In this document: positions 1-64,000 of the stretch, piece by piece
How the letters are laid out: the number at the start of each line of letters is the position of its first letter
How positions within the stretch are numbered: position 1 is the first letter of the stretch
Source of the DNA: Nitrospira sp.
GTDB lineage: Bacteria; Nitrospirota; Nitrospiria; Nitrospirales; Nitrospiraceae
Assembly: GCA_030123565.1 (NCBI GenBank)
Contig: CP126122.1
Span: 3,796,800 to 3,860,799, forward strand
Reading direction: 5' to 3'
DNA: 64,000 bases
Notes under the pieces: model-generated
What the model was told of the DNA's origin: nothing
Databases searched by the model: none
The model's input: only the letters and a program-made list of their open reading frames with translations
Made by a program: the position numbers and the translations under genes

Positions 1-144
1 GACTGCGGAGAGTGCCGGTTCACCGGCCATGAGCAACCGATGTCCGTGGGTCAGTGCGGACTCGATGCAGGCCGCTTGAGCGACGGTCATGGCGCGGCGT
101 CCCGCGCCACCGTGAATGAGCAGAATCGGTCGCGATCGTTTCAA
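1..144 (-). CDS. isoaspartyl peptidase / plant-type L-asparaginase, N-terminal part only
   Basis: This is the first 48 codons of a gene that runs off the left edge. It reads from a TTG start that overlaps the stop of the upstream gene (AATTGA). The translation begins MKRSRPILLIHGGAGRR and continues with MTVAQAACIES. The IHGGAG motif near the N-terminus is typical of the Ntn-hydrolase family of isoaspartyl peptidases and L-asparaginases, which split isoaspartyl dipeptides or asparagine after autocleavage at a threonine. The catalytic threonine lies outside the window, so activity cannot be judged. The overlap suggests translational coupling to the gene upstream. Confidence 0.72.
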   Translation of the reverse strand, partial: MKRSRPILLIHGGAGRRAMTVAQAACIESALTHGHRLLMAGEPALSAV

Positions 145-707
145 TTGAGCAGAAGATTCTTGACGCGGCGGTAGGCGGGATCTTGCATGCGGTCCAAGTC
201 ACAACGGACAAACCCCAAGCCGGTCACGCAGAGTTCGAAATTTTCGGACAGCTTCTGGAACAACGGAGAATCCTGCTCTGGATCGTAGCCCCCATATTCG
301 GCCACCAGCCCATAAGACCGTTTGCCGGTCTTCACATAGTCCACCAGAAAATCCTTGTGGTAGATGAGGCCCGCCGTCTTGAGGCGGCGGAGATATTCGG
401 GAAACAACCCGGTCATGAAGAGCGTGAAGTCGCCGATATGCCGATGGACTTCACGTTCACGGTCGAACGATTGCGCCTCCAAGAGCACCTCGGATTCGAA
501 CAGCATCTCGACCACCGAATCGACGGGGCGGTCCTGCCGGTCGTGGATCTTGTAGAGTTGGTCGGTGTGGGAAAATTCGACGAGCAGATTGGAGACATAG
601 TCGGTCACGTTGAGATCGGGCCAGCCGAGGTGTTCGGTAAAGCTCTTCTCGGTCAACGTGCCGAACAATTGACGGAGTGGATGGCTGCGCGGAACGGGAC
701 TTCCCAT
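141..707 (-). CDS. conserved hypothetical protein, 188 aa
   Basis: I do not recognise a family for this protein. It is a soluble, charged protein with no signal peptide or membrane segment. ATG at 707 was chosen over an in-frame GTG at 713 because a GGGAGG ribosome site lies five bases before the ATG. The C-terminal half carries aromatic segments (LIYHKDFLVDY, YGLVAEYGGYDP) that suggest a compact folded domain. Its stop overlaps the TTG start of the asparaginase-like gene, so the two are probably cotranscribed. Confidence 0.75.
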   Translation of the reverse strand: MGSPVPRSHPLRQLFGTLTEKSFTEHLGWPDLNVTDYVSNLLVEFSHTDQLYKIHDRQDRPVDSVVEMLFESEVLLEAQSFDREREVHRHIGDFTLFMTGLFPEYLRRLKTAGLIYHKDFLVDYVKTGKRSYGLVAEYGGYDPEQDSPLFQKLSENFELCVTGLGFVRCDLDRMQDPAYRRVKNLLLN

Positions 708-826
708 CTCCACCTCCCGGGCAATCCCTGCCCTTTGAAAAATAGTATAGCAGACTCCATGCGAACCATCGAACGTTCTCCCTCTGTCTCTATCGGCATC
801 TGCGATGGAGACTTGACTACCGCGGC

Positions 827-1276
827 TTACGATCCATGCCGGCTGTCCAAGAGAAAGGTCATAGGGCCATCGTTGAGCAACTCCACCTGCATGTGCGCCC
901 CGAAACGGCCGGTCTCCACAGCCAAGCCGGCGGCCCGTAATCGGCTCGCCGCCTGTTCATACCAAGCGCGGGCTTCGTCCGGCGGAGCGGCCTGGTCGAA
1001 CCCCGGCCGGCGGCCCTTCGTGGTATCACCAAGCAGGGTGAATTGCGAAACCAGCAACAGCGCCCCACCGACATCGGTCACGGTGCGGTTCATCTTGCCC
1101 TGATCGTCGCCGAAGATACGGAGCGTCCTGATCTTCTCGATGAGATAGAGCAGGTCGCGCTCTTCGTCACCCTTCGCCACGCCCAAGAAGACCAGGAGGC
1201 CGGCCCCGATCCGGCCGACTATGGTTCCATCCACTTCGACCGATGCTTTGGTGACACGCTGAAGAACGGCTTTCAT
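827..1276 (-). CDS. dtd: D-aminoacyl-tRNA deacylase
   Basis: The 149-residue product has the usual length for bacterial Dtd. It removes D-amino acids and glycine mischarged onto tRNA, a cytoplasmic proofreading step in translation. The start MKAVLQRVTKASVEVDG is the classic Dtd N-terminus. The SQFTL motif and the C-terminal NDGPMTF segment correspond to the two conserved active-site motifs (SQFTLL and the Gly/cis-Pro region NxPxT). Its ATG overlaps the TGA of ogt (ATGA), so ogt and dtd are translationally coupled in the murJ-ogt-dtd operon. Confidence 0.96.
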   Translation of the reverse strand: MKAVLQRVTKASVEVDGTIVGRIGAGLLVFLGVAKGDEERDLLYLIEKIRTLRIFGDDQGKMNRTVTDVGGALLLVSQFTLLGDTTKGRRPGFDQAAPPDEARAWYEQAASRLRAAGLAVETGRFGAHMQVELLNDGPMTFLLDSRHGS

Positions 1277-1779
1277 GGCAGCGTAAGTTGGGCCAACGTC
1301 CCTTCCACCTTCAACAGGCGCCGCTTCATCGGCAGGCCGCAGCCAAAACCGCCCAGCGAGCCGTCATGTGCGATGATCCGGTGGCAGGGTACCACGATCG
1401 GCACAGGGTTCGCGCCGAGCGCCATGCCCACAGCCCTCGCGTACTGTTTGCCCCCGACCTTGGTCGCCACCCATTGATAGGACCGGACACGGCCGTAGGG
1501 AATCCGCCTGATCGCCTTCCAGACTTTCCGTTGAAACGGGGTACCGGCGGACAGGTCCACCGGCAGGGAAAATTCACGACGCCTGCCATCGAGATAGTCC
1601 AAGAGTTGCGTCTGTGCCTCTGCCAACAGAGCCGCGACCGTGCCCTTCTCTAAGGCCTGCCCCTGTCGAGGGAATGTTCGTCGATTCGAGGGGGACAGGT
1701 CGATGGAAGTGAGGCCCTCCTCGCCGGCCGCAATCTCGATCCAGCCCCAAGGCGCCTTGAATGTGATCGCTTGTATCAT
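1273..1779 (-). CDS. ogt: methylated-DNA--[protein]-cysteine S-methyltransferase
   Basis: The protein accepts alkyl groups from O6-alkylguanine in DNA onto one cysteine in a suicide repair reaction. The acceptor motif PCHRII is present with Cys132, preceded by the recognition-helix region (RIPYGRVRSYQWVA) and followed by the typical GFGCGLPMKRRLL segment. At 168 residues it is an Ogt-type enzyme with a short N-terminal domain and no AraC-like Ada part. It starts one base after the stop of murJ and overlaps dtd by four bases, so the three genes form one transcription unit. Confidence 0.95.
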   Translation of the reverse strand: MIQAITFKAPWGWIEIAAGEEGLTSIDLSPSNRRTFPRQGQALEKGTVAALLAEAQTQLLDYLDGRRREFSLPVDLSAGTPFQRKVWKAIRRIPYGRVRSYQWVATKVGGKQYARAVGMALGANPVPIVVPCHRIIAHDGSLGGFGCGLPMKRRLLKVEGTLAQLTLP

Positions 1780-1780
1780 G

Positions 1781-3409
1781 TCATGCCGCTCCGAACTTTC
1801 GTGCCACCCGTCCCAGTTTTCGTTTCACCATCCCGGACACCACATCCAATTCCTCCGACCCGAACAGGATATGGAGACCGAGATACCCGACGACGCTGAG
1901 TCCGATCCCGGCGCCCAAGAGGGCGGACTTCACCAGCCATTCACCTTGCTGCGTCCAAATGGACGCACCGGCCACCCACCAACAGACCACCACCAGCGGA
2001 ACAGAAGCCGCGAGGACGCGGAGGGCCGACCGTCCGATGGATCCCCAATCGACACGTCCCAGCCGCCGATGCAGCACCGCAACCAGGATGCTTCCATTGA
2101 GCATCGACGCGAGGGCCGTGGCCAAGGCCAATCCCGCTGCATCCAACAGGGTCATCAACCAGATGGACAAGAGAATATTCGCCCCGACGGCAATCCCAGC
2201 CGTCACCGCCGGCGTCTTCGTATCCTGCATGGAATAAAATGCAGAGACGATGATGCGCACCCCGGCAAAGGCCCACAACCCGATTGCATAACAGAGCACC
2301 GCCGTCGCCGTCGCCAGCGTATCGGCTCTGGTAAACGAGCCGTGCTCGAAGAACAGGTGCACGATCGGTTGCCGCAAGAGGATCAGGCCCAGCATCGCCG
2401 GCAGGATAATGAAAAAAATCATCCGGAGGCCGAAGCCGAGCGTCGTCCGCAATTCATCGAGCGCCCCGCGAGCCGCCTGGGCGGAGAGCGTCGGCAAAAT
2501 GGCCGTGGCCAACGCCACCCCAAAAATGCCGAGCGGAAACTGGATGAGCCGCATGCCGTAAAACAAATAGGTGGGTCCGCCGGAGAAATACGACGCCAGA
2601 ATCGTGCTCACGGTGATGTTGATCTGCGTCACCGACAGCCCCAGCAACGAAGGGACCATCAGCAGGCCGATGCGCTTCACTCCGGGATGTCTCGGCTGGA
2701 ACCTCAGGCCGAACAACATGCCGCGCCCCTTCAACCCAGGCAGTTGCATCACAAACTGCGCGACACCGCCCACCACGATGCCGATCGCCACGCCGATGAT
2801 GGGCTCCGGCAACAAGGGAGAGAGGAACAAGGCACAACCGATGGTGAAGATATTGAAAAAGACCGGCGAGAAGGCCGGCGCCGCAAAGGCCCGCAGGGAG
2901 TTCAAAATTCCCATCGCCAGGGCGGCCAGGCTGATGAACAGCAGATAGGGAAACATCACGCGGGTCAGCAGAGTGGTCAGCGCCAACTTGTCGGGATTGC
3001 CATGAAAACCCGGTGCGAGCAGCCAGACGATTCCCGGCGCTGCAAGGATACCGAACATCGTCACGGCCGTCACGATGGTCAACAACGTCGTGAAGGTGGC
3101 GCTGGCCAACCCCCAGGCGTCACGTTTGGTCTTGAGGGTGTGGTACTCGGTGAAGACCGGGATGAAGGCAGCGGACATTGACCCTTCGGCGAACAGTTCC
3201 CGCAACAGATTGGGAATGCGATAGGCGACAAAGAACGCATCTGCCGCCGGGGTCGCACCGAAGAGTCTCGCCAACACCATGTCCCGGACGAAACCGAGAA
3301 TACGGCTGGAAAAGGTGGCGACGCCGATGAGACCTGCCGCCTTGACGACGGACTGGGTTTCGTCCGGAACTGGTCGAGATGGTTCAACGAAAGCGGCGGG
3401 ATCGGACAT
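1781..3409 (-). CDS. murJ: lipid II flippase MurJ
   Basis: This 542-residue polytopic membrane protein flips lipid-linked peptidoglycan precursor across the inner membrane. It begins with a cytoplasmic tail followed by the hallmark KAAGLIGVATFSSRILGFVRD segment. The next motif, LFGATPAADAFFVAYRIPN, and the ELFAEGSMSAAFIPV motif are strong MurJ/MviN signatures. About fourteen hydrophobic helices follow. The length matches the family. It is the first gene of a tight operon with ogt and dtd. The start codon ATG 3409 has only a weak ribosome site. Confidence 0.96.
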   Translation of the reverse strand: MSDPAAFVEPSRPVPDETQSVVKAAGLIGVATFSSRILGFVRDMVLARLFGATPAADAFFVAYRIPNLLRELFAEGSMSAAFIPVFTEYHTLKTKRDAWGLASATFTTLLTIVTAVTMFGILAAPGIVWLLAPGFHGNPDKLALTTLLTRVMFPYLLFISLAALAMGILNSLRAFAAPAFSPVFFNIFTIGCALFLSPLLPEPIIGVAIGIVVGGVAQFVMQLPGLKGRGMLFGLRFQPRHPGVKRIGLLMVPSLLGLSVTQINITVSTILASYFSGGPTYLFYGMRLIQFPLGIFGVALATAILPTLSAQAARGALDELRTTLGFGLRMIFFIILPAMLGLILLRQPIVHLFFEHGSFTRADTLATATAVLCYAIGLWAFAGVRIIVSAFYSMQDTKTPAVTAGIAVGANILLSIWLMTLLDAAGLALATALASMLNGSILVAVLHRRLGRVDWGSIGRSALRVLAASVPLVVVCWWVAGASIWTQQGEWLVKSALLGAGIGLSVVGYLGLHILFGSEELDVVSGMVKRKLGRVARKFGAA

Positions 3410-3466
3410 TATTCGGATTGTAGCGAAACCGCGAGAAGGCGTCCATGGTCCGCCGAGAAGGTGGCA

Positions 3467-4129
3467 TCAGGCGTCCTGGATCACCTCATTCGACAGCTCG
3501 TTCGGGTTGTCGCGTCTATCCGAGGGACAGGCGCGAGCGAGGAGGACTCCGCTGGCTTCGATTCCTCGGCACAGGCCTCCGGCGAGATCGCCCGCCTTCA
3601 TCCGTTCGACGACGACCGCAATCACGTCTTGCCACTGGTCGCTCGAGATCCGTTCACGCAAAGACTGGTCGGCCAACACATAGACCTGCCGTTCAAGCAG
3701 CGACAGCATCAACAGCAGCCCGGTACGTCCGCGAGTCCGCGCAATACCGTGTTGAACGAAGGCCCGTTCCGCCCGCAGCCGTACCTTCTGATGCATGCGC
3801 TCGCGGGAGGTGAGGAGCCGGATAATCGGAGACCAGGTCCCGCTCCATGCTCCCAAGGCGTAGGCCGCCACGGTCGCAAGCAACAACCAGGCTGCATTCG
3901 CCGCATGCCACCCCCAAGGAAGCCAGGCGCTTTCGATCGTCAACAGCGCCGTTAAGGTCAGCAATGCGAACAAAAGACCTGCACGATGTTGAGCCTCGCG
4001 GTACAGACCGGATCGCTCGACGATCATGGGAACGATTTCCGCACTGGTCCGTTGCTCCGCCGCCTGCACCGCCGCCTCGACCAACGCGCGTTCCTCGTTC
4101 GTGAGAACCGGCCGTTTACCAGTCGCCAC
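3467..4129 (-). CDS. TPM-domain membrane protein
   Basis: GTG at 4129 is taken as the start because GGAGG sits five bases upstream; the longer frame to 4285 would run far into the preceding gene. The 220-residue product has an N-terminal TPM-like segment (residues about 8-45, with ERALVEAAVQAAEQRTSAEI). Two hydrophobic helices follow (LLFALLTLTALLTIES and WLLLATVAAYALGAW), then the rest of the TPM domain with GLLLMLSLLERQVYVLAD. TPM domains occur in YgcG-like proteins and a plant thylakoid protein with phosphatase activity. The gene overlaps the YgcG-like gene by 14 bases and ends the lemA operon. Its biochemical role is unknown. Confidence 0.85.
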   Translation of the reverse strand: MATGKRPVLTNEERALVEAAVQAAEQRTSAEIVPMIVERSGLYREAQHRAGLLFALLTLTALLTIESAWLPWGWHAANAAWLLLATVAAYALGAWSGTWSPIIRLLTSRERMHQKVRLRAERAFVQHGIARTRGRTGLLLMLSLLERQVYVLADQSLRERISSDQWQDVIAVVVERMKAGDLAGGLCRGIEASGVLLARACPSDRRDNPNELSNEVIQDA

Positions 4130-5021
4130 TTGCGCCTCCCCCTCCGAAACCTCCGCCACCGCCCGAGAAACTATCGGATCCTCCGAACGATCCGCCGACA
4201 CCGCCGGACCCCCATCCACCCTGTTGGGTACTGAACCAGGTTCCATCATATGGGCTTCCGCTTCTGCGCCGGCCAGACCCGGCACTTTGCCCCATTGAAC
4301 CGAGCAGGCCGACCAGCACCAGACTCACGGCTCCGGCAATGAGGGCAGGAATCAGCCAGGGTGCGGCAAGAAACGACAGGCCTCCCCCCACGACCGGCCC
4401 CAACAGCCGGTTCGCGCGAGAGAGGAAGAGGCCGATGATCACTCCCACCATCACCGCAAAAACGGCGCTCGAGAACGAATCGTCGAATGATCGGGAGGCC
4501 AATGGACGTTGCGGAGCGCTGTAGGTCCCTTCGATGGTCTTTAAGATGGCTTGGACACCGGCCGTGATACCTGCCGGAACATCGCCGGCCTTGAACCGCG
4601 GCACGATCTCGTTTCGGATGATCTGCGCCGACCGTGCATCAGTCAGCACCCCTTCAAGTCCGTATCCGACCTCGATACGAATTTTTCGATCCTTGATCGC
4701 GACGAGGAGCAGGGCTCCGTTATCGGTTCCCTTGACACCTAATTTCCAGGTGGTCGCCACACGATGGGAAAAATCAAACAGCGGCTCTCCCTCCAACGAC
4801 GGAACGATGAGCACCGCCACCTGGTTGGACGTCTTCGCCTCATGCGTCTGCAGGTCGGCCGAGAGTTGGGCGGCCACCGCGGACGGCAGGACGCGCGCCA
4901 GATCCACGACGCGGCCGCTGAGCGGCGGCACGTCGAGCGCGTCGGCCGGAAGGCCGGCGACAACGATGAGCCACAGCCACCCGACGAGGACAGCAGTCCC
5001 TGCTCGGCCCATCAGCCGCAT
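4116..5021 (-). CDS. YgcG-like TPM-domain protein with glycine-rich tail
   Basis: This 301-residue protein has a signal peptide (hydrophobic AVLVGWLWLIVVAGLPADA), a TPM domain (about residues 30-160, with the motifs GNRIVxL-like NQVAVLIVPSLEG, GALLLVAIKDRKIRIEVGYGLE and a following ITAGVQAI helix), and membrane segments around residues 190-250. It ends in a glycine/serine tail finishing GGGGASGDW, typical of the family. Such proteins nearly always sit beside LemA, as here, and are presumed to act at the cell envelope. No enzymatic function is established for this branch. It overlaps the next TPM gene by 14 bases. Confidence 0.9.
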   Translation of the reverse strand: MRLMGRAGTAVLVGWLWLIVVAGLPADALDVPPLSGRVVDLARVLPSAVAAQLSADLQTHEAKTSNQVAVLIVPSLEGEPLFDFSHRVATTWKLGVKGTDNGALLLVAIKDRKIRIEVGYGLEGVLTDARSAQIIRNEIVPRFKAGDVPAGITAGVQAILKTIEGTYSAPQRPLASRSFDDSFSSAVFAVMVGVIIGLFLSRANRLLGPVVGGGLSFLAAPWLIPALIAGAVSLVLVGLLGSMGQSAGSGRRRSGSPYDGTWFSTQQGGWGSGGVGGSFGGSDSFSGGGGGFGGGGASGDW

Positions 5022-5051
5022 CTCATGCTCCCGCCTAGAACGTCGTTGACG

Positions 5052-5654
5052 CTAAAATTTTACTTCCGGTGGCTTGGCCACGGCCTTTTCATCCGCCACC
5101 GTGAAATTGGGCTTCTCTTCCATATGCAGGAGAAACTTGGCGGTCAGATTCGTGGGGAAATAGCGGACCATCTTGTTGAACTCCGCCACCCTATCGATAT
5201 AACGCTTACGCGCCACGGTGATGCGATTCTCAGTGCCTTCGAGCTGGCTCTGGAGATCACGGAAGTTTTGATCGGCTTTCAAATTGGGATAGTTCTCCGC
5301 AACGGCCAGCAACCGCCCCAAGGCGCTGGAGAGACCCTGCTGCGCTTCCTGGAATTTCTTGAACAAGGCTTCATCCCTCAACACCTCCGGGGTCACTTGG
5401 ATGCTCGTAGCCTTCGCCCTGGCTTGGACCACACCCTCCAGCGTCTCTTTCTCGTGGGCTGCATATCCCTTCACCGTATTCACCAGGTTCGGAATCAGAT
5501 CGGCCCGTCGCTGATACTGGTTGATCACTTCGCTCCAAGCGGCCTTAGTATCCTCATCGAGACCTTGCAAGTCGTTGTAGCCGCACCCGGGCAGGGCCAG
5601 CACGCCGGCAAGCAGCAAAACCGTACCGATCGACCTTGTGACTGACATGGCCAT
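5052..5654 (-). CDS. lemA: LemA family lipoprotein
   Basis: ATG at 5654 follows AAGGAGG by five bases, so the frame open to 5741 is trimmed to 200 residues. The N-terminus is a lipoprotein signal (VLLLAGVLALPGC) with the acylated cysteine next to GYNDLQGLDE. The body is the helical LemA domain with WSEVINQYQRRADLIPNLV, the best conserved part of the family, and a later ENYPNLKADQNF segment. LemA proteins are envelope proteins of unclear function that co-occur with YgcG/TPM proteins, exactly the arrangement here (lemA, YgcG-like, TPM). Confidence 0.94.
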   Translation of the reverse strand: MAMSVTRSIGTVLLLAGVLALPGCGYNDLQGLDEDTKAAWSEVINQYQRRADLIPNLVNTVKGYAAHEKETLEGVVQARAKATSIQVTPEVLRDEALFKKFQEAQQGLSSALGRLLAVAENYPNLKADQNFRDLQSQLEGTENRITVARKRYIDRVAEFNKMVRYFPTNLTAKFLLHMEEKPNFTVADEKAVAKPPEVKF

Positions 5655-5831
5655 ACGTTCCTCCTTCGCGCCGGCCTCTTCTATAGGTGACGCGTATTGA
5701 AGACCTAAGGCTTTCGACGATGAAGTCAATGACCGCGGCACCCTGCAAGGTTGCGGGTCATATCGATCATCATCGAACCTTGCTATACTTCACAATGTTT
5801 CGATAGGGATCGTTTCAGTGACGGAGCACCC

Positions 5832-6137
5832 ATGGCACTCGACCGTTCCACCGCGACCTCCGGAGGATTTCAGGTCCGGCATCGCACGTTAGGGGTGTTT
5901 CAAGGCAGTTCCATCGGGCTGGCCTTTTGGCACCCCTCTTCTCACATGCCGGAGTATGGACTCTGCCGCTTCGCCACGGAGGCAAAGGCGCAGGCCTATG
6001 TCGATTTTCTGTCTTCCCCGACCAGTCCTGAGCCGCTGGACCGCGCAGACCTGACCGTCGAAGCCTTCGACCACGTCGAACACGAACGGCTCACCACGGA
6101 CTTCCCCCAGGCCTCCGCCTGGGAAACACCACTGTAG
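5832..6137 (+). CDS. conserved hypothetical protein, 101 aa
   Basis: The start at 5832 (MALDRSTA) follows GGAG by six bases; the frame open from 5751 has no better site. The product is small and soluble, without signal peptide or membrane helix, and contains aromatic and histidine residues (WHPSSHMPEYGLCRF) but no recognised motif. It is transcribed away from lemA, so the roughly 180 bases between them form a divergent promoter region; TATACT at 5784-5789 could be a -10 box, but no convincing -35 was found. Function unknown. Confidence 0.65.
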   Translation: MALDRSTATSGGFQVRHRTLGVFQGSSIGLAFWHPSSHMPEYGLCRFATEAKAQAYVDFLSSPTSPEPLDRADLTVEAFDHVEHERLTTDFPQASAWETPL

Positions 6138-6220
6138 CAGAACTCGGAGACAATCGCTGCGCGGCTCGCGGCCCCATACGCCGCTTCACGCGCCTTGCAT
6201 CCCGCTGCCTTCCGGTGCAA

Positions 6221-6739
6221 TCACTGAATAGGTGTGTCGTGGACGGCGGAACGAACCTTTAAGGATTCGGCCTTGGCATGGACGAACGCCAGGAGACGCT
6301 TATTCTCCTGCGCTGCCCGCAGAAATTTGAACGCGATGCCGCGAGCGCTCACGGAGCGGACCATTGCCGCGACTTCGAGCGGCGCCTGGTCGTTCTCCAA
6401 GGCGATCTGCAGATAAAAGATGTCGTCGACGTGCACCGGTGCCTGGCTCTCGATGATGCAGCCGCCCATCGAGATATCCAGGACCGTTCCTTCTCCCCGC
6501 ACCTTCCCTCCTGAAAAGGACAAGAATAGGCGGACGGGAATCCGCAGATGCGCGCGCCGATCGACCATTTGAGGGGGAAAGCTGCGCCCCAAGCGAGAGG
6601 CAGGAAAGCGAAAACTACAGGACTGACAGTGAAACGGGGAAATGCAGGCGAGTGACTGCAATCGCTCCAGAAGGGTGTGGCATCGGGAGCGAAACACCTT
6701 GTCTTGTCCGCACTGCGGACAGGTCAGCGGCTGGGCCAT
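6221..6739 (-). CDS. PilZ-domain protein with N-terminal zinc ribbon
   Basis: The 172-residue product starts with a small zinc-ribbon-like segment: CPQC near residue 8 and FHCQSC near residue 38. A PilZ domain follows, with the RRAHLRIPVRL arginine motif and the downstream DISMGGCIIES motif that together bind cyclic-di-GMP. Both motifs are intact, so c-di-GMP binding is likely. The partner or output is unknown. ATG 6739 was chosen because it begins just before the zinc ribbon; there is no clear ribosome site, and a GTG at 6820 is an alternative start. Confidence 0.85.
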   Translation of the reverse strand: MAQPLTCPQCGQDKVFRSRCHTLLERLQSLACISPFHCQSCSFRFPASRLGRSFPPQMVDRRAHLRIPVRLFLSFSGGKVRGEGTVLDISMGGCIIESQAPVHVDDIFYLQIALENDQAPLEVAAMVRSVSARGIAFKFLRAAQENKRLLAFVHAKAESLKVRSAVHDTPIQ

Positions 6740-7168
6740 ACGTGACGTTCGACGGTGATCATCGCGACTCTCTCCGGCACCTGCAATATCACCCTCGCCT
6801 CCCCAACTGTTCCAGAACACCGACGATCAGCACTCCTTCAATCGATAGAGGATGATGAAAGTTCTGTCAAGAAACTCGACGGTTCTGCGATTGCCGTCCC
6901 ACCGGTTCCATTCACCGAGTTCATGCAATCTCGTGCAGCTGCAGCACCGACCCACGGACCTCATGTCGCTGCCGCTTTTAGACAGAGCGCTCCTCCCGCC
7001 GTCTGAATTTGTCCAGGTTCGCACAAAGAACTTCATGATATTGCGGAGAAATCAGGATTAGATTGTTTTAACGTCTCACTAACACCCCTCTAATCTCACG
7101 TTGTTATTCTCTCACACGTGGGTACGGTCCTCTCGAGATGAGGGCACAATCCTAAGGAGGTGGAAGCC
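6740..7168. other. 429-base region without a convincing gene
   Basis: The left part is the upstream region of the PilZ gene and could code for an N-terminal extension of it from a GTG at 6820. The middle (about 6850-7040) has short open frames on both strands without ribosome sites or protein-like composition. The right part is AT-rich and holds the candidate promoter and leader of the small zinc-ribbon gene. Nothing else is recognised. Confidence 0.5.
7068..7096 (+). promoter_or_regulatory. candidate sigma70-type promoter for the zinc-ribbon gene
   Basis: TTAACG (7068-7073) and TAATCT (7091-7096) are separated by 17 bases in a locally AT-rich stretch. The next gene starts at 7169 with a strong ribosome site, giving a leader of roughly 65 bases. 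The boxes match consensus only partly, so this is a suggestion. Confidence 0.4.
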
Positions 7169-7348
7169 ATGACATGCGGACGATGCAAAGGATTCATGGT
7201 CGATGAGTGGCGGCCGGATTTTTCTCCGGAAACGTTTGTGTGGCGTTGCATCAATTGCGGATCAATCGTCGATCCATTGATCGAGCAGAACCGGCGTACG
7301 CGTCTCGCCGAGCAACTGTTGTTGGAACCGGTCGAAGCAGTGCATTGA
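7169..7348 (+). CDS. small zinc-ribbon protein, 59 aa
   Basis: ATG at 7169 is preceded by AAGGAGG at eight bases, an excellent ribosome site; the GTG at 7160 lies inside that site. The product has two CxxC knuckles, CGRC near the N-terminus and CINC near residue 33, with a tryptophan before the second one. That pattern fits a single zinc ribbon. A charged helical C-terminus follows (QNRRTRLAEQLLLEPVE). It may bind nucleic acid or protein, but no partner is evident. It stands alone, between the divergent PilZ gene and convergent xth. Confidence 0.75.
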   Translation: MTCGRCKGFMVDEWRPDFSPETFVWRCINCGSIVDPLIEQNRRTRLAEQLLLEPVEAVH

Positions 7349-7404
7349 GGCACCAGCCGCAGAGCGGGAGGGAAGCGCACCGTTGCCCTGCGGTTGAAAA
7401 TATA

Positions 7405-8178
7405 TCAGACGGTGAAGTCGGCCCAGAGAACGGTGTGATCGGAAGGGTCGGTCGCGCGCCGCGGCTCAAGATCGACGTCGACCTGCCGACATTTCTGGGC
7501 GAGAGGAGCCGTCACAAGGATATGGTCGATCCGCCATCCTTTATTGGAAGCGAGTGAATTGGGGGCTCGGTAGTCCCAAAACGTGAACTGCTGGCGATCT
7601 GGATACAGTTTGCAGAACACATCCTCGAAGCCCCACGCAATCGTCTTCCCATAGGCATTGCGCGCGTCTTCGTGATAGCAGACGTGGTTGAGATGTTTCT
7701 CCGGACTGTGGACATCGATGGGTCTTGGGGCCACATTCATGTCTCCACACCAGATCGCCGGCTCCTTTGGAGAGAGATGGGCATCGAAATGCTTCCGCAA
7801 CCGCTCATACCAGGCCAGTTTGTATTGGTATTTCGGTGAGTCGATCTCAAATCCTTGTGGGATATAGGTATTGATGATCGGAATACCTTGAATCACCACC
7901 TTCAAGAGACGCGCGTCTTCCGCCTCGCCCCCGTCATCGAATCCATACAATACCGCGTCCGGCTTCTTGCGGCTGAGCACCGCCACGCCGTTGTACGATT
8001 TCATGCCCCGGAAGGTGATCTCATAGCCGGAGGCGGCGAGCGCGGCCAGAGGGAATTCACTGTCCTGGACTTTGGTTTCCTGCAAACACAACACATCGGG
8101 CTGATAACGCTCCAGCCATTGCAACACGATAGGAAGGCGCTTGCGAAGTGAATTGACGTTGAAGGTGGCGATTTTCAT
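7405..8178 (-). CDS. xth: exodeoxyribonuclease III
   Basis: The 257-residue enzyme is an AP endonuclease and 3'-5' exonuclease of base-excision repair. It begins MKIATFNVNSLRKRLP, the standard start, so the frame open to 8316 is trimmed. The metal-binding CLQETKVQD motif is present, as are the YNGVAVLSR segment, the WCGDMNVAP catalytic motif, the WRIDHILVT motif and the terminal SDHTVLWADF motif with the catalytic histidine. All active-site blocks are intact. It is convergent with the upstream zinc-ribbon gene. Confidence 0.96.
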   Translation of the reverse strand: MKIATFNVNSLRKRLPIVLQWLERYQPDVLCLQETKVQDSEFPLAALAASGYEITFRGMKSYNGVAVLSRKKPDAVLYGFDDGGEAEDARLLKVVIQGIPIINTYIPQGFEIDSPKYQYKLAWYERLRKHFDAHLSPKEPAIWCGDMNVAPRPIDVHSPEKHLNHVCYHEDARNAYGKTIAWGFEDVFCKLYPDRQQFTFWDYRAPNSLASNKGWRIDHILVTAPLAQKCRQVDVDLEPRRATDPSDHTVLWADFTV

Positions 8179-8322
8179 ACGGCGGGGCGATTCTAGCAGA
8201 GCCCACACGCCGCAACAACTGAGGCAGAGAAAACACGACGGCCTGCGATCGAGGAAATCTCCACCGCAGGCCGTCGCCGGAGCACCCCGGCGAGGATCCG
8301 CTCGCCGGCTCAACAATCCGGT

Positions 8323-8727
8323 CTAGTTCCGCACCGTATCCATCAGGTCGCGCTTCATGCCGTCGGCCTCATGCCCCATATCCTCTGCCGCACCTTTCAT
8401 TTTAGCCGCTTTCGCTTGAGCCGCTTCTTTCTTCGCCTTGGCCTTGGCCTTCACCTGCTCCTTCTTCGCCTTCACGTCGGCCTTGGCTTGTTTCTTCTTG
8501 GCTCGTACCTCGTCCCGTTTCGCCTTCATCTCGCTCTTCATCGACTCTTTCTGAGCCTTGAGGTCGCTGGCCATGCTGTCTTTCTGGGCCTTGAAATCGT
8601 CCGACAACCCACCCATGTCCTGCTTCATTTCCTCCGACATCTTCCCGATTCCCATCTCGTCTGCGAAGGAGAACGAGCTCATCCCCACAAAGGCAACAGC
8701 GACCACCACGGCAATAGACCTTCTCAT
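8323..8727 (-). CDS. exported lysine/alanine-rich coiled-coil protein
   Basis: ATG 8727 follows AAGGAGG by seven bases. The 134-residue product has a signal peptide (RRSIAVVVAVAFVGMSSFSFA) and a low-complexity mature part of heptad-like repeats rich in Lys, Ala, Glu and Met (for example KAQKESMKSEMKAKRDEV). A long coiled coil in the periplasm is expected. Composition resembles periplasmic or cell-surface lysine-rich proteins, but no family is assigned. The codon pattern follows the repeats, so base composition is biased locally. Confidence 0.8.
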   Translation of the reverse strand: MRRSIAVVVAVAFVGMSSFSFADEMGIGKMSEEMKQDMGGLSDDFKAQKDSMASDLKAQKESMKSEMKAKRDEVRAKKKQAKADVKAKKEQVKAKAKAKKEAAQAKAAKMKGAAEDMGHEADGMKRDLMDTVRN

Positions 8728-8926
8728 CGACAAACCTCCTTCTGGTTGAACATGTAACCGGCGCAGGCCGAACCGAGCGGCATGCAGCACCCATCAATAC
8801 CCTGAAGGGTTTTGTTTGCCAATTCTTTTGCTTATTTTTGCCGGAACCGTATCCCAAGCAGGGCCAGTTCGGCGAATTCGGAGGCCAAGGAGACCGGCTG
8901 TTCAATGGAAGAAGACGTCAGGAACG

Positions 8927-9751
8927 TTACCGTTGAACGGCGACGAGATAGCGTCTGAGAATGGCCTGTTCCACTCGCGAACGGCCGCGATCCGGTGCGG
9001 GAAATCGGAGCACGAGATGGATGCGCCCGGCTTCGGGAATCTGGATGGTGATTCGCGGCTCAGGAGACGGAGCCTCCAGGAGGTTCCGCTGCTCCAGCAG
9101 TTTCATCTGACGACCCATTTCGTCCATGAACGGCGCACATTCAGCCTTCGCCGCATCGAGGAGCGCCCGTTCGGCCACCTGCCAATTCTCCTCGCCCCTG
9201 AGCGGAACGTTCAGCAGGTAGAGGCCATATTCCTGAGGGTGATTCTCTTTGATCAACGGATTGGTGAACAGGAGGCTATTGGGGAAGACCACGATGCGAC
9301 CGGTATAGAGGTGCGACATCTGGCCCGGCCCGATCTCCAGCAATTTGGTCGCAAACACATCGTGGTCGAGGACCACGCCGCGATAGGCTCCCAATTGAAT
9401 ACGGTCCCCCACGGCATAGACGCTTCCTCCGACGCGCAGGGCGGCTCCGCTCCAACAGAGAATCAACTCTTTGGTCGCCAGCACGACGGCAGCGGCCAGC
9501 GCGACGAGGGAAACGGCGAAGGCCTCCAACTCGTGCGCCCAAATCACCATCAGGCCCATGAACAGGCCGAGCACGATGCTGTTGCGAATCGTGACGATCC
9601 ATCGCCGCTTCGCCTCGATCGTCAGCGTTTGATTATGAGTAATCGAGCGCACCAGGACCGTTCGCAGGGTGAGCAGGAGCAAGAGCAGCAGGAGGGACTT
9701 CAAGAAGTCGAAAAAAACACTGGAGCCGATCACCGGTAACAAATCTTGCAT
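8927..9751 (-). CDS. MscS-family mechanosensitive ion channel
   Basis: The 274-residue protein has an N-terminal hydrophobic helix with a run of leucines (residues about 8-35), a second helix near residues 55-72, and a third helix rich in Ala/Val (AVSLVALAAAVVLATKELIL) that corresponds to the pore helix. After it comes the beta domain with VGDRIQLGAYRGVVLDHD, the typical MscS motif, and VVFPNSLLFTNPL. It would open under membrane tension to release solutes. It is shorter than E. coli MscS at the N-terminus side but has the core. It is followed closely by a small lipoprotein gene on the same strand. Confidence 0.9.
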   Translation of the reverse strand: MQDLLPVIGSSVFFDFLKSLLLLLLLLTLRTVLVRSITHNQTLTIEAKRRWIVTIRNSIVLGLFMGLMVIWAHELEAFAVSLVALAAAVVLATKELILCWSGAALRVGGSVYAVGDRIQLGAYRGVVLDHDVFATKLLEIGPGQMSHLYTGRIVVFPNSLLFTNPLIKENHPQEYGLYLLNVPLRGEENWQVAERALLDAAKAECAPFMDEMGRQMKLLEQRNLLEAPSPEPRITIQIPEAGRIHLVLRFPAPDRGRSRVEQAILRRYLVAVQR

Positions 9752-9769
9752 CGTGTCGTATTGTCCCTG

Positions 9770-10222
9770 TTACTGCGCCGCGTTCTCTTCCTCGCTGAGG
9801 CGTGGAACGCACTCTTCTCGTTTCCAATCCTTGAGCACCTTCGCCTCGTCGAACGAGAGGGTGTAGCGGTAGCAGTACAGCGGTTCGCGGTAGGGCTCTT
9901 CAGCACCGGCCAAACTTTTTCCGAAGGGAGAGGGAGACGGCGGGGCTTTCGTTTTTCTGCCGGCGGCCAATGTGCTGGGGTCCCAGGGATGGACTTCCCG
10001 ATCACCCATCGGCACGCGATAGGTCCACACGGTGTCGCCGCCGAGCACGGGCGTCTTGGATGTGTGGGGAGGACCGAATTTTTCGGCAATGTCGTCTTGC
10101 GTGAGCGTCTTCACTCCCTTGTCGAGGTACCGGTCGCGCCACGGCCCTCCGCAGCCGGACAACAGCACCAGGCAAAGCAGGAGCACCGGTGTGCTCCATC
10201 GAATCGGACGCATCGCCTCCAT
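9770..10222 (-). CDS. putative lipoprotein, 150 aa
   Basis: The N-terminus has a lipoprotein signal, WSTPVLLLCLVLLSGC, with Cys about residue 24. The mature part contains LTQDDIAEKFGPPHTSKTP, reminiscent of the SmpA/OmlA-like fold in which a helix is followed by a GxP turn. A proline-rich linker and a C-terminal YCYRYTLSFDEAKVL segment follow. Start is uncertain: ATG 10222 or ATG 10213 (the latter has GGAGG very close). It likely resides in the outer membrane. It lies between a small membrane protein and the MscS gene on the same strand. Confidence 0.75.
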   Translation of the reverse strand: MEAMRPIRWSTPVLLLCLVLLSGCGGPWRDRYLDKGVKTLTQDDIAEKFGPPHTSKTPVLGGDTVWTYRVPMGDREVHPWDPSTLAAGRKTKAPPSPSPFGKSLAGAEEPYREPLYCYRYTLSFDEAKVLKDWKREECVPRLSEEENAAQ

Positions 10223-10244
10223 ATTCTTCTCGTGCCCGAACCGT

Positions 10245-10460
10245 TTAGTGCTTCGACTCACGCTGTTCCCGCACCCATCGGATCGAACAATACATCGCAT
10301 ACCCTTGGGCCATCATTCCGGTGAGGAGGAGCCCCAATGCCGTCCGCAACCACCAGGTATCTGGATGGTCCAGCCCGTAAATGCCGAGCATAAATCCCAC
10401 GGCAATGAATACAATGCCCATGCCGCGCGCAATCAAGGCATTGGTCCGCAAATCACGCAT
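10245..10460 (-). CDS. small two-helix membrane protein, 71 aa
   Basis: The protein contains two hydrophobic stretches, GMGIVFIAVGFMLGIYGL and LRTALGLLLTGMMAQGYAMY, joined by a short polar loop with DHPDTWW. Positive charges at both termini suggest that both ends are cytoplasmic. No family is recognised. It precedes the small lipoprotein gene by 22 bases and may be cotranscribed with it and the MscS channel. Confidence 0.65.
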   Translation of the reverse strand: MRDLRTNALIARGMGIVFIAVGFMLGIYGLDHPDTWWLRTALGLLLTGMMAQGYAMYCSIRWVREQRESKH

Positions 10461-10528
10461 TGGTCATCCTGCAACCCACTACGCTACACCGGAGCATCGG
10501 AACGGTTCAACCCTTCGTCCTTCCGCCC

Positions 10529-11212
10529 TCACGACTTCACCTTGGCTCGAATCGCACTGGCCCTCGCTTCAACCGCCGCCGCCTCCGCCGCCCGGTTGAG
10601 CCTGCGAAGCGCGCCTGCATAGTCGTCGAGACTCTTCGCCACATCGGGATGGTCGGGGCCCAATTGCTTCTCCCGCACCGCCAAGGCCCGCTGAAACAAC
10701 ACTCCCGCCTGCTCGGCATCACCCTGGACAAGGTACAGCGCCGCCAAGTTGCTCATCGCCAGGGCCACCTCCAGATGGTCCGGTCCAAGGAGTCGTTCCT
10801 TGATCGCGAGGGCCCGCATCAAGAGCCGCTGTGCATCGGCAAATTGTCCGTGCTTGCGGTGCAGCACCCCGAGGTTGTTCAAAGTCGCCGCCACATCCAG
10901 ATGGTTCTCGCCGTGCACTTCCTGATAGATCTTGAGCGCCTCCAGATAGACCGGCTCGGCCTCGACGAATTTCCCTTGCGCACTGTACGTTTGGGCCAGA
11001 TGGGCCAACGTGACCGCGACCCGCCGATCGTGACGACCGAACTCCTCCGCCTTGTGAACGGCCGCAGAAAAAATCTGCTCGGCTTCTCGATAGTGCCCCC
11101 GCTGCAACGCCGTTTCACCGGCCTGCATGGCTTCATCCCACGTCGGTTGGCCGCAAGACACCGCCACCAGGACCAAGAGGGCTGACAAGGCGACGAACGA
11201 TGGCGGCCTCAT
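10529..11212 (-). CDS. TPR-repeat lipoprotein
   Basis: The 227-residue product has a lipoprotein-like signal (ALSALLVLVAVSC) and then about four tandem tetratricopeptide repeats of the 42-residue kinesin-light-chain type, recognisable by repeated HLDVAATLNNLG and HPDVAKSLDDYA motifs. TPRs mediate protein-protein contact; no partner is known. Its ATG overlaps the stop of the upstream flavoprotein gene by four bases, implying translational coupling, though a functional link is not obvious. Confidence 0.85.
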   Translation of the reverse strand: MRPPSFVALSALLVLVAVSCGQPTWDEAMQAGETALQRGHYREAEQIFSAAVHKAEEFGRHDRRVAVTLAHLAQTYSAQGKFVEAEPVYLEALKIYQEVHGENHLDVAATLNNLGVLHRKHGQFADAQRLLMRALAIKERLLGPDHLEVALAMSNLAALYLVQGDAEQAGVLFQRALAVREKQLGPDHPDVAKSLDDYAGALRRLNRAAEAAAVEARASAIRAKVKS

Positions 11213-12618
11213 GGTCGGCTTAGCTGTTCGACGATGGTTTCGGCCGGATAGGTCACGATTTCCGCCAGCGTCGGATGATAATGCGGGATACGCAGCAGGT
11301 CTTGTGCCGTCCCATGAAAATACATCACGGCAATGAGTTCATGGATCAGTTCCGCCGCATCCGGCCCGACGATCTGCGCACCCAGCAGTTCTCCGCTGTC
11401 CGGGCGGCAGAGCAGCTTCACGAATCCATGCGCCGCCCCCATGCACATCGCTTTCCCATGGTCGGCGAACGGATAGGAGGCCGTCAGGTAGGGAATCCTC
11501 CGCTCCCGGCATTGCCGTTCATTCAAGCCCGCAACCGCAATCTGCGGTTCGGTAAAGACCGCTTCCGCATCAAGCCGGTGATCGATCACCCGCGCTGGCT
11601 CGTGGGGGTGCGTCGCGTTGAAGGCGGCGGTTTCGCCTTGTTGAATCGCCAGATGCACGATCGGGTTCAGGTCATTCACGTCGCCGACGGCAAAGATATG
11701 CGACTGCGACGTCCGCATATCCGGACCCACCATCAACCGGCCGTCCACGACCTGCACTCCAGCCGCTTCAAGCCGCAATCCCTTGAGGTTGGGACGACGA
11801 CCAAGGGCCTGGAAAATGGTCTCTGCCGAACGGGTCTGCATGAAACCACCCTGCGTCAGGTCGACCGTTTTTTCCGCGGGAGTCCCGGTCACGCGTTCGA
11901 GCGACACATCCGTCAGCACCTCGATCCCTTCGTCTTTGAAGGCCGCTTCCAGGGCCCGGCCGATGTCTTCGTCCATATCGGACAGCAGGGTCGCACCCCG
12001 CTGCAGCATCGTCACCTTGGTTCCGATGCGGGCGAAGAATTGCCCGATCTCGACGGCGACCGGCCCTCCGCCCAGCACGAGGAGCGAGACGGGCGGCCGA
12101 CGGAGGTCGAGAATCGTGTCGCTGGTGAAATACCCGGCTTCTTCAAGTCCGGGGATCGACACGTCGCAGGGTGACGATCCCGTCGCGATCACGAAGGCCT
12201 GCCCATGAATCCGAATGTCTCCTGCAAGGATTTCATGGGGCGAGATGAATTCGGCACGCGACTCATAGAGGGTAAACCGGGGATCGCGAAGGGCGGCGAT
12301 GCGATCTGCCGCAAACTCCCGCACCAATCGTTCCTTGCGATCGACAATGGCCGACAGGTCCGCCTGGGCGGTGACCGGGGCCAACCCGAACTCGCGCGCC
12401 CGTTTCATCAACACCATGATTTCGGACGACCGTAGGATGGTCTTCGTCGGCATGCAGCCCCGCAGGATGCAGAGGCCTCCGAGCGGGCCCTGATCGACAA
12501 TGGCGACGTTGGCACCGGCGTCGCGAGCCGTCCGTGCAGCGGCATAACCGGCCGACCCGCCGCCGATTACCACGACATCGTGTCGGCGTCCGGTCATGTG
12601 AGGCTGTTGTGGTGACAT
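11209..12618 (-). CDS. pyridine nucleotide-disulfide oxidoreductase, dihydrolipoamide dehydrogenase / mercuric reductase-like
   Basis: This flavoprotein (469 aa) has an N-terminal FAD motif VVVIGGGSAGYAAA and the redox-active disulfide GGLCILRGC (Cys50 and Cys55). An NAD(P) motif, LLVLGGGPVAVEIGQFFA, lies near residue 175, and a second FAD motif, IFAVGDVND, further on. The C-terminal dimerisation domain carries HYHPTLAEIV with the catalytic His-Glu pair. These features fit the Lpd/MerA group. It stands away from any 2-oxoacid dehydrogenase genes, and no extra metal-binding domain is present, so the substrate is open. ATG 12618 and ATG 12597 are both possible starts. Its stop overlaps the TPR lipoprotein gene. 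Confidence 0.88.
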   Translation of the reverse strand: MSPQQPHMTGRRHDVVVIGGGSAGYAAARTARDAGANVAIVDQGPLGGLCILRGCMPTKTILRSSEIMVLMKRAREFGLAPVTAQADLSAIVDRKERLVREFAADRIAALRDPRFTLYESRAEFISPHEILAGDIRIHGQAFVIATGSSPCDVSIPGLEEAGYFTSDTILDLRRPPVSLLVLGGGPVAVEIGQFFARIGTKVTMLQRGATLLSDMDEDIGRALEAAFKDEGIEVLTDVSLERVTGTPAEKTVDLTQGGFMQTRSAETIFQALGRRPNLKGLRLEAAGVQVVDGRLMVGPDMRTSQSHIFAVGDVNDLNPIVHLAIQQGETAAFNATHPHEPARVIDHRLDAEAVFTEPQIAVAGLNERQCRERRIPYLTASYPFADHGKAMCMGAAHGFVKLLCRPDSGELLGAQIVGPDAAELIHELIAVMYFHGTAQDLLRIPHYHPTLAEIVTYPAETIVEQLSRP

Positions 12619-12667
12619 GCAAGGTCCGATAGACTGACGCGCAGGCAAACGCGTCATAGGATACACC

Positions 12668-12886
12668 ATGATCAAACCAGGTCGCTATCGTCACTACAAG
12701 GGGAAGGACTATGAGGTGCTCGGGGTGGCTCGGCACTCGGAGACCGAAGAGGAGTACGTCGTCTACCGCCAGCTCTACGGAGAAGGCGGCCTCTGGATCA
12801 GACCGATGGGCATGTTCCTCGAATCGGTGTCGGTCAGCGGGGCCGTGGTCCCCCGGTTTCAGCTGCTAGAGGAAGGTCCAGTGTGA
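12668..12886 (+). CDS. DUF1653 domain protein
   Basis: The 72-residue protein consists almost entirely of a DUF1653 domain: GRYRHYKGKDYEVLGVARHSET at the start, then YVVYRQLYG and WIRPMGMFLE. The family is widespread, small and of unknown function. It is divergent from the flavoprotein gene. Its last 21 bases overlap the 3' end of the convergent MEKHLA gene. Confidence 0.9.
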   Translation: MIKPGRYRHYKGKDYEVLGVARHSETEEEYVVYRQLYGEGGLWIRPMGMFLESVSVSGAVVPRFQLLEEGPV

Positions 12887-13339
12887 AAAGGTCGCGGCTT
12901 GGCCCAGACGACGCCCCGTCTTGTCGATCACATTCCACACGATCGCGTTTTCGACGAGGAACCGCCGGCCTCGGTTGGAAATCCTGACGCCCCGATAATT
13001 TTCCACATACCCTCTGGTGCGGGCCTGTTCGAGCATCCATTCCCGTTCGGCGCGGTTGACGACTTCCGCCGTCAGCCGGGAGGGTGTGCGCAGCAGCTCC
13101 TCCCATGTCATCTCCCACAGGTTGAGCGCGAGGTGAGAGCCATAATTCAGAATCGGATCCTCCTCCGTGCCGTGTGAGACGACGACGAAGGGAGCCATAT
13201 ACAAGGCGTGGGCCTGTTCCTCCGGCCCTCCGGCCCGTTGAAACAGGTCTCGCCCGACCCAATGGCGGTAGCTGTCCAACAACCGCTGAGACCATTCAAC
13301 GACCGACGGCCGATTCCACACCTGATCCGGATCGTCCAT
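12866..13339 (-). CDS. MEKHLA-domain protein
   Basis: ATG 13339 is preceded by GAGG at five bases. The 157-residue product matches the MEKHLA family seen in bacteria and plants, related to PAS folds. Diagnostic parts are the SYRHWVGRDL segment, the APFVVVSHGTEEDPILNYG segment that aligns with the PAS-like sensing core, and LALNLWEMTWEEL. The C-terminal RGVRISNRGRRFLVENAIVWN is also typical. A ligand- or light-sensing function is inferred from the PAS likeness but not shown. The 3' end overlaps the DUF1653 gene. Confidence 0.88.
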   Translation of the reverse strand: MDDPDQVWNRPSVVEWSQRLLDSYRHWVGRDLFQRAGGPEEQAHALYMAPFVVVSHGTEEDPILNYGSHLALNLWEMTWEELLRTPSRLTAEVVNRAEREWMLEQARTRGYVENYRGVRISNRGRRFLVENAIVWNVIDKTGRRLGQAATFSHWTFL

Positions 13340-13398
13340 CGCACCCTCGTCCACGCGCCTGCCGGTGGTACCATGCCTGCTGACACCAACGCAACCGG

Positions 13399-13950
13399 TT
13401 ACGCTGCGGCTTTCCTCAAATGACGGACGAACAGTGCCTGCCCGCCCGTTCCCAACAATGTCATCACCAGGTCGCCGCGTTGCATGGATGTCCCGCGTCC
13501 CGGTTCCTCATGGTCTTGCGTAACGACCCTGCAGGCCCAGGTTTCGACGGCCTCATCCCGGCCGTTCGCCTTGAGGACTATGAGTCCTCCCTGCTCGACC
13601 CGATAGGTCATGCCGGATGGGACGGAATCCAACACCTGATCCGCCCTATTGAGGATGGGTCGGAGCGAATGGGCCGATTTGATGCCGCCCTGCGGGGAAT
13701 ACTGAAAGACTTGATGGGGGAACAGATAGGGGGCCTGCGGGTTTCGGAATCGATAGGAGGAGTCGAATGTCACCAGCAGCCAATTTCCGAACAGATCGGT
13801 CCCTGCACAGGTCCTGGTCCGGTTCCCTTGAACGACCGGTCCGGTTCTCGTCAACGACTTGGCGACCGAGCGATCTTTCGCCTCAACAGGACACCAGGCC
13901 GCCAGGCTTGCCGATCCGACAACGATGAGCATCCATAACCAACGTGTCAT
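13399..13950 (-). CDS. exported hypothetical protein, 183 aa
   Basis: ATG 13950 follows GGGAGG by five bases. A signal peptide is present (LWMLIVVGSASLAAWCPVEA). The mature part is about 160 residues with motifs FGNWLLVTFDSSYRF and FPHQVFQYSPQGGIK, without known domains. It is probably periplasmic. It stands alone on the strand, upstream of MEKHLA by about 60 bases. Confidence 0.75.
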   Translation of the reverse strand: MTRWLWMLIVVGSASLAAWCPVEAKDRSVAKSLTRTGPVVQGNRTRTCAGTDLFGNWLLVTFDSSYRFRNPQAPYLFPHQVFQYSPQGGIKSAHSLRPILNRADQVLDSVPSGMTYRVEQGGLIVLKANGRDEAVETWACRVVTQDHEEPGRGTSMQRGDLVMTLLGTGGQALFVRHLRKAAA

Positions 13951-14045
13951 ACGATCCTCCCTGTCAGGGCGGTCCAACCTGAGCCTGCCCGATGTGTTAT
14001 GACAAGCCTAGCAGAGGATCGTCCGTTGTGAGGAAAGCGGTGAGA

Positions 14046-14279
14046 TTAGGGGTCTTTCCGTACGTCTGCAGCCGAGGATGGAGGGGGCAAGGCTTTGGGG
14101 GTTCGCGGCAACACACGGTATTCGATCAGCCGACAGATGCAGAAGGACACCTGCCGCCATTCCGCCGTAATTTTCACGATGGCCGATCCGCAGATGGAAC
14201 AGCCCAGCGCCCTGGGATCGCGCTTGATGGTCCAGCGGGGGATCGTGATCTGTTCGGCGCCGTCCGGTTCCTGTTCCAT
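14046..14279 (-). CDS. small cysteine-containing hypothetical protein, 77 aa
   Basis: The reading frame carries CSIC and CIC motifs 21 residues apart (GCSICGSAIVKI and VSFCICRLIEYR), compatible with a single metal site. The N-terminus is acidic (MEQEPDGAEQITIP) and the C-terminus is proline-rich. No ribosome site is evident. An overlapping open frame on the other strand (14095-14313) looks less protein-like. Function unknown; the call is tentative. Confidence 0.45.
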   Translation of the reverse strand: MEQEPDGAEQITIPRWTIKRDPRALGCSICGSAIVKITAEWRQVSFCICRLIEYRVLPRTPKALPPPSSAADVRKDP

Positions 14280-14340
14280 GGGCACTCTATCGGTCGACGG
14301 TTGGAAAATCTGAAGGGGTGACGTCGCGCGCCCTTTGCCC

Positions 14341-14371
14341 TTGATGCGACAGGCCTGCTCGCATATATAAT
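14341..14371 (+). promoter_or_regulatory. sigma70-type promoter of leuC
   Basis: TTGATG (14341-14346) is followed after 17 bases by TATATA (14364-14369), which runs into TATAAT (14366-14371). This sits about 60 bases upstream of the leuC ATG at 14430. The AT-rich -10 in an otherwise GC-rich intergenic region makes this one of the clearer promoters in the window. Confidence 0.65.
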
Positions 14372-14429
14372 GGGGCGCACATCGCGCCTTCCATCAATCT
14401 GAAGGGGCGGGCCTACAAGGAGTCTGACC

Positions 14430-15833
14430 ATGGCTGCGAAAACATTGTTCGAGAAAATCTGGGACGACCACGTGGTGCGGGCCGAGCCGGACGGCACCAC
14501 GTTGCTCTACATCGATCGCCATCTGGTACACGAAGTGACGTCCCCGCAAGCCTTCGAAGGATTGAAAACAGCGGGGCGAACCCCGCGCCGGCCCGGCGCC
14601 GCCCTGGCGGTCCCGGACCATAACGTGCCGACGACGGACCGCCGCCTCGCGATCGCCGACCCGATCAGCGCCAAACAAATCCAAACCTTGGAAGACAATT
14701 GTGCCTCGTTCGGCATCAAGCTCTTCGGCATGAACGACATCCGGCAGGGCATCGTGCATGTCATCGGTCCGGAACAGGGCTTCACCCTGCCCGGCATGAC
14801 GATCGTCTGCGGCGATTCGCATACCTCGACCCATGGGGCCTTCGGAGCGCTTGCGTTCGGAATCGGCACGAGCGAAGTCGAGCATGTCCTGGCGACGCAA
14901 TGCCTGGTCCAGAAACGCCCCAAGACCATGGAGATCCGTGTGGACGGGCAGCTGTCCCCCCGCTGTTCCGCCAAGGACGTGATCCTGGCCATCATCGGCA
15001 AAATCGGCACGGCCGGCGGAACTGGCTATGTCGTCGAATATACCGGCTCCACCATCCGCGCGCTCAGCATGGAAGGCCGCATGACACTCTGCAACATGTC
15101 GATCGAAGGCGGGGCCCGCGCAGGCATGGTCGCGCCGGACGACAGCACCTTCGCCTACATCAAAGGCCGTCCGATGGCGCCGACGGGCACCCTCTGGGAT
15201 CAGGCCGTGACGGCCTGGCGGCACCTCACCACCGACGCGGGCGCGCGATACGATGCCGTCGTCGACTTGCGGGCCGAAACAATCGCCCCGCAAGTCACCT
15301 GGGGCACCAGCCCCGGCATGGTCACGGGGGTGGATGGGACCGTTCCGGATCCTCGGACCATGGACGATGAAAAGCTTCGTCAGGCCACCGAGCACGCCCT
15401 CGCGTACATGGCGCTGAAACCAGGGATGCCGATCCGCGACATCAAGATCGACAAGGTGTTCATCGGATCCTGTACCAATTCACGGATCGAAGACCTTCGC
15501 CTCGCGGCCTCCTTCGCCAAGGGCAAGAAAGTCGCCGGCACCGTGCATGCGATGGTCGTCCCCGGTTCCGGCCTGGTGAAACAGCAGGCGGAACAGGAGG
15601 GCCTCGATCGCATCTTCAAGGAGTCGGGATTCGAATGGCGGGAAGCGGGCTGCAGCATGTGCCTGGCGATGAACGCCGACGTGCTGAAACCGGGCGAACG
15701 TTGCGCCTCCACCAGCAACCGGAACTTCGAAGGGCGCCAGGGAGCCGGTGGACGGACCCATCTCGTTTCTCCGGCGATGGCCGTGGCGGCCGCCATCGAA
15801 GGACATTTCGTCGATATCCGCCAGTGGAACTAG
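14430..15833 (+). CDS. leuC: 3-isopropylmalate dehydratase large subunit
   Basis: LeuC (467 aa) with LeuD isomerises 2-isopropylmalate to 3-isopropylmalate in leucine synthesis. It is an aconitase-fold protein with a [4Fe-4S] cluster held by Cys348 (IGSCTNSR), Cys408 and Cys411 (AGCSMC). The start [16 protein letters not shown] and the [21 protein letters not shown] block are diagnostic. A ribosome site (AAGGAG) lies before the ATG. leuD follows after 33 bases. The promoter at 14341 probably drives leuC, leuD and the following membrane-protein gene. Confidence 0.97.
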
Positions 15834-15866
15834 CAATTGGAACCGGCTCAATCTATCAATGGTGAC

Positions 15867-16493
15867 ATGACGATGCAACCCTTCACGACCCTCACAGGCC
15901 TGGTCGCTCCGCTGGACCGGGTCAATGTCGATACAGACCAGATCATTCCGAAGCAATTCTTGAAAACGATCAAACGAACCGGTCTGCGGGAAGGACTGTT
16001 TTACGATTGGCGTCGCCGGAAGGACGGGTCACCGGATCCCGCCTTCTTCTTGAACCAACCCCGCTATCAGCAAGCCACCCTGCTCCTGGCGCGGGATAAC
16101 TTCGGCTGCGGGTCATCGCGTGAACATGCCCCCTGGGCCCTGCTGGATCAGGGATTCCGCTGTGTGCTCGCCCCCAGCTTCGCGGACATTTTTTACAACA
16201 ACTGTTTTCAGAACGGCATTTTGCCCGTGGTGCTGAAGGGACCTGAGATCCAATCGTTGTTCGAGGCGGTGGCGGCCCAGGAAGGGTATCGACTCACGGT
16301 GGACTTGGCCGCCCAGCGCGTGACCACGCCGGATGGGACCTCCTACCGTTTCGAGATCGATCCGTTTCGCAAGGATTGTCTCTATCGCGGGCTGGACGCG
16401 ATCGGCCTCACCCTGCAGCAGGCCGAACAGATCGCGGACTACGAACGGAGGCGACGCATGCAAGCCCCCTGGCTCTTTCAGGATGTGCCCTAA
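15867..16493 (+). CDS. leuD: 3-isopropylmalate dehydratase small subunit
   Basis: The 208-residue product is the swivelling small subunit of isopropylmalate isomerase. It begins near [17 protein letters not shown] and contains [20 protein letters not shown], then [16 protein letters not shown], which binds substrate, and the [16 protein letters not shown] block. The start is ATG 15867 (15873 is an alternative). It is cotranscribed with leuC. Confidence 0.97.
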
Positions 16494-16507
16494 CCGAGAG
16501 GAGTCCT

Positions 16508-16897
16508 ATGACATGGTGGGAAACCCTCCTGTTCCCGGTGGCCTGGTTATGGAGGCCGAAACTCCTGTTCACGTTGCTCTTTTTCGGCGGCGCCGCCTAC
16601 CTCTTGATCGTCTTCAACTGGAGCTATTCCGACGGGGAACGGGTGGGGTATCTCCAGAAATTTTCCCGCAAAGGCTGGGTCTGTAAAACTCAGGAAGGCG
16701 AGATCGCCATGACGACGGTGCCGGGCGTCGCCCCGCTCCTGTGGAGTTTCAGCGTGTGGGACGAGACCGTGGGGAAGAAACTCGACGGCCAGATGGGAAA
16801 GCGCGTCGTCCTCCATTACAAGGAGTTCCGCTACATCCCCACGACCTGCTTCGGCGAGACGACCTACTTTGTCGATCGGGTCGAGGTCCTGGACTGA
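16508..16897 (+). CDS. conserved membrane-anchored protein, 129 aa
   Basis: ATG 16508 follows GAGAGGAG closely after leuD (14-base gap), so it is likely in the leu operon. A hydrophobic segment (LLFTLLFFGGAAYLLIVF) near residues 16-35 anchors the protein. The remainder, with GERVGYLQKFSRKGWVCKT and VLHYKEFRYIPTTCFGETTYF, folds outside or in the cytoplasm. Related sequences in other bacteria are often labelled 6-phosphogluconate dehydrogenase, but nothing here resembles that enzyme and the label should not be copied. Function unknown. Confidence 0.8.
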   Translation: MTWWETLLFPVAWLWRPKLLFTLLFFGGAAYLLIVFNWSYSDGERVGYLQKFSRKGWVCKTQEGEIAMTTVPGVAPLLWSFSVWDETVGKKLDGQMGKRVVLHYKEFRYIPTTCFGETTYFVDRVEVLD

Positions 16898-16918
16898 CCG
16901 CGCGGTTTCGCCCGTTCC

Positions 16919-17980
16919 TTACAGCCACTTCTTCTGTTTGAAGAAATAGAGCATCGCTCCCCCGGTCGCGGCCATCACGCCGAGCACGGCCGGGTACCCC
17001 CAGGTGGATTTCAATTCCGGCATGTGCTCGAAATTCATGCCGTAGATGCTGGCGATGAAGCTGAGCGGCATGAAAATCGTCGTGATGATCGTCAGCACTT
17101 TCATAACGGCGTTCAAGCGGTTGCTCACGCTGGACAAATATACCTCCATCATCGAGGAAACCATTTCCCGCAAGGTCTCGATGGTATCGCCGATCTGGAT
17201 GATGTGGTCGTAGACATCACGGAAGAAGACCTTCGTCGACCCCTGCAAAAACTGACCGTCCGACCGCGAGAGATTGTTCATCACATCCCGCAACGGCCAG
17301 ACCGAGCGACGCAAGAAGAGGAGCTGCCGCTTGAGGGCATGGATGTCCCGCAGCGTTTCCGGACCGGGATTGGTGACGCAGAGGTCCTGCAACGCTTCGA
17401 TCTTTTCTCCCAACGTTTCCATGACGACGAAGTACCGATCGACGATGGAATCCATCAACGCATACAATAGATAATCCGCTCCCGCGTGGCGTAGACGGCC
17501 TTTGCCGTTCCGCAGCCGCTCCTTTACGCCCTGAAACACATCTCCGCCGTTCTCCTGGAAGGACAGGAGAAAATTTTCTCCGAAGACCAGGCTGACCTGC
17601 TCGACCGTGATATCTCCCTGGCGTTGTCCCTCGTACAACATCTTGAGGACCACATAGCCGTAGGTTCCGTAGTCGTCGAGTTTCGGACGTTGGTCGGTAT
17701 TCGCGAGATCTTCCAAGAGCAGCGGATGGAGCCCGAACATTTTCCCGAAGGCCTCCAACACCTCCAGCTTGTGGATGCCGCCGACGTCCACCCATCGAAC
17801 GGTCGGCTCCCCCGTCGTGACCACCTCGTCCGGCCTTGCCACGGTCCGCTCTTGAAACTGTCCTTCACCGTATTCATAGACCGTGATCTTGACCGACTCC
17901 GACTTCTTTTCTCCGATATGGACCAACGTGCCTGGCGGCAACCCCGCCTTGCGGGAACGTTTGTGCACCAACTTCGTCAT
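16919..17980 (-). CDS. corA: CorA-family magnesium/cobalt transporter
   Basis: The 353-residue protein has a large N-terminal cytoplasmic domain and two C-terminal helices with the family signature YGMNF at the end of the first. Typical segments are WVDVGGIHKLEVLEAFG, LLLEDLANTDQRPKLDDYG and the long helix with LEALQDL. It forms a pentameric Mg2+ channel in the inner membrane. ATG 17980 (MTKLVHK) is preferred over the frame open to 18010. It is convergent with the leu operon, 21 bases away. Confidence 0.95.
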   Translation of the reverse strand: MTKLVHKRSRKAGLPPGTLVHIGEKKSESVKITVYEYGEGQFQERTVARPDEVVTTGEPTVRWVDVGGIHKLEVLEAFGKMFGLHPLLLEDLANTDQRPKLDDYGTYGYVVLKMLYEGQRQGDITVEQVSLVFGENFLLSFQENGGDVFQGVKERLRNGKGRLRHAGADYLLYALMDSIVDRYFVVMETLGEKIEALQDLCVTNPGPETLRDIHALKRQLLFLRRSVWPLRDVMNNLSRSDGQFLQGSTKVFFRDVYDHIIQIGDTIETLREMVSSMMEVYLSSVSNRLNAVMKVLTIITTIFMPLSFIASIYGMNFEHMPELKSTWGYPAVLGVMAATGGAMLYFFKQKKWL

Positions 17981-18120
17981 GGCCTCAGCTTGTACGCGGA
18001 ACCTCGACAAGGGTCAAGAGGCTCGCGTCACGCAACCGATTCTTCGCTTTGTTCCTGAGCCAAGACCTGGTACGGTAGAATGAATGGTGCCCGTACTGCC
18101 TTTTCTGTCTTGGAGCCTGC

Positions 18121-18939
18121 ATGTCGATGGAACGGGAATTCGCCGTCTTGTCGGAGGCCATGACCGGCGCCGGTCGTGAGGCGCTTCGATTGGCGGCCAA
18201 CGGGTTTGAGACCCATACCAAACAGGATCGCTCACCGGTCACATCCGTTGACCTGGCCGTCAATCGGATGCTTCGAGACCGCTTGTCGGCGGCATTTCCC
18301 GAGGACGGCTGGCTCTCGGAGGAAACGCCGGACAACGCGGACCGGCTGAGTAAGAAACGCGTCTGGATCGTCGATCCGATCGACGGGACCAGGTCGTTTG
18401 TGCGGGGCCTGCCGGAATTTTGCTTGTCGGCCGCCCTGGTGGAAAACGGCACACCGATGGTCTCGGCTATTTTCAATCCGGCGACAGGCGAGTTCTTTTC
18501 GGCCATACGCGGCCAAGGCGTCCGCATCAACCATGCCTCGGAGGCCGCTCACCCTCCCTTCGTGCCGACCAAGCGTCCGCTCGCGCTCGTCAACCCCTGG
18601 GAACTCCGAGCCGGCCGCTTTCATACCGTCGAGCCGTACCTCTGTTGTCGGCCGATCGGATCGATCGCTTATGCCCTCGCATTGGTAGCGGCAGGCCTGG
18701 CCGATGCAGCCCTCACATTGGAAGGGGGCAACGAATGGGATGTCGCCGCCGGAGTCCTGTTGATCGAAGAAAGCGGCGGGCGCGCCACGACCGCCTCAGG
18801 CCGTCCTCTTTCCTTCAACCACAGCGATCCTCGCCTGCAGGGCACGCTGGCTCTTGGTTTGACGCTTGCCTCGCCGTTACGCACCAGCCTCATCCAGCTC
18901 GGCATGGCAGGCAGCGGCATAGGCGCCTCTCACCACTGA
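18121..18939 (+). CDS. inositol monophosphatase family protein, CysQ-like
   Basis: The 272-residue enzyme belongs to the lithium-sensitive phosphatase superfamily. Metal-binding motifs are EET in GWLSEETPDN, the DPIDGTRSF motif near residue 85, and the C-terminal EWDVAAGVLLIEESGG with the last aspartate. The FVRGLPEF and AIRGQGVRIN segments resemble CysQ, which recycles 3'-phosphoadenosine 5'-phosphate, but histidinol- or inositol-phosphate substrates are also possible. GGAG lies five bases before ATG 18121. It is divergent from corA. Confidence 0.88.
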   Translation: MSMEREFAVLSEAMTGAGREALRLAANGFETHTKQDRSPVTSVDLAVNRMLRDRLSAAFPEDGWLSEETPDNADRLSKKRVWIVDPIDGTRSFVRGLPEFCLSAALVENGTPMVSAIFNPATGEFFSAIRGQGVRINHASEAAHPPFVPTKRPLALVNPWELRAGRFHTVEPYLCCRPIGSIAYALALVAAGLADAALTLEGGNEWDVAAGVLLIEESGGRATTASGRPLSFNHSDPRLQGTLALGLTLASPLRTSLIQLGMAGSGIGASHH

Positions 18940-19001
18940 CTCTGGTCATCGCCCGATTTTCTCTGTAGGATGCCCCTCACACAGACCACGGAGGGTTCCT
19001 T

Positions 19002-19877
19002 ATGGACGTCGCCCTGTTGGGTACTGGATTGCTGGGACAGGCGGTGGCGGAGCGATTGCATGCCACGGGCCACAACCTGTCGGCCTACAACCGTTCTGCG
19101 GAGAAGACCCTCCCTCTGCACCGACTCGGTCTCCGAATCGCCCCGACTGCCGAAGATGCCATATCCCACGCAAAGGCGGTCCTGCTCCTGCTGTCGGATG
19201 CTGCAGCGATCCGCGCCCTGCTGTTCGATCAGGCCGCCAGGCGCGTGGTCACGGGGCGCACCATCATCCAGATGGGTACCATCGGTCCTTCAGAGAGTCG
19301 CTCGATAAAGCAAGAGGTCGAAGACTTGGGCGCTCGGTACTTGGAGGCGCCGGTGCTCGGCAGCATGGCGGAGGCCAGGGCCGGCACGCTCTTGATCATG
19401 GTCGGTGCGGATGCGGAGCACTTTGCCGAATGGGAACCGTTCCTGCGCTGCTTGGGATCCGACGTGCGCCTGATCGGTCCGGTCGGAACGGCCGCCCTGC
19501 TAAAACTCGCCTTGAATCAGCTCATTGCAGCCGAAACGGCGGCCTTCGCACTCAGCCTGGGGTTGATACGCAACGAAGGCATCGAGGTGGAGACATTTAT
19601 GGCGCTGTTGCGAAAGAGCGCCTTGTACGCGCCGACGTTCGACAAGAAACTGCCGCGATTGTTGGAGAGAAACTACGAACAGCCGAACTTTTCCGTGCAG
19701 CACCTGCTCAAGGACGTCGAGTTGATCCTCCAAGCGGCGGAGACAAGACACCTGGCGAGCGGCGGGCTCCAGGGCATCCGGTCTCTGCTCAAAGACACGA
19801 TCGACCTGGGATTGGGCGCGGTCGACTACTCAGCCCTCTATGAAAGGATTGATCCTGGGAAAGGGCACAGGCCATGA
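19002..19877 (+). CDS. NAD(P)-dependent beta-hydroxyacid dehydrogenase
   Basis: The 291-residue product starts with a Rossmann motif (VALLGTGLLGQAVAERL) and shows the 3-hydroxyisobutyrate dehydrogenase / glyoxylate reductase architecture: a cofactor domain followed by an all-helical domain. The substrate-binding motif GARYLEAPVLGSMAEARAG and the catalytic-lysine helix LLKLALNQLIAAE are present. GGAGGG lies six bases upstream. Glyoxylate or succinic semialdehyde are the likeliest substrates, but the sequence does not settle this. It follows the CysQ-like gene on the same strand. Confidence 0.88.
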   Translation: MDVALLGTGLLGQAVAERLHATGHNLSAYNRSAEKTLPLHRLGLRIAPTAEDAISHAKAVLLLLSDAAAIRALLFDQAARRVVTGRTIIQMGTIGPSESRSIKQEVEDLGARYLEAPVLGSMAEARAGTLLIMVGADAEHFAEWEPFLRCLGSDVRLIGPVGTAALLKLALNQLIAAETAAFALSLGLIRNEGIEVETFMALLRKSALYAPTFDKKLPRLLERNYEQPNFSVQHLLKDVELILQAAETRHLASGGLQGIRSLLKDTIDLGLGAVDYSALYERIDPGKGHRP

Positions 19878-19880
19878 CGG

Positions 19881-20366
19881 TTACTGAGGAGATTGCTCGG
19901 CGGGGAGGCTTTGATTGTTCACGGTGGATTGCACCTTCATCACGTGGAACCGACCACCGGCCTTGGTGGGAGCCATATCCCGTTCGATGCGCGTGTACCA
20001 CCATCGACCCTCGCCTTCCGAATAGTCGGCCGACAGCGTGATTTCGAATCCCCCTTCCCGATCGTTCTCCCGCTGAACCCACATCCCCTTCCAGTGGTGA
20101 TCCGAAAGGATGTCGGTTCGAAATCGTCCGTCTTTGAATTCATAGGTGCCGTTGCCGAATCGATCCAGTCTCAGGGGAACGACCAGTCCGTCTTCCTCAT
20201 ATTCCCATTCTCCGGCCAAGACGGCATTCTCCCCCACCTGCGTAGAGCCTTTCGCCGATCCAGAGTCGATCGATGACATCTCGCGTGAGAGGGGTGCATG
20301 GCCACAGGCTTGCAAAACCATGACTGCGAGGCAGATCGATATCCCGGACAGAACGGAATGTTTCAT
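19881..20366 (-). CDS. putative lipoprotein, 161 aa
   Basis: The lipoprotein signal ISICLAVMVLQAC gives an acylated cysteine near residue 21. The mature part is a beta-rich domain with EWEYEEDGLVVPLRLDRFG, FRTDILSDHHWKGMW and GGFEITLSADYSEGEGRWWYTR. It resembles small lipocalin-like or DUF-type lipoproteins, but no family is assigned. Its 3' end nearly meets the dehydrogenase gene, which is convergent. Confidence 0.8.
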   Translation of the reverse strand: MKHSVLSGISICLAVMVLQACGHAPLSREMSSIDSGSAKGSTQVGENAVLAGEWEYEEDGLVVPLRLDRFGNGTYEFKDGRFRTDILSDHHWKGMWVQRENDREGGFEITLSADYSEGEGRWWYTRIERDMAPTKAGGRFHVMKVQSTVNNQSLPAEQSPQ

Positions 20367-20569
20367 GTTGTGTTTCCTCTATAAACCCTTACGCAGCAAC
20401 CCCTCCGACGCCACGACCACATTACATAACACGCGTCCCGGCTTCTCACAAGTCTTCCTGCTCGTTTTGCTCATATCAACCAATGAACGAGGGCGCTCAC
20501 ATCGCAGGACCGTACCACCATGAAACAGCTGCTTCAATTGTGGATCGGTCGGGATTGTCGGTTACTTTA

Positions 20570-21724
20570 CTATGGAAGACGGGATAGGCGCTCGCAAGCT
20601 TCGACGAGGTCACCATCGGTCTTGGCAAAGCAGAATCTCACGAAGCGATGGCCGGTCCGGCTTGAAAAAAACGCCTCGCCCGGTACCCCCGCGACGCCGC
20701 TGCGTTCCAACAGATACATCGCGCGTTCCTTGCCGGTCGCACCGGGCAAGCGCGAGACATCCGCGAGTACATAGTAGGCGCCTTGCGGAACGGCCGGAGG
20801 AAGTCCCGCCTGCGACAGTGCCAGACAAAACCGATCCCGCTTCTCCTGATACTCCTGGGCGAGTTGGCGATAAAACGACGGCGGCAATTCCTCAATCCCT
20901 TTTGCAACTCCATATTGCAGCGGCGCCGGCGCGCAGACATACAAGAGATCGTTCATGGCCCCGATCAACTGCGCCCATTTCGCCTGCGCTGCACTGTAAC
21001 CGATGCGCCAGCCGGTGATGCTGAACGTTTTCGAATACCCGCCGATGGTGATGGTCCGTTCGGCCATCTCCGGCAGGGTCGCCATACTGATGTGGCGGCG
21101 CCCGTCGAACAGAAAGTATTCGTAAATTTCGTCGGTGAAGACGAACAGGTCGTGCCGTCGTGCGAGGTCGGCGATCCATTCCAATTCCTCTCGACTGAAG
21201 ACCTTTCCCGATGGATTGCCCGGTGTATTGAGGACGATCGCCCTGGTCCTATCGGTTACGGCGTTCCGAACGTCCTCCGGCGAAAAGGTCCAGTCCGGTG
21301 GATGCATAGGCACCACCAGCGGCACCGCCTCGACTGCCACCAGGGCGCTGATGTGGTAGGCGTAGTAGGGTTCGAAGACAATGACTTCGTCGCCGGGGTT
21401 GAGCAGCGCCAGACAGGCACAATGAAAGGAACCGGTCGCGCCGGCACTGACGGTCACCTCCTGTTCAGGATCGACCGTGAGGTGATTGTCCGCGGCCAAC
21501 TTCTTGGCGATCGCTTGCCGCAACTCCGGCAACCCGTCGTACCTTGTATAGATGTTCACTCCGAGGTCGATCGCTCGCTGAGCCCCCTGCGCCACGACCG
21601 GCGGCACACCGGTATCGCAGACCCCTTGAGCCATATTGATGCCGTTGACCCTTGCACAGGCCTGCGTCATGGCCCGGATTTCCGATTGGGCTAACCGCTC
21701 CATTCGTTGGTTGCCGGTCCGCAT
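20570..21724 (-). CDS. PLP-dependent class I/II aminotransferase
   Basis: This 384-residue fold-type I aminotransferase binds PLP through Lys232 in GGYSKTFSITGWRIGY. Other signatures are NTPGNPSGKVFS, FTDEIYEYFLF and RFCFAKTDGDL. The N-terminal GVCDTGVPPVV and YTRYDGLPELRQAI place it in the aspartate-aminotransferase-like/KAT group. The exact substrate cannot be read from sequence. ATG 21724 has a better-spaced AAGGGG than ATG 21727. Confidence 0.92.
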   Translation of the reverse strand: MRTGNQRMERLAQSEIRAMTQACARVNGINMAQGVCDTGVPPVVAQGAQRAIDLGVNIYTRYDGLPELRQAIAKKLAADNHLTVDPEQEVTVSAGATGSFHCACLALLNPGDEVIVFEPYYAYHISALVAVEAVPLVVPMHPPDWTFSPEDVRNAVTDRTRAIVLNTPGNPSGKVFSREELEWIADLARRHDLFVFTDEIYEYFLFDGRRHISMATLPEMAERTITIGGYSKTFSITGWRIGYSAAQAKWAQLIGAMNDLLYVCAPAPLQYGVAKGIEELPPSFYRQLAQEYQEKRDRFCLALSQAGLPPAVPQGAYYVLADVSRLPGATGKERAMYLLERSGVAGVPGEAFFSSRTGHRFVRFCFAKTDGDLVEACERLSRLP

Positions 21725-21925
21725 CATAGCCCCTTCTCGCTGTTCCCTTCCTGATCGACGGCTGTGAGCCTGTATACAAGAACTCCCGGCCGGGACACAA
21801 CCGGAAAACCCCGCCTGCCGGAACCTACCGAACCGAAATCGCAGGAGCAGGGAACTCCAATTTCACCGATCGAGAGGCACAGACATCGCGAATGTCCTGC
21901 TGAACGAACGTTTGATTGGAAGGCA

Positions 21926-22543
21926 TCACTCTGGAATTGGGATACTGGTCGCAACCGAATAGCCCTCGCGACGGACCGTGAGGGACCGCGCAGGGGGTCG
22001 ATGGGCAGCGGTAACGAAACGGTCGTAGTGGCGGAGCACTCGCTCGACGTAGAGTTGCGTTCCGGAAAGTGAGGAGAGGCCGACCGCCTGACCGACCCTT
22101 GTTTCGCCGGCATGGTAGGCGGCCAGGGCCAGCGAGAGGTCGCCTCCGAATCGGTCAAGGAGCCGGCGCAGCAACGCCGCACCGGCGCGAATATTCTCAT
22201 TCGGATCGAACGGGTCCAGGACATGGAACGCCGCAGCAGTCAACGGCATGAGCTGCATGAGTCCGATCGCGCCCTTTGACGACACAGCCTGCGGATTGAA
22301 GTTCGATTCGACCTTGATCACGGCCCGCAGGAGGGCCGGATCAAGCCCATAGTGCTTGGCATGGGTGGCAACGAGGGACGAGATCGGCTCAGGAGAACGG
22401 GAACCGTTCTGGTCCGTCAGTCCGGAATCAGGTGGGAATTGACTCACTGAGGGCATCAGGACTGTCAGGCATCCTGCCACCAACAGGGGACCGAAGGCGC
22501 GAGCCGCGTGGATCCATCGCGGATTTCGATCGGGATAGAGCAT
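21926..22543 (-). CDS. lytic transglycosylase (SLT domain)
   Basis: The 205-residue protein has an N-terminal signal/anchor (FGPLLVAGCLTVLMP) and a goose-lysozyme-like SLT domain. The catalytic glutamate is in IKVESNFNPQAVSSKGA, followed by GLMQLMPLTA and NIRAGAALLRRL, then AAYHAGETRVGQA. It cleaves peptidoglycan glycan strands with anhydro-muropeptide formation in the periplasm. The start is uncertain: ATG 22543 puts the signal at the N-terminus, while the open frame continues to 22648. Confidence 0.9.
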   Translation of the reverse strand: MLYPDRNPRWIHAARAFGPLLVAGCLTVLMPSVSQFPPDSGLTDQNGSRSPEPISSLVATHAKHYGLDPALLRAVIKVESNFNPQAVSSKGAIGLMQLMPLTAAAFHVLDPFDPNENIRAGAALLRRLLDRFGGDLSLALAAYHAGETRVGQAVGLSSLSGTQLYVERVLRHYDRFVTAAHRPPARSLTVRREGYSVATSIPIPE

Positions 22544-22718
22544 GGTGTCGAACTGGCTCGACCGGCAGAAGCCGGACGCCTCCTCGGTCGGAATCTCCAT
22601 GTGTCCGGTGTCATGAAACCGGTGCAGACGGACTTGACGCACCGTCACGTCACTATTTCACTGGAAGGGGGAATCCACAAGGAAATGAAAAAAACCGGAC
22701 GGGGAGAGGAACAGGCGG

Positions 22719-23342
22719 TCACGACGGCCCCCAGAGCTCTTCCAACCGCTGGGCTCGCCCGCAGTTGTACTTGTAGAATTTGTACCGGATCGGATTCTTT
22801 TTATAGAAGTCCTGGTGATACTCTTCGGCCGGATAGAAACGCGACGCCATCACGAGTTCCGTGACGATAGGTTGGGGCAACCGTTTGGACTGCTCAATGG
22901 CACGCTTCGACTCTTCTGCCAAGCGTTTCTCCTCATCGGTCTGATAGAAAATCGCCGAGCGATACTGGCTGCCGTGGTCACAGAACTGCGCGTTGGGCGT
23001 CACAGGGTCCACATTGCGCCAGAACGCATCGAGTAGCTTCGCGTAACTCACCTTGGCTTGATCGTAGACCACTTCGACCGATTCCGCATGGCCCGTTCCG
23101 CCCCGCGACACCTCTTCGTAGCTGGGGTTCTCAGCCCTCCCTCCCATGTATCCGCTGGTCACGGAGGTGACACCCGCGACCTTCTCGAACACCTCCTCCA
23201 TGCACCAGAAACAGCCCCCGGCGAAGTAGGCCTTGGCAAGACCGGCATTGTCCGCGGCCTGACCTGATGAAACGAGGGTTCCTCCCGCCACCATAGACAA
23301 GAAAAACAACAGGCACATCCTGATTCTTATCGCGATGTCCAT
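22719..23342 (-). CDS. msrA: peptide-methionine (S)-S-oxide reductase
   Basis: MsrA repairs oxidised methionine. The active site GCFWC has catalytic Cys44, and the family blocks SGYMGGRAENPSYEEVS, GHAESVEVVYD, CDHGSQYRSAIFY and FYPAEEYHQDFYKKNP are all intact. Unlike the cytosolic enzyme, it has a signal peptide (MCLLFFLSMVAGGTLVSS), so it should act in the periplasm. ATG 23342 follows GGGAGG at about nine bases. It stands alone, divergent from the LEA-like lipoprotein gene. Confidence 0.96.
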   Translation of the reverse strand: MDIAIRIRMCLLFFLSMVAGGTLVSSGQAADNAGLAKAYFAGGCFWCMEEVFEKVAGVTSVTSGYMGGRAENPSYEEVSRGGTGHAESVEVVYDQAKVSYAKLLDAFWRNVDPVTPNAQFCDHGSQYRSAIFYQTDEEKRLAEESKRAIEQSKRLPQPIVTELVMASRFYPAEEYHQDFYKKNPIRYKFYKYNCGRAQRLEELWGPS

Positions 23343-23474
23343 TGGAAGAGCCCTCCCTATGCCCAAGTCGAATCCCCTGCGATGATCTTACAGGAAACAC
23401 GTCCGCTTCCGCCGTCCGGTCAGCCGAATATTCTCTCCATACTACGAGCGTCGCAATCGGCCGGATGTTTGTGT

Positions 23475-23960
23475 ATGATCGGCAGGGTGACACGACTGAT
23501 TGCGTTCGCAGGACTGTGGGTGGCGTTGGCCCTTCCCGGATGCGCGTCCTGGTTCATGAGGGGTGAGCCGCCCGAGGTGCTCGTGACCAATGTCACACCC
23601 CGGGAGGCAAGCGCCTTCGAGCAACGGCTTCGGGTGGATCTTCGTATCCGCAATCCCAACGATTTCGACCTCGTCGTCACCGGCATCGATTGCGGTCTCG
23701 ATCTCAATGGAAACCGGCTCGCACGTGGACTGGGCAACAAGGAGCTGGTCGTGCCCCGCTTGAACGATGCGATGACTTCCATCGAAACAAGCACCTCTAC
23801 CCTGCAGGTCGTCCGCCAGTTCCTCTCCTTCTCACACGACCAGCCACTGAGCTACCATGTCACAGGTGTGCTCTATACCAAGGAGGGTCGGCTTCCCTTC
23901 GAGAACTCCGGCGTCTTGCTGGAGAAGGGACAACTCTCCGGCTCTCCTGCCGCTCCCTAA
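23475..23960 (+). CDS. LEA14/WHy-domain lipoprotein
   Basis: The 161-residue product has a lipoprotein signal ending LALPGC and a WHy-type LEA2 domain: PPEVLVTNVTPREASAFEQ, then VDLRIRNPNDFDLVVTGID, with the NPN motif typical of the family. Such single-domain proteins are widespread in Gram-negative bacteria and may protect against stress; their role is not established. Start ATG 23475 is chosen because the signal peptide begins there; the ribosome site is poor. Confidence 0.85.
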   Translation: MIGRVTRLIAFAGLWVALALPGCASWFMRGEPPEVLVTNVTPREASAFEQRLRVDLRIRNPNDFDLVVTGIDCGLDLNGNRLARGLGNKELVVPRLNDAMTSIETSTSTLQVVRQFLSFSHDQPLSYHVTGVLYTKEGRLPFENSGVLLEKGQLSGSPAAP

Positions 23961-23973
23961 CAATCCCGGCCCC

Positions 23974-24117
23974 ATTCGTCGTTCGTGAAGCGTCGTTCGT
24001 CCCTCGCACAACGCAGGCTGCTTTCCCTGACGAGATACGCTTCACGATTCACGCGTCACGGCTCGGTGAGCAAGGCGAAAGCAATGCCGGCGGCCTTTTT
24101 CAACAGCTTGCTACACG
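23974..24117. repeat. dispersed intergenic repeat, CGTGAAGCG family plus half of MITE-like end
   Basis: CGTGAAGCG (23984-23992) and CGCTTCACG (24038-24046) form inverted arms, with GACGAGATACG beside the second. The right end, GGCGGCCTTTTTCAACAGC up to 24113, is the end module shared with the MITE-like repeats at 25.5 and 36.4 kb. In reverse orientation the element resembles 33358-33480. The stop codon of the neighbouring minus-strand gene (24111-24113) lies at its edge. Confidence 0.7.
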
Positions 24118-24644
24118 CCGCCCCATGATCGCGCCCCCTGCACCAACTCAGGTTGCTGCTGTTCGAATTGCTTCATCATCAGCGTAATGGCCTCTTCCGG
24201 GTTTTCCACGGCCGCGATCAACCGACGCCCCAGCTTCTTGAAAAACTTTTCTTCGGCCGGCGTGGCCCCGACCAGAATGACCGGCTTGCCGGCCTTCAGC
24301 GCGAGCGCCACCTCCGAGACGGTGCCGGCTCCCGTCAGGCCGCAGGCCACCACCACATGGCTGGACATCACATTGACGTTGTTTCTGGCATTGCCCATTT
24401 CGGTGATGATGGCCAGATCGACATACTTGGACACACGTTCCCGAGCCGAGGGGAGCACACCGATCGTCAAGCTGCCGGGAACCCGTTTAGCACCCTGACA
24501 GGCCGCATCCATCACCCCCACGTCTCGGCCTCCTGTCAGCACCACCCACTCCCGCCGCGCGATCAACTCGCCGAGTACGCGGGCATTGTCGATATCCTTT
24601 TTTCTGGCCTTGGCGGGACCCATGACCCCCACGACGTATCGCAT
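24111..24644 (-). CDS. TIGR00725/LOG-like Rossmann-fold protein
   Basis: The 177-residue protein belongs to the SLOG superfamily: VVLTGGRDVGVMDAACQGAK contains the GG-motif and GLTGAGTVSEVALALKAGKP is the PGGxGT-like nucleotide-sugar-binding motif. The SLOG fold binds nucleotide-derived ligands; LOG relatives release cytokinin-like bases, while TIGR00725 members have no confirmed reaction. It starts three bases after the methyltransferase stop, so the two are an operon. Its stop codon falls at the edge of a repeat. Confidence 0.87.
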   Translation of the reverse strand: MRYVVGVMGPAKARKKDIDNARVLGELIARREWVVLTGGRDVGVMDAACQGAKRVPGSLTIGVLPSARERVSKYVDLAIITEMGNARNNVNVMSSHVVVACGLTGAGTVSEVALALKAGKPVILVGATPAEEKFFKKLGRRLIAAVENPEEAITLMMKQFEQQQPELVQGARSWGGV

Positions 24645-24647
24645 GCG

Positions 24648-25469
24648 CTATTCCTTACGTTCTCCCGCACATTGCGGCTGCCACCAGCCCGTCACCGCCA
24701 CGGTCGCGTAATAAATGGACCAAGCGTCCGTATCATCGGCCAGCCGGCAATAGTCGTCGATGTCGCCGCCCGTGACCAGTCCCGTCGCGACATACTTGCT
24801 CCGCAGTTGCTCGGCGGACAGCTTCATCAACTCTGCGATCGGCCCGCCCCCCGCCGACAGATGGCCCTCATGTTCCACCGTCAAGTGGCTCAAGTGATGG
24901 CACTTGAACAAGGCGGGCAACTTCGCTCCCAGGGCATGGTCCATTCCGAGGGACGTAAACATCCGTTCGATGGCGGCGGTGACGCGTCCGAACGCGGCCC
25001 GAGCCCCATCCGGACCAGCCACCGCCCGCGCCGCTTCGAAATCCGGCTCCTCGATGACGACCCAGCCGCCTGGTTTGACACAACGCAACATGCGCGCAAA
25101 CGCCGCCTGATAGTCCGCGATATGAATCAGGACGTACCGCGCATGGACCAGGTCGAAGGCGGCCGGCGGGAGGTCCACGTCACAGATATCTCCCTGCTGA
25201 ATCTCGATGGTCGAACTGCCGCTGCCCCGCAAGAAACGCGGATCGGTATCGAGTGCGACCACCTTGCCCGAGGGACCGACCCGCTGTTCCAGCCACCGAA
25301 CGATGGACCCGGCCCCCGCCCCCACTTCCAAGCAATGCCACCCGGTCGTCAGGCCGGCCGACAGCAGCCGGCGCTGGGTGCCGGGATCGAAAATCCGCTC
25401 CAGCATCTGCAACCGCGCCAGCTCGCGCGGCTCCTCGGCTGCATGGAATACGTAATCCGTCTTCAGCAT
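24648..25469 (-). CDS. class I SAM-dependent methyltransferase
   Basis: ATG 25469 (MLKTDYVF) follows GAAGG closely; the frame open to 25637 reaches into a repeat. The 273-residue enzyme has the SAM motif CLEVGAGAGSIVRWLEQ, followed by VVALDTDPRFL, the QQGDICDVDLPPAAFDLVHAR block and MLRCVKPGGWVVIEEPDFE. This is UbiE/Methyltransf_11-like architecture with a small-molecule substrate likely but unidentified. It is transcribed together with the SLOG protein. Confidence 0.88.
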   Translation of the reverse strand: MLKTDYVFHAAEEPRELARLQMLERIFDPGTQRRLLSAGLTTGWHCLEVGAGAGSIVRWLEQRVGPSGKVVALDTDPRFLRGSGSSTIEIQQGDICDVDLPPAAFDLVHARYVLIHIADYQAAFARMLRCVKPGGWVVIEEPDFEAARAVAGPDGARAAFGRVTAAIERMFTSLGMDHALGAKLPALFKCHHLSHLTVEHEGHLSAGGGPIAELMKLSAEQLRSKYVATGLVTGGDIDDYCRLADDTDAWSIYYATVAVTGWWQPQCAGERKE

Positions 25470-25528
25470 GTCCCTTCCTTCATTGAGCAGCATCAGGACG
25501 CTCCGAAACCAACGCGCCATGAACCTCT

Positions 25529-25735
25529 TAGCAGGCTGCGGAAAAACCCCGTCGGGACGCGAAAACTCCGGTGGTCCACATCGAACGGCACAGCAGAAGA
25601 ACATCCCTCCAGGATGCTCAAAAAGGCCGTCCAGCAAGGCCGCAGCATGCGAAGAGGCGACGCGTACTCTGTTCGGTACGTGGAGCCTCTGAGCGAAGCG
25701 AGAACGCCGCTGGCGGACTTTTTCAGCATCCTGTT
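25529..25735. repeat. MITE-like repeat with terminal inverted repeats
   Basis: The left end reads TAGCAGGCTGCGGAAAAA; the right end, read on the other strand, is TAACAGGATGCTGAAAAA, giving 18-base imperfect inverted termini. An inner module near 25610-25646 (AGGATGCTCAAAAAGGCCG) and a right module (CTGAGCGAAGCGAGAACGCC) are shared with the copy at 36426-36732. On the minus strand the inner module forms GGCC...GGCC followed by TTTTT; on the plus strand the right module forms CCGC-TG-GCGG followed by ACTTTTT. Both look like terminators. The right end holds the stop codon of the TPR gene. Confidence 0.8.
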
Positions 25736-27374
25736 AGAATCGAGACCCCGTCAAAGTGACATCCGCCCGTGCCCAGGCGGTACGGAACCGGGTTTCTTCC
25801 TGCGCCGCTGCTGCATCCTTCTTCTGTGCCCGCAGACTCAGGACGAGTCCTTGCAGGGCCCAGCCGTTTTCGGGATTGAGGCGCAGATCTTCACGATAGA
25901 CCGATTCGGCCTCCTCCGCACGACCCGCCAGCAACAGGACCGCCCCAAGATTGTGGCGAACCGGTTGAACCCAGAACGGCGGCTCGCTGTACGGCAATGA
26001 GGCCTCAAGTTGCATCGCCTCGCGCAAGGCCTGGATACCGGCCTCGTACTGCCCCCGTCGCGCCGCCAACTCCCCGACCAACACCCGCTCCGCGACCTTC
26101 AAGACCGCGCGACTCGTTTTGGCTTCCGTCGTCTTCGCCCTGGCAAAGGGCTTCAAGGCCCTTCTGAGATTGGCCAATTCACCCTCGGCGCTCCCGAACC
26201 GCGTCGTGGCGGCAAAGGCGAGTCCCCTGACGTAATGCCACAGGCCGGTGGTGAGCCGCAGCCCTTTGGGAGGCGGTGGTTGGCGGATCAGGTCGTTCCA
26301 ATGACCGAACCGAGCCATGGTCAACAATAGAGTCGGAGCATAGAACTCCAGCGACGGCTCCTTGGCCAGCTCCTCGGCCGAAACCCTCGTCAGGAGATCC
26401 CGCCCGACTTGCAATGCCTCTGCGCTCCGGCCTTCCATCATCAACGAGGCATTCAGAAAATGCAGGTTGTGGGCATAGTAGCCCGACGCATAGTTGCCAT
26501 CCAAAGGATGGCGGGCCAGATACTCCTGGTCCACCGTCGCCGCCGTGGCATTGCGTTCCGACGCTTCCCGATAGAGACCTACACGCATATAGATATGAGC
26601 CGGCATGTGTACGAGATGCCCGGCGCCCGGCATCAGGGACGGCAGCCGCTTCGCGCAGTCGAGCCCCCGTTGGGGATCGCGCGAAGCCTCGACCGCGTGG
26701 ATATAGTAATGGCAAGCCCCCGGGTGATCAGGGTTTCGCTGCAGCGCCGTTTCCAACGATGTCACGATCTGCTCCGTCCCAGGCTGAGGCAGGCCATCCG
26801 CGCGCCAATAGTCCCAGGGCCGAAGCACCATCAGTGCCTCCGCCGAGAGGGTCGCAGCATCCGCGTCATCGGGATAGTCCTCGGCCAGCCGGCGCATCGC
26901 ATTGGCGTAGGCTTGATCCTTCGCCTTCCTGCTCACGGCCTTCTTGAGCGAATATCTGGTAGCCAGTGCCTCCACATAGGCCTGCTCCTTGGGCGTCGCC
27001 TGCGCCAGACGCATCGTGGCCTGGCGGACGGCTTCAACGGCGCGAGGCTCTATCTTTTGGTCCATCGCCGCGTTGATATTCGGCCCCAAACTCAAGGCCA
27101 GGCCCCAGTAGGGCATGGGAGCATCGGGATCGAGGCGGGACGCCTCGGTGAATGATACGATCGCCTCCTCATGGTTGAAGGCATAGACCAACCTGAGCCC
27201 TTGATCGAAAAACCTTTGCGCCGGTTCTGATTTGGTGGTGATCGCGTGATGCCACGTGCCGAGGTTGTCGAAAAGCGTCGCCTCCGCCCGAACCGGTCCG
27301 ACGGAAACGGACAGCGACAACCCAGCGGCCGTCACGGCGTGAATCAGCGCCTTTACAGATCTCCCATTCACCAT
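25734..27374 (-). CDS. large exported TPR-like protein, 546 aa
   Basis: ATG 27374 follows AGGAG by eight bases. A signal peptide (AVTAAGLSLSVSVGPVRAEA) leads to a chain of helical TPR-like repeats. Recognisable blocks are HHAITTKSEPAQRFFDQGLR and YAFNHEEAIVSFTEASRLDP; then HPGACHYYIHAVEAS; then GHLVHMPAHIYMRVGLY; and a C-terminal VYREDLRLNPENGWALQGL. The His-rich HYYIH and HMPAHIYMR segments recur in this family, which is widespread, exported and uncharacterised. The stop codon is supplied by the MITE-like repeat downstream. Confidence 0.85.
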   Translation of the reverse strand: MVNGRSVKALIHAVTAAGLSLSVSVGPVRAEATLFDNLGTWHHAITTKSEPAQRFFDQGLRLVYAFNHEEAIVSFTEASRLDPDAPMPYWGLALSLGPNINAAMDQKIEPRAVEAVRQATMRLAQATPKEQAYVEALATRYSLKKAVSRKAKDQAYANAMRRLAEDYPDDADAATLSAEALMVLRPWDYWRADGLPQPGTEQIVTSLETALQRNPDHPGACHYYIHAVEASRDPQRGLDCAKRLPSLMPGAGHLVHMPAHIYMRVGLYREASERNATAATVDQEYLARHPLDGNYASGYYAHNLHFLNASLMMEGRSAEALQVGRDLLTRVSAEELAKEPSLEFYAPTLLLTMARFGHWNDLIRQPPPPKGLRLTTGLWHYVRGLAFAATTRFGSAEGELANLRRALKPFARAKTTEAKTSRAVLKVAERVLVGELAARRGQYEAGIQALREAMQLEASLPYSEPPFWVQPVRHNLGAVLLLAGRAEEAESVYREDLRLNPENGWALQGLVLSLRAQKKDAAAAQEETRFRTAWARADVTLTGSRF

Positions 27375-27621
27375 CGACCAAGCTCCTGCTTCTTCGTGAC
27401 GATTGTGAAACAGCAAAGGGTCGAAACCATTGTCGCCCTGCGACTCCTTCCCCGCAAATGGAAACACAAATTAGCAGCCCCGTCGAGAAGATACCAGTCC
27501 GGCCACAGAGGCGACGCGAAGAGAAGATGAGCCGATCGAACTGGTTGTTGGAAGGTACGGAATTCGGTGCGCCGGGGAGACGTGACGACAGGTAAACCGA
27601 AGGGGCTTGGACCGTAGACCG

Positions 27622-28323
27622 TTATGCGTTGAGGTAGGGGCTCTGGGGCACTTCGGCTGAAGAGTCCCGTCGCTCTCTCGCCGCGTTCTTCTCACGATAG
27701 GGAAGCGAGCGGGACGAAACCAGGGAGAGGTCCAACCCCGGAGGTTGCGCCATCTCCATGTCCTTACCCATGAACATCAACACCTGTTGCTGCGAGGTCA
27801 CAAGGGCACGCAGGTCTTGCAACTGCGCGGTGAGGTCCTCGACCTGCGCCTGCTGGATGGAGACCTGCTGCCGTAACTGTTGGAGTTCCACTTGCGTAGA
27901 CTGGGTATGTTGGATCACCCACTCCTTGATCTCACGCGCTTGCGCCGCCAACGCTCGTTGCACATAGCCGGCACGGTCGCGCAGCCGAAAAATCACCTCT
28001 CCCACCGAACCTTCCCACCGTCTGGCCGGCATCAACCCGGTTTCAGCCTGAGCAGCGTCCTCGGCATGTCTGGCCACGGGAGCACCCAACCATTTCGACA
28101 GGCGCTGCCCCACCGGCTGGACCGCCCGCTCGTTGGAGCTGCCGTACTGGCACCAGTCCTCGAAGCGTTCGGTGAGGTCTTCCAATTTGACGAAGACCTT
28201 GCTCACCGCGGCGCGCAACGGCGAAGGCGCAAATGGATGCACCCAACCCTTCTGATCCTTATCGGGAACGAAGGTCAGGAGATTCACCGGCTTTTCAGCC
28301 AAACGTTGCTGTTTCCGCGTCAT
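27622..28323 (-). CDS. coiled-coil hypothetical protein, 233 aa
   Basis: The protein has no signal peptide or membrane segment. Its central and C-terminal parts (about residues 135-190, VELQQLRQQVSIQQAQVEDL and onward) form a coiled coil. The N-terminus has KPVNLLTFVPDKDQKGWVHPF. It may be cytoplasmic and structural. No family is recognised. It lies just downstream of the tldD/tldE pair on the same strand. Confidence 0.72.
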   Translation of the reverse strand: MTRKQQRLAEKPVNLLTFVPDKDQKGWVHPFAPSPLRAAVSKVFVKLEDLTERFEDWCQYGSSNERAVQPVGQRLSKWLGAPVARHAEDAAQAETGLMPARRWEGSVGEVIFRLRDRAGYVQRALAAQAREIKEWVIQHTQSTQVELQQLRQQVSIQQAQVEDLTAQLQDLRALVTSQQQVLMFMGKDMEMAQPPGLDLSLVSSRSLPYREKNAARERRDSSAEVPQSPYLNA

Positions 28324-28460
28324 CGATGAATCACAATAAGATCGGTAAAGTCAGTACAACCTAGTTTATTCATTACTCTTTCCGATCGTCCGAGTCAATG
28401 GCCCAGGCGGGGTTTTTTCACAGGCCCACCCTTCTCGATCCAGAGGCGGAAGGGGTCTGG

Positions 28461-29807
28461 TTAGAATCTGGTCACGCTCGAAAAGTTGAAATCGTGGAGC
28501 CGCATGGCCGGCACCAGGGCCTTGCCGGTCTCCGACGTCACCGCTTCCGCCGGCGTGGTGTAGGCATCCACCTGGTTGAAGGCGCGCAAGGGACTGTCGT
28601 GAAACCGGAAGTTCCGGATGGCCGACGTGACCTCGCCGTTTTCGATCAGAAAGGTGCCGTCCCTGGTCATCCCGGTCAAGGTCAAATCGGATGGGTTGAC
28701 GGGGCGGATGTACCAGAAATTCGTCACCAGGATACCCCGCTGTGTCGTGCGGATGAGATCGTCCACCCTTGTGCCGAGCGGGCGTTCCCCCGACAAACAG
28801 GGAGACTCCAATGTCGTCAACGGGTCGATATGGTGTTCCTGTGCTGTATACCGATCATGCAGGAGCTGCCGTAGGACCCCTGCCTCGATCCAGCCGGACC
28901 CGATCACGGGAAGTCCCTCGTTCGTAAAGCCATGTCCCAAGAGGTCCGCATGGTCCGGTTGATTGACCAGGGACAGCCGCCGGTCGAGAATCCGCGTACC
29001 CAGCTTCCCACTGAAGGGGCTCGTCCCCTTGTAGAACGATTTCGCATCCAACATCCAGACCATCCAACTCAGGAGGCCTGCGACTGCCGCCGGCTCCAGG
29101 ATGACCGTATACCGGCCGGGCGGTAATTCTTGAGGTTCGTCCGCGCCGCGCTTCGCCTTGTTGATGGCGGCCAGGGTGCGTTCCTGGACATGCAGGCGAT
29201 CGATGGATCGATGGGCTGCCGCCGACCAGCCGGTGGCCTCGCCGGCCTGTACCGTCAGGCTGAACCGCGCCTCGGTCCGTTCCTCGTAAGCCGAGAGGCC
29301 GGTGTCTGCCGCCACCCCTACGATCGCGACAGTGGAAGAGACCGTTCCGGCGGCATTCAAATTTTCCATCTTGCATTGCCCGATCGCTTCACGGGCATAG
29401 TCGAGTCTCCGCGCGGGACCGGCGGCGCTTGTTTCGAGACGGGCGGTCGGCAGCAGCAGATACGATTGGGCTCCGACGGGCGGGAGGTATTCAGGATCTT
29501 CCGGTGAGATGCGGGCGAGACGCTCGGCCTGCTTGAGAGTTTCACGCACCGCCCCGGCGGTGAAGTCGGTCGTGGTGGCGGTCCCATGCTGCCGCCCGAA
29601 GGCCACGGTGATCGCCAGGGTCCCGCGCCGCTGGTTCACGTTCTGAATCACTTGATTGTTCGCAAAGCGCGTCGTGCCGCCATGGCTGTCGCGCAACGAC
29701 AGGAAGGTGTGGTCGCCGGTGGAATGACTCATCACGAGATCGGTCAGGAAACCGAATTCCTCGCGACTCGTCAACTTGGGCCACGATGGGGTGATCGGTG
29801 AAGTCAT
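28461..29807 (-). CDS. TldD/PmbA family protein, TldE-like partner
   Basis: The 448-residue product belongs to the TldD/PmbA (U62) family and is the second gene of the pair. It lacks the HExxxH zinc motif, as expected of the TldE/PmbA subunit, which forms a heterodimeric protease with TldD. Diagnostic parts are RDSHGGTTRFANNQVIQNV near the N-terminus and the C-terminal GILVTNFWYIRPVNPSDLT and NGEVTSAIRNFRF. The start ATG overlaps the TldD stop (ATGA), indicating coupled production of a 1:1 complex. Confidence 0.9.
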   Translation of the reverse strand: MTSPITPSWPKLTSREEFGFLTDLVMSHSTGDHTFLSLRDSHGGTTRFANNQVIQNVNQRRGTLAITVAFGRQHGTATTTDFTAGAVRETLKQAERLARISPEDPEYLPPVGAQSYLLLPTARLETSAAGPARRLDYAREAIGQCKMENLNAAGTVSSTVAIVGVAADTGLSAYEERTEARFSLTVQAGEATGWSAAAHRSIDRLHVQERTLAAINKAKRGADEPQELPPGRYTVILEPAAVAGLLSWMVWMLDAKSFYKGTSPFSGKLGTRILDRRLSLVNQPDHADLLGHGFTNEGLPVIGSGWIEAGVLRQLLHDRYTAQEHHIDPLTTLESPCLSGERPLGTRVDDLIRTTQRGILVTNFWYIRPVNPSDLTLTGMTRDGTFLIENGEVTSAIRNFRFHDSPLRAFNQVDAYTTPAEAVTSETGKALVPAMRLHDFNFSSVTRF

Positions 29808-31267
29808 TCCTCGGCCTTGGCTTGTCCCGTAATCACATCGACGCGTCTGAACCGGGCATGGGAGGCGGCGTGGGTCATCCAGCCCGATTGGCCCGGTTGG
29901 CCCTTGCCGCAGGTGATGAATCCATACCGCCGGCGATGGGCGCGGTCGGCCACGCCGTCGCAGCGGCCCCAAAACTCCGGCGTGATGCCGTGGTACACCA
30001 CATCCCGCAGCATGTGGGTGCGCCGGCCGTTTTCGACCAGCCAAAAGGCATCGCCCCCGAACTGAAAATTGTACCGCCGCTGATCGATGCTGTAGGAGCC
30101 GTGGCCCTCGATATAGATCCCGCGTTTCACATCGGCCAGCAGGTCGTCGAGGGTCGCAGTTCCCGGTTCAAGGCCGATGTTCGCAATGCGGACCATCGGC
30201 ACACTGCCCCAACTGTCGGCCCGGTTCGACCCGCGTGAACGCTCCTCCTTGATCTTCGGCGCGACTTCACGGTTCGTGCAATAGCCGACGAAGATCCCCT
30301 CTCGCACGATATCCCACTTTTGGCAAGTCACCCCGTCGTCGTCGTACCCCGTCGCCGCCAAGGTGTCCGGTTCGGTGTTGTCGGCCACCAGATTCACATG
30401 GGTCGAGCCATAGCGATAGGTCCCGCGTTTGTCCGGCGTCAAGAAACTGGTACCGGCGTAGTTGGCCTCATAGCCGAGCGCACGGTCCAGTTCGCTCGGA
30501 TGGCCGCAGGACTCGTGCATCGTCAATGAGAGGTGCTCCGGATCGAGCACCAGATCGTACCGACCCGGTTCGACCGCCGGGGCCCGCACCTTCTCCACTG
30601 CCTGCTCGGCGATCCGCGCCCCTTCGCGGACGAAGTCGGCCTCCCGGATCAATTCATAGCCCATGCGCAGATGCGGCGTGTTGAAGGAGCGGCTGGCAAA
30701 CCGTCCGTCATGGACTGCCGTCGCAGTGCAATCCCCCTGGATCGCCAACAGCGAAAATTCGAGGTGGGAGCCTTCGGTGGATACGAACAGTTTACGATCG
30801 CGTTGCGCCCAGAGACCGGCGTGACTCCTGACCACCCCGGGATGCCGTTGGATCGCCTCCATCGTGTTCAGGAGCAGCGAGGTCTGCTCCTCCAAGGGAA
30901 CGGCGAAGGGATCCAGGCGACAGGAGGTGACGACGCGATCGCGATGGACCGGTTCAGGCGCCAGGCGCACTTTTTCGATCGCCAGGGACGCCGATCCCTT
31001 CGCAATCTCCACGGCCAGATCGGCGACCCGAGGAATCTCTTCGAGCGAGAGGATGGAACTCGCCGCAAAGCCCCAGGCACCGCGGTGCAACACCCTAACG
31101 CCGAACCCACGGTCGGAAGTTTCCCCGATATGCGCGATGCGCCGGTCTTCCCCATGGATGGTGCGCGTCGTCGTGTCGAGCAGCCGGATGTCGGCATACT
31201 CCACCCCTGCCGCGCGCGCACGAGTCAGCGCCAGTTCTGCCAACTCGTCCCACAACGGTTCGCTCAT
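29804..31267 (-). CDS. tldD: TldD metalloprotease subunit
   Basis: The 487-residue protein carries the zinc motif HESCGH (HExxxH) with a third ligand expected in the following CTNREVAPKI region. N-terminal GVEYADIRLLDTTTRTIHG and C-terminal GIYIEGHGSYSIDQRRYNFQF are family blocks. With its TldE-like partner it cleaves unfolded or modified peptides in the cytoplasm, as in microcin maturation and CcdA turnover elsewhere. ATG 31267 is preceded by GAAAGAG. The genes overlap by four bases. Confidence 0.93.
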   Translation of the reverse strand: MSEPLWDELAELALTRARAAGVEYADIRLLDTTTRTIHGEDRRIAHIGETSDRGFGVRVLHRGAWGFAASSILSLEEIPRVADLAVEIAKGSASLAIEKVRLAPEPVHRDRVVTSCRLDPFAVPLEEQTSLLLNTMEAIQRHPGVVRSHAGLWAQRDRKLFVSTEGSHLEFSLLAIQGDCTATAVHDGRFASRSFNTPHLRMGYELIREADFVREGARIAEQAVEKVRAPAVEPGRYDLVLDPEHLSLTMHESCGHPSELDRALGYEANYAGTSFLTPDKRGTYRYGSTHVNLVADNTEPDTLAATGYDDDGVTCQKWDIVREGIFVGYCTNREVAPKIKEERSRGSNRADSWGSVPMVRIANIGLEPGTATLDDLLADVKRGIYIEGHGSYSIDQRRYNFQFGGDAFWLVENGRRTHMLRDVVYHGITPEFWGRCDGVADRAHRRRYGFITCGKGQPGQSGWMTHAASHARFRRVDVITGQAKAEE

Positions 31268-31380
31268 CGATTCTCTTTCGTTAGGAATGAAGACATACAA
31301 AATCCGACGTAGTATAACAAGTTCGCGGCGGCCTGTTCCTGCCTTTTCATCGCCGGGCTGTTCGCCTATGATGACCGCCC

Positions 31381-31689
31381 ATGCTGCCTTCTGAACAGAC
31401 TCCCCGCCGGAGAATCATCGATCTGCTGACCGGCACGTTGCTGTCCTCTCACCAACTGGCCCAGCTTTTGGGAATGCCGGAGCGGCACGTGGAAGACCAT
31501 TTGACACACGTCGTGAAAACGCTGGCGCGCGATCCGGCGCGGACCTTTCTGCTCGAACCCTCGACCTGTCAAGACTGTGGGTATGCCTTTCGCGATCGAA
31601 CCAAGCTCACCAGACCCAGCCGCTGCCCCAACTGTCGCAGCGAAGCCATTACGTCCCCCCGCTACGGCATCAGCGAACGGCAACTTTGA
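31381..31689 (+). CDS. small HTH plus zinc-ribbon regulator-like protein
   Basis: The 102-residue protein resembles the COG3357 family of predicted transcription factors. The N-terminal half is a winged-helix-like segment (RRIIDLLTGTLLSSHQLAQL, then MPERHVEDHLTHVVKTL). The C-terminal half is a zinc ribbon with CQDCGY and CPNC. DNA binding is inferred from the architecture, and targets are unknown. There is no clear ribosome site. It is followed by a small TPR lipoprotein gene 14 bases downstream. Confidence 0.82.
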   Translation: MLPSEQTPRRRIIDLLTGTLLSSHQLAQLLGMPERHVEDHLTHVVKTLARDPARTFLLEPSTCQDCGYAFRDRTKLTRPSRCPNCRSEAITSPRYGISERQL

Positions 31690-31703
31690 GGAGGAAACGC
31701 AAC

Positions 31704-31928
31704 ATGAACAGAACTTCTGTCTGGATCGTCCTCACGCTGCTTTTGATGGGATCGGCCTGCGGCCCAGACCAGGCGACGCAACTGCTTGAAACCGCCCAGT
31801 TCGAAGAACGCCAGAACAACCGGGCCCACGCCAAGGAACTGTACGAAGAGATCCTTCGTCGTTACCCCGACAGCCCCGCCTCCCAGACCGCCCGGACAAG
31901 ACTGGCGCAACTCGCCGACAAGCCCTGA
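31704..31928 (+). CDS. small TPR-like lipoprotein, 74 aa
   Basis: ATG 31704 follows GAGGAGG. A lipoprotein signal (VWIVLTLLLMGSAC) is followed by one TPR-like hairpin: ATQLLETAQFEERQNNRA and LYEEILRRYPDSPASQTARTR, resembling the BamD/YbgF type of repeat. At 74 residues it is very small. It is cotranscribed with the HTH/zinc-ribbon gene. A periplasmic scaffold role is possible. Confidence 0.75.
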   Translation: MNRTSVWIVLTLLLMGSACGPDQATQLLETAQFEERQNNRAHAKELYEEILRRYPDSPASQTARTRLAQLADKP

Positions 31929-31973
31929 TGTCCTGCCTCGGAAGTTCGTGGAATCGATCCGCGAGGCGGCTCC

Positions 31974-32025
31974 CCCTCTCTGTGCCCTCTCCCCCACCGG
32001 AGGAGAGGAGACGGTGAGGGGCAAC
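31974..32025. repeat. REP-like G/C-box segment
   Basis: CCCTCTC runs (31974-31980 and 31988-31994) are followed by GGAGAGGAGACGGTGAGGGG, a degenerate version of the short palindromic repeat often found between genes. It lies downstream of the small TPR lipoprotein gene and resembles, in part, the palindrome inside selO at 46866-46888. Confidence 0.45.
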
Positions 32026-32069
32026 CAGCTGGACGGATGACATGAATCTTGAGGACATCACACGAGCGT

Positions 32070-32864
32070 TCACCCCGGCCGACGCGGAAACCAGGGAAAA
32101 AACGCGTTCGTCGTGCGCCGATAGGTCGCATAGTCTTCACCGCGGGTCGTCATGGTTTGGGCCTCGGTCCAGGGAATGCCTGTGACCTTCAACAGGGCCC
32201 ATCCCATCGCGATCGGACCGATCAGGGTCAGGTTCCAATTTCCCATCGGACTCGCCAGTCCCATCAACACATAACTCCACCAGTGCAGCCATTCGAAGAA
32301 ATAATTGGGATGGCGCGAACAGCGCCAGAGGCCGGCCCGGCAGACGCGATCCCTGTTCCACGGCTTGCTCCGAAAGGCGGCGAGTTGCCGGTCGGCGACC
32401 GCCTCTCCGGTCACGGCGACGGCCCAGAGGAGAAACCCGGCCAGGTCCCAGAAGTGAAACGGCGGATGGGGATTCTGCATGACGGTCAAGGGAGGGAGGG
32501 AGAACAACGCGATGGCGGCAGCCTGGAGCTGAAAGTACCAAAACATACGGATTGGTTCCTGCTCGCCCCACCGGAGGCGCAGCGCCCGGTACCGCCCGTC
32601 TTCGGTCTTGTTCCATACCCGATCGATGAGTACATGGGTGCCGAGGCGGACCGCGTAGAGGAACACCATCAGGGCGACCAACAACCGTCTGGCCGGTTCC
32701 CCCGAGACGGAGGCGGCATACCACCACACAACCGCCGCCAGCCCGTAACACCAGCCCACGTCTGCGATGGCGGCGTTGCGCAACCGGCGTTGCACGATCC
32801 AGAGCAAGACCATGAGCAACGCTGAGACAGCCCAGGCTGATACGAGAAGTCTGAGGGGATCCAT
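32070..32864 (-). CDS. DUF1295 (steroid 5-alpha-reductase-like) membrane protein
   Basis: The 264-residue product is an integral membrane protein with about six to seven helices. The C-terminal block CRAGLWRCSRHPNYFFEWLHWWSYVL is the DUF1295 signature, and GEDYATYRRTTNAFFPW follows as usual. The fold is that of isoprenylcysteine/steroid reductase-like enzymes, which use NAD(P)H or SAM. No substrate is known. It stands alone between the HTH/lipoprotein pair and the cytochrome gene. Confidence 0.88.
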   Translation of the reverse strand: MDPLRLLVSAWAVSALLMVLLWIVQRRLRNAAIADVGWCYGLAAVVWWYAASVSGEPARRLLVALMVFLYAVRLGTHVLIDRVWNKTEDGRYRALRLRWGEQEPIRMFWYFQLQAAAIALFSLPPLTVMQNPHPPFHFWDLAGFLLWAVAVTGEAVADRQLAAFRSKPWNRDRVCRAGLWRCSRHPNYFFEWLHWWSYVLMGLASPMGNWNLTLIGPIAMGWALLKVTGIPWTEAQTMTTRGEDYATYRRTTNAFFPWFPRRPG

Positions 32865-32999
32865 GGCCGATTGATTGTACTATGACCGCGACGACCGGCA
32901 CACAGATGCCGATGCCGGATGGCATTGCCGTTCGCACGACGTTATGATTCACGAGAAGTCGCGTGGCAAGAAGAGGCTCATTGAACCAGAGGTGTTGTC

Positions 33000-33356
33000 A
33001 TGACCATGGGCTCTGTCCGAATGCTGGTTGTCTTGATGGTGGTCGCTTGTGCTGTACCGGTGCAGGCCGATGCGAGGGGAGAGGCCCAGCCGAATACCGG
33101 CGACCTCGCCAAGGGGAAACGCATCTTCGGCAAGTACTGCGCCGGCTGCCATGGACCTCAAGGCAAGGGAGATGGCTATAAATTGCTCGGCCCGGACCCG
33201 GCCAACCTCACGACGCCCTCGACCAGCAAGAAATCCGATTCCGACCTCCTGGCGACGATCCACGAGGGCAAGCCGAACATGCCGTCCTGGAAAGGCCGGT
33301 TGTCGGAGCACGACGTTCGTCATGTGCTGGCCTACACTCGAACCCTGCCCAAGTAA
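33000..33356 (+). CDS. monohaem cytochrome c, exported
   Basis: The 118-residue protein has a signal peptide (MLVVLMVVACAVPVQA) and a single haem c site, CAGCH (Cys47, Cys50, His51). The GDLAKGKRIFGKYC lead and the distal methionine in KPNMPSWKG are as in class I cytochromes c. It would shuttle electrons in the periplasm. GAGG lies seven bases before the ATG. No oxidase or reductase gene is adjacent, so its partner is unknown. The downstream region begins with a repeat two bases after its stop. Confidence 0.92.
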   Translation: MTMGSVRMLVVLMVVACAVPVQADARGEAQPNTGDLAKGKRIFGKYCAGCHGPQGKGDGYKLLGPDPANLTTPSTSKKSDSDLLATIHEGKPNMPSWKGRLSEHDVRHVLAYTRTLPK

Positions 33357-33357
33357 T

Positions 33358-33480
33358 CTGGCAGGATATTGGAAAAGGCCGCCAGCGGCGTTCTCGACAC
33401 CCGTGAAGCGTATCTCGCGAACATGCTGCAGCCGGTTTTGCAACGAAAGATGAACGACGCTTCACGAGCGACGAATGAAG
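33358..33480. repeat. dispersed repeat, inverse copy of the 23974-24117 type
   Basis: The left part GGCAGGATATTGGAAAAGG and GCCGCCAGCGGCGTTCTCG equals the end module of the MITE-like repeats. The right part has CGTGAAGCG (33402-33410) and CGCTTCACG (33458-33466) as inverted arms, with CGTATCTCG and GAGCGACGAATG. It starts two bases after the cytochrome c stop. Confidence 0.7.
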
Positions 33481-33519
33481 GACGACCTTTTGACCATTCT
33501 GCTGGCACTCTGTGCATCG

Positions 33520-34404
33520 TCACTGCCGATCAGAGCCCGGCTCGTCCCAAGGATCGTTACCGGTTTGTGAGCCGTCGATTACCCACTGACGGAACCCCGG
33601 CAAGCGGAAGGACAGGAGCGCTTGCATCTTGTCGCTGCACATTGACAGGTCGGGCGGACGAGGCGGTCCCTGGTAATCGGCTACCGATCCAGGTTGAATC
33701 TTGGACCGGAGTTCCGGATACAGCCGCACCAGCAGTTCGCCGATCTCCCATCGAGACAGTCGATCGCTGCCGGCAAGGTGATAGAGGCCCGGTTGTTGGC
33801 ACTCGACGAACTCCCACAGGGCGCGCGCCAAGGTTCCTGCCGGGATCGGGCAACGAAACTCGTCGGTGAAGAGCGTCAGCCTCGTCCCCTTCGCAACGGC
33901 CCGCACCATGTCCTCGACGAAACTCCTGTCGCGGGTCGGCGACGTACCGGCCGCCAGGGCGATGCGAATGACCGCATGGGCCGGATTCTGCAGCACCACC
34001 TGCTCTGCTTCCGCCTTCGTTTGCCCGTACACATTCAGCGGATTCACCCCATCCGTCTCGACATACCAGGCCTTCGAGCCGTCGAAGACTTGATCGCTGG
34101 AGAGGAAGACGAAGGGAATGTCTCGAGTCAGATCGGCAAGATACCTGGTCGCATCGACGTTGATCCGCCTGGCCAGCGCCCGATCCTGCTCGCAGGCGCC
34201 CGTTCGACTCAACGCCGCGCAGTGAACGACGAGTTGCGGATGGTGGTGACGCCAGAGTTCCTTCACCAATGCGGGATCGGTCAGGTCCGCCTCGGCCCTG
34301 GTGAGTCCGTGCACCTCCCATTGCTGCGCCCATCGCGCGGCGGTTCTGACGAGATAACCGCCGATGAGACCCGCTGCGCCTGTGATCAACGCAATCGGTT
34401 TCAT
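33520..34404 (-). CDS. SDR/RmlD-like NAD(P)-binding protein
   Basis: The 294-residue product begins MKPIALITGAAGLIGGYLV with the Gly-rich cofactor motif, and contains VYGQTKAEAEQVV (Tyr-x3-Lys) and HCAALSRTGACEQD. This fits the dTDP-4-dehydrorhamnose reductase-like extended SDRs. Its substrate could be a nucleotide sugar or methionine-cycle intermediate, but no sugar genes lie near. It overlaps the upstream NAD-binding gene by ATGA and ends the patatin operon. Confidence 0.83.
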   Translation of the reverse strand: MKPIALITGAAGLIGGYLVRTAARWAQQWEVHGLTRAEADLTDPALVKELWRHHHPQLVVHCAALSRTGACEQDRALARRINVDATRYLADLTRDIPFVFLSSDQVFDGSKAWYVETDGVNPLNVYGQTKAEAEQVVLQNPAHAVIRIALAAGTSPTRDRSFVEDMVRAVAKGTRLTLFTDEFRCPIPAGTLARALWEFVECQQPGLYHLAGSDRLSRWEIGELLVRLYPELRSKIQPGSVADYQGPPRPPDLSMCSDKMQALLSFRLPGFRQWVIDGSQTGNDPWDEPGSDRQ

Positions 34405-35075
34405 CGGTCGCCCAGACCCAGCCGGCGGATCTCCGGCACTTCCACTACACGCGTCGCAACCGGTGGATGTTCGATGGACCAGACCATGGCCGTGAGCATC
34501 TCGCTGATCGTAACCAAACCAAGCCTCATTGCCGCTTCGCGCTTGCCGGGGATCCGTTCCAACAGGAAGTAGATCGGCTGCAGCGCGAGCGGCCACCAAT
34601 GGCCGGGACCGAGAATATACCAGGGCCGGAGGATCGTGGCGATCAAGCCGGCTTCCGCGATGGCCGCTTCGCAGTCGGTGCGAACGGCGATGTAGTCCCG
34701 CATGATGGGAGCGGGATGGGCGACACTGACATAGACGAAGTGCTGAACACCCGTCACTTTGGCCGCTCGAACCGCAGCCAACGCCGAGGGCCCATCGACT
34801 GCGCGGAACTGTACGCCCTTCCAGGGTGAAGGCTTCGGTGCTCCGACCAGCTGCACCAGCGTGTCGTTTCCGCGCAGGGACAGGAAAAAGCTGTCGGCAT
34901 CGAACGGGTTACCGACCACCATCTGGCAGCCCGGCGGAACTTTTCTGATGGATTCCTGCCTGGTCAAGGCGGTGACCTGATGTCCCCGTTCGATCAACAG
35001 GGGGATGAGCCGAATCCCCAGATAGCCGGTTGCGCCGGTGACGAAGATGCGGCGGGTATGGGTTGATCCGGTCAT
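34401..35075 (-). CDS. atypical SDR NAD(P)H-binding protein
   Basis: The 224-residue product starts MTGSTHTRRIFVTGATGYLG, with an N-terminal Rossmann motif, then LVQLVGAPKPSPW, FVYVSVAHPAPIMRDY and ILRPWYILGPGHWWP. These are typical of the NmrA/atypical SDR a5 type with a truncated C-terminal domain. Both its ends overlap neighbours by four bases (patatin upstream, SDR downstream). The function is not known. The conserved coupling of three genes suggests one lipid- or glycan-related process. Confidence 0.85.
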   Translation of the reverse strand: MTGSTHTRRIFVTGATGYLGIRLIPLLIERGHQVTALTRQESIRKVPPGCQMVVGNPFDADSFFLSLRGNDTLVQLVGAPKPSPWKGVQFRAVDGPSALAAVRAAKVTGVQHFVYVSVAHPAPIMRDYIAVRTDCEAAIAEAGLIATILRPWYILGPGHWWPLALQPIYFLLERIPGKREAAMRLGLVTISEMLTAMVWSIEHPPVATRVVEVPEIRRLGLGDR

Positions 35076-36331
35076 GGAGGTGAGGATTGAGCCGATGGAG
35101 ATTCCATGAACGAAGCCCACCCTTCCGTTCGATGCATGTCCGCTCGGCCCTTGGCCACGAGGCGCGCCGCCGCCTCGACCAATGAAGCCTGGTCGTCCGC
35201 CGACAACCCGAGATTCGTCGTGATGTGCGTGACCCGCGCTCCCAACGGATCGCCGTCCGGCAGCTGACGCAAGGCCAGGTGCCAGAAGCGACAGGAGCCG
35301 CCGGTTCCGTCCCGGCCTATGCGGAAACTGCCGAACATGGCCACGTCCTGCTGCGAAACGGGAATGCCGGCCAGTTCCAACACGTTCCGTCGATGACCCC
35401 TGAGCAAGGCCGCGGCAGCGGAAAGGGGTGTACGGGCCTCGTTCCTCTGTCTGCCGGTTGCATCGACGGAGACGACCAGACAACCCCGAGGAAACAGGTC
35501 CTGCATCGATCGCTGGGACAGCGTGTCATCCAGCACCCGCATCAAGGTTCGGATGCCGAGATTGTCCGCGGCGCCTCCATCGTAAGCCAACAGGGGCGGA
35601 CGATCGGTCCGGTCGGCTCCGGTCTCGGCGTAAGGAAGGGCCAGCGGCTCCAACACACCGGGGTAGGCGGCGGACATGTAGACGGCGCGGGCGATACTGA
35701 AGGGTGCCAGCGACAAGCCCAGCTCCGCAAACCGTTCATCCGATATGACGAACGGCTCGCCGGTGAGGGCATCAGTCGAGTTCAACAGGAGGATCGGTTT
35801 GGAGGGATTCAAGTCGGCAAAGGTGGCGCCGCGAAACAGCTTGTCGTCCAACACCCGAATCACCTGCTCGGCGGGAATCCTGTCGGTCAGAACATATCGC
35901 AATACATTCTGCGGAACGGTATACCAGGGCCCCAGCATCGCCCGCTGAAAATCGCGACCGACCTGTTCGATGAACCCGTTCTGAAAATTGAACTCATGGT
36001 AGCCCTCGAGCGCGTAGGCAGCGGCGGGCAGCGCTCCTCCCGACACAGCCGACAACACATCGACCTGCTGCAACAGGCCGGCTCGGTCGAGTTCCTTCAT
36101 CACCGCCGCGCCGAAGACGGCGGCGCGGCTCCCGCCGCCGGAAAACGCCAGTCCGATGAATCGGCCGTCGGCCAGTTCTTTCGTCCTCAGGTGCAGGGTG
36201 GCTCTGGTGGCGGACTGCGAGGGCGGCTCAACGGGGTTGTGCTGTGGAGGGTCCAGCGCGGTGCAGGATACACAAGCCAGAGCCGTAGCCAGTAACCAGT
36301 GGCCTCTGCGAAGTCCCCGCAAGCTCCTCAT
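35072..36331 (-). CDS. patatin-like phospholipase lipoprotein
   Basis: The 419-residue protein has a lipoprotein-like N-terminus (LLATALACVSC). The oxyanion segment FSGGGSRAAVFGAAVMKEL is clear, the nucleophile region reads VLSAVSGGALPAA, and the catalytic aspartate is in DGGAADNLGIRTL. These make the Ser-Asp dyad of patatins. The nucleophile motif has S-A-V-S-G rather than the standard G-x-S-x-G, a feature of some bacterial branches. It probably cleaves acyl chains at the outer membrane. It overlaps the next gene by ATGA. Confidence 0.87.
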   Translation of the reverse strand: MRSLRGLRRGHWLLATALACVSCTALDPPQHNPVEPPSQSATRATLHLRTKELADGRFIGLAFSGGGSRAAVFGAAVMKELDRAGLLQQVDVLSAVSGGALPAAAYALEGYHEFNFQNGFIEQVGRDFQRAMLGPWYTVPQNVLRYVLTDRIPAEQVIRVLDDKLFRGATFADLNPSKPILLLNSTDALTGEPFVISDERFAELGLSLAPFSIARAVYMSAAYPGVLEPLALPYAETGADRTDRPPLLAYDGGAADNLGIRTLMRVLDDTLSQRSMQDLFPRGCLVVSVDATGRQRNEARTPLSAAAALLRGHRRNVLELAGIPVSQQDVAMFGSFRIGRDGTGGSCRFWHLALRQLPDGDPLGARVTHITTNLGLSADDQASLVEAAARLVAKGRADMHRTEGWASFMESPSAQSSPP

Positions 36332-36425
36332 GTTTCACTCTACGGACGAACCATGCGCGCGGATGTCTCGTCGGGCTGAAACCCGTTCGAGACGAGGGCG
36401 ACACTACTCGGTTCATCACGCGCTC

Positions 36426-36732
36426 TAACAGGCTGCGGAAAAACTCGATTATTGAGTAAGACGCTGCGATCAGCTCACGTGCCGTGTCGGTGCCAGAATC
36501 GCCCGCAGGATGCGCAAAAAGGCCGTCCAGCAAGGTCGCAGCGAGGTCCGCGCGCGAAGAATAATGAGCGTCACGTGTGCGGACGCCGGCGAAACGGTGA
36601 GCCGGCAGTGTCTTGGGGCGAATCTTACCCGCCCACCCCGAGCCTGCCGAGACAGGCACTGTGCCCGTGGCCGTACGTTGAGCGTCTGAGCGATGCGAGA
36701 ACGCCGTTGGCGGACTTTTTCCGCATCCTGCC
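36426..36732. repeat. MITE-like repeat with terminal inverted repeats, second copy
   Basis: The left end TAACAGGCTGCGGAAAAA (36426) and right end, in reverse, GGCAGGATGCGGAAAAA (to 36732) form imperfect inverted termini. The module AGGATGCGCAAAAAGGCCG (36507 onward) and the right module CTGAGCGATGCGAGAACGCC are shared with 25529-25735, but about 100 extra bases sit between them. The remaining intergenic bases (36332-36425) hold no clear gene. The right end lies 12 bases from the ettA stop. Confidence 0.8.
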
Positions 36733-36743
36733 AAAGCGCGGGA

Positions 36744-38426
36744 CTAATTTCTCGTCAGCTTCCGATATCGGATCCGATGCGGCTGGTCTGCCTCCTTGCC
36801 GAGCCGTCTCTTGCGGTCTGCTTCGTATTCGCTGTAGTTGCCCTCGTACCAGACGACCTTGCTGTCGCCTTCAAAAGCCAGGATGTGCGTGGCGATGCGA
36901 TCTAGAAACCAGCGGTCGTGGCTGCTGATGACGGCGCAGCCGGCAAACCCTTCCAAACCCTCCTCCAACGCCCGCAACGTGTTTACATCGAGGTCGTTGG
37001 TCGGCTCGTCAAGGATGATGAGGTTGGCTCCTTCTTTCAGCATCCGCGCCAGGTGGACGCGATTCCGTTCGCCGCCCGACAGGTCCTTGACCTTCTTTTG
37101 TTGATCCGTCCCGGCGAAGTTGAAGCGGGCGCAGTAGCCGCGGGCATTCACTTCGGCCTTTCCAAGCTTGATCGTGTCCTGTCCGTCGGAAATGACTTCG
37201 TACACGGTCTTATTGGGGTCGAGCGTGCGATCCTGGTCCACATAGCCGAGCTTGACCGTCTCGCCGATCTTGATCGTGCCGGAATCCGGCTTCTCCTTGC
37301 CGATGATCATACGGAACATGGTCGTCTTGCCTGCGCCGTTGGGCCCGATCACGCCCACGATACCGCCTTTGGGCAGACTGAATTCGACATTCTCATAGAG
37401 CACATTCTCGCCGAAGGCCTTGCTGATCCCCTTGGCCTCGACGACGACATCGCCCAGTCGTGGTCCCGGCGGAATGTAGATTTCGAGATCCTCGGCCAGC
37501 TGCTCCTGTTTTTGATTGACCAGTTCTTCATAGCGATTGAGCCGCGCCTTGCCCTTCGACTGCCGGGCCTTCGGCGACATACGAATCCATTCCAACTCGT
37601 GCTCAAGCGTCTTCTTCCGTTTCGACTCGGCCTTTTCTTCCTTCTCCAACCGCTCCTGCTTTTGTTCGAGCCAGGAGGTGTAGTTCCCTTGGAAGGGAAT
37701 ACCGTAACCGCGATCCAGCTCCAGAATCCAACCGGCCACATTGTCGAGAAAATAACGGTCGTGCGTGACGGCGATGACCGTCCCCTTATATTGCTGCAGG
37801 TGCTGTTCCAACCACTGCACGGATTCGGCGTCCAAGTGGTTGGTCGGCTCGTCGAGCAACAGAATGTCCGGCTCCTGGATCATGAGACGGCAGAGCGCCA
37901 CCCGACGCTTCTCACCGCCGGAGAGCAGGCCCACCTTCTGGTCGGCCGGCGGACAGCGCAGGGCGTCCATGGCCACTTCGAGTTCATTCTCCAGTTCCCA
38001 GCCGTTGGCCGCTTCGATCTTTTCTTGTAATTGCGCCTGCTTGTCGATGAGCTTTTCCATCTCGTCGGGATCCGCCTCGCCGATCTTGTTGCTGACCGCT
38101 TCATACTCGTGCAGCAGCGCGACCAGTTCCTTCTTCCCCTCCTCGACGACTTCCTTGACGGTCTTGTTGGGGTCGAGTTGGGGCTCCTGTTCGAGCAGCC
38201 CGACGCTGTAGCCCTTCGAGCGGGTGATTTCCCCGACGTAGTTGGGATCGACCCCTGCGATGATCTTCAGCAGCGAACTTTTCCCCGACCCGTTCAAGCC
38301 GAGTACGCCGATCTTGGCGCCGTAGTAAAAGCCGAGATAGATGTCGCGCAGCACCTGTTTCTTCGGCGGATAGACCTTCCCCACGCCGACCAGTGAAAAA
38401 ATGACTTGCTTATCGTTCGTCGCCAT
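36744..38426 (-). CDS. ettA: energy-dependent translational throttle protein EttA
   Basis: The 560-residue ABC-F protein has two ATPase domains: Walker A motifs GLNGSGKSS and GPNGAGKTT, signatures [11 protein letters not shown] and [15 protein letters not shown], and D-loops [14 protein letters not shown] and [14 protein letters not shown]. The linker with the arm region typical of EttA lies between them. It binds the ribosomal E-site and tunes translation to ATP level. ATG 38426 with GAGG at six bases was chosen; the frame to 38978 overlaps the divergent SYLF gene and is spurious. The length is close to E. coli EttA. Confidence 0.94.
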
Positions 38427-38576
38427 AGCCATCCTCGGTTGAATTTGAACCAGCCGATCACCATAACAAAGAGCGCAGGGCAGGCACAACCGGTCCCGGA
38501 CTCGGTGAGTTGCCGCAAACAGCACCGCCCTGGTTGGATAGAGAAAAGCAGGCGCAAGTCTTGAGGAGGTCTCTCT

Positions 38577-39296
38577 ATGAGTGAGCACATGCCGTCGATC
38601 AACCCCGGCCGCAGAGGACTCGTCGCACTGTTGATGGGCCTGGCCGTGATTGCCGCCCCCTTCGCCCAGGCGGCGGACGACCGCGAGCAACGGGACCTGG
38701 TGGACCAGTCCCGCATGACCCTCTCCAACTTTCTCGCCGATTCCAACATGACCTGGTTTCGCGACCACATCAAGGATGCGAAGGGCCTCTTCATCGTGCC
38801 GCAGTTTGTGAAGGCCGCACTGTTTTACGGCGGAGCCGGCGGCAGCGGTGTCTTCGTGGCCAGGGATGAGAAGACGGGAGAATGGAGCGAACCGGCCTTC
38901 TTCACGATGGGGGCCGCCAGTTTCGGGTTCCAGTTCGGCGCGCAGGTGTCGGAAGTCGTCCTGCTCGTCCTGACGCAACGGGGGGTCGATTCGCTCCTGT
39001 TGGGCAATTTCAAGCTGGGGGCGGACGGTTCGGTCGCCGTCGGGCCGGTCGGGGCCGGTGTCTCCGGCGCGACCACGCCGAACCTCAGTGCGGACCTGTT
39101 GTCGTTCGTGCGGGCGAAAGGGTTGTTCGCGGGCGTTTCCCTGGAAGGGGCCGCGCTGATTTCCCGGGATGAGTGGAGCAGGATCTATTATGGAAAGCCA
39201 GTGACACCCACCGACATCGTCATCCGCCGCGAGGTCAAGAACCCATACTCGGAGTCGTTACGCGGGGAAATCCTGAAAGCGATCGAGAAGAAGTAA
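38577..39296 (+). CDS. SYLF-domain exported protein
   Basis: The 239-residue product has a signal peptide ([17 protein letters not shown]) and a SYLF/Ysc84-type domain: [40 protein letters not shown] and [22 protein letters not shown] domains bind phospholipids and, in Ysc84, actin. Here it probably attaches to a membrane on the periplasmic side. GAGGAGG precedes ATG 38577. It is divergent from ettA. Confidence 0.92.
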
Positions 39297-39332
39297 TGTG
39301 GAATTAACAACATTCGCGGGGTCGAGCGGTGA

Positions 39333-40139
39333 TCACAACGAATGTAGGGCTTGGAGTCCCGCCCGTGCCTGCGCGGCCATAGCCGCAAGGCCGGCCCTGA
39401 CTTCCTGCGCATGATGCACAGGACTCGTGAAGGCGACCCGTCCCCCCTGCATACGGCCGGGAGTCTTGATCCGCAGGTGAAACCCCAGCCGATCCAGCGC
39501 CGTCACCGTCGCCTGCTGCGCCTCCACCTTGCCGAACACCCGGGCGAGCAGCAACAGCGTCTCGGCCTGTTCGGTATTGATTTCACGGATCAGATGCGAG
39601 GCTTCGTCCGCCAGCGGGTCTACGGCAGCCGCCGCATAGTCTTCCGGCGTGACCCAACCCATCGAACCGAAGCCCCCGACGAAATAGATGTCGGCGATCG
39701 CCATGCGAAAGAATCCAAAGTCATTGAAGTCCACCCAGTAGGAAGCATTGGCATGTCGAGCCAGGTAGAGTTCGCGAATCTGAGCAAGATCTTCCTTCGG
39801 CACCTTCGTCACCGACCCCATCAACGTGACTCGGGCGGCGCCCAAGGGATCGCTGCCGCTCTCGGGCGGTGTCACCAGCAGGCTGGCCCGTGGATCGCCC
39901 AGAAGGTTTTGCGTATGCATCGCCATCGTGCTGATGAGAAAGACCGGCTGCCCCTGGGCATCGAGCCCGTAGGGCATGACCGACCCAAAGGGCCAACCAG
40001 GCTGCTTGCGCGAGAGGGTCGAGAGACTGCCGGTCCGCTGCAGATGGACCAGCGTCTTCGCACGTTCGGCATGGGACGGTTCAGGAACGTCAGGGCCGTC
40101 GGAATCCGGACCGCTGTTATGCTGTCGCGATGATGACAC
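39333..40139 (-). CDS. HugZ-like pyridoxamine-phosphate-oxidase-fold protein
   Basis: The 268-residue protein (GTG start, GGAGGG six bases upstream) has an N-terminal split-barrel domain. It contains RTGSLSTLSRKQPGWPFGS, QPVFLISTMAMHTQNLLGDP and ARVTLMGSVTKV. The C-terminal DUF2470-like part carries DEASHLIREINTEQAETLLLLARVFG. This fits the HugZ group, some of which degrade haem; haem ligands are not obvious here, so substrate remains open. It stands between the SYLF gene and the decayed toxin region. Confidence 0.85.
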   Translation of the reverse strand: MSSSRQHNSGPDSDGPDVPEPSHAERAKTLVHLQRTGSLSTLSRKQPGWPFGSVMPYGLDAQGQPVFLISTMAMHTQNLLGDPRASLLVTPPESGSDPLGAARVTLMGSVTKVPKEDLAQIRELYLARHANASYWVDFNDFGFFRMAIADIYFVGGFGSMGWVTPEDYAAAAVDPLADEASHLIREINTEQAETLLLLARVFGKVEAQQATVTALDRLGFHLRIKTPGRMQGGRVAFTSPVHHAQEVRAGLAAMAAQARAGLQALHSL

Positions 40140-40254
40140 GGACTACCCTCCTTCTCTTGAGCAAGCCGCGTAACACCATACTCTGGATGCTGCTGGAATT
40201 TCCACTGAGGGGTCACGCTGAGGTGGGAACCGGCCTCGACAAGCTTCGGCGATT

Positions 40255-40341
40255 TCAGATATCCAAATCTTCGGAGAGCCACACATCCGATTCATCGATA
40301 ATCTCTTCGAGGCAGCTGAAATAGGCAAACGGAAACCGGTT
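40255..40341 (-). pseudogene. remnant or paralogue of the small cysteine protein's C-terminus
   Basis: In this frame the sequence reads NRFPFAYFSCLEEIIDES and on to a stop at 40255-40257. It matches the end of the 55-residue protein at 41199-41366: 19 of 28 residues are identical, and most base changes are silent. The first cysteine of its CxxC pair is tyrosine here (YFSC). The frame stays open upstream to a TGA near 40405, but it has no start codon, and the sequence upstream (SWDWNASVSS) does not match the paralogue. Confidence 0.6.
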
Positions 40342-40385
40342 TTCACGGAGGCTTGAAACCGAGGCGTTCCAATCCCACGAGAGGC

Positions 40386-40840
40386 TTACCCGTCCTTGTC
40401 GAGCGCGTCACGGAAAATTCGAAGGAACTCACCGGGGGTCAGCACAGGAAAGGAGGCCCCATTACGCACCCGCTCCGTCAGGAAGTCGCGCGTATTCCAC
40501 GTGACAAGGTAGTCCACCACCGCAATCCTGGCTGCCGCCAGAATCGGTGCCATCGTTCCGATGGATGACTCGGGCGGCCTCTTTGCGCGGCTGCATGGGA
40601 AGGATCTTCAACGACCACGGGAGCCAGCTGGCGGAGCAACAAGTGATAGTCATCCAGTAACGTCGGGAGCTTCGCCGCCAGATTCCGATCCGCCTCGGCA
40701 AGAACCTGCCTGGACATGATCAGTTCTATGACTCTCGCTTCGGCCAACCGGAGCACCTCCCGGGCCGCGCCGGTCGGAGACACGCCCCCTGCAATCAAGG
40801 CGCTGGTGTCCAGAAAGACACGCCATCGCTTACGCTCCAT
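40386..40840 (-). pseudogene. PIN-domain toxin, disrupted by two frameshifts
   Basis: The first part reads MERKRWRVFLDTSALIAGG and on to VVVEDPS, a PIN-domain start with the first catalytic Asp. The frame then shifts by one base near 40587, continues as KEAARVIHRNDGT, and shifts again by one base at about 40555. It then reads ILAAARIAVVDYLVTWNTRD with the last catalytic Asp and ends with FRDALDKDG at the TAA 40386-40388. A complete VapC-like ribonuclease can be rebuilt only by correcting both shifts. It overlaps the AbrB-like antitoxin gene by 11 bases. Confidence 0.8.
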
Positions 40841-41093
40841 TCCGTTCCCGGTTATATCGTTCTCGCTGTTTTTTGAGATCCGCCAAGAGGTCGTCCAATT
40901 TCAGTCCGGCTTGTTTCATGCTCCGTGCGGCCTTTTTCGCGATGGTATCGCCGATGAGTCTGCGCGGCGTGAGCAGCAGCACATCCCCGACCTTGACGAT
41001 GGTCAGCGAGGCATCTTCCGCAAGGTGAAGTTCTTTTCTCATGGATGCAGGAATCGTCAGCTGTCCCCTTCCCCAGACTTTGACGGTCGGCAC
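40830..41093 (-). CDS. AbrB/MazE-type antitoxin
   Basis: The 87-residue product has a swapped-hairpin AbrB domain: VKVWGRGQLTIPASMRKEL followed by VGDVLLLTPRRL. The C-terminus KLDDLLADLKKQRERYNRE would bind the toxin. GTG 41093 with a GGGGG box five bases upstream is chosen; ATG 41120 is an alternative. It overlaps the PIN gene. Its cognate toxin is broken, so it is probably a leftover or now acts only as a DNA-binding protein. Confidence 0.85.
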   Translation of the reverse strand: MPTVKVWGRGQLTIPASMRKELHLAEDASLTIVKVGDVLLLTPRRLIGDTIAKKAARSMKQAGLKLDDLLADLKKQRERYNRERNGA

Positions 41094-41198
41094 GGCCTCC
41101 CCCCTTTGGTGACGAGTCATATTCCGACATTTTCAGATTTTCGGCATAGCGCAGATAAGGCCGACCATCAAATGGTAAGAATCCAATGTTTGCGCACA

Positions 41199-41366
41199 TC
41201 AGATGCCCAGCTCTTCCGACAGCCGCACCTCCGATTCGTCGAGGATCTCTTCCAGACAGGTGAAGCAGGAGAACGGAAACTGATTCACCGGGATCGCGCA
41301 GACCTCACCGACCGGGGACTCTTCCAGCGCGGGGCCGCCGCATTCTTTGTGGATCAGGACGAGCAT
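41199..41366 (-). CDS. small cysteine-rich protein, 55 aa
   Basis: This short gene starts MLVLIHKECGGPALEESPVG and ends VRLSEELGI. It has four cysteines: C9, C23, and a C34-F-T-C37 pair. That pattern is compatible with a small zinc site. The ATG lies three bases after the stop of the alpha/beta-hydrolase gene, whose end (GAGGGAAT) may serve as the ribosome site, so coupling is likely. A diverged copy of its last 28 codons lies at 40255-40341. Function unknown. Confidence 0.72.
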   Translation of the reverse strand: MLVLIHKECGGPALEESPVGEVCAIPVNQFPFSCFTCLEEILDESEVRLSEELGI

Positions 41367-41368
41367 CG

Positions 41369-42166
41369 TTATTCCCTCATAACGAGTCGGCGAAAGGTTT
41401 CCAAATGTTCCGGACTGCTCAATCGGTGATCGCCGGTTTTCAACAGCAGTTCGATCGGAAACTCGGGATCGTGCGACAACATCTGTCGCACGAACGCCCA
41501 GCTCCCCTCCGGACGGATCACGGTATCCTGCAGGCCGTGCAGGATCGTCGTCTTGATGAGGCGCGGGCGCGACAACCGCCGTTGCCAGAGTATTTCGCTG
41601 TCTTCGACCCAGTTCCAGGGAATCGGCGCCTCTCGGTGCAACGGTTCATCATCCCAGGGCATGGAGCCCGCCGCCTGCCACCGCGCCCGCCGTTCGGCGG
41701 AAATGTCGGCGGCCCGCACCCCCATCATGTTGAAGGCCGGAGCGATCAGGATCAATTCCTCCACCGCCTGCTGCTCCTGCGCGACCAGCCAAGCCAGCCA
41801 GCCACCGAGGGAGTTGCCGACAATCGTCACCCGGGGAGACGGCGCGTCCCGGCGCCCCTGGGTTGGGTGGGTAAGATCTGTTCCATCGTTCAGCATTTTC
41901 GTGACCGCCTGCGCATCCTCCAGCCATTGCAGCAGTCGATAGTCGCCCCACTTTCCATCCGAATCACCCCAGCCGCGAAAGTCGAAGCAACAGAAACCCC
42001 AGCCCCGCTCCCAGCACCATTGCGCCAGTGCCTTGCTCTTATTGCCCCAACGTTTGGACAAAAAACCGGTGATGAAGAGAAGCTGCCGGTCCTTACCCAC
42101 TGCGCGATCGCCTCGGATCAGCTTGCCGTCGGCGGCCTTGAGTTGAAAAGATTCCACGCGGCTCAC
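41369..42166 (-). CDS. alpha/beta-hydrolase
   Basis: The 265-residue product begins at GTG 42166. The nucleophile elbow is GNSLGG, the acid residue is in HGLQDTVIRPEGS, and the His is in GDHRLSSPEH. The FITGFLSKRWGNKSKA and FDFRGWGDSDG segments are typical of the esterase-lipase group. Its substrate is unknown. It follows the carboxylesterase gene by one base and is coupled to the small cysteine protein downstream. Confidence 0.88.
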   Translation of the reverse strand: MSRVESFQLKAADGKLIRGDRAVGKDRQLLFITGFLSKRWGNKSKALAQWCWERGWGFCCFDFRGWGDSDGKWGDYRLLQWLEDAQAVTKMLNDGTDLTHPTQGRRDAPSPRVTIVGNSLGGWLAWLVAQEQQAVEELILIAPAFNMMGVRAADISAERRARWQAAGSMPWDDEPLHREAPIPWNWVEDSEILWQRRLSRPRLIKTTILHGLQDTVIRPEGSWAFVRQMLSHDPEFPIELLLKTGDHRLSSPEHLETFRRLVMRE

Positions 42167-42167
42167 C

Positions 42168-42881
42168 CTACCTCAACAGAGTCGTCAGAAAGACGCCGAG
42201 CTGTCTCAAGACCGGCTCCGGGATTTCATGGCCGCCGCGGAAGGGATGCCACTCGACCTTCACGCCTGCTTGGAGGAATTGGTCCCGCAACCGTTCCGCC
42301 ATCACATAGGCCAGGATCGGGTCCTGGGTGCCGTGGCTCTGAAAGATCGGCAGGCCCTTTCGTTTCGCCAGCAAGGGACCCCATTCCTGTTTGGCCACCA
42401 GGGTCCCGGAGAGTTGGATGAGCCCTGCATAGGATTGCGCGCTGTGCAGCAGAACATCGCAGGAGAGCATGGCGCCTTGCGAGAAGCCGCCCAGGATCAT
42501 GTGCTTGGGATCGACGCCGAGTTTTCGGGGAAGCTCTTCCAGCAAACTCCCTACCCGCTCACGCGCTTCAGCCATCCCGCGGGGGATTTCGTTTGAGATG
42601 TCCCGAATTTTGCCCGCCGCCCGATCCGCCTGGATGCGCGCCATGTCGATCATCCACCAGGCGCGTGAATCGCCCATCCCCATCGGGATCGAGATCGGCG
42701 CTTCAGGAAAGAGAAAACGGGTACCGGCCGGCGTGTCGAGGTATTCGCTGAGGGGAACCAAGTCGTCTCCCGGCGCCCCGAAACCATGCAGCAGCACCAC
42801 CAGCGGACCGTTGCCACCCCCTTTGCCGTCGGTGCCACCGGTCAGGCGGACCGTCAAACCTCCGAGTTTGTCCATACGCAT
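42168..42881 (-). CDS. phospholipase/carboxylesterase-family hydrolase
   Basis: The 237-residue protein resembles the YpfH/esterase family: VVLLHGFGAPGDDLVPLSEY, nucleophile motif GGFSQGAML, acid motif HGTQDPILAY and histidine in RGGHEIPEPV. It is a cytoplasmic serine hydrolase, of unidentified acyl ester specificity. GGGAG lies about ten bases before ATG 42881. It is the first gene of a three-gene unit with the next hydrolase and the small cysteine protein. Confidence 0.9.
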   Translation of the reverse strand: MRMDKLGGLTVRLTGGTDGKGGGNGPLVVLLHGFGAPGDDLVPLSEYLDTPAGTRFLFPEAPISIPMGMGDSRAWWMIDMARIQADRAAGKIRDISNEIPRGMAEARERVGSLLEELPRKLGVDPKHMILGGFSQGAMLSCDVLLHSAQSYAGLIQLSGTLVAKQEWGPLLAKRKGLPIFQSHGTQDPILAYVMAERLRDQFLQAGVKVEWHPFRGGHEIPEPVLRQLGVFLTTLLR

Positions 42882-43030
42882 GTGATGAGTGCTCCCATGA
42901 GGCTGTTCTGGAGATGATTGGTCTTGGCTAAGACCTGATTGTATCGTCCTCAGTCCGAGCAGGGGAAGGCCTCAGCCCACGTTGCACATGAGCAGTCTGC
43001 GATCGCCGCATTGGCTCAAAACCTTAAGGA

Positions 43031-46000
43031 TTATTGGCCGAGGTACCAGTATTGGAGGAAGGCGAGTGCTGCGACCAATGTGGCCTGCACGACCGGCTGT
43101 TGGTAGAACGGCACGAAGGCTCCTTGCTGAACGGAGTCGATCTCGCTGATGATCTGACGTAGGCGCTCGCTCGAAGGACCCGTAGCCAATTTTTGATCGG
43201 TCGTCTCATCCTGCGTCATGGCCCGATCGAGTGTTTCTTGGATAGATGCGAGCACCCTCCCCTTCGCCCCGACCGCCGCCAGATATAATAGGCAGGCGCT
43301 GGCGAGAGCCACGAGACTGTTGACCATCAATGCCACGATCAAGGCGGGCGGAAAATCCCAATTGTCGAAGTAGTGGCTCCTGGCCCCAACCACGATAAAC
43401 AGCACCAAGAAAGGATAGAGCGTCCGACGATTGACGACCCTGGTTCGCTCTACGATCAAGCGAATTTTTGCCAGCTCGCTCAGCCCGGAGCTGAACGAGG
43501 TTTCGCTGATCCACCTGGCGCAGAGTAAAATGGCGTCCAGGACTGCCAAATTCAACGCAATGAGCAACGCAACACTTGTCCGGGTCAGATAGAAATCCAC
43601 ATCACAACTGAACTCGCCCCGACAGGGGACGAACAAACGCAACTCACCGTCATTCATGAACATCCACACCGGAAAAATGATCAGCAGATAGGTGAGAAAC
43701 CATAGCGCAATCCTGGCCACCCGTTGAGGCCAGGTATGGGCCTGACAATACTGAGCCCAGAGCTCGACCGCTGTTCCCGGACCACCCAACTTTGAGCCAT
43801 GGAACATCCAGTCCAGGTTGCGCCAAAACCCCTCCAGACTTTGCCGCAACCCTTGTGTCCGCATAGTCGTCGGGTAATCGGCTGGAAAGAATCTTCTGGT
43901 TAGATCGTCGGTATTGTTGACCAAATCCGCCCTCGCCTTGATCAAGAATACGAGGCACAACAGCGCGGCGAACAGCCGGAACAGTTCCGTGGGCCAAACG
44001 CTCACCCCGTCGAACCAGGAAAAGGGTTCATCCTCCGCATAATTGAAGTGCCGGATCTTGCACCACAGGAGAAGCACTCCCAGGGCCGGCAACGCGACGC
44101 ACGCCGGTCGGAGCAATCTCTTGAAGTGCCTCGTTCTGCCATCGATCTCATCCCTTGCCGTCAGCCAGTTCCACAATCTTCCATGACTCCATACCGTGAG
44201 GAAGACCAGGACTACAAAGACGATCCAGAGTGGTCCGATCCGATTTGGGAGCTCCAGGGTCTTTTGATCGGCTCCGACATCATTCCGCGACGGATGGACG
44301 CTCTTGGTTTCGTCGTTGGGACGATCCACGCTGAGATCAACGGCTCCGTGTCGACCGATCTCGAACAGGCGGGGCGGTATCGCAAGGCTATATACAATCT
44401 CCTTCTCGTCGCCCAGCCGTAATGGGTAGGAAAAGGTTTTCCCTTCGCCGAACTTGTCGTGAGCCGTCGTAGGGGTGATATGGCCGATCGCATTCAAGAC
44501 GGCGAAGAATGCCGAGGTTTGATAACTCGTTCGAAACGGAGGAATGGTCTGTTGAAATTCCGGCGCCAACTGCAAGCCGAAGTGGGACACGACAAGCACA
44601 TTGCGAGTCCACTTCTGTTCGCTCTCATGGAAGTACCGCGCGTCCAAATCGGTCGCGAAGAACAGAACGGTCGGAAACTGTTCTCGCACCGCTTGGAGGA
44701 TGAGGAGCGCATCGTAGGGATCTGTCCCCAGAATTCCGATGGCCTTGATCTTTCTGCTCCGCTCCTTATCGCCCCGCTGCTCCGCCTTGCCCTGCTCCTC
44801 GGATTTGATGCGCGTGATGAGTCTCCGAACATAATCCAGCTGCGAGGGCCCTTCAGGTTTTTCATACGATGAAATGTCGCGAAGCTTTGCCTTGCCGCCA
44901 TCCCCCTTCTCTTTCTCTCTGTCTTCGTTCTTGGGCTTGCTCGACCGATCTTCCGGCACTTCTCCGTCCAGACCGCTCAAATAACTATACTGTCTGATGT
45001 TCAGATCATGCTGGGAGATCTCTCCCTTCTTGAGTCTGTCCACACCTTGTTCTGTCGTTGGACATTGCCCGCTGTAACGACAGGCTGCCGCACTGAACGT
45101 GATGGGGAGCGCGCGAGCGTAAAAGGAGTCCCATTCCCCAATGAGCACGATCGAATCCTTCCCGACGGTCACCTGCCTCCGATCGAGTTCATCAAACAGG
45201 GATTCGAACAGCACCCTGTCGCTGTCTGTGCTGTACCGGAGATCAAGGCCTGCATCCGACAGTAATTGGTGAAACATGTCGTTGCAGGCTGCATAGGAGT
45301 GACATTCGTCACCTGCTCCGGATTTTGGTCGCTTTAGCCCATAGGCGAGGAGGCCCGGCATGGCCGTGGCCCAGGGCGAGTAGAGCGCCAGATGGCCCTT
45401 GTCCTGTTGCCAGAAGAACGGCTCCGTTTTCTTGACGTCCCTTTCCTTCTTCATTTGGCCACTATTCTGAATCTCCTTGAGCAAACCGCGAAACTCCGAC
45501 GAGCTGCGAGGGCCGATGATTTTCGCCGCAACCTTCGACGTAACGTCCGGCGGGCGGAGCATCTTAAGCAACTCGTCAATGTGTTGCAGAATCGATTCCC
45601 TCCACTCATCCGCCGCCACCCAAAGCACGAGGACCTGGCGATCTTTTCCTTCCTCTGCCCGTTCACTCGGTGCCCGACAAACCGCAATTTTGCTGCGTCG
45701 GTACCATTCATAGGGCGTCGCAAATGAACGGAGGCCGGAGTCCGTTTTAAAATTCCCTGTGAAATAGGACAAAAATTGTGTCTTTTCCGGTTTGAAACAT
45801 CCGACCTCCAGCGCTGCCTCCACGGCAAAGCGATCCCGGATACGCGACTCACTGTCATCCACGTAGGACCCTCCCCTGGTCATCACGAGGAGGGCCGTGA
45901 TCTGTTCGCCTCGCTTGACGACGTCTCTTATCTTTTTTTGCAAGACAGCCAGTCCATCGTTCTGGGTGCTCTTGAGCAGCGAGCTGACCTTCACCTCTCC

Positions 46001-46297
46001 CGTCAGGGATTGTGCCGGACCTTTCTCGACGACGGAAAGATTTACCTTCCCTTCCCCTGTGAGCAGCCAACCATTCTGTTTTCTGGCTTCGAGGTCCTTT
46101 TGAACCGCCGCAAAGGGATCCTCCCAGAGTCTGGCGTGGGCCTTCAGTTCGCTGGTCGTTCCGTTCAGGTCGGTCCCGTTGCCCGACGGCCGTGAACTTT
46201 TCAACGGCACCTTGACGAACACAACCGCTGCCACTGCGAGGACTAATGTCACGGTTGTAGCAACTGAGAACTTTGAGTCGTCCCCCTTGAAGGCCAC
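43031..46297 (-). CDS. 1088-residue multi-pass membrane protein of unknown function
   Basis: The GTG start at 46297 has GGAAGG three bases upstream. One N-terminal helix lies at residues about 12-30. About 650 mostly hydrophilic residues follow, with a basic/acidic linker near 455-480. About eight C-terminal helices lie near residues 687-706, 728-750, 765-787, 857-880, 903-926, 956-975, 981-1008 and 1068-1086. The large domain has KDSIVLIGEWDSFYARALP (around residue 385). From about residue 509 it has IKAIGILGTDPYDALLILQA and DLDARYFHESEQKWTRN, then IPPFRTSYQTS. This recalls a type-I periplasmic-binding-protein fold, but no family is firmly recognised. The gene stands alone and looks less GC-rich than its neighbours. 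Confidence 0.7.
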   Translation of the reverse strand: MAFKGDDSKFSVATTVTLVLAVAAVVFVKVPLKSSRPSGNGTDLNGTTSELKAHARLWEDPFAAVQKDLEARKQNGWLLTGEGKVNLSVVEKGPAQSLTGEVKVSSLLKSTQNDGLAVLQKKIRDVVKRGEQITALLVMTRGGSYVDDSESRIRDRFAVEAALEVGCFKPEKTQFLSYFTGNFKTDSGLRSFATPYEWYRRSKIAVCRAPSERAEEGKDRQVLVLWVAADEWRESILQHIDELLKMLRPPDVTSKVAAKIIGPRSSSEFRGLLKEIQNSGQMKKERDVKKTEPFFWQQDKGHLALYSPWATAMPGLLAYGLKRPKSGAGDECHSYAACNDMFHQLLSDAGLDLRYSTDSDRVLFESLFDELDRRQVTVGKDSIVLIGEWDSFYARALPITFSAAACRYSGQCPTTEQGVDRLKKGEISQHDLNIRQYSYLSGLDGEVPEDRSSKPKNEDREKEKGDGGKAKLRDISSYEKPEGPSQLDYVRRLITRIKSEEQGKAEQRGDKERSRKIKAIGILGTDPYDALLILQAVREQFPTVLFFATDLDARYFHESEQKWTRNVLVVSHFGLQLAPEFQQTIPPFRTSYQTSAFFAVLNAIGHITPTTAHDKFGEGKTFSYPLRLGDEKEIVYSLAIPPRLFEIGRHGAVDLSVDRPNDETKSVHPSRNDVGADQKTLELPNRIGPLWIVFVVLVFLTVWSHGRLWNWLTARDEIDGRTRHFKRLLRPACVALPALGVLLLWCKIRHFNYAEDEPFSWFDGVSVWPTELFRLFAALLCLVFLIKARADLVNNTDDLTRRFFPADYPTTMRTQGLRQSLEGFWRNLDWMFHGSKLGGPGTAVELWAQYCQAHTWPQRVARIALWFLTYLLIIFPVWMFMNDGELRLFVPCRGEFSCDVDFYLTRTSVALLIALNLAVLDAILLCARWISETSFSSGLSELAKIRLIVERTRVVNRRTLYPFLVLFIVVGARSHYFDNWDFPPALIVALMVNSLVALASACLLYLAAVGAKGRVLASIQETLDRAMTQDETTDQKLATGPSSERLRQIISEIDSVQQGAFVPFYQQPVVQATLVAALAFLQYWYLGQ

Positions 46298-46543
46298 GGA
46301 CCTTCCCTCAGGTTCCTGAGTCGGATTATAGATTTATACCCCTTCCCCACTAGGTGTATGTAGCAGGTTGTGTGCCATTTGGCCGATAGCTTGGCTCTAG
46401 ATGAATCGCTCAGTTTTGACACAGGATGAGGGGCTGTACGTAGGACAATGTATCGGCAGAGATACAGTGACGTATCTAAATGGATACCATCCGCCCTATG
46501 AGATGAGAGGCTTGAAAGGGAAACAATCGACGTGGAGGATGGG

Positions 46544-48040
46544 TTACGACGAGCAGCTCACCGCGATGTGTTTGCCCCAATTCGGGGGCGGGGCGGCATA
46601 GGAGTCCATGCCGGGCTGGTCGCTGTAGGGATCTTGGAGCAGTTTGAGCAGCCGGTCGATTTCTGAATAGTCTTTCTGCTGGGCCTTCTCGATCGCGACC
46701 TGCGCCAGGTAGTTGCGCAGAACGTACTTGGGGTTCACCCGGTCCATCCGCCGACGGCGTTCTTCGTCGCGGCTACCCTCGCTTCGCAATCGCTCACCGT
46801 AGCGAGCTGCCCAGGCGTCGAACCCCTCTCTGTTCAGAAACAAGTCGCGGAGTGCGTGACGAACCCCCTCTCCCTTCAAGGGAGAGGGAGGGGTGAGGGT
46901 GTTCAACCCACTCAGTTCGCGCCAAAAGATCGTGTAATCCACCCGACTGCCGACCAGGAGCGCCTGTAGGTCCTGCAACAGGGCTTCATCGTCAGGGCGT
47001 TCTTCCAACAGCCCCAGCTTGGCCCGCATCAGGTCCCGATAGTGCCGATCGAAGATCACCTGGTAACGATCGAGCGCCGCTTTCAACTCTTCCTTGGGCG
47101 CCAGCGGCAAGAGGGTCTGCGCCAGACAACTCAGGTTCCAGAGCCCGATGTAGGGCTGCTGGTTGAAGGCATACCGGCCGTTGTGGTCCGAATGGTTGCA
47201 GATGAAGCCGGGATCGTAGTCATCTATGAAGCCGTAGGGACCATAGTCCAGCGTGATGCCGAGGATCGACATATTGTCGGTATTCAACACGCCGTGCGCC
47301 CAGCCGACCGCTTGCCATTGCGCGATCAGCTTGGCCGTGCGCTCGACCACTTCGATAAAGAAGCGGGCATACTTGTCCGCCGCCGACACGAGGTGGGGGA
47401 AGTGCATCTCGATCGTATAATCCGCCAGCCGTTGCAGCTGTTCATGATGTTTCCGGTAGTAAAAAATCTCGAACGTGCCGAATCGCACATGCGAGGGCGC
47501 CATGCGGACGATCGTCGCCGCGGTCTCGATCTGCTCGCGGTAGACCCTGTCGTCGCTCCCGACCAGACAGAGCGCACGTGTCGTGGGAATGCCGAGGCCC
47601 TGCATGGCTTCGCAACAGAGGTATTCACGGATCGCCGAGCGCAGCACGGACCGTCCGTCGCCATCGCGGGAAAACGGCGTCATCCCCGCCCCTTTCAAAT
47701 GCAGATCCCAGCGCTCGCCCCGTTCGTTGGTCACTTCCCCGAGCAGGATCGCCCGCCCGTCACCGAGCTGCGGCACATATACCCCGAACTGATGTCCGGA
47801 ATAGAGCATCGCCAACGGTTCCATGCCCGGCACGAGGAGGCTCCCGCCGAAGACACCGGCGAATTCCGGACGTGTGGCCTCATCCCGGTCCAGATCGATG
47901 AGCGCCATCGCTGCCGGATTCACGCTGATGAGCGAAGGCGGCGCGGAGAACGGCGTGGGGGTCACCCTGGCATAAAACGCCTCCGGCAGGCGCGCGTAGC
48001 TGTTGTCGAAGGTGAGCGTTTCGAGGCTGTGACGACTCAT
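46544..48040 (-). CDS. selO: protein adenylyltransferase SelO
   Basis: The 498-residue pseudokinase AMPylates proteins, linked to redox control. Family blocks are present: YSGHQFGVYVPQLGDGRA, WDLHLKGAGMTPFSRDGDG, FGTFEIFYYRKHHEQL, WAHGVLNTDNMSILGIT and IDDYDPGFICNHSD. The C-terminus differs from SelO with selenocysteine in eukaryotes, as usual for bacteria. Oddity: residues about 381-393 (TLTPPSPLKGEGVRH) are encoded by a REP-like palindrome, so a mobile-type repeat has joined the frame without breaking it. It follows the DUF2294 gene on the same strand. Confidence 0.92.
   Translation of the reverse strand: MSRHSLETLTFDNSYARLPEAFYARVTPTPFSAPPSLISVNPAAMALIDLDRDEATRPEFAGVFGGSLLVPGMEPLAMLYSGHQFGVYVPQLGDGRAILLGEVTNERGERWDLHLKGAGMTPFSRDGDGRSVLRSAIREYLCCEAMQGLGIPTTRALCLVGSDDRVYREQIETAATIVRMAPSHVRFGTFEIFYYRKHHEQLQRLADYTIEMHFPHLVSAADKYARFFIEVVERTAKLIAQWQAVGWAHGVLNTDNMSILGITLDYGPYGFIDDYDPGFICNHSDHNGRYAFNQQPYIGLWNLSCLAQTLLPLAPKEELKAALDRYQVIFDRHYRDLMRAKLGLLEERPDDEALLQDLQALLVGSRVDYTIFWRELSGLNTLTPPSPLKGEGVRHALRDLFLNREGFDAWAARYGERLRSEGSRDEERRRRMDRVNPKYVLRNYLAQVAIEKAQQKDYSEIDRLLKLLQDPYSDQPGMDSYAAPPPNWGKHIAVSCSS
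46866..46888. repeat. perfect 11-base-arm palindrome inside selO
   Basis: CCCTCTCCCTT and AAGGGAGAGGG flank a single C. The 23-base palindrome resembles REP-like elements normally found between genes. It keeps the selO frame and encodes SPLKGEG. Confidence 0.85.
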
Positions 48041-48122
48041 GATGGACGGGCGGCAGCCGGCGAACCGAGGTTCGGCATGGGCGAGCGACGATCTCTGGTG
48101 GACGGCCCCATCGATTTCACCG

Positions 48123-48494
48123 TTACTGCGGAGGACGATAGTTGGCTTCCAAGTCCGATTCCAAGGTAAAGACGAAGACGCGCTCCCCGACTACCGTATC
48201 GATGTCGGTAAACAAGGCCGTGATCTTCACGCCGATGAGCTCCGTCACCTGTTCGCAGAGCCGTTCGCGGCCCTGGGCGATGAGGGTCTGGCGCAGCCGT
48301 TTCACCATGTCGATGCCCTCGGGCGTTTTGGCCAACTGCCGCTCCGCGGGCGTCAGCACGCCCTTCAACCGCACGACGAGCATGTCCCGCACGATGAACG
48401 CCCGGACTTCGTCGGGACCGCGCCCGAGAAATTCCTGTTCGAACTTGATGATCGCCGTCCGGACTGCGGCTTCCTTTTCTCCCTTGCTGGGCAT
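48123..48494 (-). CDS. DUF2294-family protein
   Basis: The 123-residue product matches the DUF2294 (Na-translocating decarboxylase subunit-like) domain: IIKFEQEFLGRGPDEVRAFIVRDM, LVVRLKGVLTPAERQLAKT and FTDIDTVVGERVFVFTLE. Members occur in many bacteria without a proven role. Some sit near carbon-uptake genes, and this copy lies directly opposite the dab operon. It leads the selO transcription unit. Confidence 0.85.
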   Translation of the reverse strand: MPSKGEKEAAVRTAIIKFEQEFLGRGPDEVRAFIVRDMLVVRLKGVLTPAERQLAKTPEGIDMVKRLRQTLIAQGRERLCEQVTELIGVKITALFTDIDTVVGERVFVFTLESDLEANYRPPQ

Positions 48495-48540
48495 CGGCGG
48501 TCGGATCCTTCTCGTTGTCCGATGGAAATTGGTCCGGCCG

Positions 48541-48569
48541 ATTATACCCAGGGGCCGACGGTTTCATCC
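48541..48569 (-). promoter_or_regulatory. candidate promoter for DUF2294-selO
   Basis: On the minus strand TATAAT at 48546-48541 is preceded after 17 bases by GGATGA, a poor -35 box. The ATG at 48494 is about 45 bases downstream. The perfect -10 is the main support. Confidence 0.45.
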
Positions 48570-48620
48570 AGTCCGATTGACTCTCGTTGCCGTGGAAGGA
48601 ACTGTCGGATGGTAGGACGG

Positions 48621-48666
48621 CGCGCGCATCCAAGGAGGGCCGGCTGAAGTCACGTTGCGCGAGCAG
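48621..48666. repeat. dispersed repeat with GCGCGC / TTGCGCGAGCA ends, copy 1
   Basis: CGCGCGCATCCAAGGAGGGC at the left and CGTTGCGCGAGCAGA at the right match the element at 59421-59467. The segment between the ends differs. It lies in the leader region of the dab operon. Confidence 0.6.
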
Positions 48667-48722
48667 AGGCGGTGGCGACGAACGGTGAGAGAAATATGGG
48701 GCCGGGCACGACGCGCTCGACT

Positions 48723-48755
48723 GGGCCCATCGGGACCGGTGACTGGGCCCTTTTT
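48723..48755 (+). terminator. hairpin plus T-run in the dab leader, possible attenuator
   Basis: GGGCCCA (48723-48729) and TGGGCCC (48744-48750) can pair across a 14-base loop and are followed by TTTTT, the pattern of an intrinsic terminator on the plus strand. No plus-strand gene ends upstream, so it would act on a leader transcript of the dab operon. The wider interval 48495-49002 (508 bases) contains the DUF2294 promoter, a dispersed repeat and this hairpin, but no convincing gene. Confidence 0.55.
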
Positions 48756-49002
48756 CTCCGACTTTTCGCTTGCATTTGCGAGGGTGGCACGGATACATGT
48801 AACGCTGTTTTTCGGTGGTGCCGCCGAAAGGCCGTGGTTCTGCGCGGCCCGGACCCACGTCATCGGCGTCATGGGACAGGCAGTAGGGTCTTACGGTGTT
48901 TCCTCCCGGGAAAGGCCGGAGACAGTGCGGGCCAGTCGTTGGTTCCTTGTCTCAAGGACCGTCGGCTGGCCTTTTGCTTTTCATGCGGAGAATGGGGTCG
49001 GC

Positions 49003-50697
49003 ATGTCCTTTCTAGTGCTCGTCGCGTTGTTGCCGCTCGTGACGGCGTTCATCGTGATGACCGGCGACTGCACGGAACAGGAGCGGAATGCGAGGATCGG
49101 CTGGTTTCCCATCATCGCCTCCTTCTTCGGGGCCGTAACCACACTCGTGCTCGTCACGCTCAACGGACCGGTTTCCGTGCGGCTGTACGATCCCGACGCG
49201 ATTGCCAATCTCGCCTTCCCGATCGGTTTTCATATCGACCGCCTCAGCGCGATCATGATGACGCTTATCACCGGAGTGGTGACAATCCTCTACCGCTACT
49301 CCATGGGCTATATGTACCAGGATCGTGGTTATCGTCGTTATCTGGGGCTGCTCGGCATCACAACCTCGGTCCTGATCTGCATGGTGTCCAGCGCCAATTT
49401 GGTGATGCTGTTTCTTTTCTGGCAGCTCGTCTCATGGCTCCTCTTTATTCTAGGCCATAACCATGGACATCTCGCGACTCTCGTGGGTGCTTCCCATACC
49501 TTCAAAATCTTGCGCCTCAGTGACGTGACGTTTCTCACCGGCATTGTCCTGGCCTATTCCCTCTACGGCACCTTCGAGTTTCAGCCGCTCTTCGAGCGCG
49601 CTGCCGACATCCCTGTCACCCTGTCGATTTGGCCGGCACTCGGGTGGGAGATGAACGGCGTAACGGCTGTGACCCTGCTCATTTTCGGCGGGGCGATGGG
49701 CAAGTCGGCCCAATTCCCCTTCCATACCTGGCTCCCGCCCGCGCTCTATGCCCCCACGCCCAGCACTGCGCTCCTCCATGCCGGCATCATCAATGCCGGG
49801 GGGTTCCTGTTAAACCGGCTCGCCCCGCTCTACGGCCAGAGTTCGACAACCCTGCATGTGGTGTTCGTCGTCGGCACGCTCACGACCATCCTCGGTGCGA
49901 CCATGATGTTGACCCAGAACGACATCAAGAAGACGCTCGGCTTTTCAACGATCGGTCAGATGGGCTACATGATCATGGAATGTGGCTTGGGCGCTTTCTC
50001 TCTGGCCGTCTTTCACTTGCTCGCGCACGGCCTGTTCAAGGTCATGGCGTTCCTGAACTCAGGCAATGTGATTCACAAGGCACGTCAGGAACCGGCATTC
50101 CCGAACATTGGCCATGGCGCAGAGCAAGGCGAATTCTCCAACCTGACATGGTCCACCGGCTTCCTCACGACGTTGTTTCTTCCGCTCGTGATCCTGCTGG
50201 TGACCCACGGTGTCTTGCACATTCCCCTGCTCGAATCACAGGGGACCGTCATCTTCCTCTTTTTCATCTGGGTGACCTCGTCGCAGGCGATCCTCTCGCT
50301 GACGCATCTCCGCGCCGTCGCTTCCTGGAAGGTGTCCGCCGCCATGCTGCTGACCCTGGTCCTAGTCGTCTTCACCTACCTGTTCGCCGTGGAAAGCTTT
50401 ACCCACTTTCTGTATCCGGATCCGGAGGAGGTGGCGTCCTACTTCAGGGCCGCGGCATTGCCGGGACGGCTCTTCGACAGTCTGGTGGTGGGGACGACCC
50501 TGCTGACCATCCTCAGTTGGTGTTATCTCTATGCCCGTGCCCATGGCCGCACGATCCGGATTCCCGGATGGATTGACACGTCCATGCATCGCCTCTATGT
50601 CACCTTCATGAACCGGCTCTATCTGGGTCAACTCTATCTCAAGTTGGGCCGGACCGTCGCGCTGGTGGCCGAACGTCTGGAGAAGCGGCTGTCATGA
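49003..50697 (+). CDS. dabB: DabB-like proton-conducting membrane subunit (NuoL/MrpA family)
   Basis: The 564-residue polytopic protein belongs to the proton-translocating NuoL family: GASHTFKILRLSDVTFLTGI, GAMGKSAQFPFHTWLPPALY and APTPSTALLHAGIINAGGF. A Lys/Glu-bearing transport path is expected. In DAB systems this subunit couples proton flow to DabA, which hydrates CO2 and gathers inorganic carbon. ATG 49003 is chosen (GGGG at five bases); the frame open from 48655 is not protein-like. It overlaps the next gene by four bases. Confidence 0.9.
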   Translation: MSFLVLVALLPLVTAFIVMTGDCTEQERNARIGWFPIIASFFGAVTTLVLVTLNGPVSVRLYDPDAIANLAFPIGFHIDRLSAIMMTLITGVVTILYRYSMGYMYQDRGYRRYLGLLGITTSVLICMVSSANLVMLFLFWQLVSWLLFILGHNHGHLATLVGASHTFKILRLSDVTFLTGIVLAYSLYGTFEFQPLFERAADIPVTLSIWPALGWEMNGVTAVTLLIFGGAMGKSAQFPFHTWLPPALYAPTPSTALLHAGIINAGGFLLNRLAPLYGQSSTTLHVVFVVGTLTTILGATMMLTQNDIKKTLGFSTIGQMGYMIMECGLGAFSLAVFHLLAHGLFKVMAFLNSGNVIHKARQEPAFPNIGHGAEQGEFSNLTWSTGFLTTLFLPLVILLVTHGVLHIPLLESQGTVIFLFFIWVTSSQAILSLTHLRAVASWKVSAAMLLTLVLVVFTYLFAVESFTHFLYPDPEEVASYFRAAALPGRLFDSLVVGTTLLTILSWCYLYARAHGRTIRIPGWIDTSMHRLYVTFMNRLYLGQLYLKLGRTVALVAERLEKRLS

Positions 50698-52010
50698 CGA
50701 ACCTGATACCGGCCTGGATGGCACCATGGCTGCTTGTCGGCGTCCCCTGCCTCGGCGCGGCATTCAGCCTGCTCCTGCGAGCATCGCTGGATCGCACGAA
50801 GGCCTGCGCCTTGGCCACGGCGGCCGCCAGCCTGTTCACGGTGGCGGGCTTGTCCTGGACGATGACCTTCCAGCCGGCCGGTATGCTTCTCCTCTTCCTG
50901 CTTCCGGCGGCGTCCTTTCTCTCGCTGCTGGGACAACCGCTACATCAGGATAATCGAGCGGCCTGGTCGATGACGTTGTTGCTGTTAGGGTTGGGGCTGG
51001 GCATCCTGAGCGCCGGGGAACCGGCTCGCACCGTCTTGCTCGTCACCCTGCTCGGTCTTCTCTGCGGCTTGATCTATCGGTATCGAAACGTTGTCCTGCC
51101 GGACCCCTGGCGAGGGCTGGCGACCTATGGCCTGGGCATGGCCTCGACCCTGCTGGCTCTGGCCCTCCCGGCACCGGCTGCCACCGTCGCAGCTCTCGTG
51201 ACCTGTGCGACCCTGCTGCCCCTGCTTCCGGTGCATGGAGGATTCGTCGCGGTCCTCACGGGATTACCGGGCAACCTTCCTGCGTTTCTGGTCTTCCTGT
51301 TGCCCGCGCTCGGCTTTCACGGCCTTGTGCTCCTGCTTCCGAACCTGACCGGTACGATGTTCCACACCCTGGCGCTGCTGGCCCTGGCCGGCGCCGTCTA
51401 CGGATCGCTGCGGGCCTTGATTCAGTCGCGTCCGCTGCCTCGCCTCGCCTATGCCGGCCTGGCATTGTTTTCCATGCTCTGGTGGTATGTCGCTGACACG
51501 GGAACCGCACCCGTGCAGGCTTCGGTCTATCTCAGCGCCGTGGGCCTCGCGATAAGCGGGCTCCTGCTGGCCTGGTACGCGATCCGGGCTCGGTACGGCG
51601 AGATCGACCTGCGCGCCCTCAGCGGCTTGGCCTATCCCATGCCCCGCTTCAGCACCCTCATGACGTTGCTGGCGCTCGCCGCCCTGGGCATGCCGCCCTT
51701 CGGCGTGTTTGCCGGGTTCCTGGGCATGTTGCTCAATCCCGCGTTTGCGCCGTCCGGACCCTTCGCCGTCATCATGCTCGCTTGGCTCAGTTCGTCCTGG
51801 TACTTGATCGAGCTGGTGCAACAAGTGGTTTTCGGCCGGCAACGGCCGGATCTGCGGTATGAAGACCTGCGCCGGACGGAATTTGCTTCTCTGGTCCTGT
51901 TGCTGCTGCTGCTGCTGGTCTTGGGCACCGCCCCCTCCCGATTATTTGAATCGAGCGCCGCGACTCCTCCCGCTTCTGTTGCGATGAAGGGTGAGAGATG
52001 GATCCGTTGA
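50694..52010 (+). CDS. second, shorter NuoM-like membrane subunit of the DAB operon
   Basis: The 438-residue protein is almost entirely hydrophobic helices (about twelve). It shows a weak resemblance to the NuoM/NuoL group, for example PRLAYAGLALFSMLWWYVAD and STLMTLLALAALGMPPFGVF. It overlaps dabB at its start by four bases (ATGA) and dabA at its end by 13 bases, so it is an integral member of the operon. It may form a membrane complex with DabB; the common two-gene DAB has no such extra subunit. Confidence 0.82.
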   Translation: MTNLIPAWMAPWLLVGVPCLGAAFSLLLRASLDRTKACALATAAASLFTVAGLSWTMTFQPAGMLLLFLLPAASFLSLLGQPLHQDNRAAWSMTLLLLGLGLGILSAGEPARTVLLVTLLGLLCGLIYRYRNVVLPDPWRGLATYGLGMASTLLALALPAPAATVAALVTCATLLPLLPVHGGFVAVLTGLPGNLPAFLVFLLPALGFHGLVLLLPNLTGTMFHTLALLALAGAVYGSLRALIQSRPLPRLAYAGLALFSMLWWYVADTGTAPVQASVYLSAVGLAISGLLLAWYAIRARYGEIDLRALSGLAYPMPRFSTLMTLLALAALGMPPFGVFAGFLGMLLNPAFAPSGPFAVIMLAWLSSSWYLIELVQQVVFGRQRPDLRYEDLRRTEFASLVLLLLLLLVLGTAPSRLFESSAATPPASVAMKGERWIR

Positions 52011-55000
52011 TCCGCACCGACGATGCACCGGACATCGAAGCGCGCCGCATGGAGCTGCGGGCCATGATCCGCCTCGCCAGCGAGGTGATCGCGCAATATT
52101 GGCCCATGCGGACCTTCGTCCACCACAATCCGTTGCATAGCCTGGAGTACCTGCCGTTCACGGAAACGGTCCGCCGCGGGCAACAATTCCTGGGCGGCAA
52201 CGGCTACCTCCCCGGTGAGGTCTATCGACGGTACTTGAAGTCCGGCAGAATTTTGGTTCGCCACATCGAGGAGGCCGTGGCGCCGCTGGCGCGCGATCAG
52301 GAAGTGGTCCTCGGCCCCTGCCGCATCTCGCACCGGGAGGTGTTGCGGGCCTGTCTCACCCATGGGCTGTCCGCACCGACGGACGAACCGCTCGATCGTC
52401 TGATGGAACGGGAGCCGAACGAGGAGCAAGTCGAAGACCTGGCCGAGCGCCTGGTGTCCCTGACCTCGCCGACCGTCCAGGAAAGGATGGCCGTCACGGT
52501 CCGCGAAGATGTGGCTGCATTGGGACGGCAGGTGACGCTGTCGAGTTGGTGCGACCGGACATTGGGCACCGACATCGTGCAACAGATCAACAGCGAGTTG
52601 ATCAAGTGGTGCGAAGCCTTTCTGGACGAGGGCCATGCCACCTGGCCGATGCCGGGGCGGGAACAGGGGCTCTATTCAGCCTGGAAGGCGCTGGCTGCAA
52701 AAGAATGGATGACCTGCGGCATCGCTGACAGCCGTCGGAAGATCGCCTCGTTGCCGGAACATCCCGAGGACACGGTCCTCGACTGCCTCGAGACCCTGGC
52801 GATCCCGGCGGAGTTCCGGCAGGACTACCTCGCGCTCCAACTCGCGGCCCTGCCCGGTTGGGCCGGGTTCATCAAATGGCGCGCGGAAGAAACCAGCTAC
52901 GCCTGGCAACAGGCCTATCCCGTCGGGCTGGTGAAGTTCCTCGCCGTCCGTTTGTGGTACGTGAGCGAACTGGTCCAGAAAGTCTGCCGGGATGAATTGG
53001 GCATCGAAGGGAATTATCGCTCGATCTCGACCTTCATGGAGCAGGAGCCCCACGCCTACTTCATGCGCAAGGAACGGGCGGCAGGACGGCTGTCGGCCGC
53101 CTATGCCGAACTGGTCGATCGGCTTCATGCCAGGACCGGAAGGCGGGACGGAGCGGCAGCCCTCTCGCGCGAGTGGGAACAGCTCGCCCATCGGTACCAA
53201 ATAGAATTCGGACCACGCCGCGAACGGGCCGCACGGCGGGTCATGGCTCGACGCCTGCTCGCGCTCGCCCAGGCGCTTGAGATCGTCCCGACCCTGTTGA
53301 TGGAAGGGCCCCCGGCGGACCTTCGTCTGCTCCTCGATTGGATGGATGCCTTTCCGGAATCGGAACATGGTCCCGTGTGGCTCAAGGCCTTCGAGGCGGG
53401 GTATCAGGATCACCTCTTCGGCATGCTCCTGCGCGCGCCGGCCAAGCCCCAACCGGCCGTCCCGGACCGCCAACCACCCGTACGGCCCCATTCGCAATCG
53501 GTCTTTTGCATCGACGTGCGCTCCGAGCCGTTCCGCCGCCACCTGGAATCGACGGGCGCGAACGACACCTACGGCTTCGCGGGATTCTTCGCGGTCTTCA
53601 TCCGGTATCGGGCCTGGGGCAAGGAACATGAGACCGAGCAGTTTCCGGTGATCATGCGCGCGAAGAACGAAGTGCGGGAGATCCCCCGCAGCTACCTGGA
53701 CCACTACGTATCGAAACACCAGTCGCGGGCCAAACTCGTCCATGCCGGCCACACCCTGCTGCACGACCTCAAGGAGAATGTCGTGACGCCCTATGTCATG
53801 GTGGAGTCGTTGGGATGGTTTTACACGCTCCCCATCGTGGGAAAGACCTTATTGCCCGCCCTGTACAAACGCCTGACCGGCTGGGTGCGGCGCCTGTTCG
53901 TCCCGCCGATCGCCACCAGCCTCACGGTGGACAAGCTGGCTCCGGCCGAAACCGAAGAGATGGTGGTGTCCGAACAACGGGCGCTGATCTGGAAGGCGTT
54001 GCGCGACCGGCTCGGACTCCATGGATCGCGGGTCGACCCGGAATTCGTCGAGGCGCTCCGCCGGCGGGCCCTGGATGAAGATGCGCCGGTCGAGCCGTTC
54101 TTGAGCGACGCGGCGGAGGCGGTCGAATTGTCGGCGGAGCAACTGGCGGCATTTCTCGACGAGCTCCGGCGGCACTACCACATCAATCGCCGCGCAGCAT
54201 CCCGCCAGAAGGAGCGGATTACGCGGACCGGCTTCACGCTCGACGAGCAGGTCATCACGGTGGAAACCGCGCTGCGCATGATGGGGCTGGTCAGGAACTT
54301 CGCGCGGCTCGTGCTCTTTTGCGCGCACGGCAGCACCACCGAGAACAATCCCTTCGAATCGGCGCTCGATTGCGGCGCCTGCGGAGGGAACGAAGGGAAA
54401 CCCAACTCCCGTGTGCTGGCTGCCATGGCCAACCGGCAGCCGGTCCGGGAACGGCTGGCGAAACGCGGCATCGAGATTCCGCCGGATACACATTTCCTCG
54501 CGGGCCAAGTGGATACCACGATGGACGAGGTCCAGCTCTTCGATCTCGAAGACGTGCCGCCGACCCATCGCAAGGACGTGGCCAGGCTGTTCGACGACCT
54601 GCGGGAAGCGGCCCAACTGACGAGTCAGGAGCGCTGCGCCAGATTTCCCGATGTCGGCGCCGTCCTGCCGCTGACCGCGGCGACCACCGAGGTGGCCGAA
54701 CGCAGCGCGGACTGGAGCCAGGTGCGGCCGGAATGGGGCCTGTCCGGCAATACGGCGTTCCTCATCGGCCGGCGGGACCTGACCAAGGGACTCAATCTGG
54801 CCGGACGAGTGTTCCTCCATTCCTATGACTATCGGGAAGACCCGACGGACCGGTTGCTCGAAGTGCTCCTGACCGCGCCGCAAGTGGTGGCGCAGTGGAT
54901 CAACATGGAACATTATTTCTCGACCGTGGACAATGAGGTCTATGGAGGCGGGAGTAAGATCTATCACAACGTCGTCGGCCGCATCGGCATCATGTCCGGA

Positions 55001-55312
55001 CCCTGGAGCGATCTGCGGCTCGGCCTGGCCTGGCAGACCGTCATGAACGGCGACATGCCCTATCACGAACCCATGCGTCTCCTGACGCTCGTCGAAGCGC
55101 CGCGTGCGCGTATCGAGAAACTCATCGCCAGGCACGAGGTGTTGCAACATTTCTATCACAACGAGTGGGTGCACCTGGCGGCACTGGACCCGGAGGACGG
55201 AACCTGGTACCGCTATATGCCGTCGGGGGTCTGGCGCCGGGTCAGACATCCCGACGACAGCTACACCGAAGCAAGCATCCCGACTGGCAAGACCTCATTG
55301 CAAAGGAGTTGA
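51998..55312 (+). CDS. dabA: inorganic-carbon transporter DabA (DUF2309)
   Basis: The 1104-residue soluble subunit has a beta-carbonic-anhydrase-like zinc site. Candidate ligands are Cys504 and Asp506 in FCIDVRSEPFRRHLE and His777 and Cys792 in FCAHGSTTENNPFESALDC, the same Cys/Asp-His/Cys arrangement and spacing as in characterised DabA. N-terminal WPMRTFVHHNPLHSLEYLPF is typical. With DabB it uses the proton gradient to make bicarbonate from CO2. The overlap with the preceding gene suggests coupled synthesis. Confidence 0.95.
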   Translation: MDPLIRTDDAPDIEARRMELRAMIRLASEVIAQYWPMRTFVHHNPLHSLEYLPFTETVRRGQQFLGGNGYLPGEVYRRYLKSGRILVRHIEEAVAPLARDQEVVLGPCRISHREVLRACLTHGLSAPTDEPLDRLMEREPNEEQVEDLAERLVSLTSPTVQERMAVTVREDVAALGRQVTLSSWCDRTLGTDIVQQINSELIKWCEAFLDEGHATWPMPGREQGLYSAWKALAAKEWMTCGIADSRRKIASLPEHPEDTVLDCLETLAIPAEFRQDYLALQLAALPGWAGFIKWRAEETSYAWQQAYPVGLVKFLAVRLWYVSELVQKVCRDELGIEGNYRSISTFMEQEPHAYFMRKERAAGRLSAAYAELVDRLHARTGRRDGAAALSREWEQLAHRYQIEFGPRRERAARRVMARRLLALAQALEIVPTLLMEGPPADLRLLLDWMDAFPESEHGPVWLKAFEAGYQDHLFGMLLRAPAKPQPAVPDRQPPVRPHSQSVFCIDVRSEPFRRHLESTGANDTYGFAGFFAVFIRYRAWGKEHETEQFPVIMRAKNEVREIPRSYLDHYVSKHQSRAKLVHAGHTLLHDLKENVVTPYVMVESLGWFYTLPIVGKTLLPALYKRLTGWVRRLFVPPIATSLTVDKLAPAETEEMVVSEQRALIWKALRDRLGLHGSRVDPEFVEALRRRALDEDAPVEPFLSDAAEAVELSAEQLAAFLDELRRHYHINRRAASRQKERITRTGFTLDEQVITVETALRMMGLVRNFARLVLFCAHGSTTENNPFESALDCGACGGNEGKPNSRVLAAMANRQPVRERLAKRGIEIPPDTHFLAGQVDTTMDEVQLFDLEDVPPTHRKDVARLFDDLREAAQLTSQERCARFPDVGAVLPLTAATTEVAERSADWSQVRPEWGLSGNTAFLIGRRDLTKGLNLAGRVFLHSYDYREDPTDRLLEVLLTAPQVVAQWINMEHYFSTVDNEVYGGGSKIYHNVVGRIGIMSGPWSDLRLGLAWQTVMNGDMPYHEPMRLLTLVEAPRARIEKLIARHEVLQHFYHNEWVHLAALDPEDGTWYRYMPSGVWRRVRHPDDSYTEASIPTGKTSLQRS

Positions 55313-55315
55313 AAC

Positions 55316-55657
55316 ATGGCCGGCCTAACGTTGCATCCCATGAAAGAGATCCGCGTCATCGTGTCGGGTGAGAACCGGCCCTTTGTGACCGAGTTGTTGG
55401 ACAAGGTCCAGGCGTCCGGGTACACCATCATCGGCAATATCTCGGGGAAGGGACACCATGGTGTACGCGAAGCCCACTTCATGTTCAGCGAGCAGGAGAG
55501 CCTGGTGATGATCATGGCGGTGGTCCCGGAAGAAAAGGTGGAGCCGGTGCTGGCCGGGCTGCGACCGCTGTTCGATCGATATTCCGGCGTCATGTTTGTC
55601 TCCGATGTCGCCGTGAGCCGGCGCGAGTATTTCGGCAAAAAGACGGCCACACCCTGA
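55316..55657 (+). CDS. PII-like signalling protein of the DAB operon
   Basis: The 113-residue protein is a PII-superfamily ferredoxin-like fold: MKEIRVIVSGENRPFVTELL, a T-loop region ISGKGHHGVREAHFMF, and VMIMAVVPEEKVEPVLAGL. It lacks the classical uridylylated tyrosine environment, so it resembles the carbon-linked CPII/SbtB-type proteins. AAGGAG precedes the ATG by seven bases, three bases after dabA. It probably reports adenine nucleotide or bicarbonate status to DabA/DabB; this is inference. Confidence 0.85.
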   Translation: MAGLTLHPMKEIRVIVSGENRPFVTELLDKVQASGYTIIGNISGKGHHGVREAHFMFSEQESLVMIMAVVPEEKVEPVLAGLRPLFDRYSGVMFVSDVAVSRREYFGKKTATP

Positions 55658-55770
55658 CCGACGAGCCGGAACCCCGCGCCTGCAGCGCCGTTTCGGGAAT
55701 GTCCGACCTTGTCTTCTCGCCGACGATTGTCTAGAATGGCCCCCGTTGACCTGTAAAGGAAGGACGGCAC

Positions 55771-56040
55771 GTGAAGGGACTACGGTTCGAGCGGCTGGGG
55801 CGAGACCGCCATTACAACATCATCTTCCACATCGGCAGCAGCTACGTGCCGGTGAGCGACGAAACCATCGATGAACTGAAGGCCCAGACCCTGTTGTCCT
55901 CCGAACGGTTCCTCGAACTCCTGGTCGACAAGATCGGCTACTCCACCTACCTCAAAGAGCAGATCCGCGCGGAACTCCAGGCCGCCGGCGATCCGTTGAC
56001 GCAAATCACCGTTCTGCAAGGGGCCATCAGAGAGCTGTAA
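55771..56040 (+). CDS. hypothetical protein, 89 aa
   Basis: A GTG start at 55771 follows AAAGGAAGG. The product is small and soluble, with an alpha-helical central part (DETIDELKAQTLLSSERFLEL) and no known motif. It is 113 bases after the PII-like gene on the same strand and might be at the end of the operon. No family is recognised. Confidence 0.72.
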   Translation: MKGLRFERLGRDRHYNIIFHIGSSYVPVSDETIDELKAQTLLSSERFLELLVDKIGYSTYLKEQIRAELQAAGDPLTQITVLQGAIREL

Positions 56041-56192
56041 CGACGGTCGACTGTCATTCGTCATCGGTCAATCGACGGACACCCAACCGATTGACGGATG
56101 ACAGGTGACCAGTGACGAGCTTTCTCTCCCTGGCTTGAGGTTTCTTGCGACGTCATCGGCGAACACGATGACCCTTCCGAGGCCTTTTCACG

Positions 56193-57293
56193 ATGATGCC
56201 GATTGATGAAGCGACCAGCGCCTATGAACAATGGCTCGCGAAGCACGTGGCTCTCGTGTCCACGGACCTTTCCCTCAAACATACCGCCATGCAACAGGAT
56301 GGCTTTGCCTTTCTACGAGCCACCTTTTACCGATGGATACAACTGTGGCCGACCGTCTGTACGGATTTGGTGACGGCACCGACGGTGCTGGCGGTCGGCG
56401 ATCTCCATCTCGATAACTTTGGGACCTGGCGGGACAGGGAAGGCCGTCTGGTCTGGGGCATCAACGATTTCGATGAGGCCTATCACCTGCCCTTTACCAA
56501 CGATCTGGTGCGCTTGGCCGTCAGCGCCAGGTTGGCCATCAAGGCCGACCACCTCAGGCTGAGTCCCAAGGCAGCATTCGACGCACTGTTGACCGGTTAT
56601 ATGGAAGGATTGGAGTACGGCGGACAGCCGTTCGTCCTGGCTGAACGTCACGGGTGGCTGCGCGACATGGCCACAGGCAAACTCCGAAACCCTGTGAAGT
56701 TTTGGAAGCGGATGCAGGCTCTGCCGGCAGTGAAAGAACCGGTGCCCAGCCATGTCAGGCAGATTCTGGACCGTCTGATGCCTGAGCCGGGCCTGCCCTA
56801 TAGTCTAAGGCACCGGGTGTCCGGCTTGGGTAGCCTGGGACGCCCACGCTATGTCGCATTGGCGGAGTGGCGTGGAGGAAGGATCGCGCGCGAGGCCAAG
56901 GCCCTGGTTCCCTCAGCCTCCGTCTGGGCAAGGGGTGGGCAGGAGACAACCATCCTGTACCAATCGATCGTGGCCGGTGCCGTTCGATCCTACGACCCCT
57001 TCGTGGAACTCCACGGCAGCTGGATCCTACGTCGGCTCTCCCCCTACTGTTCACGAATCGACCTGACCGCGTTGCCGAAGAAGCGGGACGAAGGACGACT
57101 GCTCTATGCGATGGGCTGGGAAACGGCCAATGTGCACCTTGGGAGCCGGAACACCATCCGCGCCGTACGACGAGACCTGTCGAAGAGAAAAGCCGATTGG
57201 CTGCGCGTGGGATCGAAGGCGATGACCCGCGTCATGCTTGCCGAGTGGAAGAAGTGGGTAAACAGCCGGTCTGCGAAAGACGCTCGAACCTAG
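56193..57293 (+). CDS. DUF2252 family protein
   Basis: The 366-residue product has the DUF2252 signature: VLAVGDLHLDNFGTWRD followed by WGINDFDEAYHLPFTNDLVR. These motifs resemble the catalytic loops of kinase/APH-like folds (HxDxxxxN and the DFD metal site). The fold therefore suggests phosphotransfer to an unknown substrate. ATG-ATG at 56193 is the start. Its stop overlaps the 3' end of a convergent antitoxin gene. Confidence 0.88.
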   Translation: MMPIDEATSAYEQWLAKHVALVSTDLSLKHTAMQQDGFAFLRATFYRWIQLWPTVCTDLVTAPTVLAVGDLHLDNFGTWRDREGRLVWGINDFDEAYHLPFTNDLVRLAVSARLAIKADHLRLSPKAAFDALLTGYMEGLEYGGQPFVLAERHGWLRDMATGKLRNPVKFWKRMQALPAVKEPVPSHVRQILDRLMPEPGLPYSLRHRVSGLGSLGRPRYVALAEWRGGRIAREAKALVPSASVWARGGQETTILYQSIVAGAVRSYDPFVELHGSWILRRLSPYCSRIDLTALPKKRDEGRLLYAMGWETANVHLGSRNTIRAVRRDLSKRKADWLRVGSKAMTRVMLAEWKKWVNSRSAKDART

Positions 57294-57553
57294 ACACTAG
57301 CGGGATGCTGAAATGGCCGGCCGGCCATTTTGAGTTCCTGCAGCAGGCGATCGGTGAGTCGAATTCCTTTGAGGGTCCGGTGGACCGCCCGTGCCCTGGC
57401 GAGCAGAGTCTCAGCATCGATGGGAACGCTGTGGGTCATCTGTTCCAGGTACGCGATGACCTCGAGGTTCAAACTGCGTCGATGCGCGTCCGCATGTTGC
57501 TTGAGGCGTTTGACCAGGGGCTTCGGAATATTCTTGATGGTCAGAGTTGCTAC
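57290..57553 (-). pseudogene. orphan FitA/VapB-type antitoxin, start codon mutated to GTA
   Basis: The frame reads VATLTIKNIPKPLVKRLK and then SLNLEVIAYLEQMTHSVPID, a ribbon-helix-helix antitoxin N-terminus with the arginine/lysine-rich linker. AGAGGAG is correctly placed, but the codon after it is GTA (57553-57551) where ATG is expected. An internal TTG at 57472 would give only 60 residues. No PIN toxin follows; the gene ends at a TAG overlapping the DUF2252 stop. It looks like a solitary leftover of a VapBC pair. Confidence 0.65.
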
Positions 57554-57771
57554 GGCAGTCTCCTCTGTAATGGTTCCGTAATGGCCCCATTGTGGAGGCT
57601 AGTCGATGCCTATCATAGGATCAAGCCGAAGCAAATGCACTGAGTGCTGAAAGTTCTCTATAGTACGCTTCGGCACTCCTAGTTCTTTCGACATAGCAGG
57701 AAGAAACTCTGATGATGATCAGAAAGCCTCCGGTGGGTTTATCATCTTTTCTGCAGCATACGGCTTAGAGC

Positions 57772-58197
57772 TTATCCGTAAATTACATTTATCGCCAACG
57801 GGATTTTTCTGAACGTGATGATCGCCGCGGCAAGATGGGTGAGGCCGAGGAAACTGCGTTCGAGTTTCTCATACCGCACGAGCAGCTTGCGAAAGCGATT
57901 GAACCAGCTATGCGCGACCTCCACAATCCACCTCCTGGCTCGCTTCGTCGGATGCCGCCGCTGCTCCTCGGCTTCCTGCCCGCGCCCTTTGACATGGGCG
58001 ATGTAGCCATGCTCTTCAATGGTGACACGTGCCGGAATGCCGGTGTAGCCTGCATCGGCACACAAGTGCTGGCTGCGTCGCTCAGGCGGCGAGGGACGCG
58101 GCACTACGATGGCGTCAAGGACGACGGCCAGCTGGCTCACATCATGCCGGTTTGCCGCGGTCACGATGATCGACAGCGGGACGCCACGATCGTCCAC
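57772..58197 (-). CDS. IS5-family transposase, C-terminal frame (OrfB)
   Basis: The 141-residue frame starts at a GTG inside VDDRGVPLSIIVTAANRH but is really the continuation of OrfA. It carries the second catalytic Asp (CADAGYTG) and the Glu in VEVAHSWFNRFRKLL. A continuous protein would need one A less in the A7 run, or a frameshift or transcription slippage there. Confidence 0.9.
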   Translation of the reverse strand: MDDRGVPLSIIVTAANRHDVSQLAVVLDAIVVPRPSPPERRSQHLCADAGYTGIPARVTIEEHGYIAHVKGRGQEAEEQRRHPTKRARRWIVEVAHSWFNRFRKLLVRYEKLERSFLGLTHLAAAIITFRKIPLAINVIYG

Positions 58198-58648
58198 CAG
58201 CAGGTGGCGCTTGCTTCCATTTTTTTCCCCGATCCGTCGGGTTCGGCCCGACCGCTTCCTGAGCCAGCGGCGCTTTCATCATGGCCCCGTCGATACTCTG
58301 CCAGCGCCACGCGATGCCTTCCACGTCGTCATACTCCGCCAGCCCGGCCTGCCAGAGGGCTGCGAACAGGCCGGCGTTCTGCCACTCGAGAAAGCGCTTG
58401 TGAATGGCGCTCGCGCTCCCAAAGCGCTCGGTCGGCAACGCCTTCCACTGACAGCCCGTGCGCAACACGTAGACGATGCCCTCGAACACCAGGCGCGCCT
58501 CCTTGGGTTTGCGCCCACCCCCGGGTTTGCGCACGTAGGGCTTGGCCCTCGCACGCCGGCGCGCGGGGATCAAGGGTTCGACCCGTTGCCAAAACGCGTC
58601 CGACACTTCCCATGCTGCCGCCCTGCTGTGCGTCACACGTTTCGCCAT
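58142..58648 (-). CDS. IS5-family transposase, N-terminal frame (OrfA)
   Basis: The 168-residue frame starts MAKRVTHSRAAAWEV. It has the DNA-binding helices with EARLVFEGIVYVLRTGCQWK and the first catalytic Asp in WRWQSIDGAMMKAP. Beyond DRGKKW its sequence no longer matches transposases, because the frame switches at an A7 run (58220-58226). Confidence 0.9.
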   Translation of the reverse strand: MAKRVTHSRAAAWEVSDAFWQRVEPLIPARRRARAKPYVRKPGGGRKPKEARLVFEGIVYVLRTGCQWKALPTERFGSASAIHKRFLEWQNAGLFAALWQAGLAEYDDVEGIAWRWQSIDGAMMKAPLAQEAVGPNPTDRGKKWKQAPPAGGRSWRPAVDHRDRGKPA

Positions 58649-58753
58649 CGTTGATCTCCCCCATTCGTCCGAGTCGAGATGGGAGGCAGTGTACCATATT
58701 ATTTACGGATAAGCTCTTAGCATAGGCACAGGGCAGTCAATCCGAACGTATCA

Positions 58754-59230
58754 TTACCTTTTGGTGCTCCCAAACCTATTTATCTTGTTGATTTCTTGGC
58801 GCAAAAAATCGAGCCATTTCGGATTCTGTTCAGGCCAATCAGGGGTCGATATGACGATATGGGTGAAGTTAATAATAGTACGATTTAGTCTCTCGCCTTC
58901 CAAGCGGCAGAGTCTGACCCATCCGGAATCTTTGGGAGCTATGATGTGGATGAGATAGATGGGCATTTCCGGTTTTGTCTCGCTAATCCACGCCGCATAC
59001 TTCAACAGATTGCTGAGACATGTCCCATGGCTATCATCTTCGATAAAGAGCCATCCACCCTGTTTAATTCTGTATGCGAAGTCTGCTTTGAATGTGGTCT
59101 TGAGCGCTTTCAGCGGGAACTCCTGCGGTGGTATGCCGCTCCCTGGTGATTCCAACATCGATCCGAATTCTCGTTTGACGAGATCGAGAATTGGTTGCTT
59201 GATGTTCATCTCTGTGAGTGAATGTGCCAT
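58754..59230 (-). CDS. hypothetical protein next to the IS, 158 aa, low-GC
   Basis: ATG 59230 follows AAGGA. The product has ALKTTFKADFAYRIKQGGWL and LFIEDDSHGTCLSNLLKY, a spacing of Asp and acidic residues that recalls nuclease-like folds but lacks a clear lysine; I do not assign it. C-terminal IIAPKDSGWVRLCRLEGERL and LDFLRQEINKINR complete it. It is AT-richer than neighbours and sits directly beside the IS, suggesting recent transfer. Confidence 0.65.
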   Translation of the reverse strand: MAHSLTEMNIKQPILDLVKREFGSMLESPGSGIPPQEFPLKALKTTFKADFAYRIKQGGWLFIEDDSHGTCLSNLLKYAAWISETKPEMPIYLIHIIAPKDSGWVRLCRLEGERLNRTIINFTHIVISTPDWPEQNPKWLDFLRQEINKINRFGSTKR

Positions 59231-59401
59231 TGCTTTTTCCTTGATGAACTATTGAATAGCCTAATCAGGCTATCCCAATCTCCTAGGTCATGAATACAGA
59301 AGAGGGGTACCGCCCAGATAACCTGCCCAGAAGACCTGACGCCTGATCCTTCCTCTGCAAACGTCGGTAGAGGCCTTTACCTGCCTCTCCCCCAAGGCCG
59401 A

Positions 59402-59481
59402 GAGGGCTTGCCCTTCCATTGCGCGCGTCCAACGAGGGCCTTCCGAGGCCGCGCGTTGCGCGAGCACAGAAGGGTAAGCCC
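59402..59481. repeat. long hairpin around dispersed repeat copy 2
   Basis: AGGGCTTGCCCTTC (59402-59415) and GAAGGGTAAGCCCT (59468-59481) pair over 13 of 14 bases. The loop (59421-59467) starts CGCGCGTCCAACGAGGGCC and ends CGTTGCGCGAGCA, homologous to 48621-48666. A smaller hairpin ATAGCCT-AATC-AGGCTAT lies at 59256-59273. The region 59231-59489 otherwise holds no gene. Confidence 0.7.
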
Positions 59482-59489
59482 TTCCGGCC

Positions 59490-60527
59490 TCAATCCCCTG
59501 TCTGCCCGCTCTGAAACAGCTCGTTCATGATTTGGTTCTTCTTGGCGGGATCTTGCTCGAAGCGGATGGCTTTGGAGAAGTTCTCGGCGGCGCTTTCTCG
59601 TTTCCCGCGGGCGGCATAAATTCTGCCGATGCCGTACAGGGCCTGGGCTTCCTCGGGATTGGCCTTGACGGCGCGGTTAAAACAATCCATCGCTTCCGTC
59701 GGCCTGTTCTTTTCCATGAAGAGCCAGCCGAGGGCGGTATGGGCGGATGCGAGGTCCGGATCAGCCTGCACGGCCTCCCGATATTCCTTCATGGCGAGAT
59801 CGGTCCGCCCCTTGGTTTCGTAGAGCCCGCCCAGGGCGAGATGGATTTCTGCGTCCTGCGGGTTCAACCGCAGCGCTTCTTTGTAGGCTTGCAACGCCGG
59901 TTCGAATTTGCCCTGCTCCGCCAGAGCGCAGGCCAGGTTGGCATGGGCGATCGCATCGTTCGGGTTGAGCTTGATCACCTCGCGATATTGCGGGACGGCC
60001 ATTTCCAGCCGGCCCTGTTCCTGGTAGGCCACGCCGAGGTTCGTACGGGCCGCCGCAAAGGTCGGGTCCAGTTTGACCGCCTCGCGATATTCCTTGATCG
60101 CCATCTCAAGATGAGCGGCCCGCTCGTGAATCTGCGCCATAAAGTAATGAGGGTAGGCGGACTGCGGGGCCAACTTCGCCGCTTCTTTGTAGGAGGCCAT
60201 CGATTGCTCGGACTGACCGGACTGCGCCAGAAAGAGCCCTTGCACCAGGTGCGTGTGGGCATTGTCGGGATGTCGGTCCGCGATCGATTGCACCCACCCC
60301 CGCACCAATTCGATGTCGGCGGCTTCCTGCAAAGCCTGTGCGTGCGTCTTCCAGGCGCCGGCGAAATCTCCGCGGAGCAGGTGCGTGACATTGAGCGCGA
60401 AATAGGGGCGAGGGTCCTTTTTGCCGGCTGCCTCCACCGCCCGGACCCAGGCCGCCGCCTCCTGCCCGAGCCGCTCCCAGTCGCCCGCAAGGAGGGCCGT
60501 TTCGCTCTGGTCTTGAAAGTGGTTCAT
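59490..60527 (-). CDS. TPR-repeat protein, 345 aa
   Basis: The protein has about seven TPRs of 34 residues, for example AIKEYREAVKLDPTFAAART, AVPQYREVIKLNPNDAIAHA and AMDCFNRAVKANPEEAQAL. No signal peptide or membrane helix is seen, so it is probably cytoplasmic. It is a scaffold protein of unknown partner. It begins 18 bases after the ThyX-like gene, so the pair is likely cotranscribed. Confidence 0.9.
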   Translation of the reverse strand: MNHFQDQSETALLAGDWERLGQEAAAWVRAVEAAGKKDPRPYFALNVTHLLRGDFAGAWKTHAQALQEAADIELVRGWVQSIADRHPDNAHTHLVQGLFLAQSGQSEQSMASYKEAAKLAPQSAYPHYFMAQIHERAAHLEMAIKEYREAVKLDPTFAAARTNLGVAYQEQGRLEMAVPQYREVIKLNPNDAIAHANLACALAEQGKFEPALQAYKEALRLNPQDAEIHLALGGLYETKGRTDLAMKEYREAVQADPDLASAHTALGWLFMEKNRPTEAMDCFNRAVKANPEEAQALYGIGRIYAARGKRESAAENFSKAIRFEQDPAKKNQIMNELFQSGQTGD

Positions 60528-60545
60528 GGCCGGATGAGGCGCCGG

Positions 60546-62027
60546 TCAGCGCGTCAGGGCATCCTGAACGTCCGGCGGAGTCGCCTGCATGCGCGCCCCG
60601 AGGATCGGATACCGTTCGGTAAGTTTCTGTTTCATGAGCCAGGCGATGGTGCGATAGGACCAATGCCCCTTCACGCCAGAACGCAACTTCGCGATGTACT
60701 CCGCTTCCGCATAGTCCATTTTGAAGAGGCAGCGTACTGAAAACCCAAAGGGAATCGCATAGAGGGCCGCTTCCTGACTCGATTTGCGCAACTGTTCGAT
60801 GTCCGATTTCACGTGCCCCATGGCCCCCCGGTACTCATGTTCGAGCCCCGCCTCCGTCAGGACGGGCGGTGTCTCGAACCCGTGGACAGTCGTGAAGTTC
60901 TGCTGCACCTGCTGGCAGCGCCTGTGCCGATGCATGTCGCGCCATCCGCCGATATCCATCAGCACGTCGAAGACGAAGGCGTAGCCGCTGCGAAACTCCT
61001 TGATCAGCTCGTCGTAGGGCCCGCGCTTCTGCAAGGCGACTTCGATGGTGTCCTGTTTCTGTTTCTCGGTCATGTCGCGCACCAGCGCCAGGATCTTGCG
61101 ATAGGGGGCCTGTGACACGCGGTAGATCAGCGTGGTGACGACTTCATCGAGCGGATCGTGCGGCTCGATCAAATCCACCGGCTCCGCTGCTCCCCAGACG
61201 GAGGGCTGATCCAGGCCGGTACCCTTCAGCGCCTCTTTGGCATACCGTGCGAGGTCGCTATAGACCTCCGCCTGGTAGGCACTGGGCTTGGCGTAACGCG
61301 CCAGCGTCGGGGCCATCGGTTCCCCCAACCCGGCCGCCTGTCCGGACAATTCACCCCAGAGATTGACCGGCGCCTTGCGACAGGCCTCTTGCAGCTCTTC
61401 TCCCACCAGGCGAAGTTCCGGCAGCTGTGAAGAAAGGAGCCGAGTGATCTGCTTCTCGAGCGTACGAATGCTGACCACTTGCCCGACGTTCGTCTGCGCG
61501 GCCAGGGGCAGCAAATAGCGCGTCACGTCGAACGCACGCGCGGTGATCGCCCGCTGATAGGCTGCGGGGGTCATGCTCTCGGGTCTTGGTTCCCGCTCGG
61601 TAAGGTACAGGCTCAGGGGCTCGTGCAGGGCCCGGTACACGGTCGAAAGACCCCGGAGAATACCGAGATAGGATGCTTCCGTCTCCTGCCCGCGAATGGC
61701 ATCCGGCACAAACCAATTGCTTGAGGCAAAATTCTGGTACCGGCTGGACTTGGCCTGCCCGTCCCAGAGGGGCTCATCTTCCAGCCGAATCGCGGCGAGT
61801 TCTGAAATTTGCTCGAAGCAGATGATCACATGGCCCAAGTCGGCGATCGAGCCGTGGCCATAGTCGAAATAAAACTGTTCCCAGAATTTTTCGGACGAAT
61901 GGGTATGGACCCATTTGATACTCTCTTCGATGGAATCCGGGGACCGGCTGTAACGCGCCAGCGCATAGGCGGACTTCTCCGGCGGCATCGGAGCAAGGGC
62001 GATCACGCGACGGCCTTGAGTGGTCAT
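60546..62027 (-). CDS. double-length ThyX-like protein (FAD-dependent thymidylate synthase family)
   Basis: The 493-residue protein contains two ThyX-like halves. The first half has HSSEKFWEQFYFDYGHGSIA, then CFEQISELAAIRLEDEPLW and KSSRYQNF (residues about 92-99). The second half has the classical MHRHRRCQQVQQNFT arginine motif (about residues 364-378) and ends with LRSGVKGHWSYR. Standard ThyX is about 220-250 residues, so this is a fusion or duplication. Whether it makes dTMP is not known. It may be the only thymidylate synthase here, but only the full genome could tell. Confidence 0.85.
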   Translation of the reverse strand: MTTQGRRVIALAPMPPEKSAYALARYSRSPDSIEESIKWVHTHSSEKFWEQFYFDYGHGSIADLGHVIICFEQISELAAIRLEDEPLWDGQAKSSRYQNFASSNWFVPDAIRGQETEASYLGILRGLSTVYRALHEPLSLYLTEREPRPESMTPAAYQRAITARAFDVTRYLLPLAAQTNVGQVVSIRTLEKQITRLLSSQLPELRLVGEELQEACRKAPVNLWGELSGQAAGLGEPMAPTLARYAKPSAYQAEVYSDLARYAKEALKGTGLDQPSVWGAAEPVDLIEPHDPLDEVVTTLIYRVSQAPYRKILALVRDMTEKQKQDTIEVALQKRGPYDELIKEFRSGYAFVFDVLMDIGGWRDMHRHRRCQQVQQNFTTVHGFETPPVLTEAGLEHEYRGAMGHVKSDIEQLRKSSQEAALYAIPFGFSVRCLFKMDYAEAEYIAKLRSGVKGHWSYRTIAWLMKQKLTERYPILGARMQATPPDVQDALTR

Positions 62028-62142
62028 AATCCTAGAGAAGCGAGTCCAGCAGCATGTGAGTGAGTAGGGTACGTCGGGGGCGCCCGTTTTTACAAGGAGG
62101 GCACTATACTCTCGCAGAAAGGCCGGCGCAACAGCGCTGCCT

Positions 62143-62213
62143 CTCGTATCTCGTCGCTCGTGAAGCGCAGAACGAGATACGAATGACGCTTCACGAGATA
62201 CGCGCCTTGCCGC
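62143..62213. repeat. dispersed CGTGAAGCG-family repeat, copy 3
   Basis: GCTCGTGAAGCG (62156-62167) and CGCTTCACGAG (62187-62197) form a hairpin. CGTATCTCGT before and GAGATACG after are arranged as in the copies at 23974 and 33358. It lies in the divergent region between the ThyX-like gene and hisS. Confidence 0.65.
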
Positions 62214-62214
62214 G

Positions 62215-62244
62215 TTGACTTGCCCGCAAACCCGCCGCTATAGT
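62215..62244 (+). promoter_or_regulatory. sigma70-type promoter of hisS
   Basis: TTGACT (62215-62220) and TATAGT (62239-62244) are 18 bases apart. The start codon follows about 27-39 bases after the -10 box. This is the best promoter match in the window. Confidence 0.75.
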
Positions 62245-62282
62245 CCCGCACGAGCCGTGAGGCGTCAGGTGTGAACCAAGTC

Positions 62283-63539
62283 ATGATCAAGGCCATTAAA
62301 GGCGTCAAGGATCTCCTGCCGGAAGACATTCCGCGTTGGCGACTGATCGAGGAAACCGCCAGACGGTGGGCGCTCTGTTACGGGTTTCAAGAGATCCGCG
62401 TGCCGATTTTTGAGACGACGACGCTGTTTGCGCGCAGCATCGGCGCGACCACCGACATCGTCGAGAAGGAGATGTATACCTTTGCCGATCGCGACGGCAC
62501 CTCCCTGACCCTGCGTCCTGAGGGCACCGCCGGCACGGTTCGCGCCTTCATCGAACATAACCGGGCAGCCGATCCGAAGCCGCAGAAGTATTGTTACCTC
62601 GGTCCCATGTTCCGACACGAACGTCCTCAGGCAGGGCGGCTGCGGCAATTTCATCAGTTCGGCGTCGAATCGTTCGGCGTTTCCGACCCCCGCGCCGACG
62701 TCGAGGTGATGGCGCTCCTGTGGCGGCTGCTTTCCGAGTTGACGCTGCCGAGGTTGACGCTGGAAATCAACAACCTCGGGTTTGCCGAAGATCGGGCTCG
62801 TTACAAACCCATCCTGGTGGCCTTCCTGAAGGGCGTCGAAGACCGGCTCTGCGGCAATTGCCGGCGGCGGATAGAAACGAATCCCCTGCGCGTGCTCGAC
62901 TGCAAGGTTCCAGAATGTCGGTCTGCCACCGAGGAGGCTCCTCGCCTAGCCGATTCGCTCTCGCCGGAGGCCCGTGACCACTTCGATCGGGTCACGGCCG
63001 GCTTGCAGGCTCTGGACATACCCTTTCACTTGAACCACCGGCTCGTCCGCGGCCTCGATTACTATTGCCTCACCGCTTTCGAAGTCACCTGTGCTCACTT
63101 AGGTGCCCAGAATGCCGTCGGTGCCGGAGGGCGTTATGACGGATTGGTGGAACAACTCGGGGGAGCCGCCGTCCCGGCCGTCGGGTTTGCCGTCGGCCTT
63201 GAGCGCATTGCACTCATGTTGCCGCAGGACGTTTCGTTGCCGACGGTCCCACGAGTCTATGTCGCAGCGTTCGGTACCCAGGCGGTTGCTGTCGGATTCA
63301 CCCTGCTCGACGAACTCCGTCGCCAAGGAGTTCCAGCCGACATGGATTTTCGTGCCGCTTCACTCAAGGCCCATCTCCGTCAGGCCGACCGGCTCGGGGT
63401 CCTCTATGCGGTTCTCTTAGGCGACGATGAGGTCGTCAAAGGCATCGCAACCGTCCGAAACATGCAGACGAAAGAGCAGGAAGAACTGGCGATCTCAGAC
63501 CTCTCCTCCACCCTCCGCACCCGCCTCATCGGCGCGTAA
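62283..63539 (+). CDS. hisS: histidyl-tRNA synthetase
   Basis: The 418-residue class II aminoacyl-tRNA synthetase charges tRNA-His. Motif 2 region (LTLRPEGTAGTVRAFIEHN, then YCYLGPMFRHERPQAGRLRQ) and the His-specific LVRGLDYYCLTAFEV and GAGGRYDGLVEQLGG blocks are intact. The N-terminus IKAIKGVKDLLPEDIPRW is standard. ATG 62283 is used; GTG 62271 with GAGG about eight bases upstream is an alternative. Confidence 0.97.
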   Translation: MIKAIKGVKDLLPEDIPRWRLIEETARRWALCYGFQEIRVPIFETTTLFARSIGATTDIVEKEMYTFADRDGTSLTLRPEGTAGTVRAFIEHNRAADPKPQKYCYLGPMFRHERPQAGRLRQFHQFGVESFGVSDPRADVEVMALLWRLLSELTLPRLTLEINNLGFAEDRARYKPILVAFLKGVEDRLCGNCRRRIETNPLRVLDCKVPECRSATEEAPRLADSLSPEARDHFDRVTAGLQALDIPFHLNHRLVRGLDYYCLTAFEVTCAHLGAQNAVGAGGRYDGLVEQLGGAAVPAVGFAVGLERIALMLPQDVSLPTVPRVYVAAFGTQAVAVGFTLLDELRRQGVPADMDFRAASLKAHLRQADRLGVLYAVLLGDDEVVKGIATVRNMQTKEQEELAISDLSSTLRTRLIGA

Positions 63540-63597
63540 TCCAGGCCCCTTTTTCCAGTTGACTTTCAGTCCAAAAATTCGTACGCTCCGCTCTCAA

Positions 63598-63626
63598 TTG
63601 AATAGATATAAACTATTGATTATTAA
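63598..63626 (+). promoter_or_regulatory. candidate promoter of the DsrE-family gene
   Basis: TTGAAT (63598-63603) and TATTAA (63621-63626) are spaced by 17 bases in a strikingly AT-rich stretch, 33 bases before the ATG at 63660. Confidence 0.55.
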
Positions 63627-63659
63627 TCACTCTTAAACTTTTTCCACAGACCAATTTCC

Positions 63660-63980
63660 ATGGCCTCCAAGAAATTCGGCATCCTGTTATCCACACCCCC
63701 TCTACACCCGAGTGTCGAGACCGTCGTCCGGCTCTCGGAAGAAGCGCTTGCACAGGGCATGGATCTCTATCTCTATTTCATCGATGAAGGGGTCAAGAAC
63801 CTCCGTGACCCTCGTTATAACGAGTTGGTGGGGCGCGGGATGAAGTTGTTCATCTGTGCCTATGGGTGTCAGCAGCACGGGGTTTCGACCGACCGCCTCG
63901 ACCCTCGCATTTCTCTCTGCGGTCTGGTGGTGCTGTCGAATATCGTGAACGGTTGCGATCGTTTTCTCGCGTTTACGTGA
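63660..63980 (+). CDS. DsrE-family protein
   Basis: The 106-residue protein starts KKFGILLSTPPLHPSVETVV, a DsrE/TusD-type opening, followed by GMDLYLYFIDEGVKNLRD and FICAYGCQQHGVS with a Cys pair, then SLCGLVVLSNIVNGCDRFLA. DsrE proteins carry sulfur in tRNA thiolation or sulfur metabolism; the conserved cysteines could serve there. Its true partner genes may lie beyond the window. Confidence 0.85.
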   Translation: MASKKFGILLSTPPLHPSVETVVRLSEEALAQGMDLYLYFIDEGVKNLRDPRYNELVGRGMKLFICAYGCQQHGVSTDRLDPRISLCGLVVLSNIVNGCDRFLAFT

Positions 63981-64000
63981 GTGATCATATAGAAGGAATC

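Follow-up and report, generated by a model that had tools for sequence, protein, structure and literature searches.

Gene X, as we call the gene studied here, encodes a 1088-residue protein in the window, i.e. the whole analysed stretch of 64,000 nucleotides of a Nitrospira sp. genome (contig CP126122.1, assembly GCA_030123565.1). It lies on the minus strand, with a GTG start at 46297 and a stop ending at 43031 in the list of open reading frames, exactly the span given in a preliminary description of this DNA. The purine-rich, ribosome-binding-like stretch GAGGGAAGG stands directly 5' of the GTG, in line with the ordinary start signals noted in that description, and the G+C content of the gene is, as was also noted there, lower than that of its surroundings (55.5-55.7% per kb vs about 59-62% nearby). 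The gene and its neighbours are as follows.

43031..46297, minus strand: gene X, a predicted Venus-flytrap / 7TMIC-like membrane protein of 1088 aa (ORF, homologues, purifying selection)
46544..48040, minus strand: SelO (protein adenylyltransferase), conserved upstream neighbour (Pfam PF02696, E 3.2e-147; synteny)
42168..42881, minus strand: Abhydrolase_2 carboxylesterase, conserved downstream neighbour (Pfam; synteny)
41369..42166, minus strand: alpha/beta hydrolase (Hydrolase_4), next downstream neighbour (Pfam; neighbourhood)

The gene had been described as solitary, and this did not hold: SelO upstream (gap of 246 bp) and two alpha/beta hydrolases downstream (gap of 149 bp to the first) are read in the same direction as gene X. 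The order on one strand is MpsC, SelO, gene X, Abhydrolase_2 and Hydrolase_4, and a DabB-like antiporter, a 438-aa ORF and DabA run divergently to this row. A survey of relatives for conserved neighbours also ran against the solitary claim, the place of gene X between SelO and the two hydrolases being kept across Nitrospira. Among the relatives with both flanks readable, 45 of 50 have SelO upstream and 39 of 50 have the first hydrolase downstream, at a median distance of 11 nt, which suggests that gene X and the downstream hydrolase form an operon. We regard the proximity to SelO and DabA as conserved linkage and draw no functional inference from it. A caspase-NACHT-WD40 neighbour in Nitrosospira was considered as a sign of a defence context and dismissed, as it is present at a single locus and absent from the others.

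Gene X belongs to a family of proteins of about 1000-1350 aa that is frequent in Nitrospira and thinly spread in Pseudomonadota. In the samples drawn, 49 of 246 Nitrospirota genomes, 6 of 398 Pseudomonadota genomes and, within a single proteobacterial class, 9 of 369 had a family match, and one Nitrosospira and one Nitrosovibrio genome have two members each. Most Nitrospira genomes encode a close homologue (56-74% identical); many of these also encode a second, more distant copy (about 35%) adjoining dnaE and accA, and a third set (about 38%) comes from other Nitrospira. The genome of the window (4.62 Mb, single contig) has one copy. A quick tree of 69 members splits the SelO-linked Nitrospira copies, gene X included, from the second copies, with which the main Nitrosospira proteins cluster; the distant proteobacterial rows in this tree are long-branched and uncertainly placed. 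A supposed link of paralogous copies to nitrite oxidoreductase was discarded, the divergent neighbour of 1150 aa being, by eye, DNA polymerase III alpha beside accA. Searches for the family among plasmids and viral contigs found none. Compared with four close relatives, gene X has dN of 0.16-0.25 and dS of 0.67-1.54, with dN/dS pairs running from 0.16/0.67 to 0.23/1.54, and this comparison indicates that it is under purifying selection. Since intact homologues occur in many genomes and dN is well below dS, we take it to be a real gene.

The family is unannotated at the sequence level in the libraries searched, because Pfam, NCBIfam and PADLOC searches with gene X and its relatives gave nothing meaningful, the coiled-coil matches of one relative being low-complexity, and sequence and profile searches of the PDB gave nothing relevant. 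The viral structure library likewise yielded no convincing match.

A large soluble part stands between one N-terminal membrane helix and a C-terminal membrane region. Hydropathy over 53 homologues and an AlphaFold2 model of the full-length protein built from the same number of homologues (mean pLDDT 76, pTM 0.74) place a helix at residues 9-27, a soluble part at 28-686 and eight C-terminal membrane helices thereafter, the very layout that the preliminary description had read from the sequence. The parts before the seven-helix body are as follows.

46217..46273, minus strand: N-terminal membrane helix, residues 9-27 (hydropathy; model, with low pLDDT here)
46115..46132, minus strand: RLW[EQ]DP motif, residues 56-61, in the stretch from anchor to flytrap (invariant columns in two alignments)
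44318..45910, minus strand: type-I periplasmic-binding (Venus flytrap) domain, residues ~130-660 (AlphaFold2, Foldseek, VIA)
44186..44239, minus strand: extra membrane helix, residues 687-704, at the joint of flytrap and body (hydropathy, both models)

The N-terminal helix is predicted to be N-in and to anchor the flytrap in the periplasm. From residue 132 to about 650 strands and helices alternate regularly in the model, and the best PDB matches of the full-length model by Foldseek are type-I solute-binding proteins (E 2e-5 to 1e-3). With VIA, residues 129-661 match LivK (3td9) at Z 18.3 with 298 residues aligned and rmsd 3.4, AmiC (1pea) at Z 16.6 and UrtA (8hic) at Z 15.7; overall, type-I binding proteins reach Z 15-18 over about 300 residues. 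On these predicted structures it is near certain that residues ~130-660 take the Venus flytrap fold, and the likeness to type-I periplasmic-binding proteins suspected earlier is thereby borne out; the two blocks that had raised the suspicion, IGILGTDPYDALLILQA (520-536) and DLDARYFHESEQKWTRN (550-566), both fall in the second lobe. The domain shares the fold yet is not filed in the Peripla_BP sequence families, because the Peripla_BP profiles of Pfam and NCBIfam give no match to it.

The pocket of the flytrap is strongly conserved at positions that may correspond to those of LivK. The profile-profile alignment of the flytrap with the LivK family by hhalign falls short of significance (E about 0.05 to 0.2). 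Its best register puts GPRSSS on LivK CSSS, YSPWAT on ISPGAT and EWDSFY on DKQQY, an alternative alignment puts FFATD on FMGPE, and we treat the register as supportive at most, alternative alignments reaching similar E. The pocket segments are as follows.

45500..45514, minus strand: GPRSS, residues 262-266, with S266 in the region aligned with LivK SSS 77-79 (weak hhalign E)
45362..45382, minus strand: YSPWATA, residues 306-312, on LivK ISPGATN (weak hhalign register; conservation)
45113..45136, minus strand: EWDSFYAR, residues 388-395, on LivK HDKQQYGEG (weak hhalign register; conservation)
44636..44659, minus strand: FATDLDAR, residues 547-554, on LivK FMGPEGV (weak hhalign register; conservation)

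SSS 77-79 are the serines with which LivK binds the carboxylate. Across the 69 homologues, S266 is kept in 66, S307 in 67, T/S311 in 67, Y393 in 66 and D/E550 in 63, while D390 and R395 are invariant together with E150, R152, D526, D529, R565, N566, F588, R589, Q593 and E646 elsewhere in the flytrap. The amino-acid-binding subset of flytraps has a recognition motif for alpha-amino acids, e.g. Ser165 of mGlu1 (PMC2680970). As such recognition uses residues of the kind found near-invariant here (S266, S307, T/S311, Y393 and D/E550), an alpha-amino-acid-like ligand is plausible from the sequence.

The C-terminal region of the protein is predicted to form a seven-helix body after the one extra helix. 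The preliminary description had proposed a ligand-sensing module on a membrane body; the module is matched by the flytrap fold, and the body was not identified there. Its parts are as follows.

43037..44140, minus strand: seven-helix body S1-S7b, residues 720-1087, with a predicted 7TMIC (insect OR/GR)-like fold (TM-only model, Foldseek, VIA)
43997..44053, minus strand: periplasmic loop S1-S2, with conserved EPFSWxDGVSxWP (alignments, topology)
43604..43654, minus strand: periplasmic loop S3-S4, with conserved PCRG (alignments, topology)
43343..43378, minus strand: periplasmic loop S5-S6, with conserved YFDxW (alignments, topology)
43037..43171, minus strand: split last helix, S7a 1043-1054 and S7b 1068-1087, the latter a putative pore helix (both models, conservation)

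The fraction of K/R in 53 homologues is 0.014, 0.087 and 0.011 in the periplasmic loops vs 0.13-0.21 in the cytoplasmic ones, and because K/R is thus scarce in the outer loops and richer in the inner loops, the body is predicted to be N-in at S1 and C-out at its end. The helices are 30 (S1), 37 (S2), 26 (S3), 39 (S4), about 31 (S5), 49 (S6), 13 (S7a) and 20 (S7b) residues long, with S5 broken near the invariant P962. The split of S7a and S7b is seen in the full-length model as well as in a TM-only AlphaFold2 model, i.e. residues 681-1088 folded alone (pLDDT 81, pTM 0.79). S7b carries the motif GAFxP...P...[QED]Y, and the C-terminus reads hhhh[QED]Y (69 homologues).

The membrane body quite likely has the 7TMIC fold of insect odorant and gustatory receptors (ORs and GRs), judging from the predicted structures. 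When the TM-only model was searched by Foldseek against 350,542 PDB chains, ranks 1-11 were all insect ORs/GRs (AaegOR10, Gr43a, Orco, ApisOrco/OR5, Gr9, Gr64a and MhOR5) with E of 0.01-0.52, the best being AaegOR10 (E 0.010, prob 1.00); from rank 12 on, proteins of coiled or helical kind without relation to these predominate, interspersed with more ORs/GRs, and the TM-scores of the matches are low, 0.2-0.39. The full-length model also matched Gr43a (E 0.036, prob 0.95) and Gr9. In the VIA comparison, ranks 1-15 and 17-20 are ORs/GRs (Z 12.7 to 9.9, 268-298 residues aligned, rmsd 5.3-6.6) and rank 16 is a designed repeat protein at Z 10.2; these rows carry no verdict on folds absent from them, GPCR included. 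BmGr9 is matched at Z 12.7 (291 aligned, rmsd 6.1) and Orco (6c70) at Z 11.5 (298 aligned, rmsd 6.4), both alignments spanning residues 31-408 of the TM-only model and almost the whole length of each target. AlphaFold2 training data end in April 2018, before the solved OR/GR structures, which date from August 2018 on with 6c70 as the first OR structure, so a memorised template is unlikely. A Dali screen used Z above 10 to Orco as its cut-off (PMC9998090), and the VIA Z of 11.5 to 6c70_A exceeds this value, although VIA differs from DALI and helical bundles reach such values.

A chance likeness of long-helix bundles, with some unrelated membrane fold under a genuine flytrap, is rather improbable in our judgement. 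It would fit the low TM-scores and weak Foldseek E-values, the caution attached to VIA that Z under about 13 can reflect a common helical-bundle arrangement, and the result of the PDB profile search, in which no sequence link from the family to ORs/GRs was found. Such a coincidence is disfavoured because one superfamily, represented by several OR/GR lineages, exclusively fills the top ranks of both searches and is aligned in order nearly end to end, because the topology, the split S7 and the long S4 and S6 fit 7TMICs, and because the two models agree. 7TMICs have seven membrane helices with an intracellular N-terminus and an extracellular C-terminus (PMC9998090, PMC11563456), an orientation opposite to that of GPCRs (PMC11563456). 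Further marks of the superfamily are a long TM4, TM5 and TM6 that make up a cytoplasmic anchor, a TM7 divided into a cytoplasmic 7a and a pore-lining 7b, and activity as a tetrameric cation channel. In BmGr9 the helices are 28 (S1), 46 (S2), 36 (S3), 52 (S4), 53 (S5), 45 (S6), 15 (S7a) and 21 (S7b) residues long, and S5 has a conserved proline break coupling to S7b (PMC11100771). The TYhhhhhQF motif, only partly or not kept outside insects (PMC9998090), is not kept in TM7 of the gene X family. The lone Pfam match to 7tm_7 (E 0.043) was rejected as sequence proof, its S6-S7 falling on the wrong part of the profile, out of register. As it has neither this motif nor an in-register 7tm_7 match, we do not file gene X as an insect GR.

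We propose that the gene X protein may be a membrane receptor-channel in which a periplasmic flytrap gates a 7TMIC-like ion channel, and give this reading, and with it a channel function, a probability of roughly 0.55. Prediction and comparison show a real gene whose product has a flytrap fold, the orientation of its membrane helices, a fold match for the body and conserved pocket positions; from these we infer the type of ligand, a tetramer, channel activity and the coupling of flytrap and channel. The N-terminal helix would hold the two-lobed flytrap in the periplasm, where it would close on a small, probably alpha-amino-acid-like ligand. This closure could be relayed via helix 687-704 and the periplasmic loops with EPFSWxDGVSxWP, PCRG and YFDxW to the seven-helix body, probably tetrameric with S7b lining the pore, and the movement might open a path for cations, leading to a change of membrane potential or to ion entry. 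Tentatively, with somewhat less than even odds, we further suggest a class of bacterial ligand-gated channels in which an amino-acid-type flytrap gates a 7TMIC pore and which would be widespread in Nitrospira and also occur in some ammonia oxidisers (Nitrosospira).

The same OR/GR-like fold would be equally compatible with a flytrap receptor whose body is no channel and which signals by conformational change to a cytoplasmic partner via the long helices S4, S6 and S7a, an arrangement that we consider unlikely. In its favour, the cytoplasmic connections S2-S3, S4-S5 and S6-S7b are 52-66 aa on average, and some eukaryotic 7TMIC homologues are merely presumed to be channels (PMC9998090). The gene X protein has no cytoplasmic signalling domain, however, and the Nitrospira loci are without a conserved neighbouring kinase, regulator or cyclase. 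Moreover, S7b, the pore helix of ORs/GRs, is with S5 the most conserved of the membrane helices, and conservation is lower in the cytoplasmic loops.

A self-contained transporter, in which the flytrap passes a solute such as an amino acid on to a permease-like body of the same chain, was weighed as well. In its favour, ABC importers are the usual partners of type-I binding proteins. Three relatives match BPD_transp_2 (LivH-type permease) weakly with a best E of 0.015, a match that we rejected as proof of a permease, the weak Pfam matches being scattered over many families as by chance. There is no ABC import ATPase at the gene X locus, cognate ABC import genes were seen beside none of the loci examined, and the ABC_tran protein near one homologue is of the soluble two-ATPase type and several genes away. 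The structural matches of the membrane body include no LivH-like proteins, an absence that falls short of proof. We hold such a transporter to be quite improbable and keep to the receptor-channel as the preferred reading.

To our knowledge, a bacterial Venus flytrap and the channel fold of insect smell and taste receptors are not known in one chain. A Dali screen of 2023 identified no prokaryotic protein resembling Orco (PMC9998090). According to a 2024 review, which cites Himmel et al. 2023, several lines of evidence support a transfer of 7TMICs from eukaryotes to prokaryotes (PMC11526382), and a bacterial 7TMIC is therefore not new by itself. We found no description of the flytrap-7TMIC fusion, of the Nitrospira family or of its spread in the literature searched, the primary paper of Himmel et al. 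2023 excepted. If the receptor-channel reading is true, the superfamily of insect smell and taste receptors would be extended by a branch in prokaryotes that has an extracellular domain dedicated to sensing, which would bear on the origin of that superfamily, and the soluble sensor domain would be on offer for reading the gating of the 7TMIC channel fold. The globally important nitrifying bacteria would have an unrecognised sensory input.

Compared with known systems, the gene X protein resembles 7TMICs (Orco/ORs, BmGr9, Gr43a, Gr64a and MhOR5) in the predicted fold of residues 720-1087 (Z 9.9-12.7), in being N-in and C-out, in its long S4 (39 aa) and S6 (49 aa), in the split S7a/S7b and in its conserved S5 and S7b. 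It differs from the insect proteins in its large periplasmic flytrap, two extra membrane helices and bacterial host, in the shorter S5 (about 31 aa vs 53 in BmGr9), and in that no sequence-level similarity was found and TYhhhhhQF is missing. With LivJ/LivK, AmiC and UrtA the flytrap has the two-lobed fold in common (Z 15-18), and the LivK pocket positions S/S/T/Y/D-E match in order under the weak hhalign register, whereas it is membrane-tethered, fused and enlarged by long insertions (about 530 vs about 350 residues), falls below Pfam thresholds and is without an ABC permease or ATPase partner. We therefore do not class gene X as an ABC-type solute-binding protein of the LivJ/K kind, as it encodes a polytopic membrane protein with no cognate ABC genes beside it. 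Class C GPCRs (mGluR, sweet receptor and CaSR) also carry a flytrap and seven helices in one chain, with the C-terminus inside vs the predicted outside C-terminus of gene X; this identity was rejected, as the full-length matches to them were carried by the flytrap and the predicted topology is opposite, and the first 50 Foldseek matches of the membrane body alone include no GPCRs. In GluR0 and the ionotropic glutamate receptors, a periplasmic-binding-type domain gates a K+-channel-like pore; the N-terminal domains of iGluRs share the type-I binding fold, and their gating domain has the type-II fold. The idea of a binding domain that gates a channel would thus be shared with gene X, which would combine a type-I domain with a 7TMIC-like body where GluR0 and iGluRs combine a type-II domain with a K+-channel-like pore.

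Upstream of the gene for the Venus-flytrap/7TMIC-like membrane protein (gene X) and its neighbour SelO, a protein adenylyltransferase gene, the window carries an inorganic-carbon-uptake (Dab/Mps) cluster at 48123-55312, with the following members:

48123-48494, minus strand, MpsC, adjoining SelO
48655-50697, divergent from MpsC, DabB-like antiporter
50694-52010, 438-residue open reading frame with no match in Pfam
51998-55312, DabA

Many Nitrospira genomes show the same linkage of this cluster with SelO and gene X. A haem-utilisation-like CREG-type beta-barrel/DUF2470 protein is encoded at 39333-40139 and was also observed near gene X in relatives, e.g. at locus L041.

The homologue at locus L179 (8945-13003) reaches 1352 residues and has a coiled-coil insertion of ~300 residues separating its N-terminal anchor from the flytrap; by eye, DUF2235-like and PhoD-like genes adjoin it. 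In a few genomes (L019/L084 and G110:C4) the gene is present as broken or fragmentary copies, which may be pseudogenes or assembly errors. In Nitrosospira (L118), a gene read by eye as encoding a Caspase-NACHT-WD40-like protein (12599-16915) lies close to the homologue.

A Foldseek search of the viral structure library BFVD using the predicted membrane-body fold gave weak matches to the giant-virus proteins A0A5K0U8P2 of Yasminevirus (probability 0.80) and A0A1V0SCD1 of Catovirus (0.41); both may be viral 7TMIC-like proteins.

Follow-up and report, generated by a model that had tools for sequence, protein, structure and literature searches.

A NuoM-like membrane protein lacking the NuoM proton-path residues in a DAB-type carbon-uptake operon of Nitrospira

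DAB2, a DAB-type CO2-hydrating system, consists of DabA2 and DabB2 and has no third subunit. Its cryo-EM structure (PMC13144422, PDB 9rd0) mapped the key residues of both proteins, and it has been shown for DAB2 that DabB conducts protons and that a finger of DabA completes the half-channel on the periplasmic side. A DAB with three subunits is also on record, since DAB1 of H. neapolitanus (hneap_0907/0908/0909) contains a "small hypothetical transmembrane protein" (PMC13144422); the initial annotation of the present locus, which described the known system as made up of DabA and DabB, was therefore incomplete. In Staphylococcus, the MpsABC system brings DabB-like, DabA-like and MpsC-like genes together. 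DACs with between one and three subunits have reportedly been tested, every subunit being required. A literature search, with Desmarais 2019 and Schmid 2021 outside its reach, returned neither a NuoM-like third DAB subunit nor a detailed description of a Nitrospira DAB.

In the window, the 64,000-nucleotide stretch of Nitrospira DNA analyzed here, four genes follow each other on one strand (Table 1), the second of which we call X. An ORF check gave exactly the overlaps first reported, 4 bases for dabB/X and 13 bases for X/dabA, followed by a gap of 3 bases between dabA and the PII-like gene; in the ORF list the ATG of dabB sits within a longer open frame. The arrangement is conserved in relatives and hence not due to chance. 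The initial annotation had recognized the four operon genes and missed the divergent MpsC-like gene upstream. This divergent orientation and the addition of X and PII distinguish the Nitrospira locus from MpsABC. The genes scanned around the operon comprised MpsC, SelO and DUF2252 genes and a further one that could not be assigned to a family, and no electron-input subunit gene was found among two genes on each side and the nearest others.

Table 1. Coordinates and main features of the operon genes and the upstream MpsC-like gene in the window
Gene	Position	Strand	Length (aa)	Description	Pfam match
dabB	49003..50697	+	564	NuoL-like antiporter-fold membrane subunit	PF00361, E 2.3e-46
X	50694..52010	+	438	predicted NuoM-fold membrane subunit without ionizable proton-path residues	
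dabA	51998..55312	+	1104	beta-carbonic-anhydrase-like subunit	PF10070, E 1.7e-265
PII-like	55316..55657	+	113	CPII-like	PF00543, E 4.5e-22
MpsC-like	48123..48494	-			PF10057, E 7.3e-36

Comparison of the gene order across relatives (80 of 105 retained) showed that DabB-X-DabA-(PII) is common to Nitrospira, Nitrosomonas, anammox Planctomycetes and one Deltaproteobacteria MAG. At the surveyed X loci with contig room, DabB was present in 119/119, DabA in 122/122 and PII in 110/114, and an MpsC-like gene lay near the operon in 65 of the 79 X loci whose upstream region was long enough; in these counts duplicates were kept and some genomes enter twice via different fetch routes. MpsC is not specific to X loci, as it also occurs near some loci without X. 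For the relatives' DabA places 100 regions were fetched, those omitted being fragments and about 12 full-length places of one family (f18). The gammaproteobacterial regions, 60 from 83 genomes with DabA, were chosen mainly for long DabA and not at random, and 7 antiporter-like ORFs were removed before X was counted. In close relatives the 438-residue gene is neither missing nor unlinked: within the fetched regions, an X locus is found in 12 of the 13 same-genus genomes with DabA, the window genome included, and the thirteenth (G018) also has a DabA, cut by the contig start, outside the fetched regions. X stands beside all 37 full-length DabA above 1640 bits that have upstream room. That X accompanies any long DabA is nevertheless ruled out as a general rule by a second Nitrospirota DAB type, in which a long DabA occurs with PII, DabB lies directly beside DabA and X is absent. 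That DabA and DabB work or occur without X in DAB2 and in this second type counts against the reading of X preferred below. No PII gene was seen beside the short-DabA loci surveyed in Nitrospirota.

In relatives, X thus belongs regularly to the operon. Its dN/dS of 0.19-0.31 (four pairs) indicates purifying selection, and 25 positions are invariant in a 23-row alignment. The ratio can reach roughly double the values for DabB and DabA, which speaks against the preferred reading. A sequencing or frame artifact is ruled out, since the homologues have intact frames. In 10 loci, 7 from the phylum survey and 3 more, DabB and X are naturally fused, which argues that X contacts DabB. The AlphaFold model of one such fusion (L211) was weak, with pLDDT 74 and pTM 0.61, and its packing is not trustworthy.

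DabA of the window keeps the zinc ligands C351, H524 and C539, the D353-R355 dyad, the finger residue E444 and L658 (DabA2 numbering), all as in DAB2, and the catalytic and finger residues are intact in 82/82 high-scoring X-type rows. DabB retains R182, D185, K235, H260, K310, S316, H339, H343 and K347 (DabB2 numbering). The proton path of DAB2 is thus preserved except at S256, which is T in the window; across the X group the residue is H, T or S, with T/H in most. Judged by their sequences, both proteins would qualify as DAB/DAC subunits. In contrast to the Nitrospira proteins, DAB2 has a shorter DabA and Ile/Val at the gate position (NuoL-Glu144/DabB2-Ile151). This position is Q in the window and in X-type DabB, whereas E is found in 13/13 unique NuoL-like subunits beside intact NuoM-like genes. 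The gate residue sorts with the partner, being Glu beside an intact pumping neighbor and another residue if the neighbor is degenerate or absent. Duplicate sequences were removed for the gate and DabB group tables, the DabA residue table and the residue counts of X given below; they were kept in the first DabB and X residue tables.

X itself matched no Pfam family at E ≤ 1 and gave a partial match to NCBIfam NDH_I_M over residues 165-421 (E 1.1e-18, 66.8 bits against a cut-off of 263.8). The AlphaFold model (pLDDT 90.8, pTM 0.90) contains 14 membrane helices with TM7 and TM12 broken. Its alignment (VIA-align) to ND4, NuoM, MrpD and NuoL chains gave Z of 36.6-39.4, and Foldseek matches reached E 4.5e-11. 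On this model, X would have the whole 14-helix antiporter fold of NuoM. It shares with NuoM/ND4/NdhD of complex I the fold, the TM7/TM12 breaks and P236 and P399. Unlike them, X has lost the NuoM proton-path residues, which pump-type relatives mostly keep: among 122 distinct X sequences, K234, K265, H348 and E407 are kept in none and H322 in 2, compared to K265 in 23, K/R234 in 22 and H322 in 22 of the 23 pump-type controls. Hydrophobic residues stand at the lost positions across X. With the residues of the NuoM path lost, X is unlikely to be an additional proton channel. Nor is X a misassigned complex I gene, as five other genes in the same genome score above the NDH_I_M cut-off, which X falls far short of.

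In Gammaproteobacteria, a gene of about 255 aa lies between dabB and dabA, in places beside carboxysome (BMC) shell genes. HHalign aligned X with this small subunit over 238 collinear columns in the C-terminal half of X (98.4%, E 9e-15); the control alignment of the small subunit with DabB gave 0.03%. In a tree, a 100/100 branch separates X and the small gammaproteobacterial subunit from the pump-type NuoM, NuoN and MrpD rows. On this evidence the two are a single family, the small DAB1 subunit, so far unnamed, is apparently a truncated X, and the Nitrospira operon would represent a DAB1-class variant with the third subunit at full length. Judging by gene order, description and BMC neighbors, the small family would correspond to hneap_0908. 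DAB1 of H. neapolitanus and the gammaproteobacterial DAB1-type operons resemble the Nitrospira locus in having DabB, a third membrane gene and DabA, in most of the DAB1-type operons with a PII-like gene after DabA. They differ in the size of the third gene, about 255 aa as against 438 aa and 14 helices in X, and in DabB, where the gate is H/Y instead of Q and K235, kept in Nitrospira, is R in 31/33. One distant family likewise has, at five loci (L125-L128, L130), a third ORF between DabB and DabA; the two scanned gave weak NuoM-type matches, and HHalign to X was also weak (12.7%, E 0.0023).

The operon probably, in our assessment, encodes a DAB1-class, PMF-driven CO2-hydrating complex with X as a third, non-pumping membrane subunit. 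Because the residues are conserved as in DAB2, DabA would hydrate CO2 at a buried zinc site and DabB would conduct the driving protons, with the DabA finger completing the periplasmic half-channel. X, with the NuoM fold kept and the proton path gone, may be packed beside DabB as NuoM is beside NuoL, acting as a scaffold or seal that stabilizes DabB and holds DabA. We infer both the physical complex and the position of X in it. Of the suggested larger, regulated complex, the first part is supported by genomics, and regulation is plausible. The PII-like gene is indeed part of the operon and belongs to the already known CPII type: 49/101 aligned residues are identical to Thiomonas CPII (PDB 5d4n; E 1.6e-32) over the whole fold. 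In contrast to the Thiomonas gene, the Nitrospira gene sits in a DAB operon, and no carboxysome locus adjoins it. CPII biochemistry involves adenylates and bicarbonate. Given this and the name, the protein would most likely bind to the cytoplasmic face of the complex, tuning it to the adenylate/bicarbonate state.

X could alternatively be a CO2 conduit, its emptied hydrophobic interior leading CO2 through the membrane to the zinc site of DabA, which we regard as unlikely. The comparison here is with cyanobacterial NDH-1MS, in which NuoL-like and NuoM-like subunits likewise come together with a small protein and a CO2-hydrating zinc subunit. Its gene order, ndhF3-ndhD3-cupA-cupS (PMC11456788), equals that of the operon. 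NdhF3 has non-polar residues in place of the charged ones of the lateral channel, and these have been proposed to channel CO2 to CupA (PMC6981117); a like replacement is seen across X. However, that proposal concerns the NuoL-like and not the NuoM-like subunit, and the folds of DabA and CupA are unrelated (PMC6981117, PMC13144422). NDH-1MS is driven by electron transfer, for which the Nitrospira operon has no electron-input gene beside it, and the carbonic-anhydrase gene of the operon is that of DabA and not CupA.

Somewhat less likely still, X might conduct H+ or Na+ by a changed route through histidines of TM7 and TM8, moving more ions per CO2 than DAB2. A His stands at the NuoM H241 position (TM7) in 117/122 X and another in TM8, four residues past K265, in 98/122, and the antiporter fold is complete in the model, including the breaks in TM7 and TM12. 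Set against this are the hydrophobic replacements of the NuoM path residues, the small DAB1-type version, which lacks the TM7 His (S in 20/21), and the coupling gate, where the Glu found next to intact NuoM-like subunits is Q in X-type DabB. The retained histidines, which might form an altered proton route, count against the reading of X as a non-pumping subunit. A separate co-transcribed antiporter-like protein outside the DAB complex, serving for example pH balance, is very unlikely in view of the ten fusions, the obligate linkage and the lost pumping residues. The loss of catalytic residues and the truncated versions in fusions and DAB1 operons would suit a functionless, decaying relic, which is highly improbable given the purifying selection, the invariant positions and the intact frames in the surveyed loci.

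A wider reading, which we consider unlikely, would place DABs at the reduced end of a series derived from complex-I-like CO2-hydrating machines, the emptied NuoM shell at the X stage conducting or gating CO2 for DabA instead of pumping. The series would lead from giant loci to full-length X, to DabB-X fusions with about nine helices, to the DAB1 form of about 255 aa and finally to DAB2. The giant loci surround DabA with four antiporter-like genes (NuoM-DabA-NuoL-NuoM-NuoM) in which the gate Glu and the residues for pumping are retained, and at the Leu658 position their DabA has a His of catalytic type.

With the preferred reading of X as a non-pumping membrane subunit, the third subunit of three-subunit DABs gains a name and an ancestry, that of a NuoM without its proton path, and its role becomes testable by residue swaps. 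The natural single-chain DabB-X fusions provide material for structural work; in the DAB2 study, a DabB-DabA fusion was engineered for stability (PMC13144422). The class is extended to nitrite oxidizers, ammonia oxidizers and anammox bacteria. These three groups fix carbon by three different pathways. The nameless subunit would be explained by the recurrence of the X family, shrunken or fused, in further nitrifiers, in anammox bacteria and in bacteria with carboxysomes.

The four genes of the operon lie where the initial annotation had placed them, and its overlaps of 4 and 13 bases and gap of 3 bases were all matched by the ORF calls. Family scans assigned DabB to PF00361, DabA to PF10070 over the whole model and the PII-like protein to PF00543. 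The protein encoded between dabB and dabA, here called X, gave a partial NuoM match below threshold, and a family scan of the 438-aa protein returned no Pfam match. An MpsC-like gene accompanied 65 of the 79 X loci whose sequence extended far enough on the side in question, an arrangement that echoes MpsABC of Staphylococcus. The genome of the window (4.6 Mb, single contig) carries one DabA and five NuoM genes that score above the NDH_I_M threshold, whereas 11 of the 12 other DabA-bearing genomes of the genus have at least two DabA matches; the second often belongs to an X-less DAB alongside the X type.

Features of the DAB operon and its surroundings in the window
Feature	Position	Strand	Remark
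dabB	49003-50697	+	
X	50694-52010	+	438-aa NuoM-like protein
dabA	51998-55312	+	
PII-like gene	55316-55657	+	CPII-like
MpsC-like gene	48123-48494	-	just upstream of operon, divergent; family scan
IS4/IS5-type transposase	57772-58648	-	two overlapping frames (DDE_Tnp, DUF4096); ~2 kb downstream of operon

The AlphaFold2 model of X, built from 46 sequences of the window and related loci, predicted 14 membrane helices (pLDDT 90.8, pTM 0.90), two of which, TM7 and TM12, are interrupted as they are in NuoM. Foldseek and VIA-align matched it to ND4, NuoM, MrpD and NuoL chains over nearly the whole length (VIA-align Z 36.6-39.4, rmsd 2.5-3.5 Å). The proton-path residues K234, K265, H348 and E407 (NuoM numbering) were kept in none of 122 distinct X proteins, and H322 in two. 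The co-aligned pump-type controls (n = 23) comprised five NuoM-like proteins of the window genome, fifteen from "giant" loci and three MrpD-like proteins; here K265 was lysine in all 23, K234 was lysine or arginine in 22 and H322 was histidine in 22, while H348 and E407 differed among the control groups. In fold X is a NuoM, but the proton path of NuoM is missing from it. The retention of the TM7 histidine in 117/122 proteins, and of a TM8 histidine four positions after K265 in 98/122, counts against a simple "dead channel" reading. Purifying selection on X is indicated by a dN/dS of 0.19-0.31 (four pairs), compared with 0.12-0.14 for DabB, 0.11-0.13 for DabA and 0.03-0.10 for PII.

DabA occurred in 83 of the 198 genomes of the phylum sample. 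A phmmer search with X matched 57 loci among 100 fetched regions and the window, one of which (L129) is a true antiporter-like gene. X lay upstream of all 37 full-length DabA scoring above 1640 bits with room upstream; in a second DabA type, DabB adjoins directly and X is absent. Among the 80 of 105 relatives listed from a scan of named genomes, most were Nitrospira, the others being two Nitrosomonas, one Deltaproteobacteria MAG and, in the Planctomycetes, an anammox-type Planctomycetia MAG and Candidatus Loosdrechtia. Across 135 X loci (duplicates between two retrieval routes included), counted where enough sequence was present on the relevant side, X was linked to DabB in 119/119, DabA in 122/122 and PII in 110/114; no PII followed DabA at the two Nitrosomonas and two Planctomycete loci. 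At ten loci, seven of the phylum survey and three others, DabB and X are fused in one reading frame, and most of these X parts begin only after the first ~100-130 positions. Two tandem dabB precede X and dabA at loci from a further genus of the same family (L037, L038, L046, L048, L049, L090, L092-L095, L097-L099). One distant family (L125-L128, L130) has a ~450-470-aa membrane ORF between DabB and DabA with weak NuoM-type matches (two scanned); this ORF is missed by the X profile.

The class of Nitrosomonas sp. Nm51 was sampled with 369 genomes, of which 83 have DabA. Among the 60 regions fetched, 33 encode DabB and a long DabA together with a small X-like protein (~255 aa), the DAB1 type, nearly all with a PII-like gene. 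The small family aligned collinearly to X residues 167-412 (HHalign 98.4%, E 9e-15) and gave no match to DabB (HHalign 0.03%). The half common to both gave a maximum-likelihood tree, with long branches and no fixed root, in which a fully supported branch separated X, diverged versions of X and the small family from all pump-type NuoM, NuoN and MrpD rows. BMC carboxysome shell genes adjoin two small-X loci (L230, L239), just as DAB1 adjoins the cso operon (PMC12918739). We infer that hneap_0908 of the Halothiobacillus neapolitanus DAB1, a system for which PMC13144422 describes a small transmembrane protein as third component, is a member of the small family. At L254 a single frame (4744-8109) joins most of DabA to a PII-like domain, possibly a natural fusion or a frame error.

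Functional residues were compared with the DAB2 structure paper (PMC13144422). In DabA, the zinc ligands C351, H524 and C539, the D353-R355 dyad, the finger residue E444 and L658 were kept in the window and in 82/82 high-scoring X-type rows. Practically every X-type row of DabB kept R182, D185, K235, H260, K310, S316, H339, H343 and K347, with mostly His or Thr at S256; by sequence, the window DabB is nearer NdhF/NuoL (E 1e-58) than DabB2 (E 1e-33).

The same paper reports that the NuoL gate glutamate is Ile151 in DabB2 and that restoring Glu halved the growth yield. Counting unique DabB sequences, the gate was Gln in 125/126 X-locus rows with a letter at that position, the exception (L204) being another DabB of that contig, which has no X, and in 9/9 DabB-X fusions. 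It was His in 14/14 X-less long-DabA loci, and in the Nitrospirota sample 12/12 short-DabA loci had Val or Ile. The 33 DAB1-type rows had His, Tyr or some other residue (one Gln among them), and ten short gamma rows were mixed. Glu was found in 7/7 NuoL-like subunits of Mrp-type loci and 13/13 of giant loci. These counts agree with a rule, inferred from the alignments, by which the gate Glu would be retained where the neighbouring subunit still pumps.

The giant loci (L129, L232 and L259-L270, from a distant phylum-mate and Gammaproteobacteria) have up to four antiporter-like genes around DabA (NuoM-DabA-NuoL-NuoM-NuoM). Their DabA had His at the Leu658 position in 15/15 rows, where canonical beta-carbonic anhydrases have Gln or His; the column aligned with the finger residue showed no consistent Glu. 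Mrp-type antiporter operons adjoin DabA at L078, L096, L104, L114 and L121; the finger position was Asp, not Glu, in 8/8 Mrp-linked DabA rows.

The operon probably encodes a PMF-driven CO2-hydrating complex. Judging from residue conservation and fold, DabA and DabB would act in it as shown for DAB2, and X would be a NuoM shell that conducts no protons. X would lie next to DabB, and the CPII-like protein may sense the carbon or energy state of the cell. The cyanobacterial operon ndhF3-ndhD3-cupA-cupS (PMC11456788) has its parts in the same order, and charged residues of its NuoL-like subunit are proposed to have been exchanged for a CO2 channel (PMC6981117); on a bolder reading, X could by analogy have undergone the same swap. 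The larger complex suggested by the initial annotation draws its support from genomics, and the premise of a two-protein DAB was incomplete, a three-subunit class being already known. The ancestry of the third subunit of that class was not described in the literature examined; the Nitrospira operon is real and conserved, and is a full-length variant of this class.
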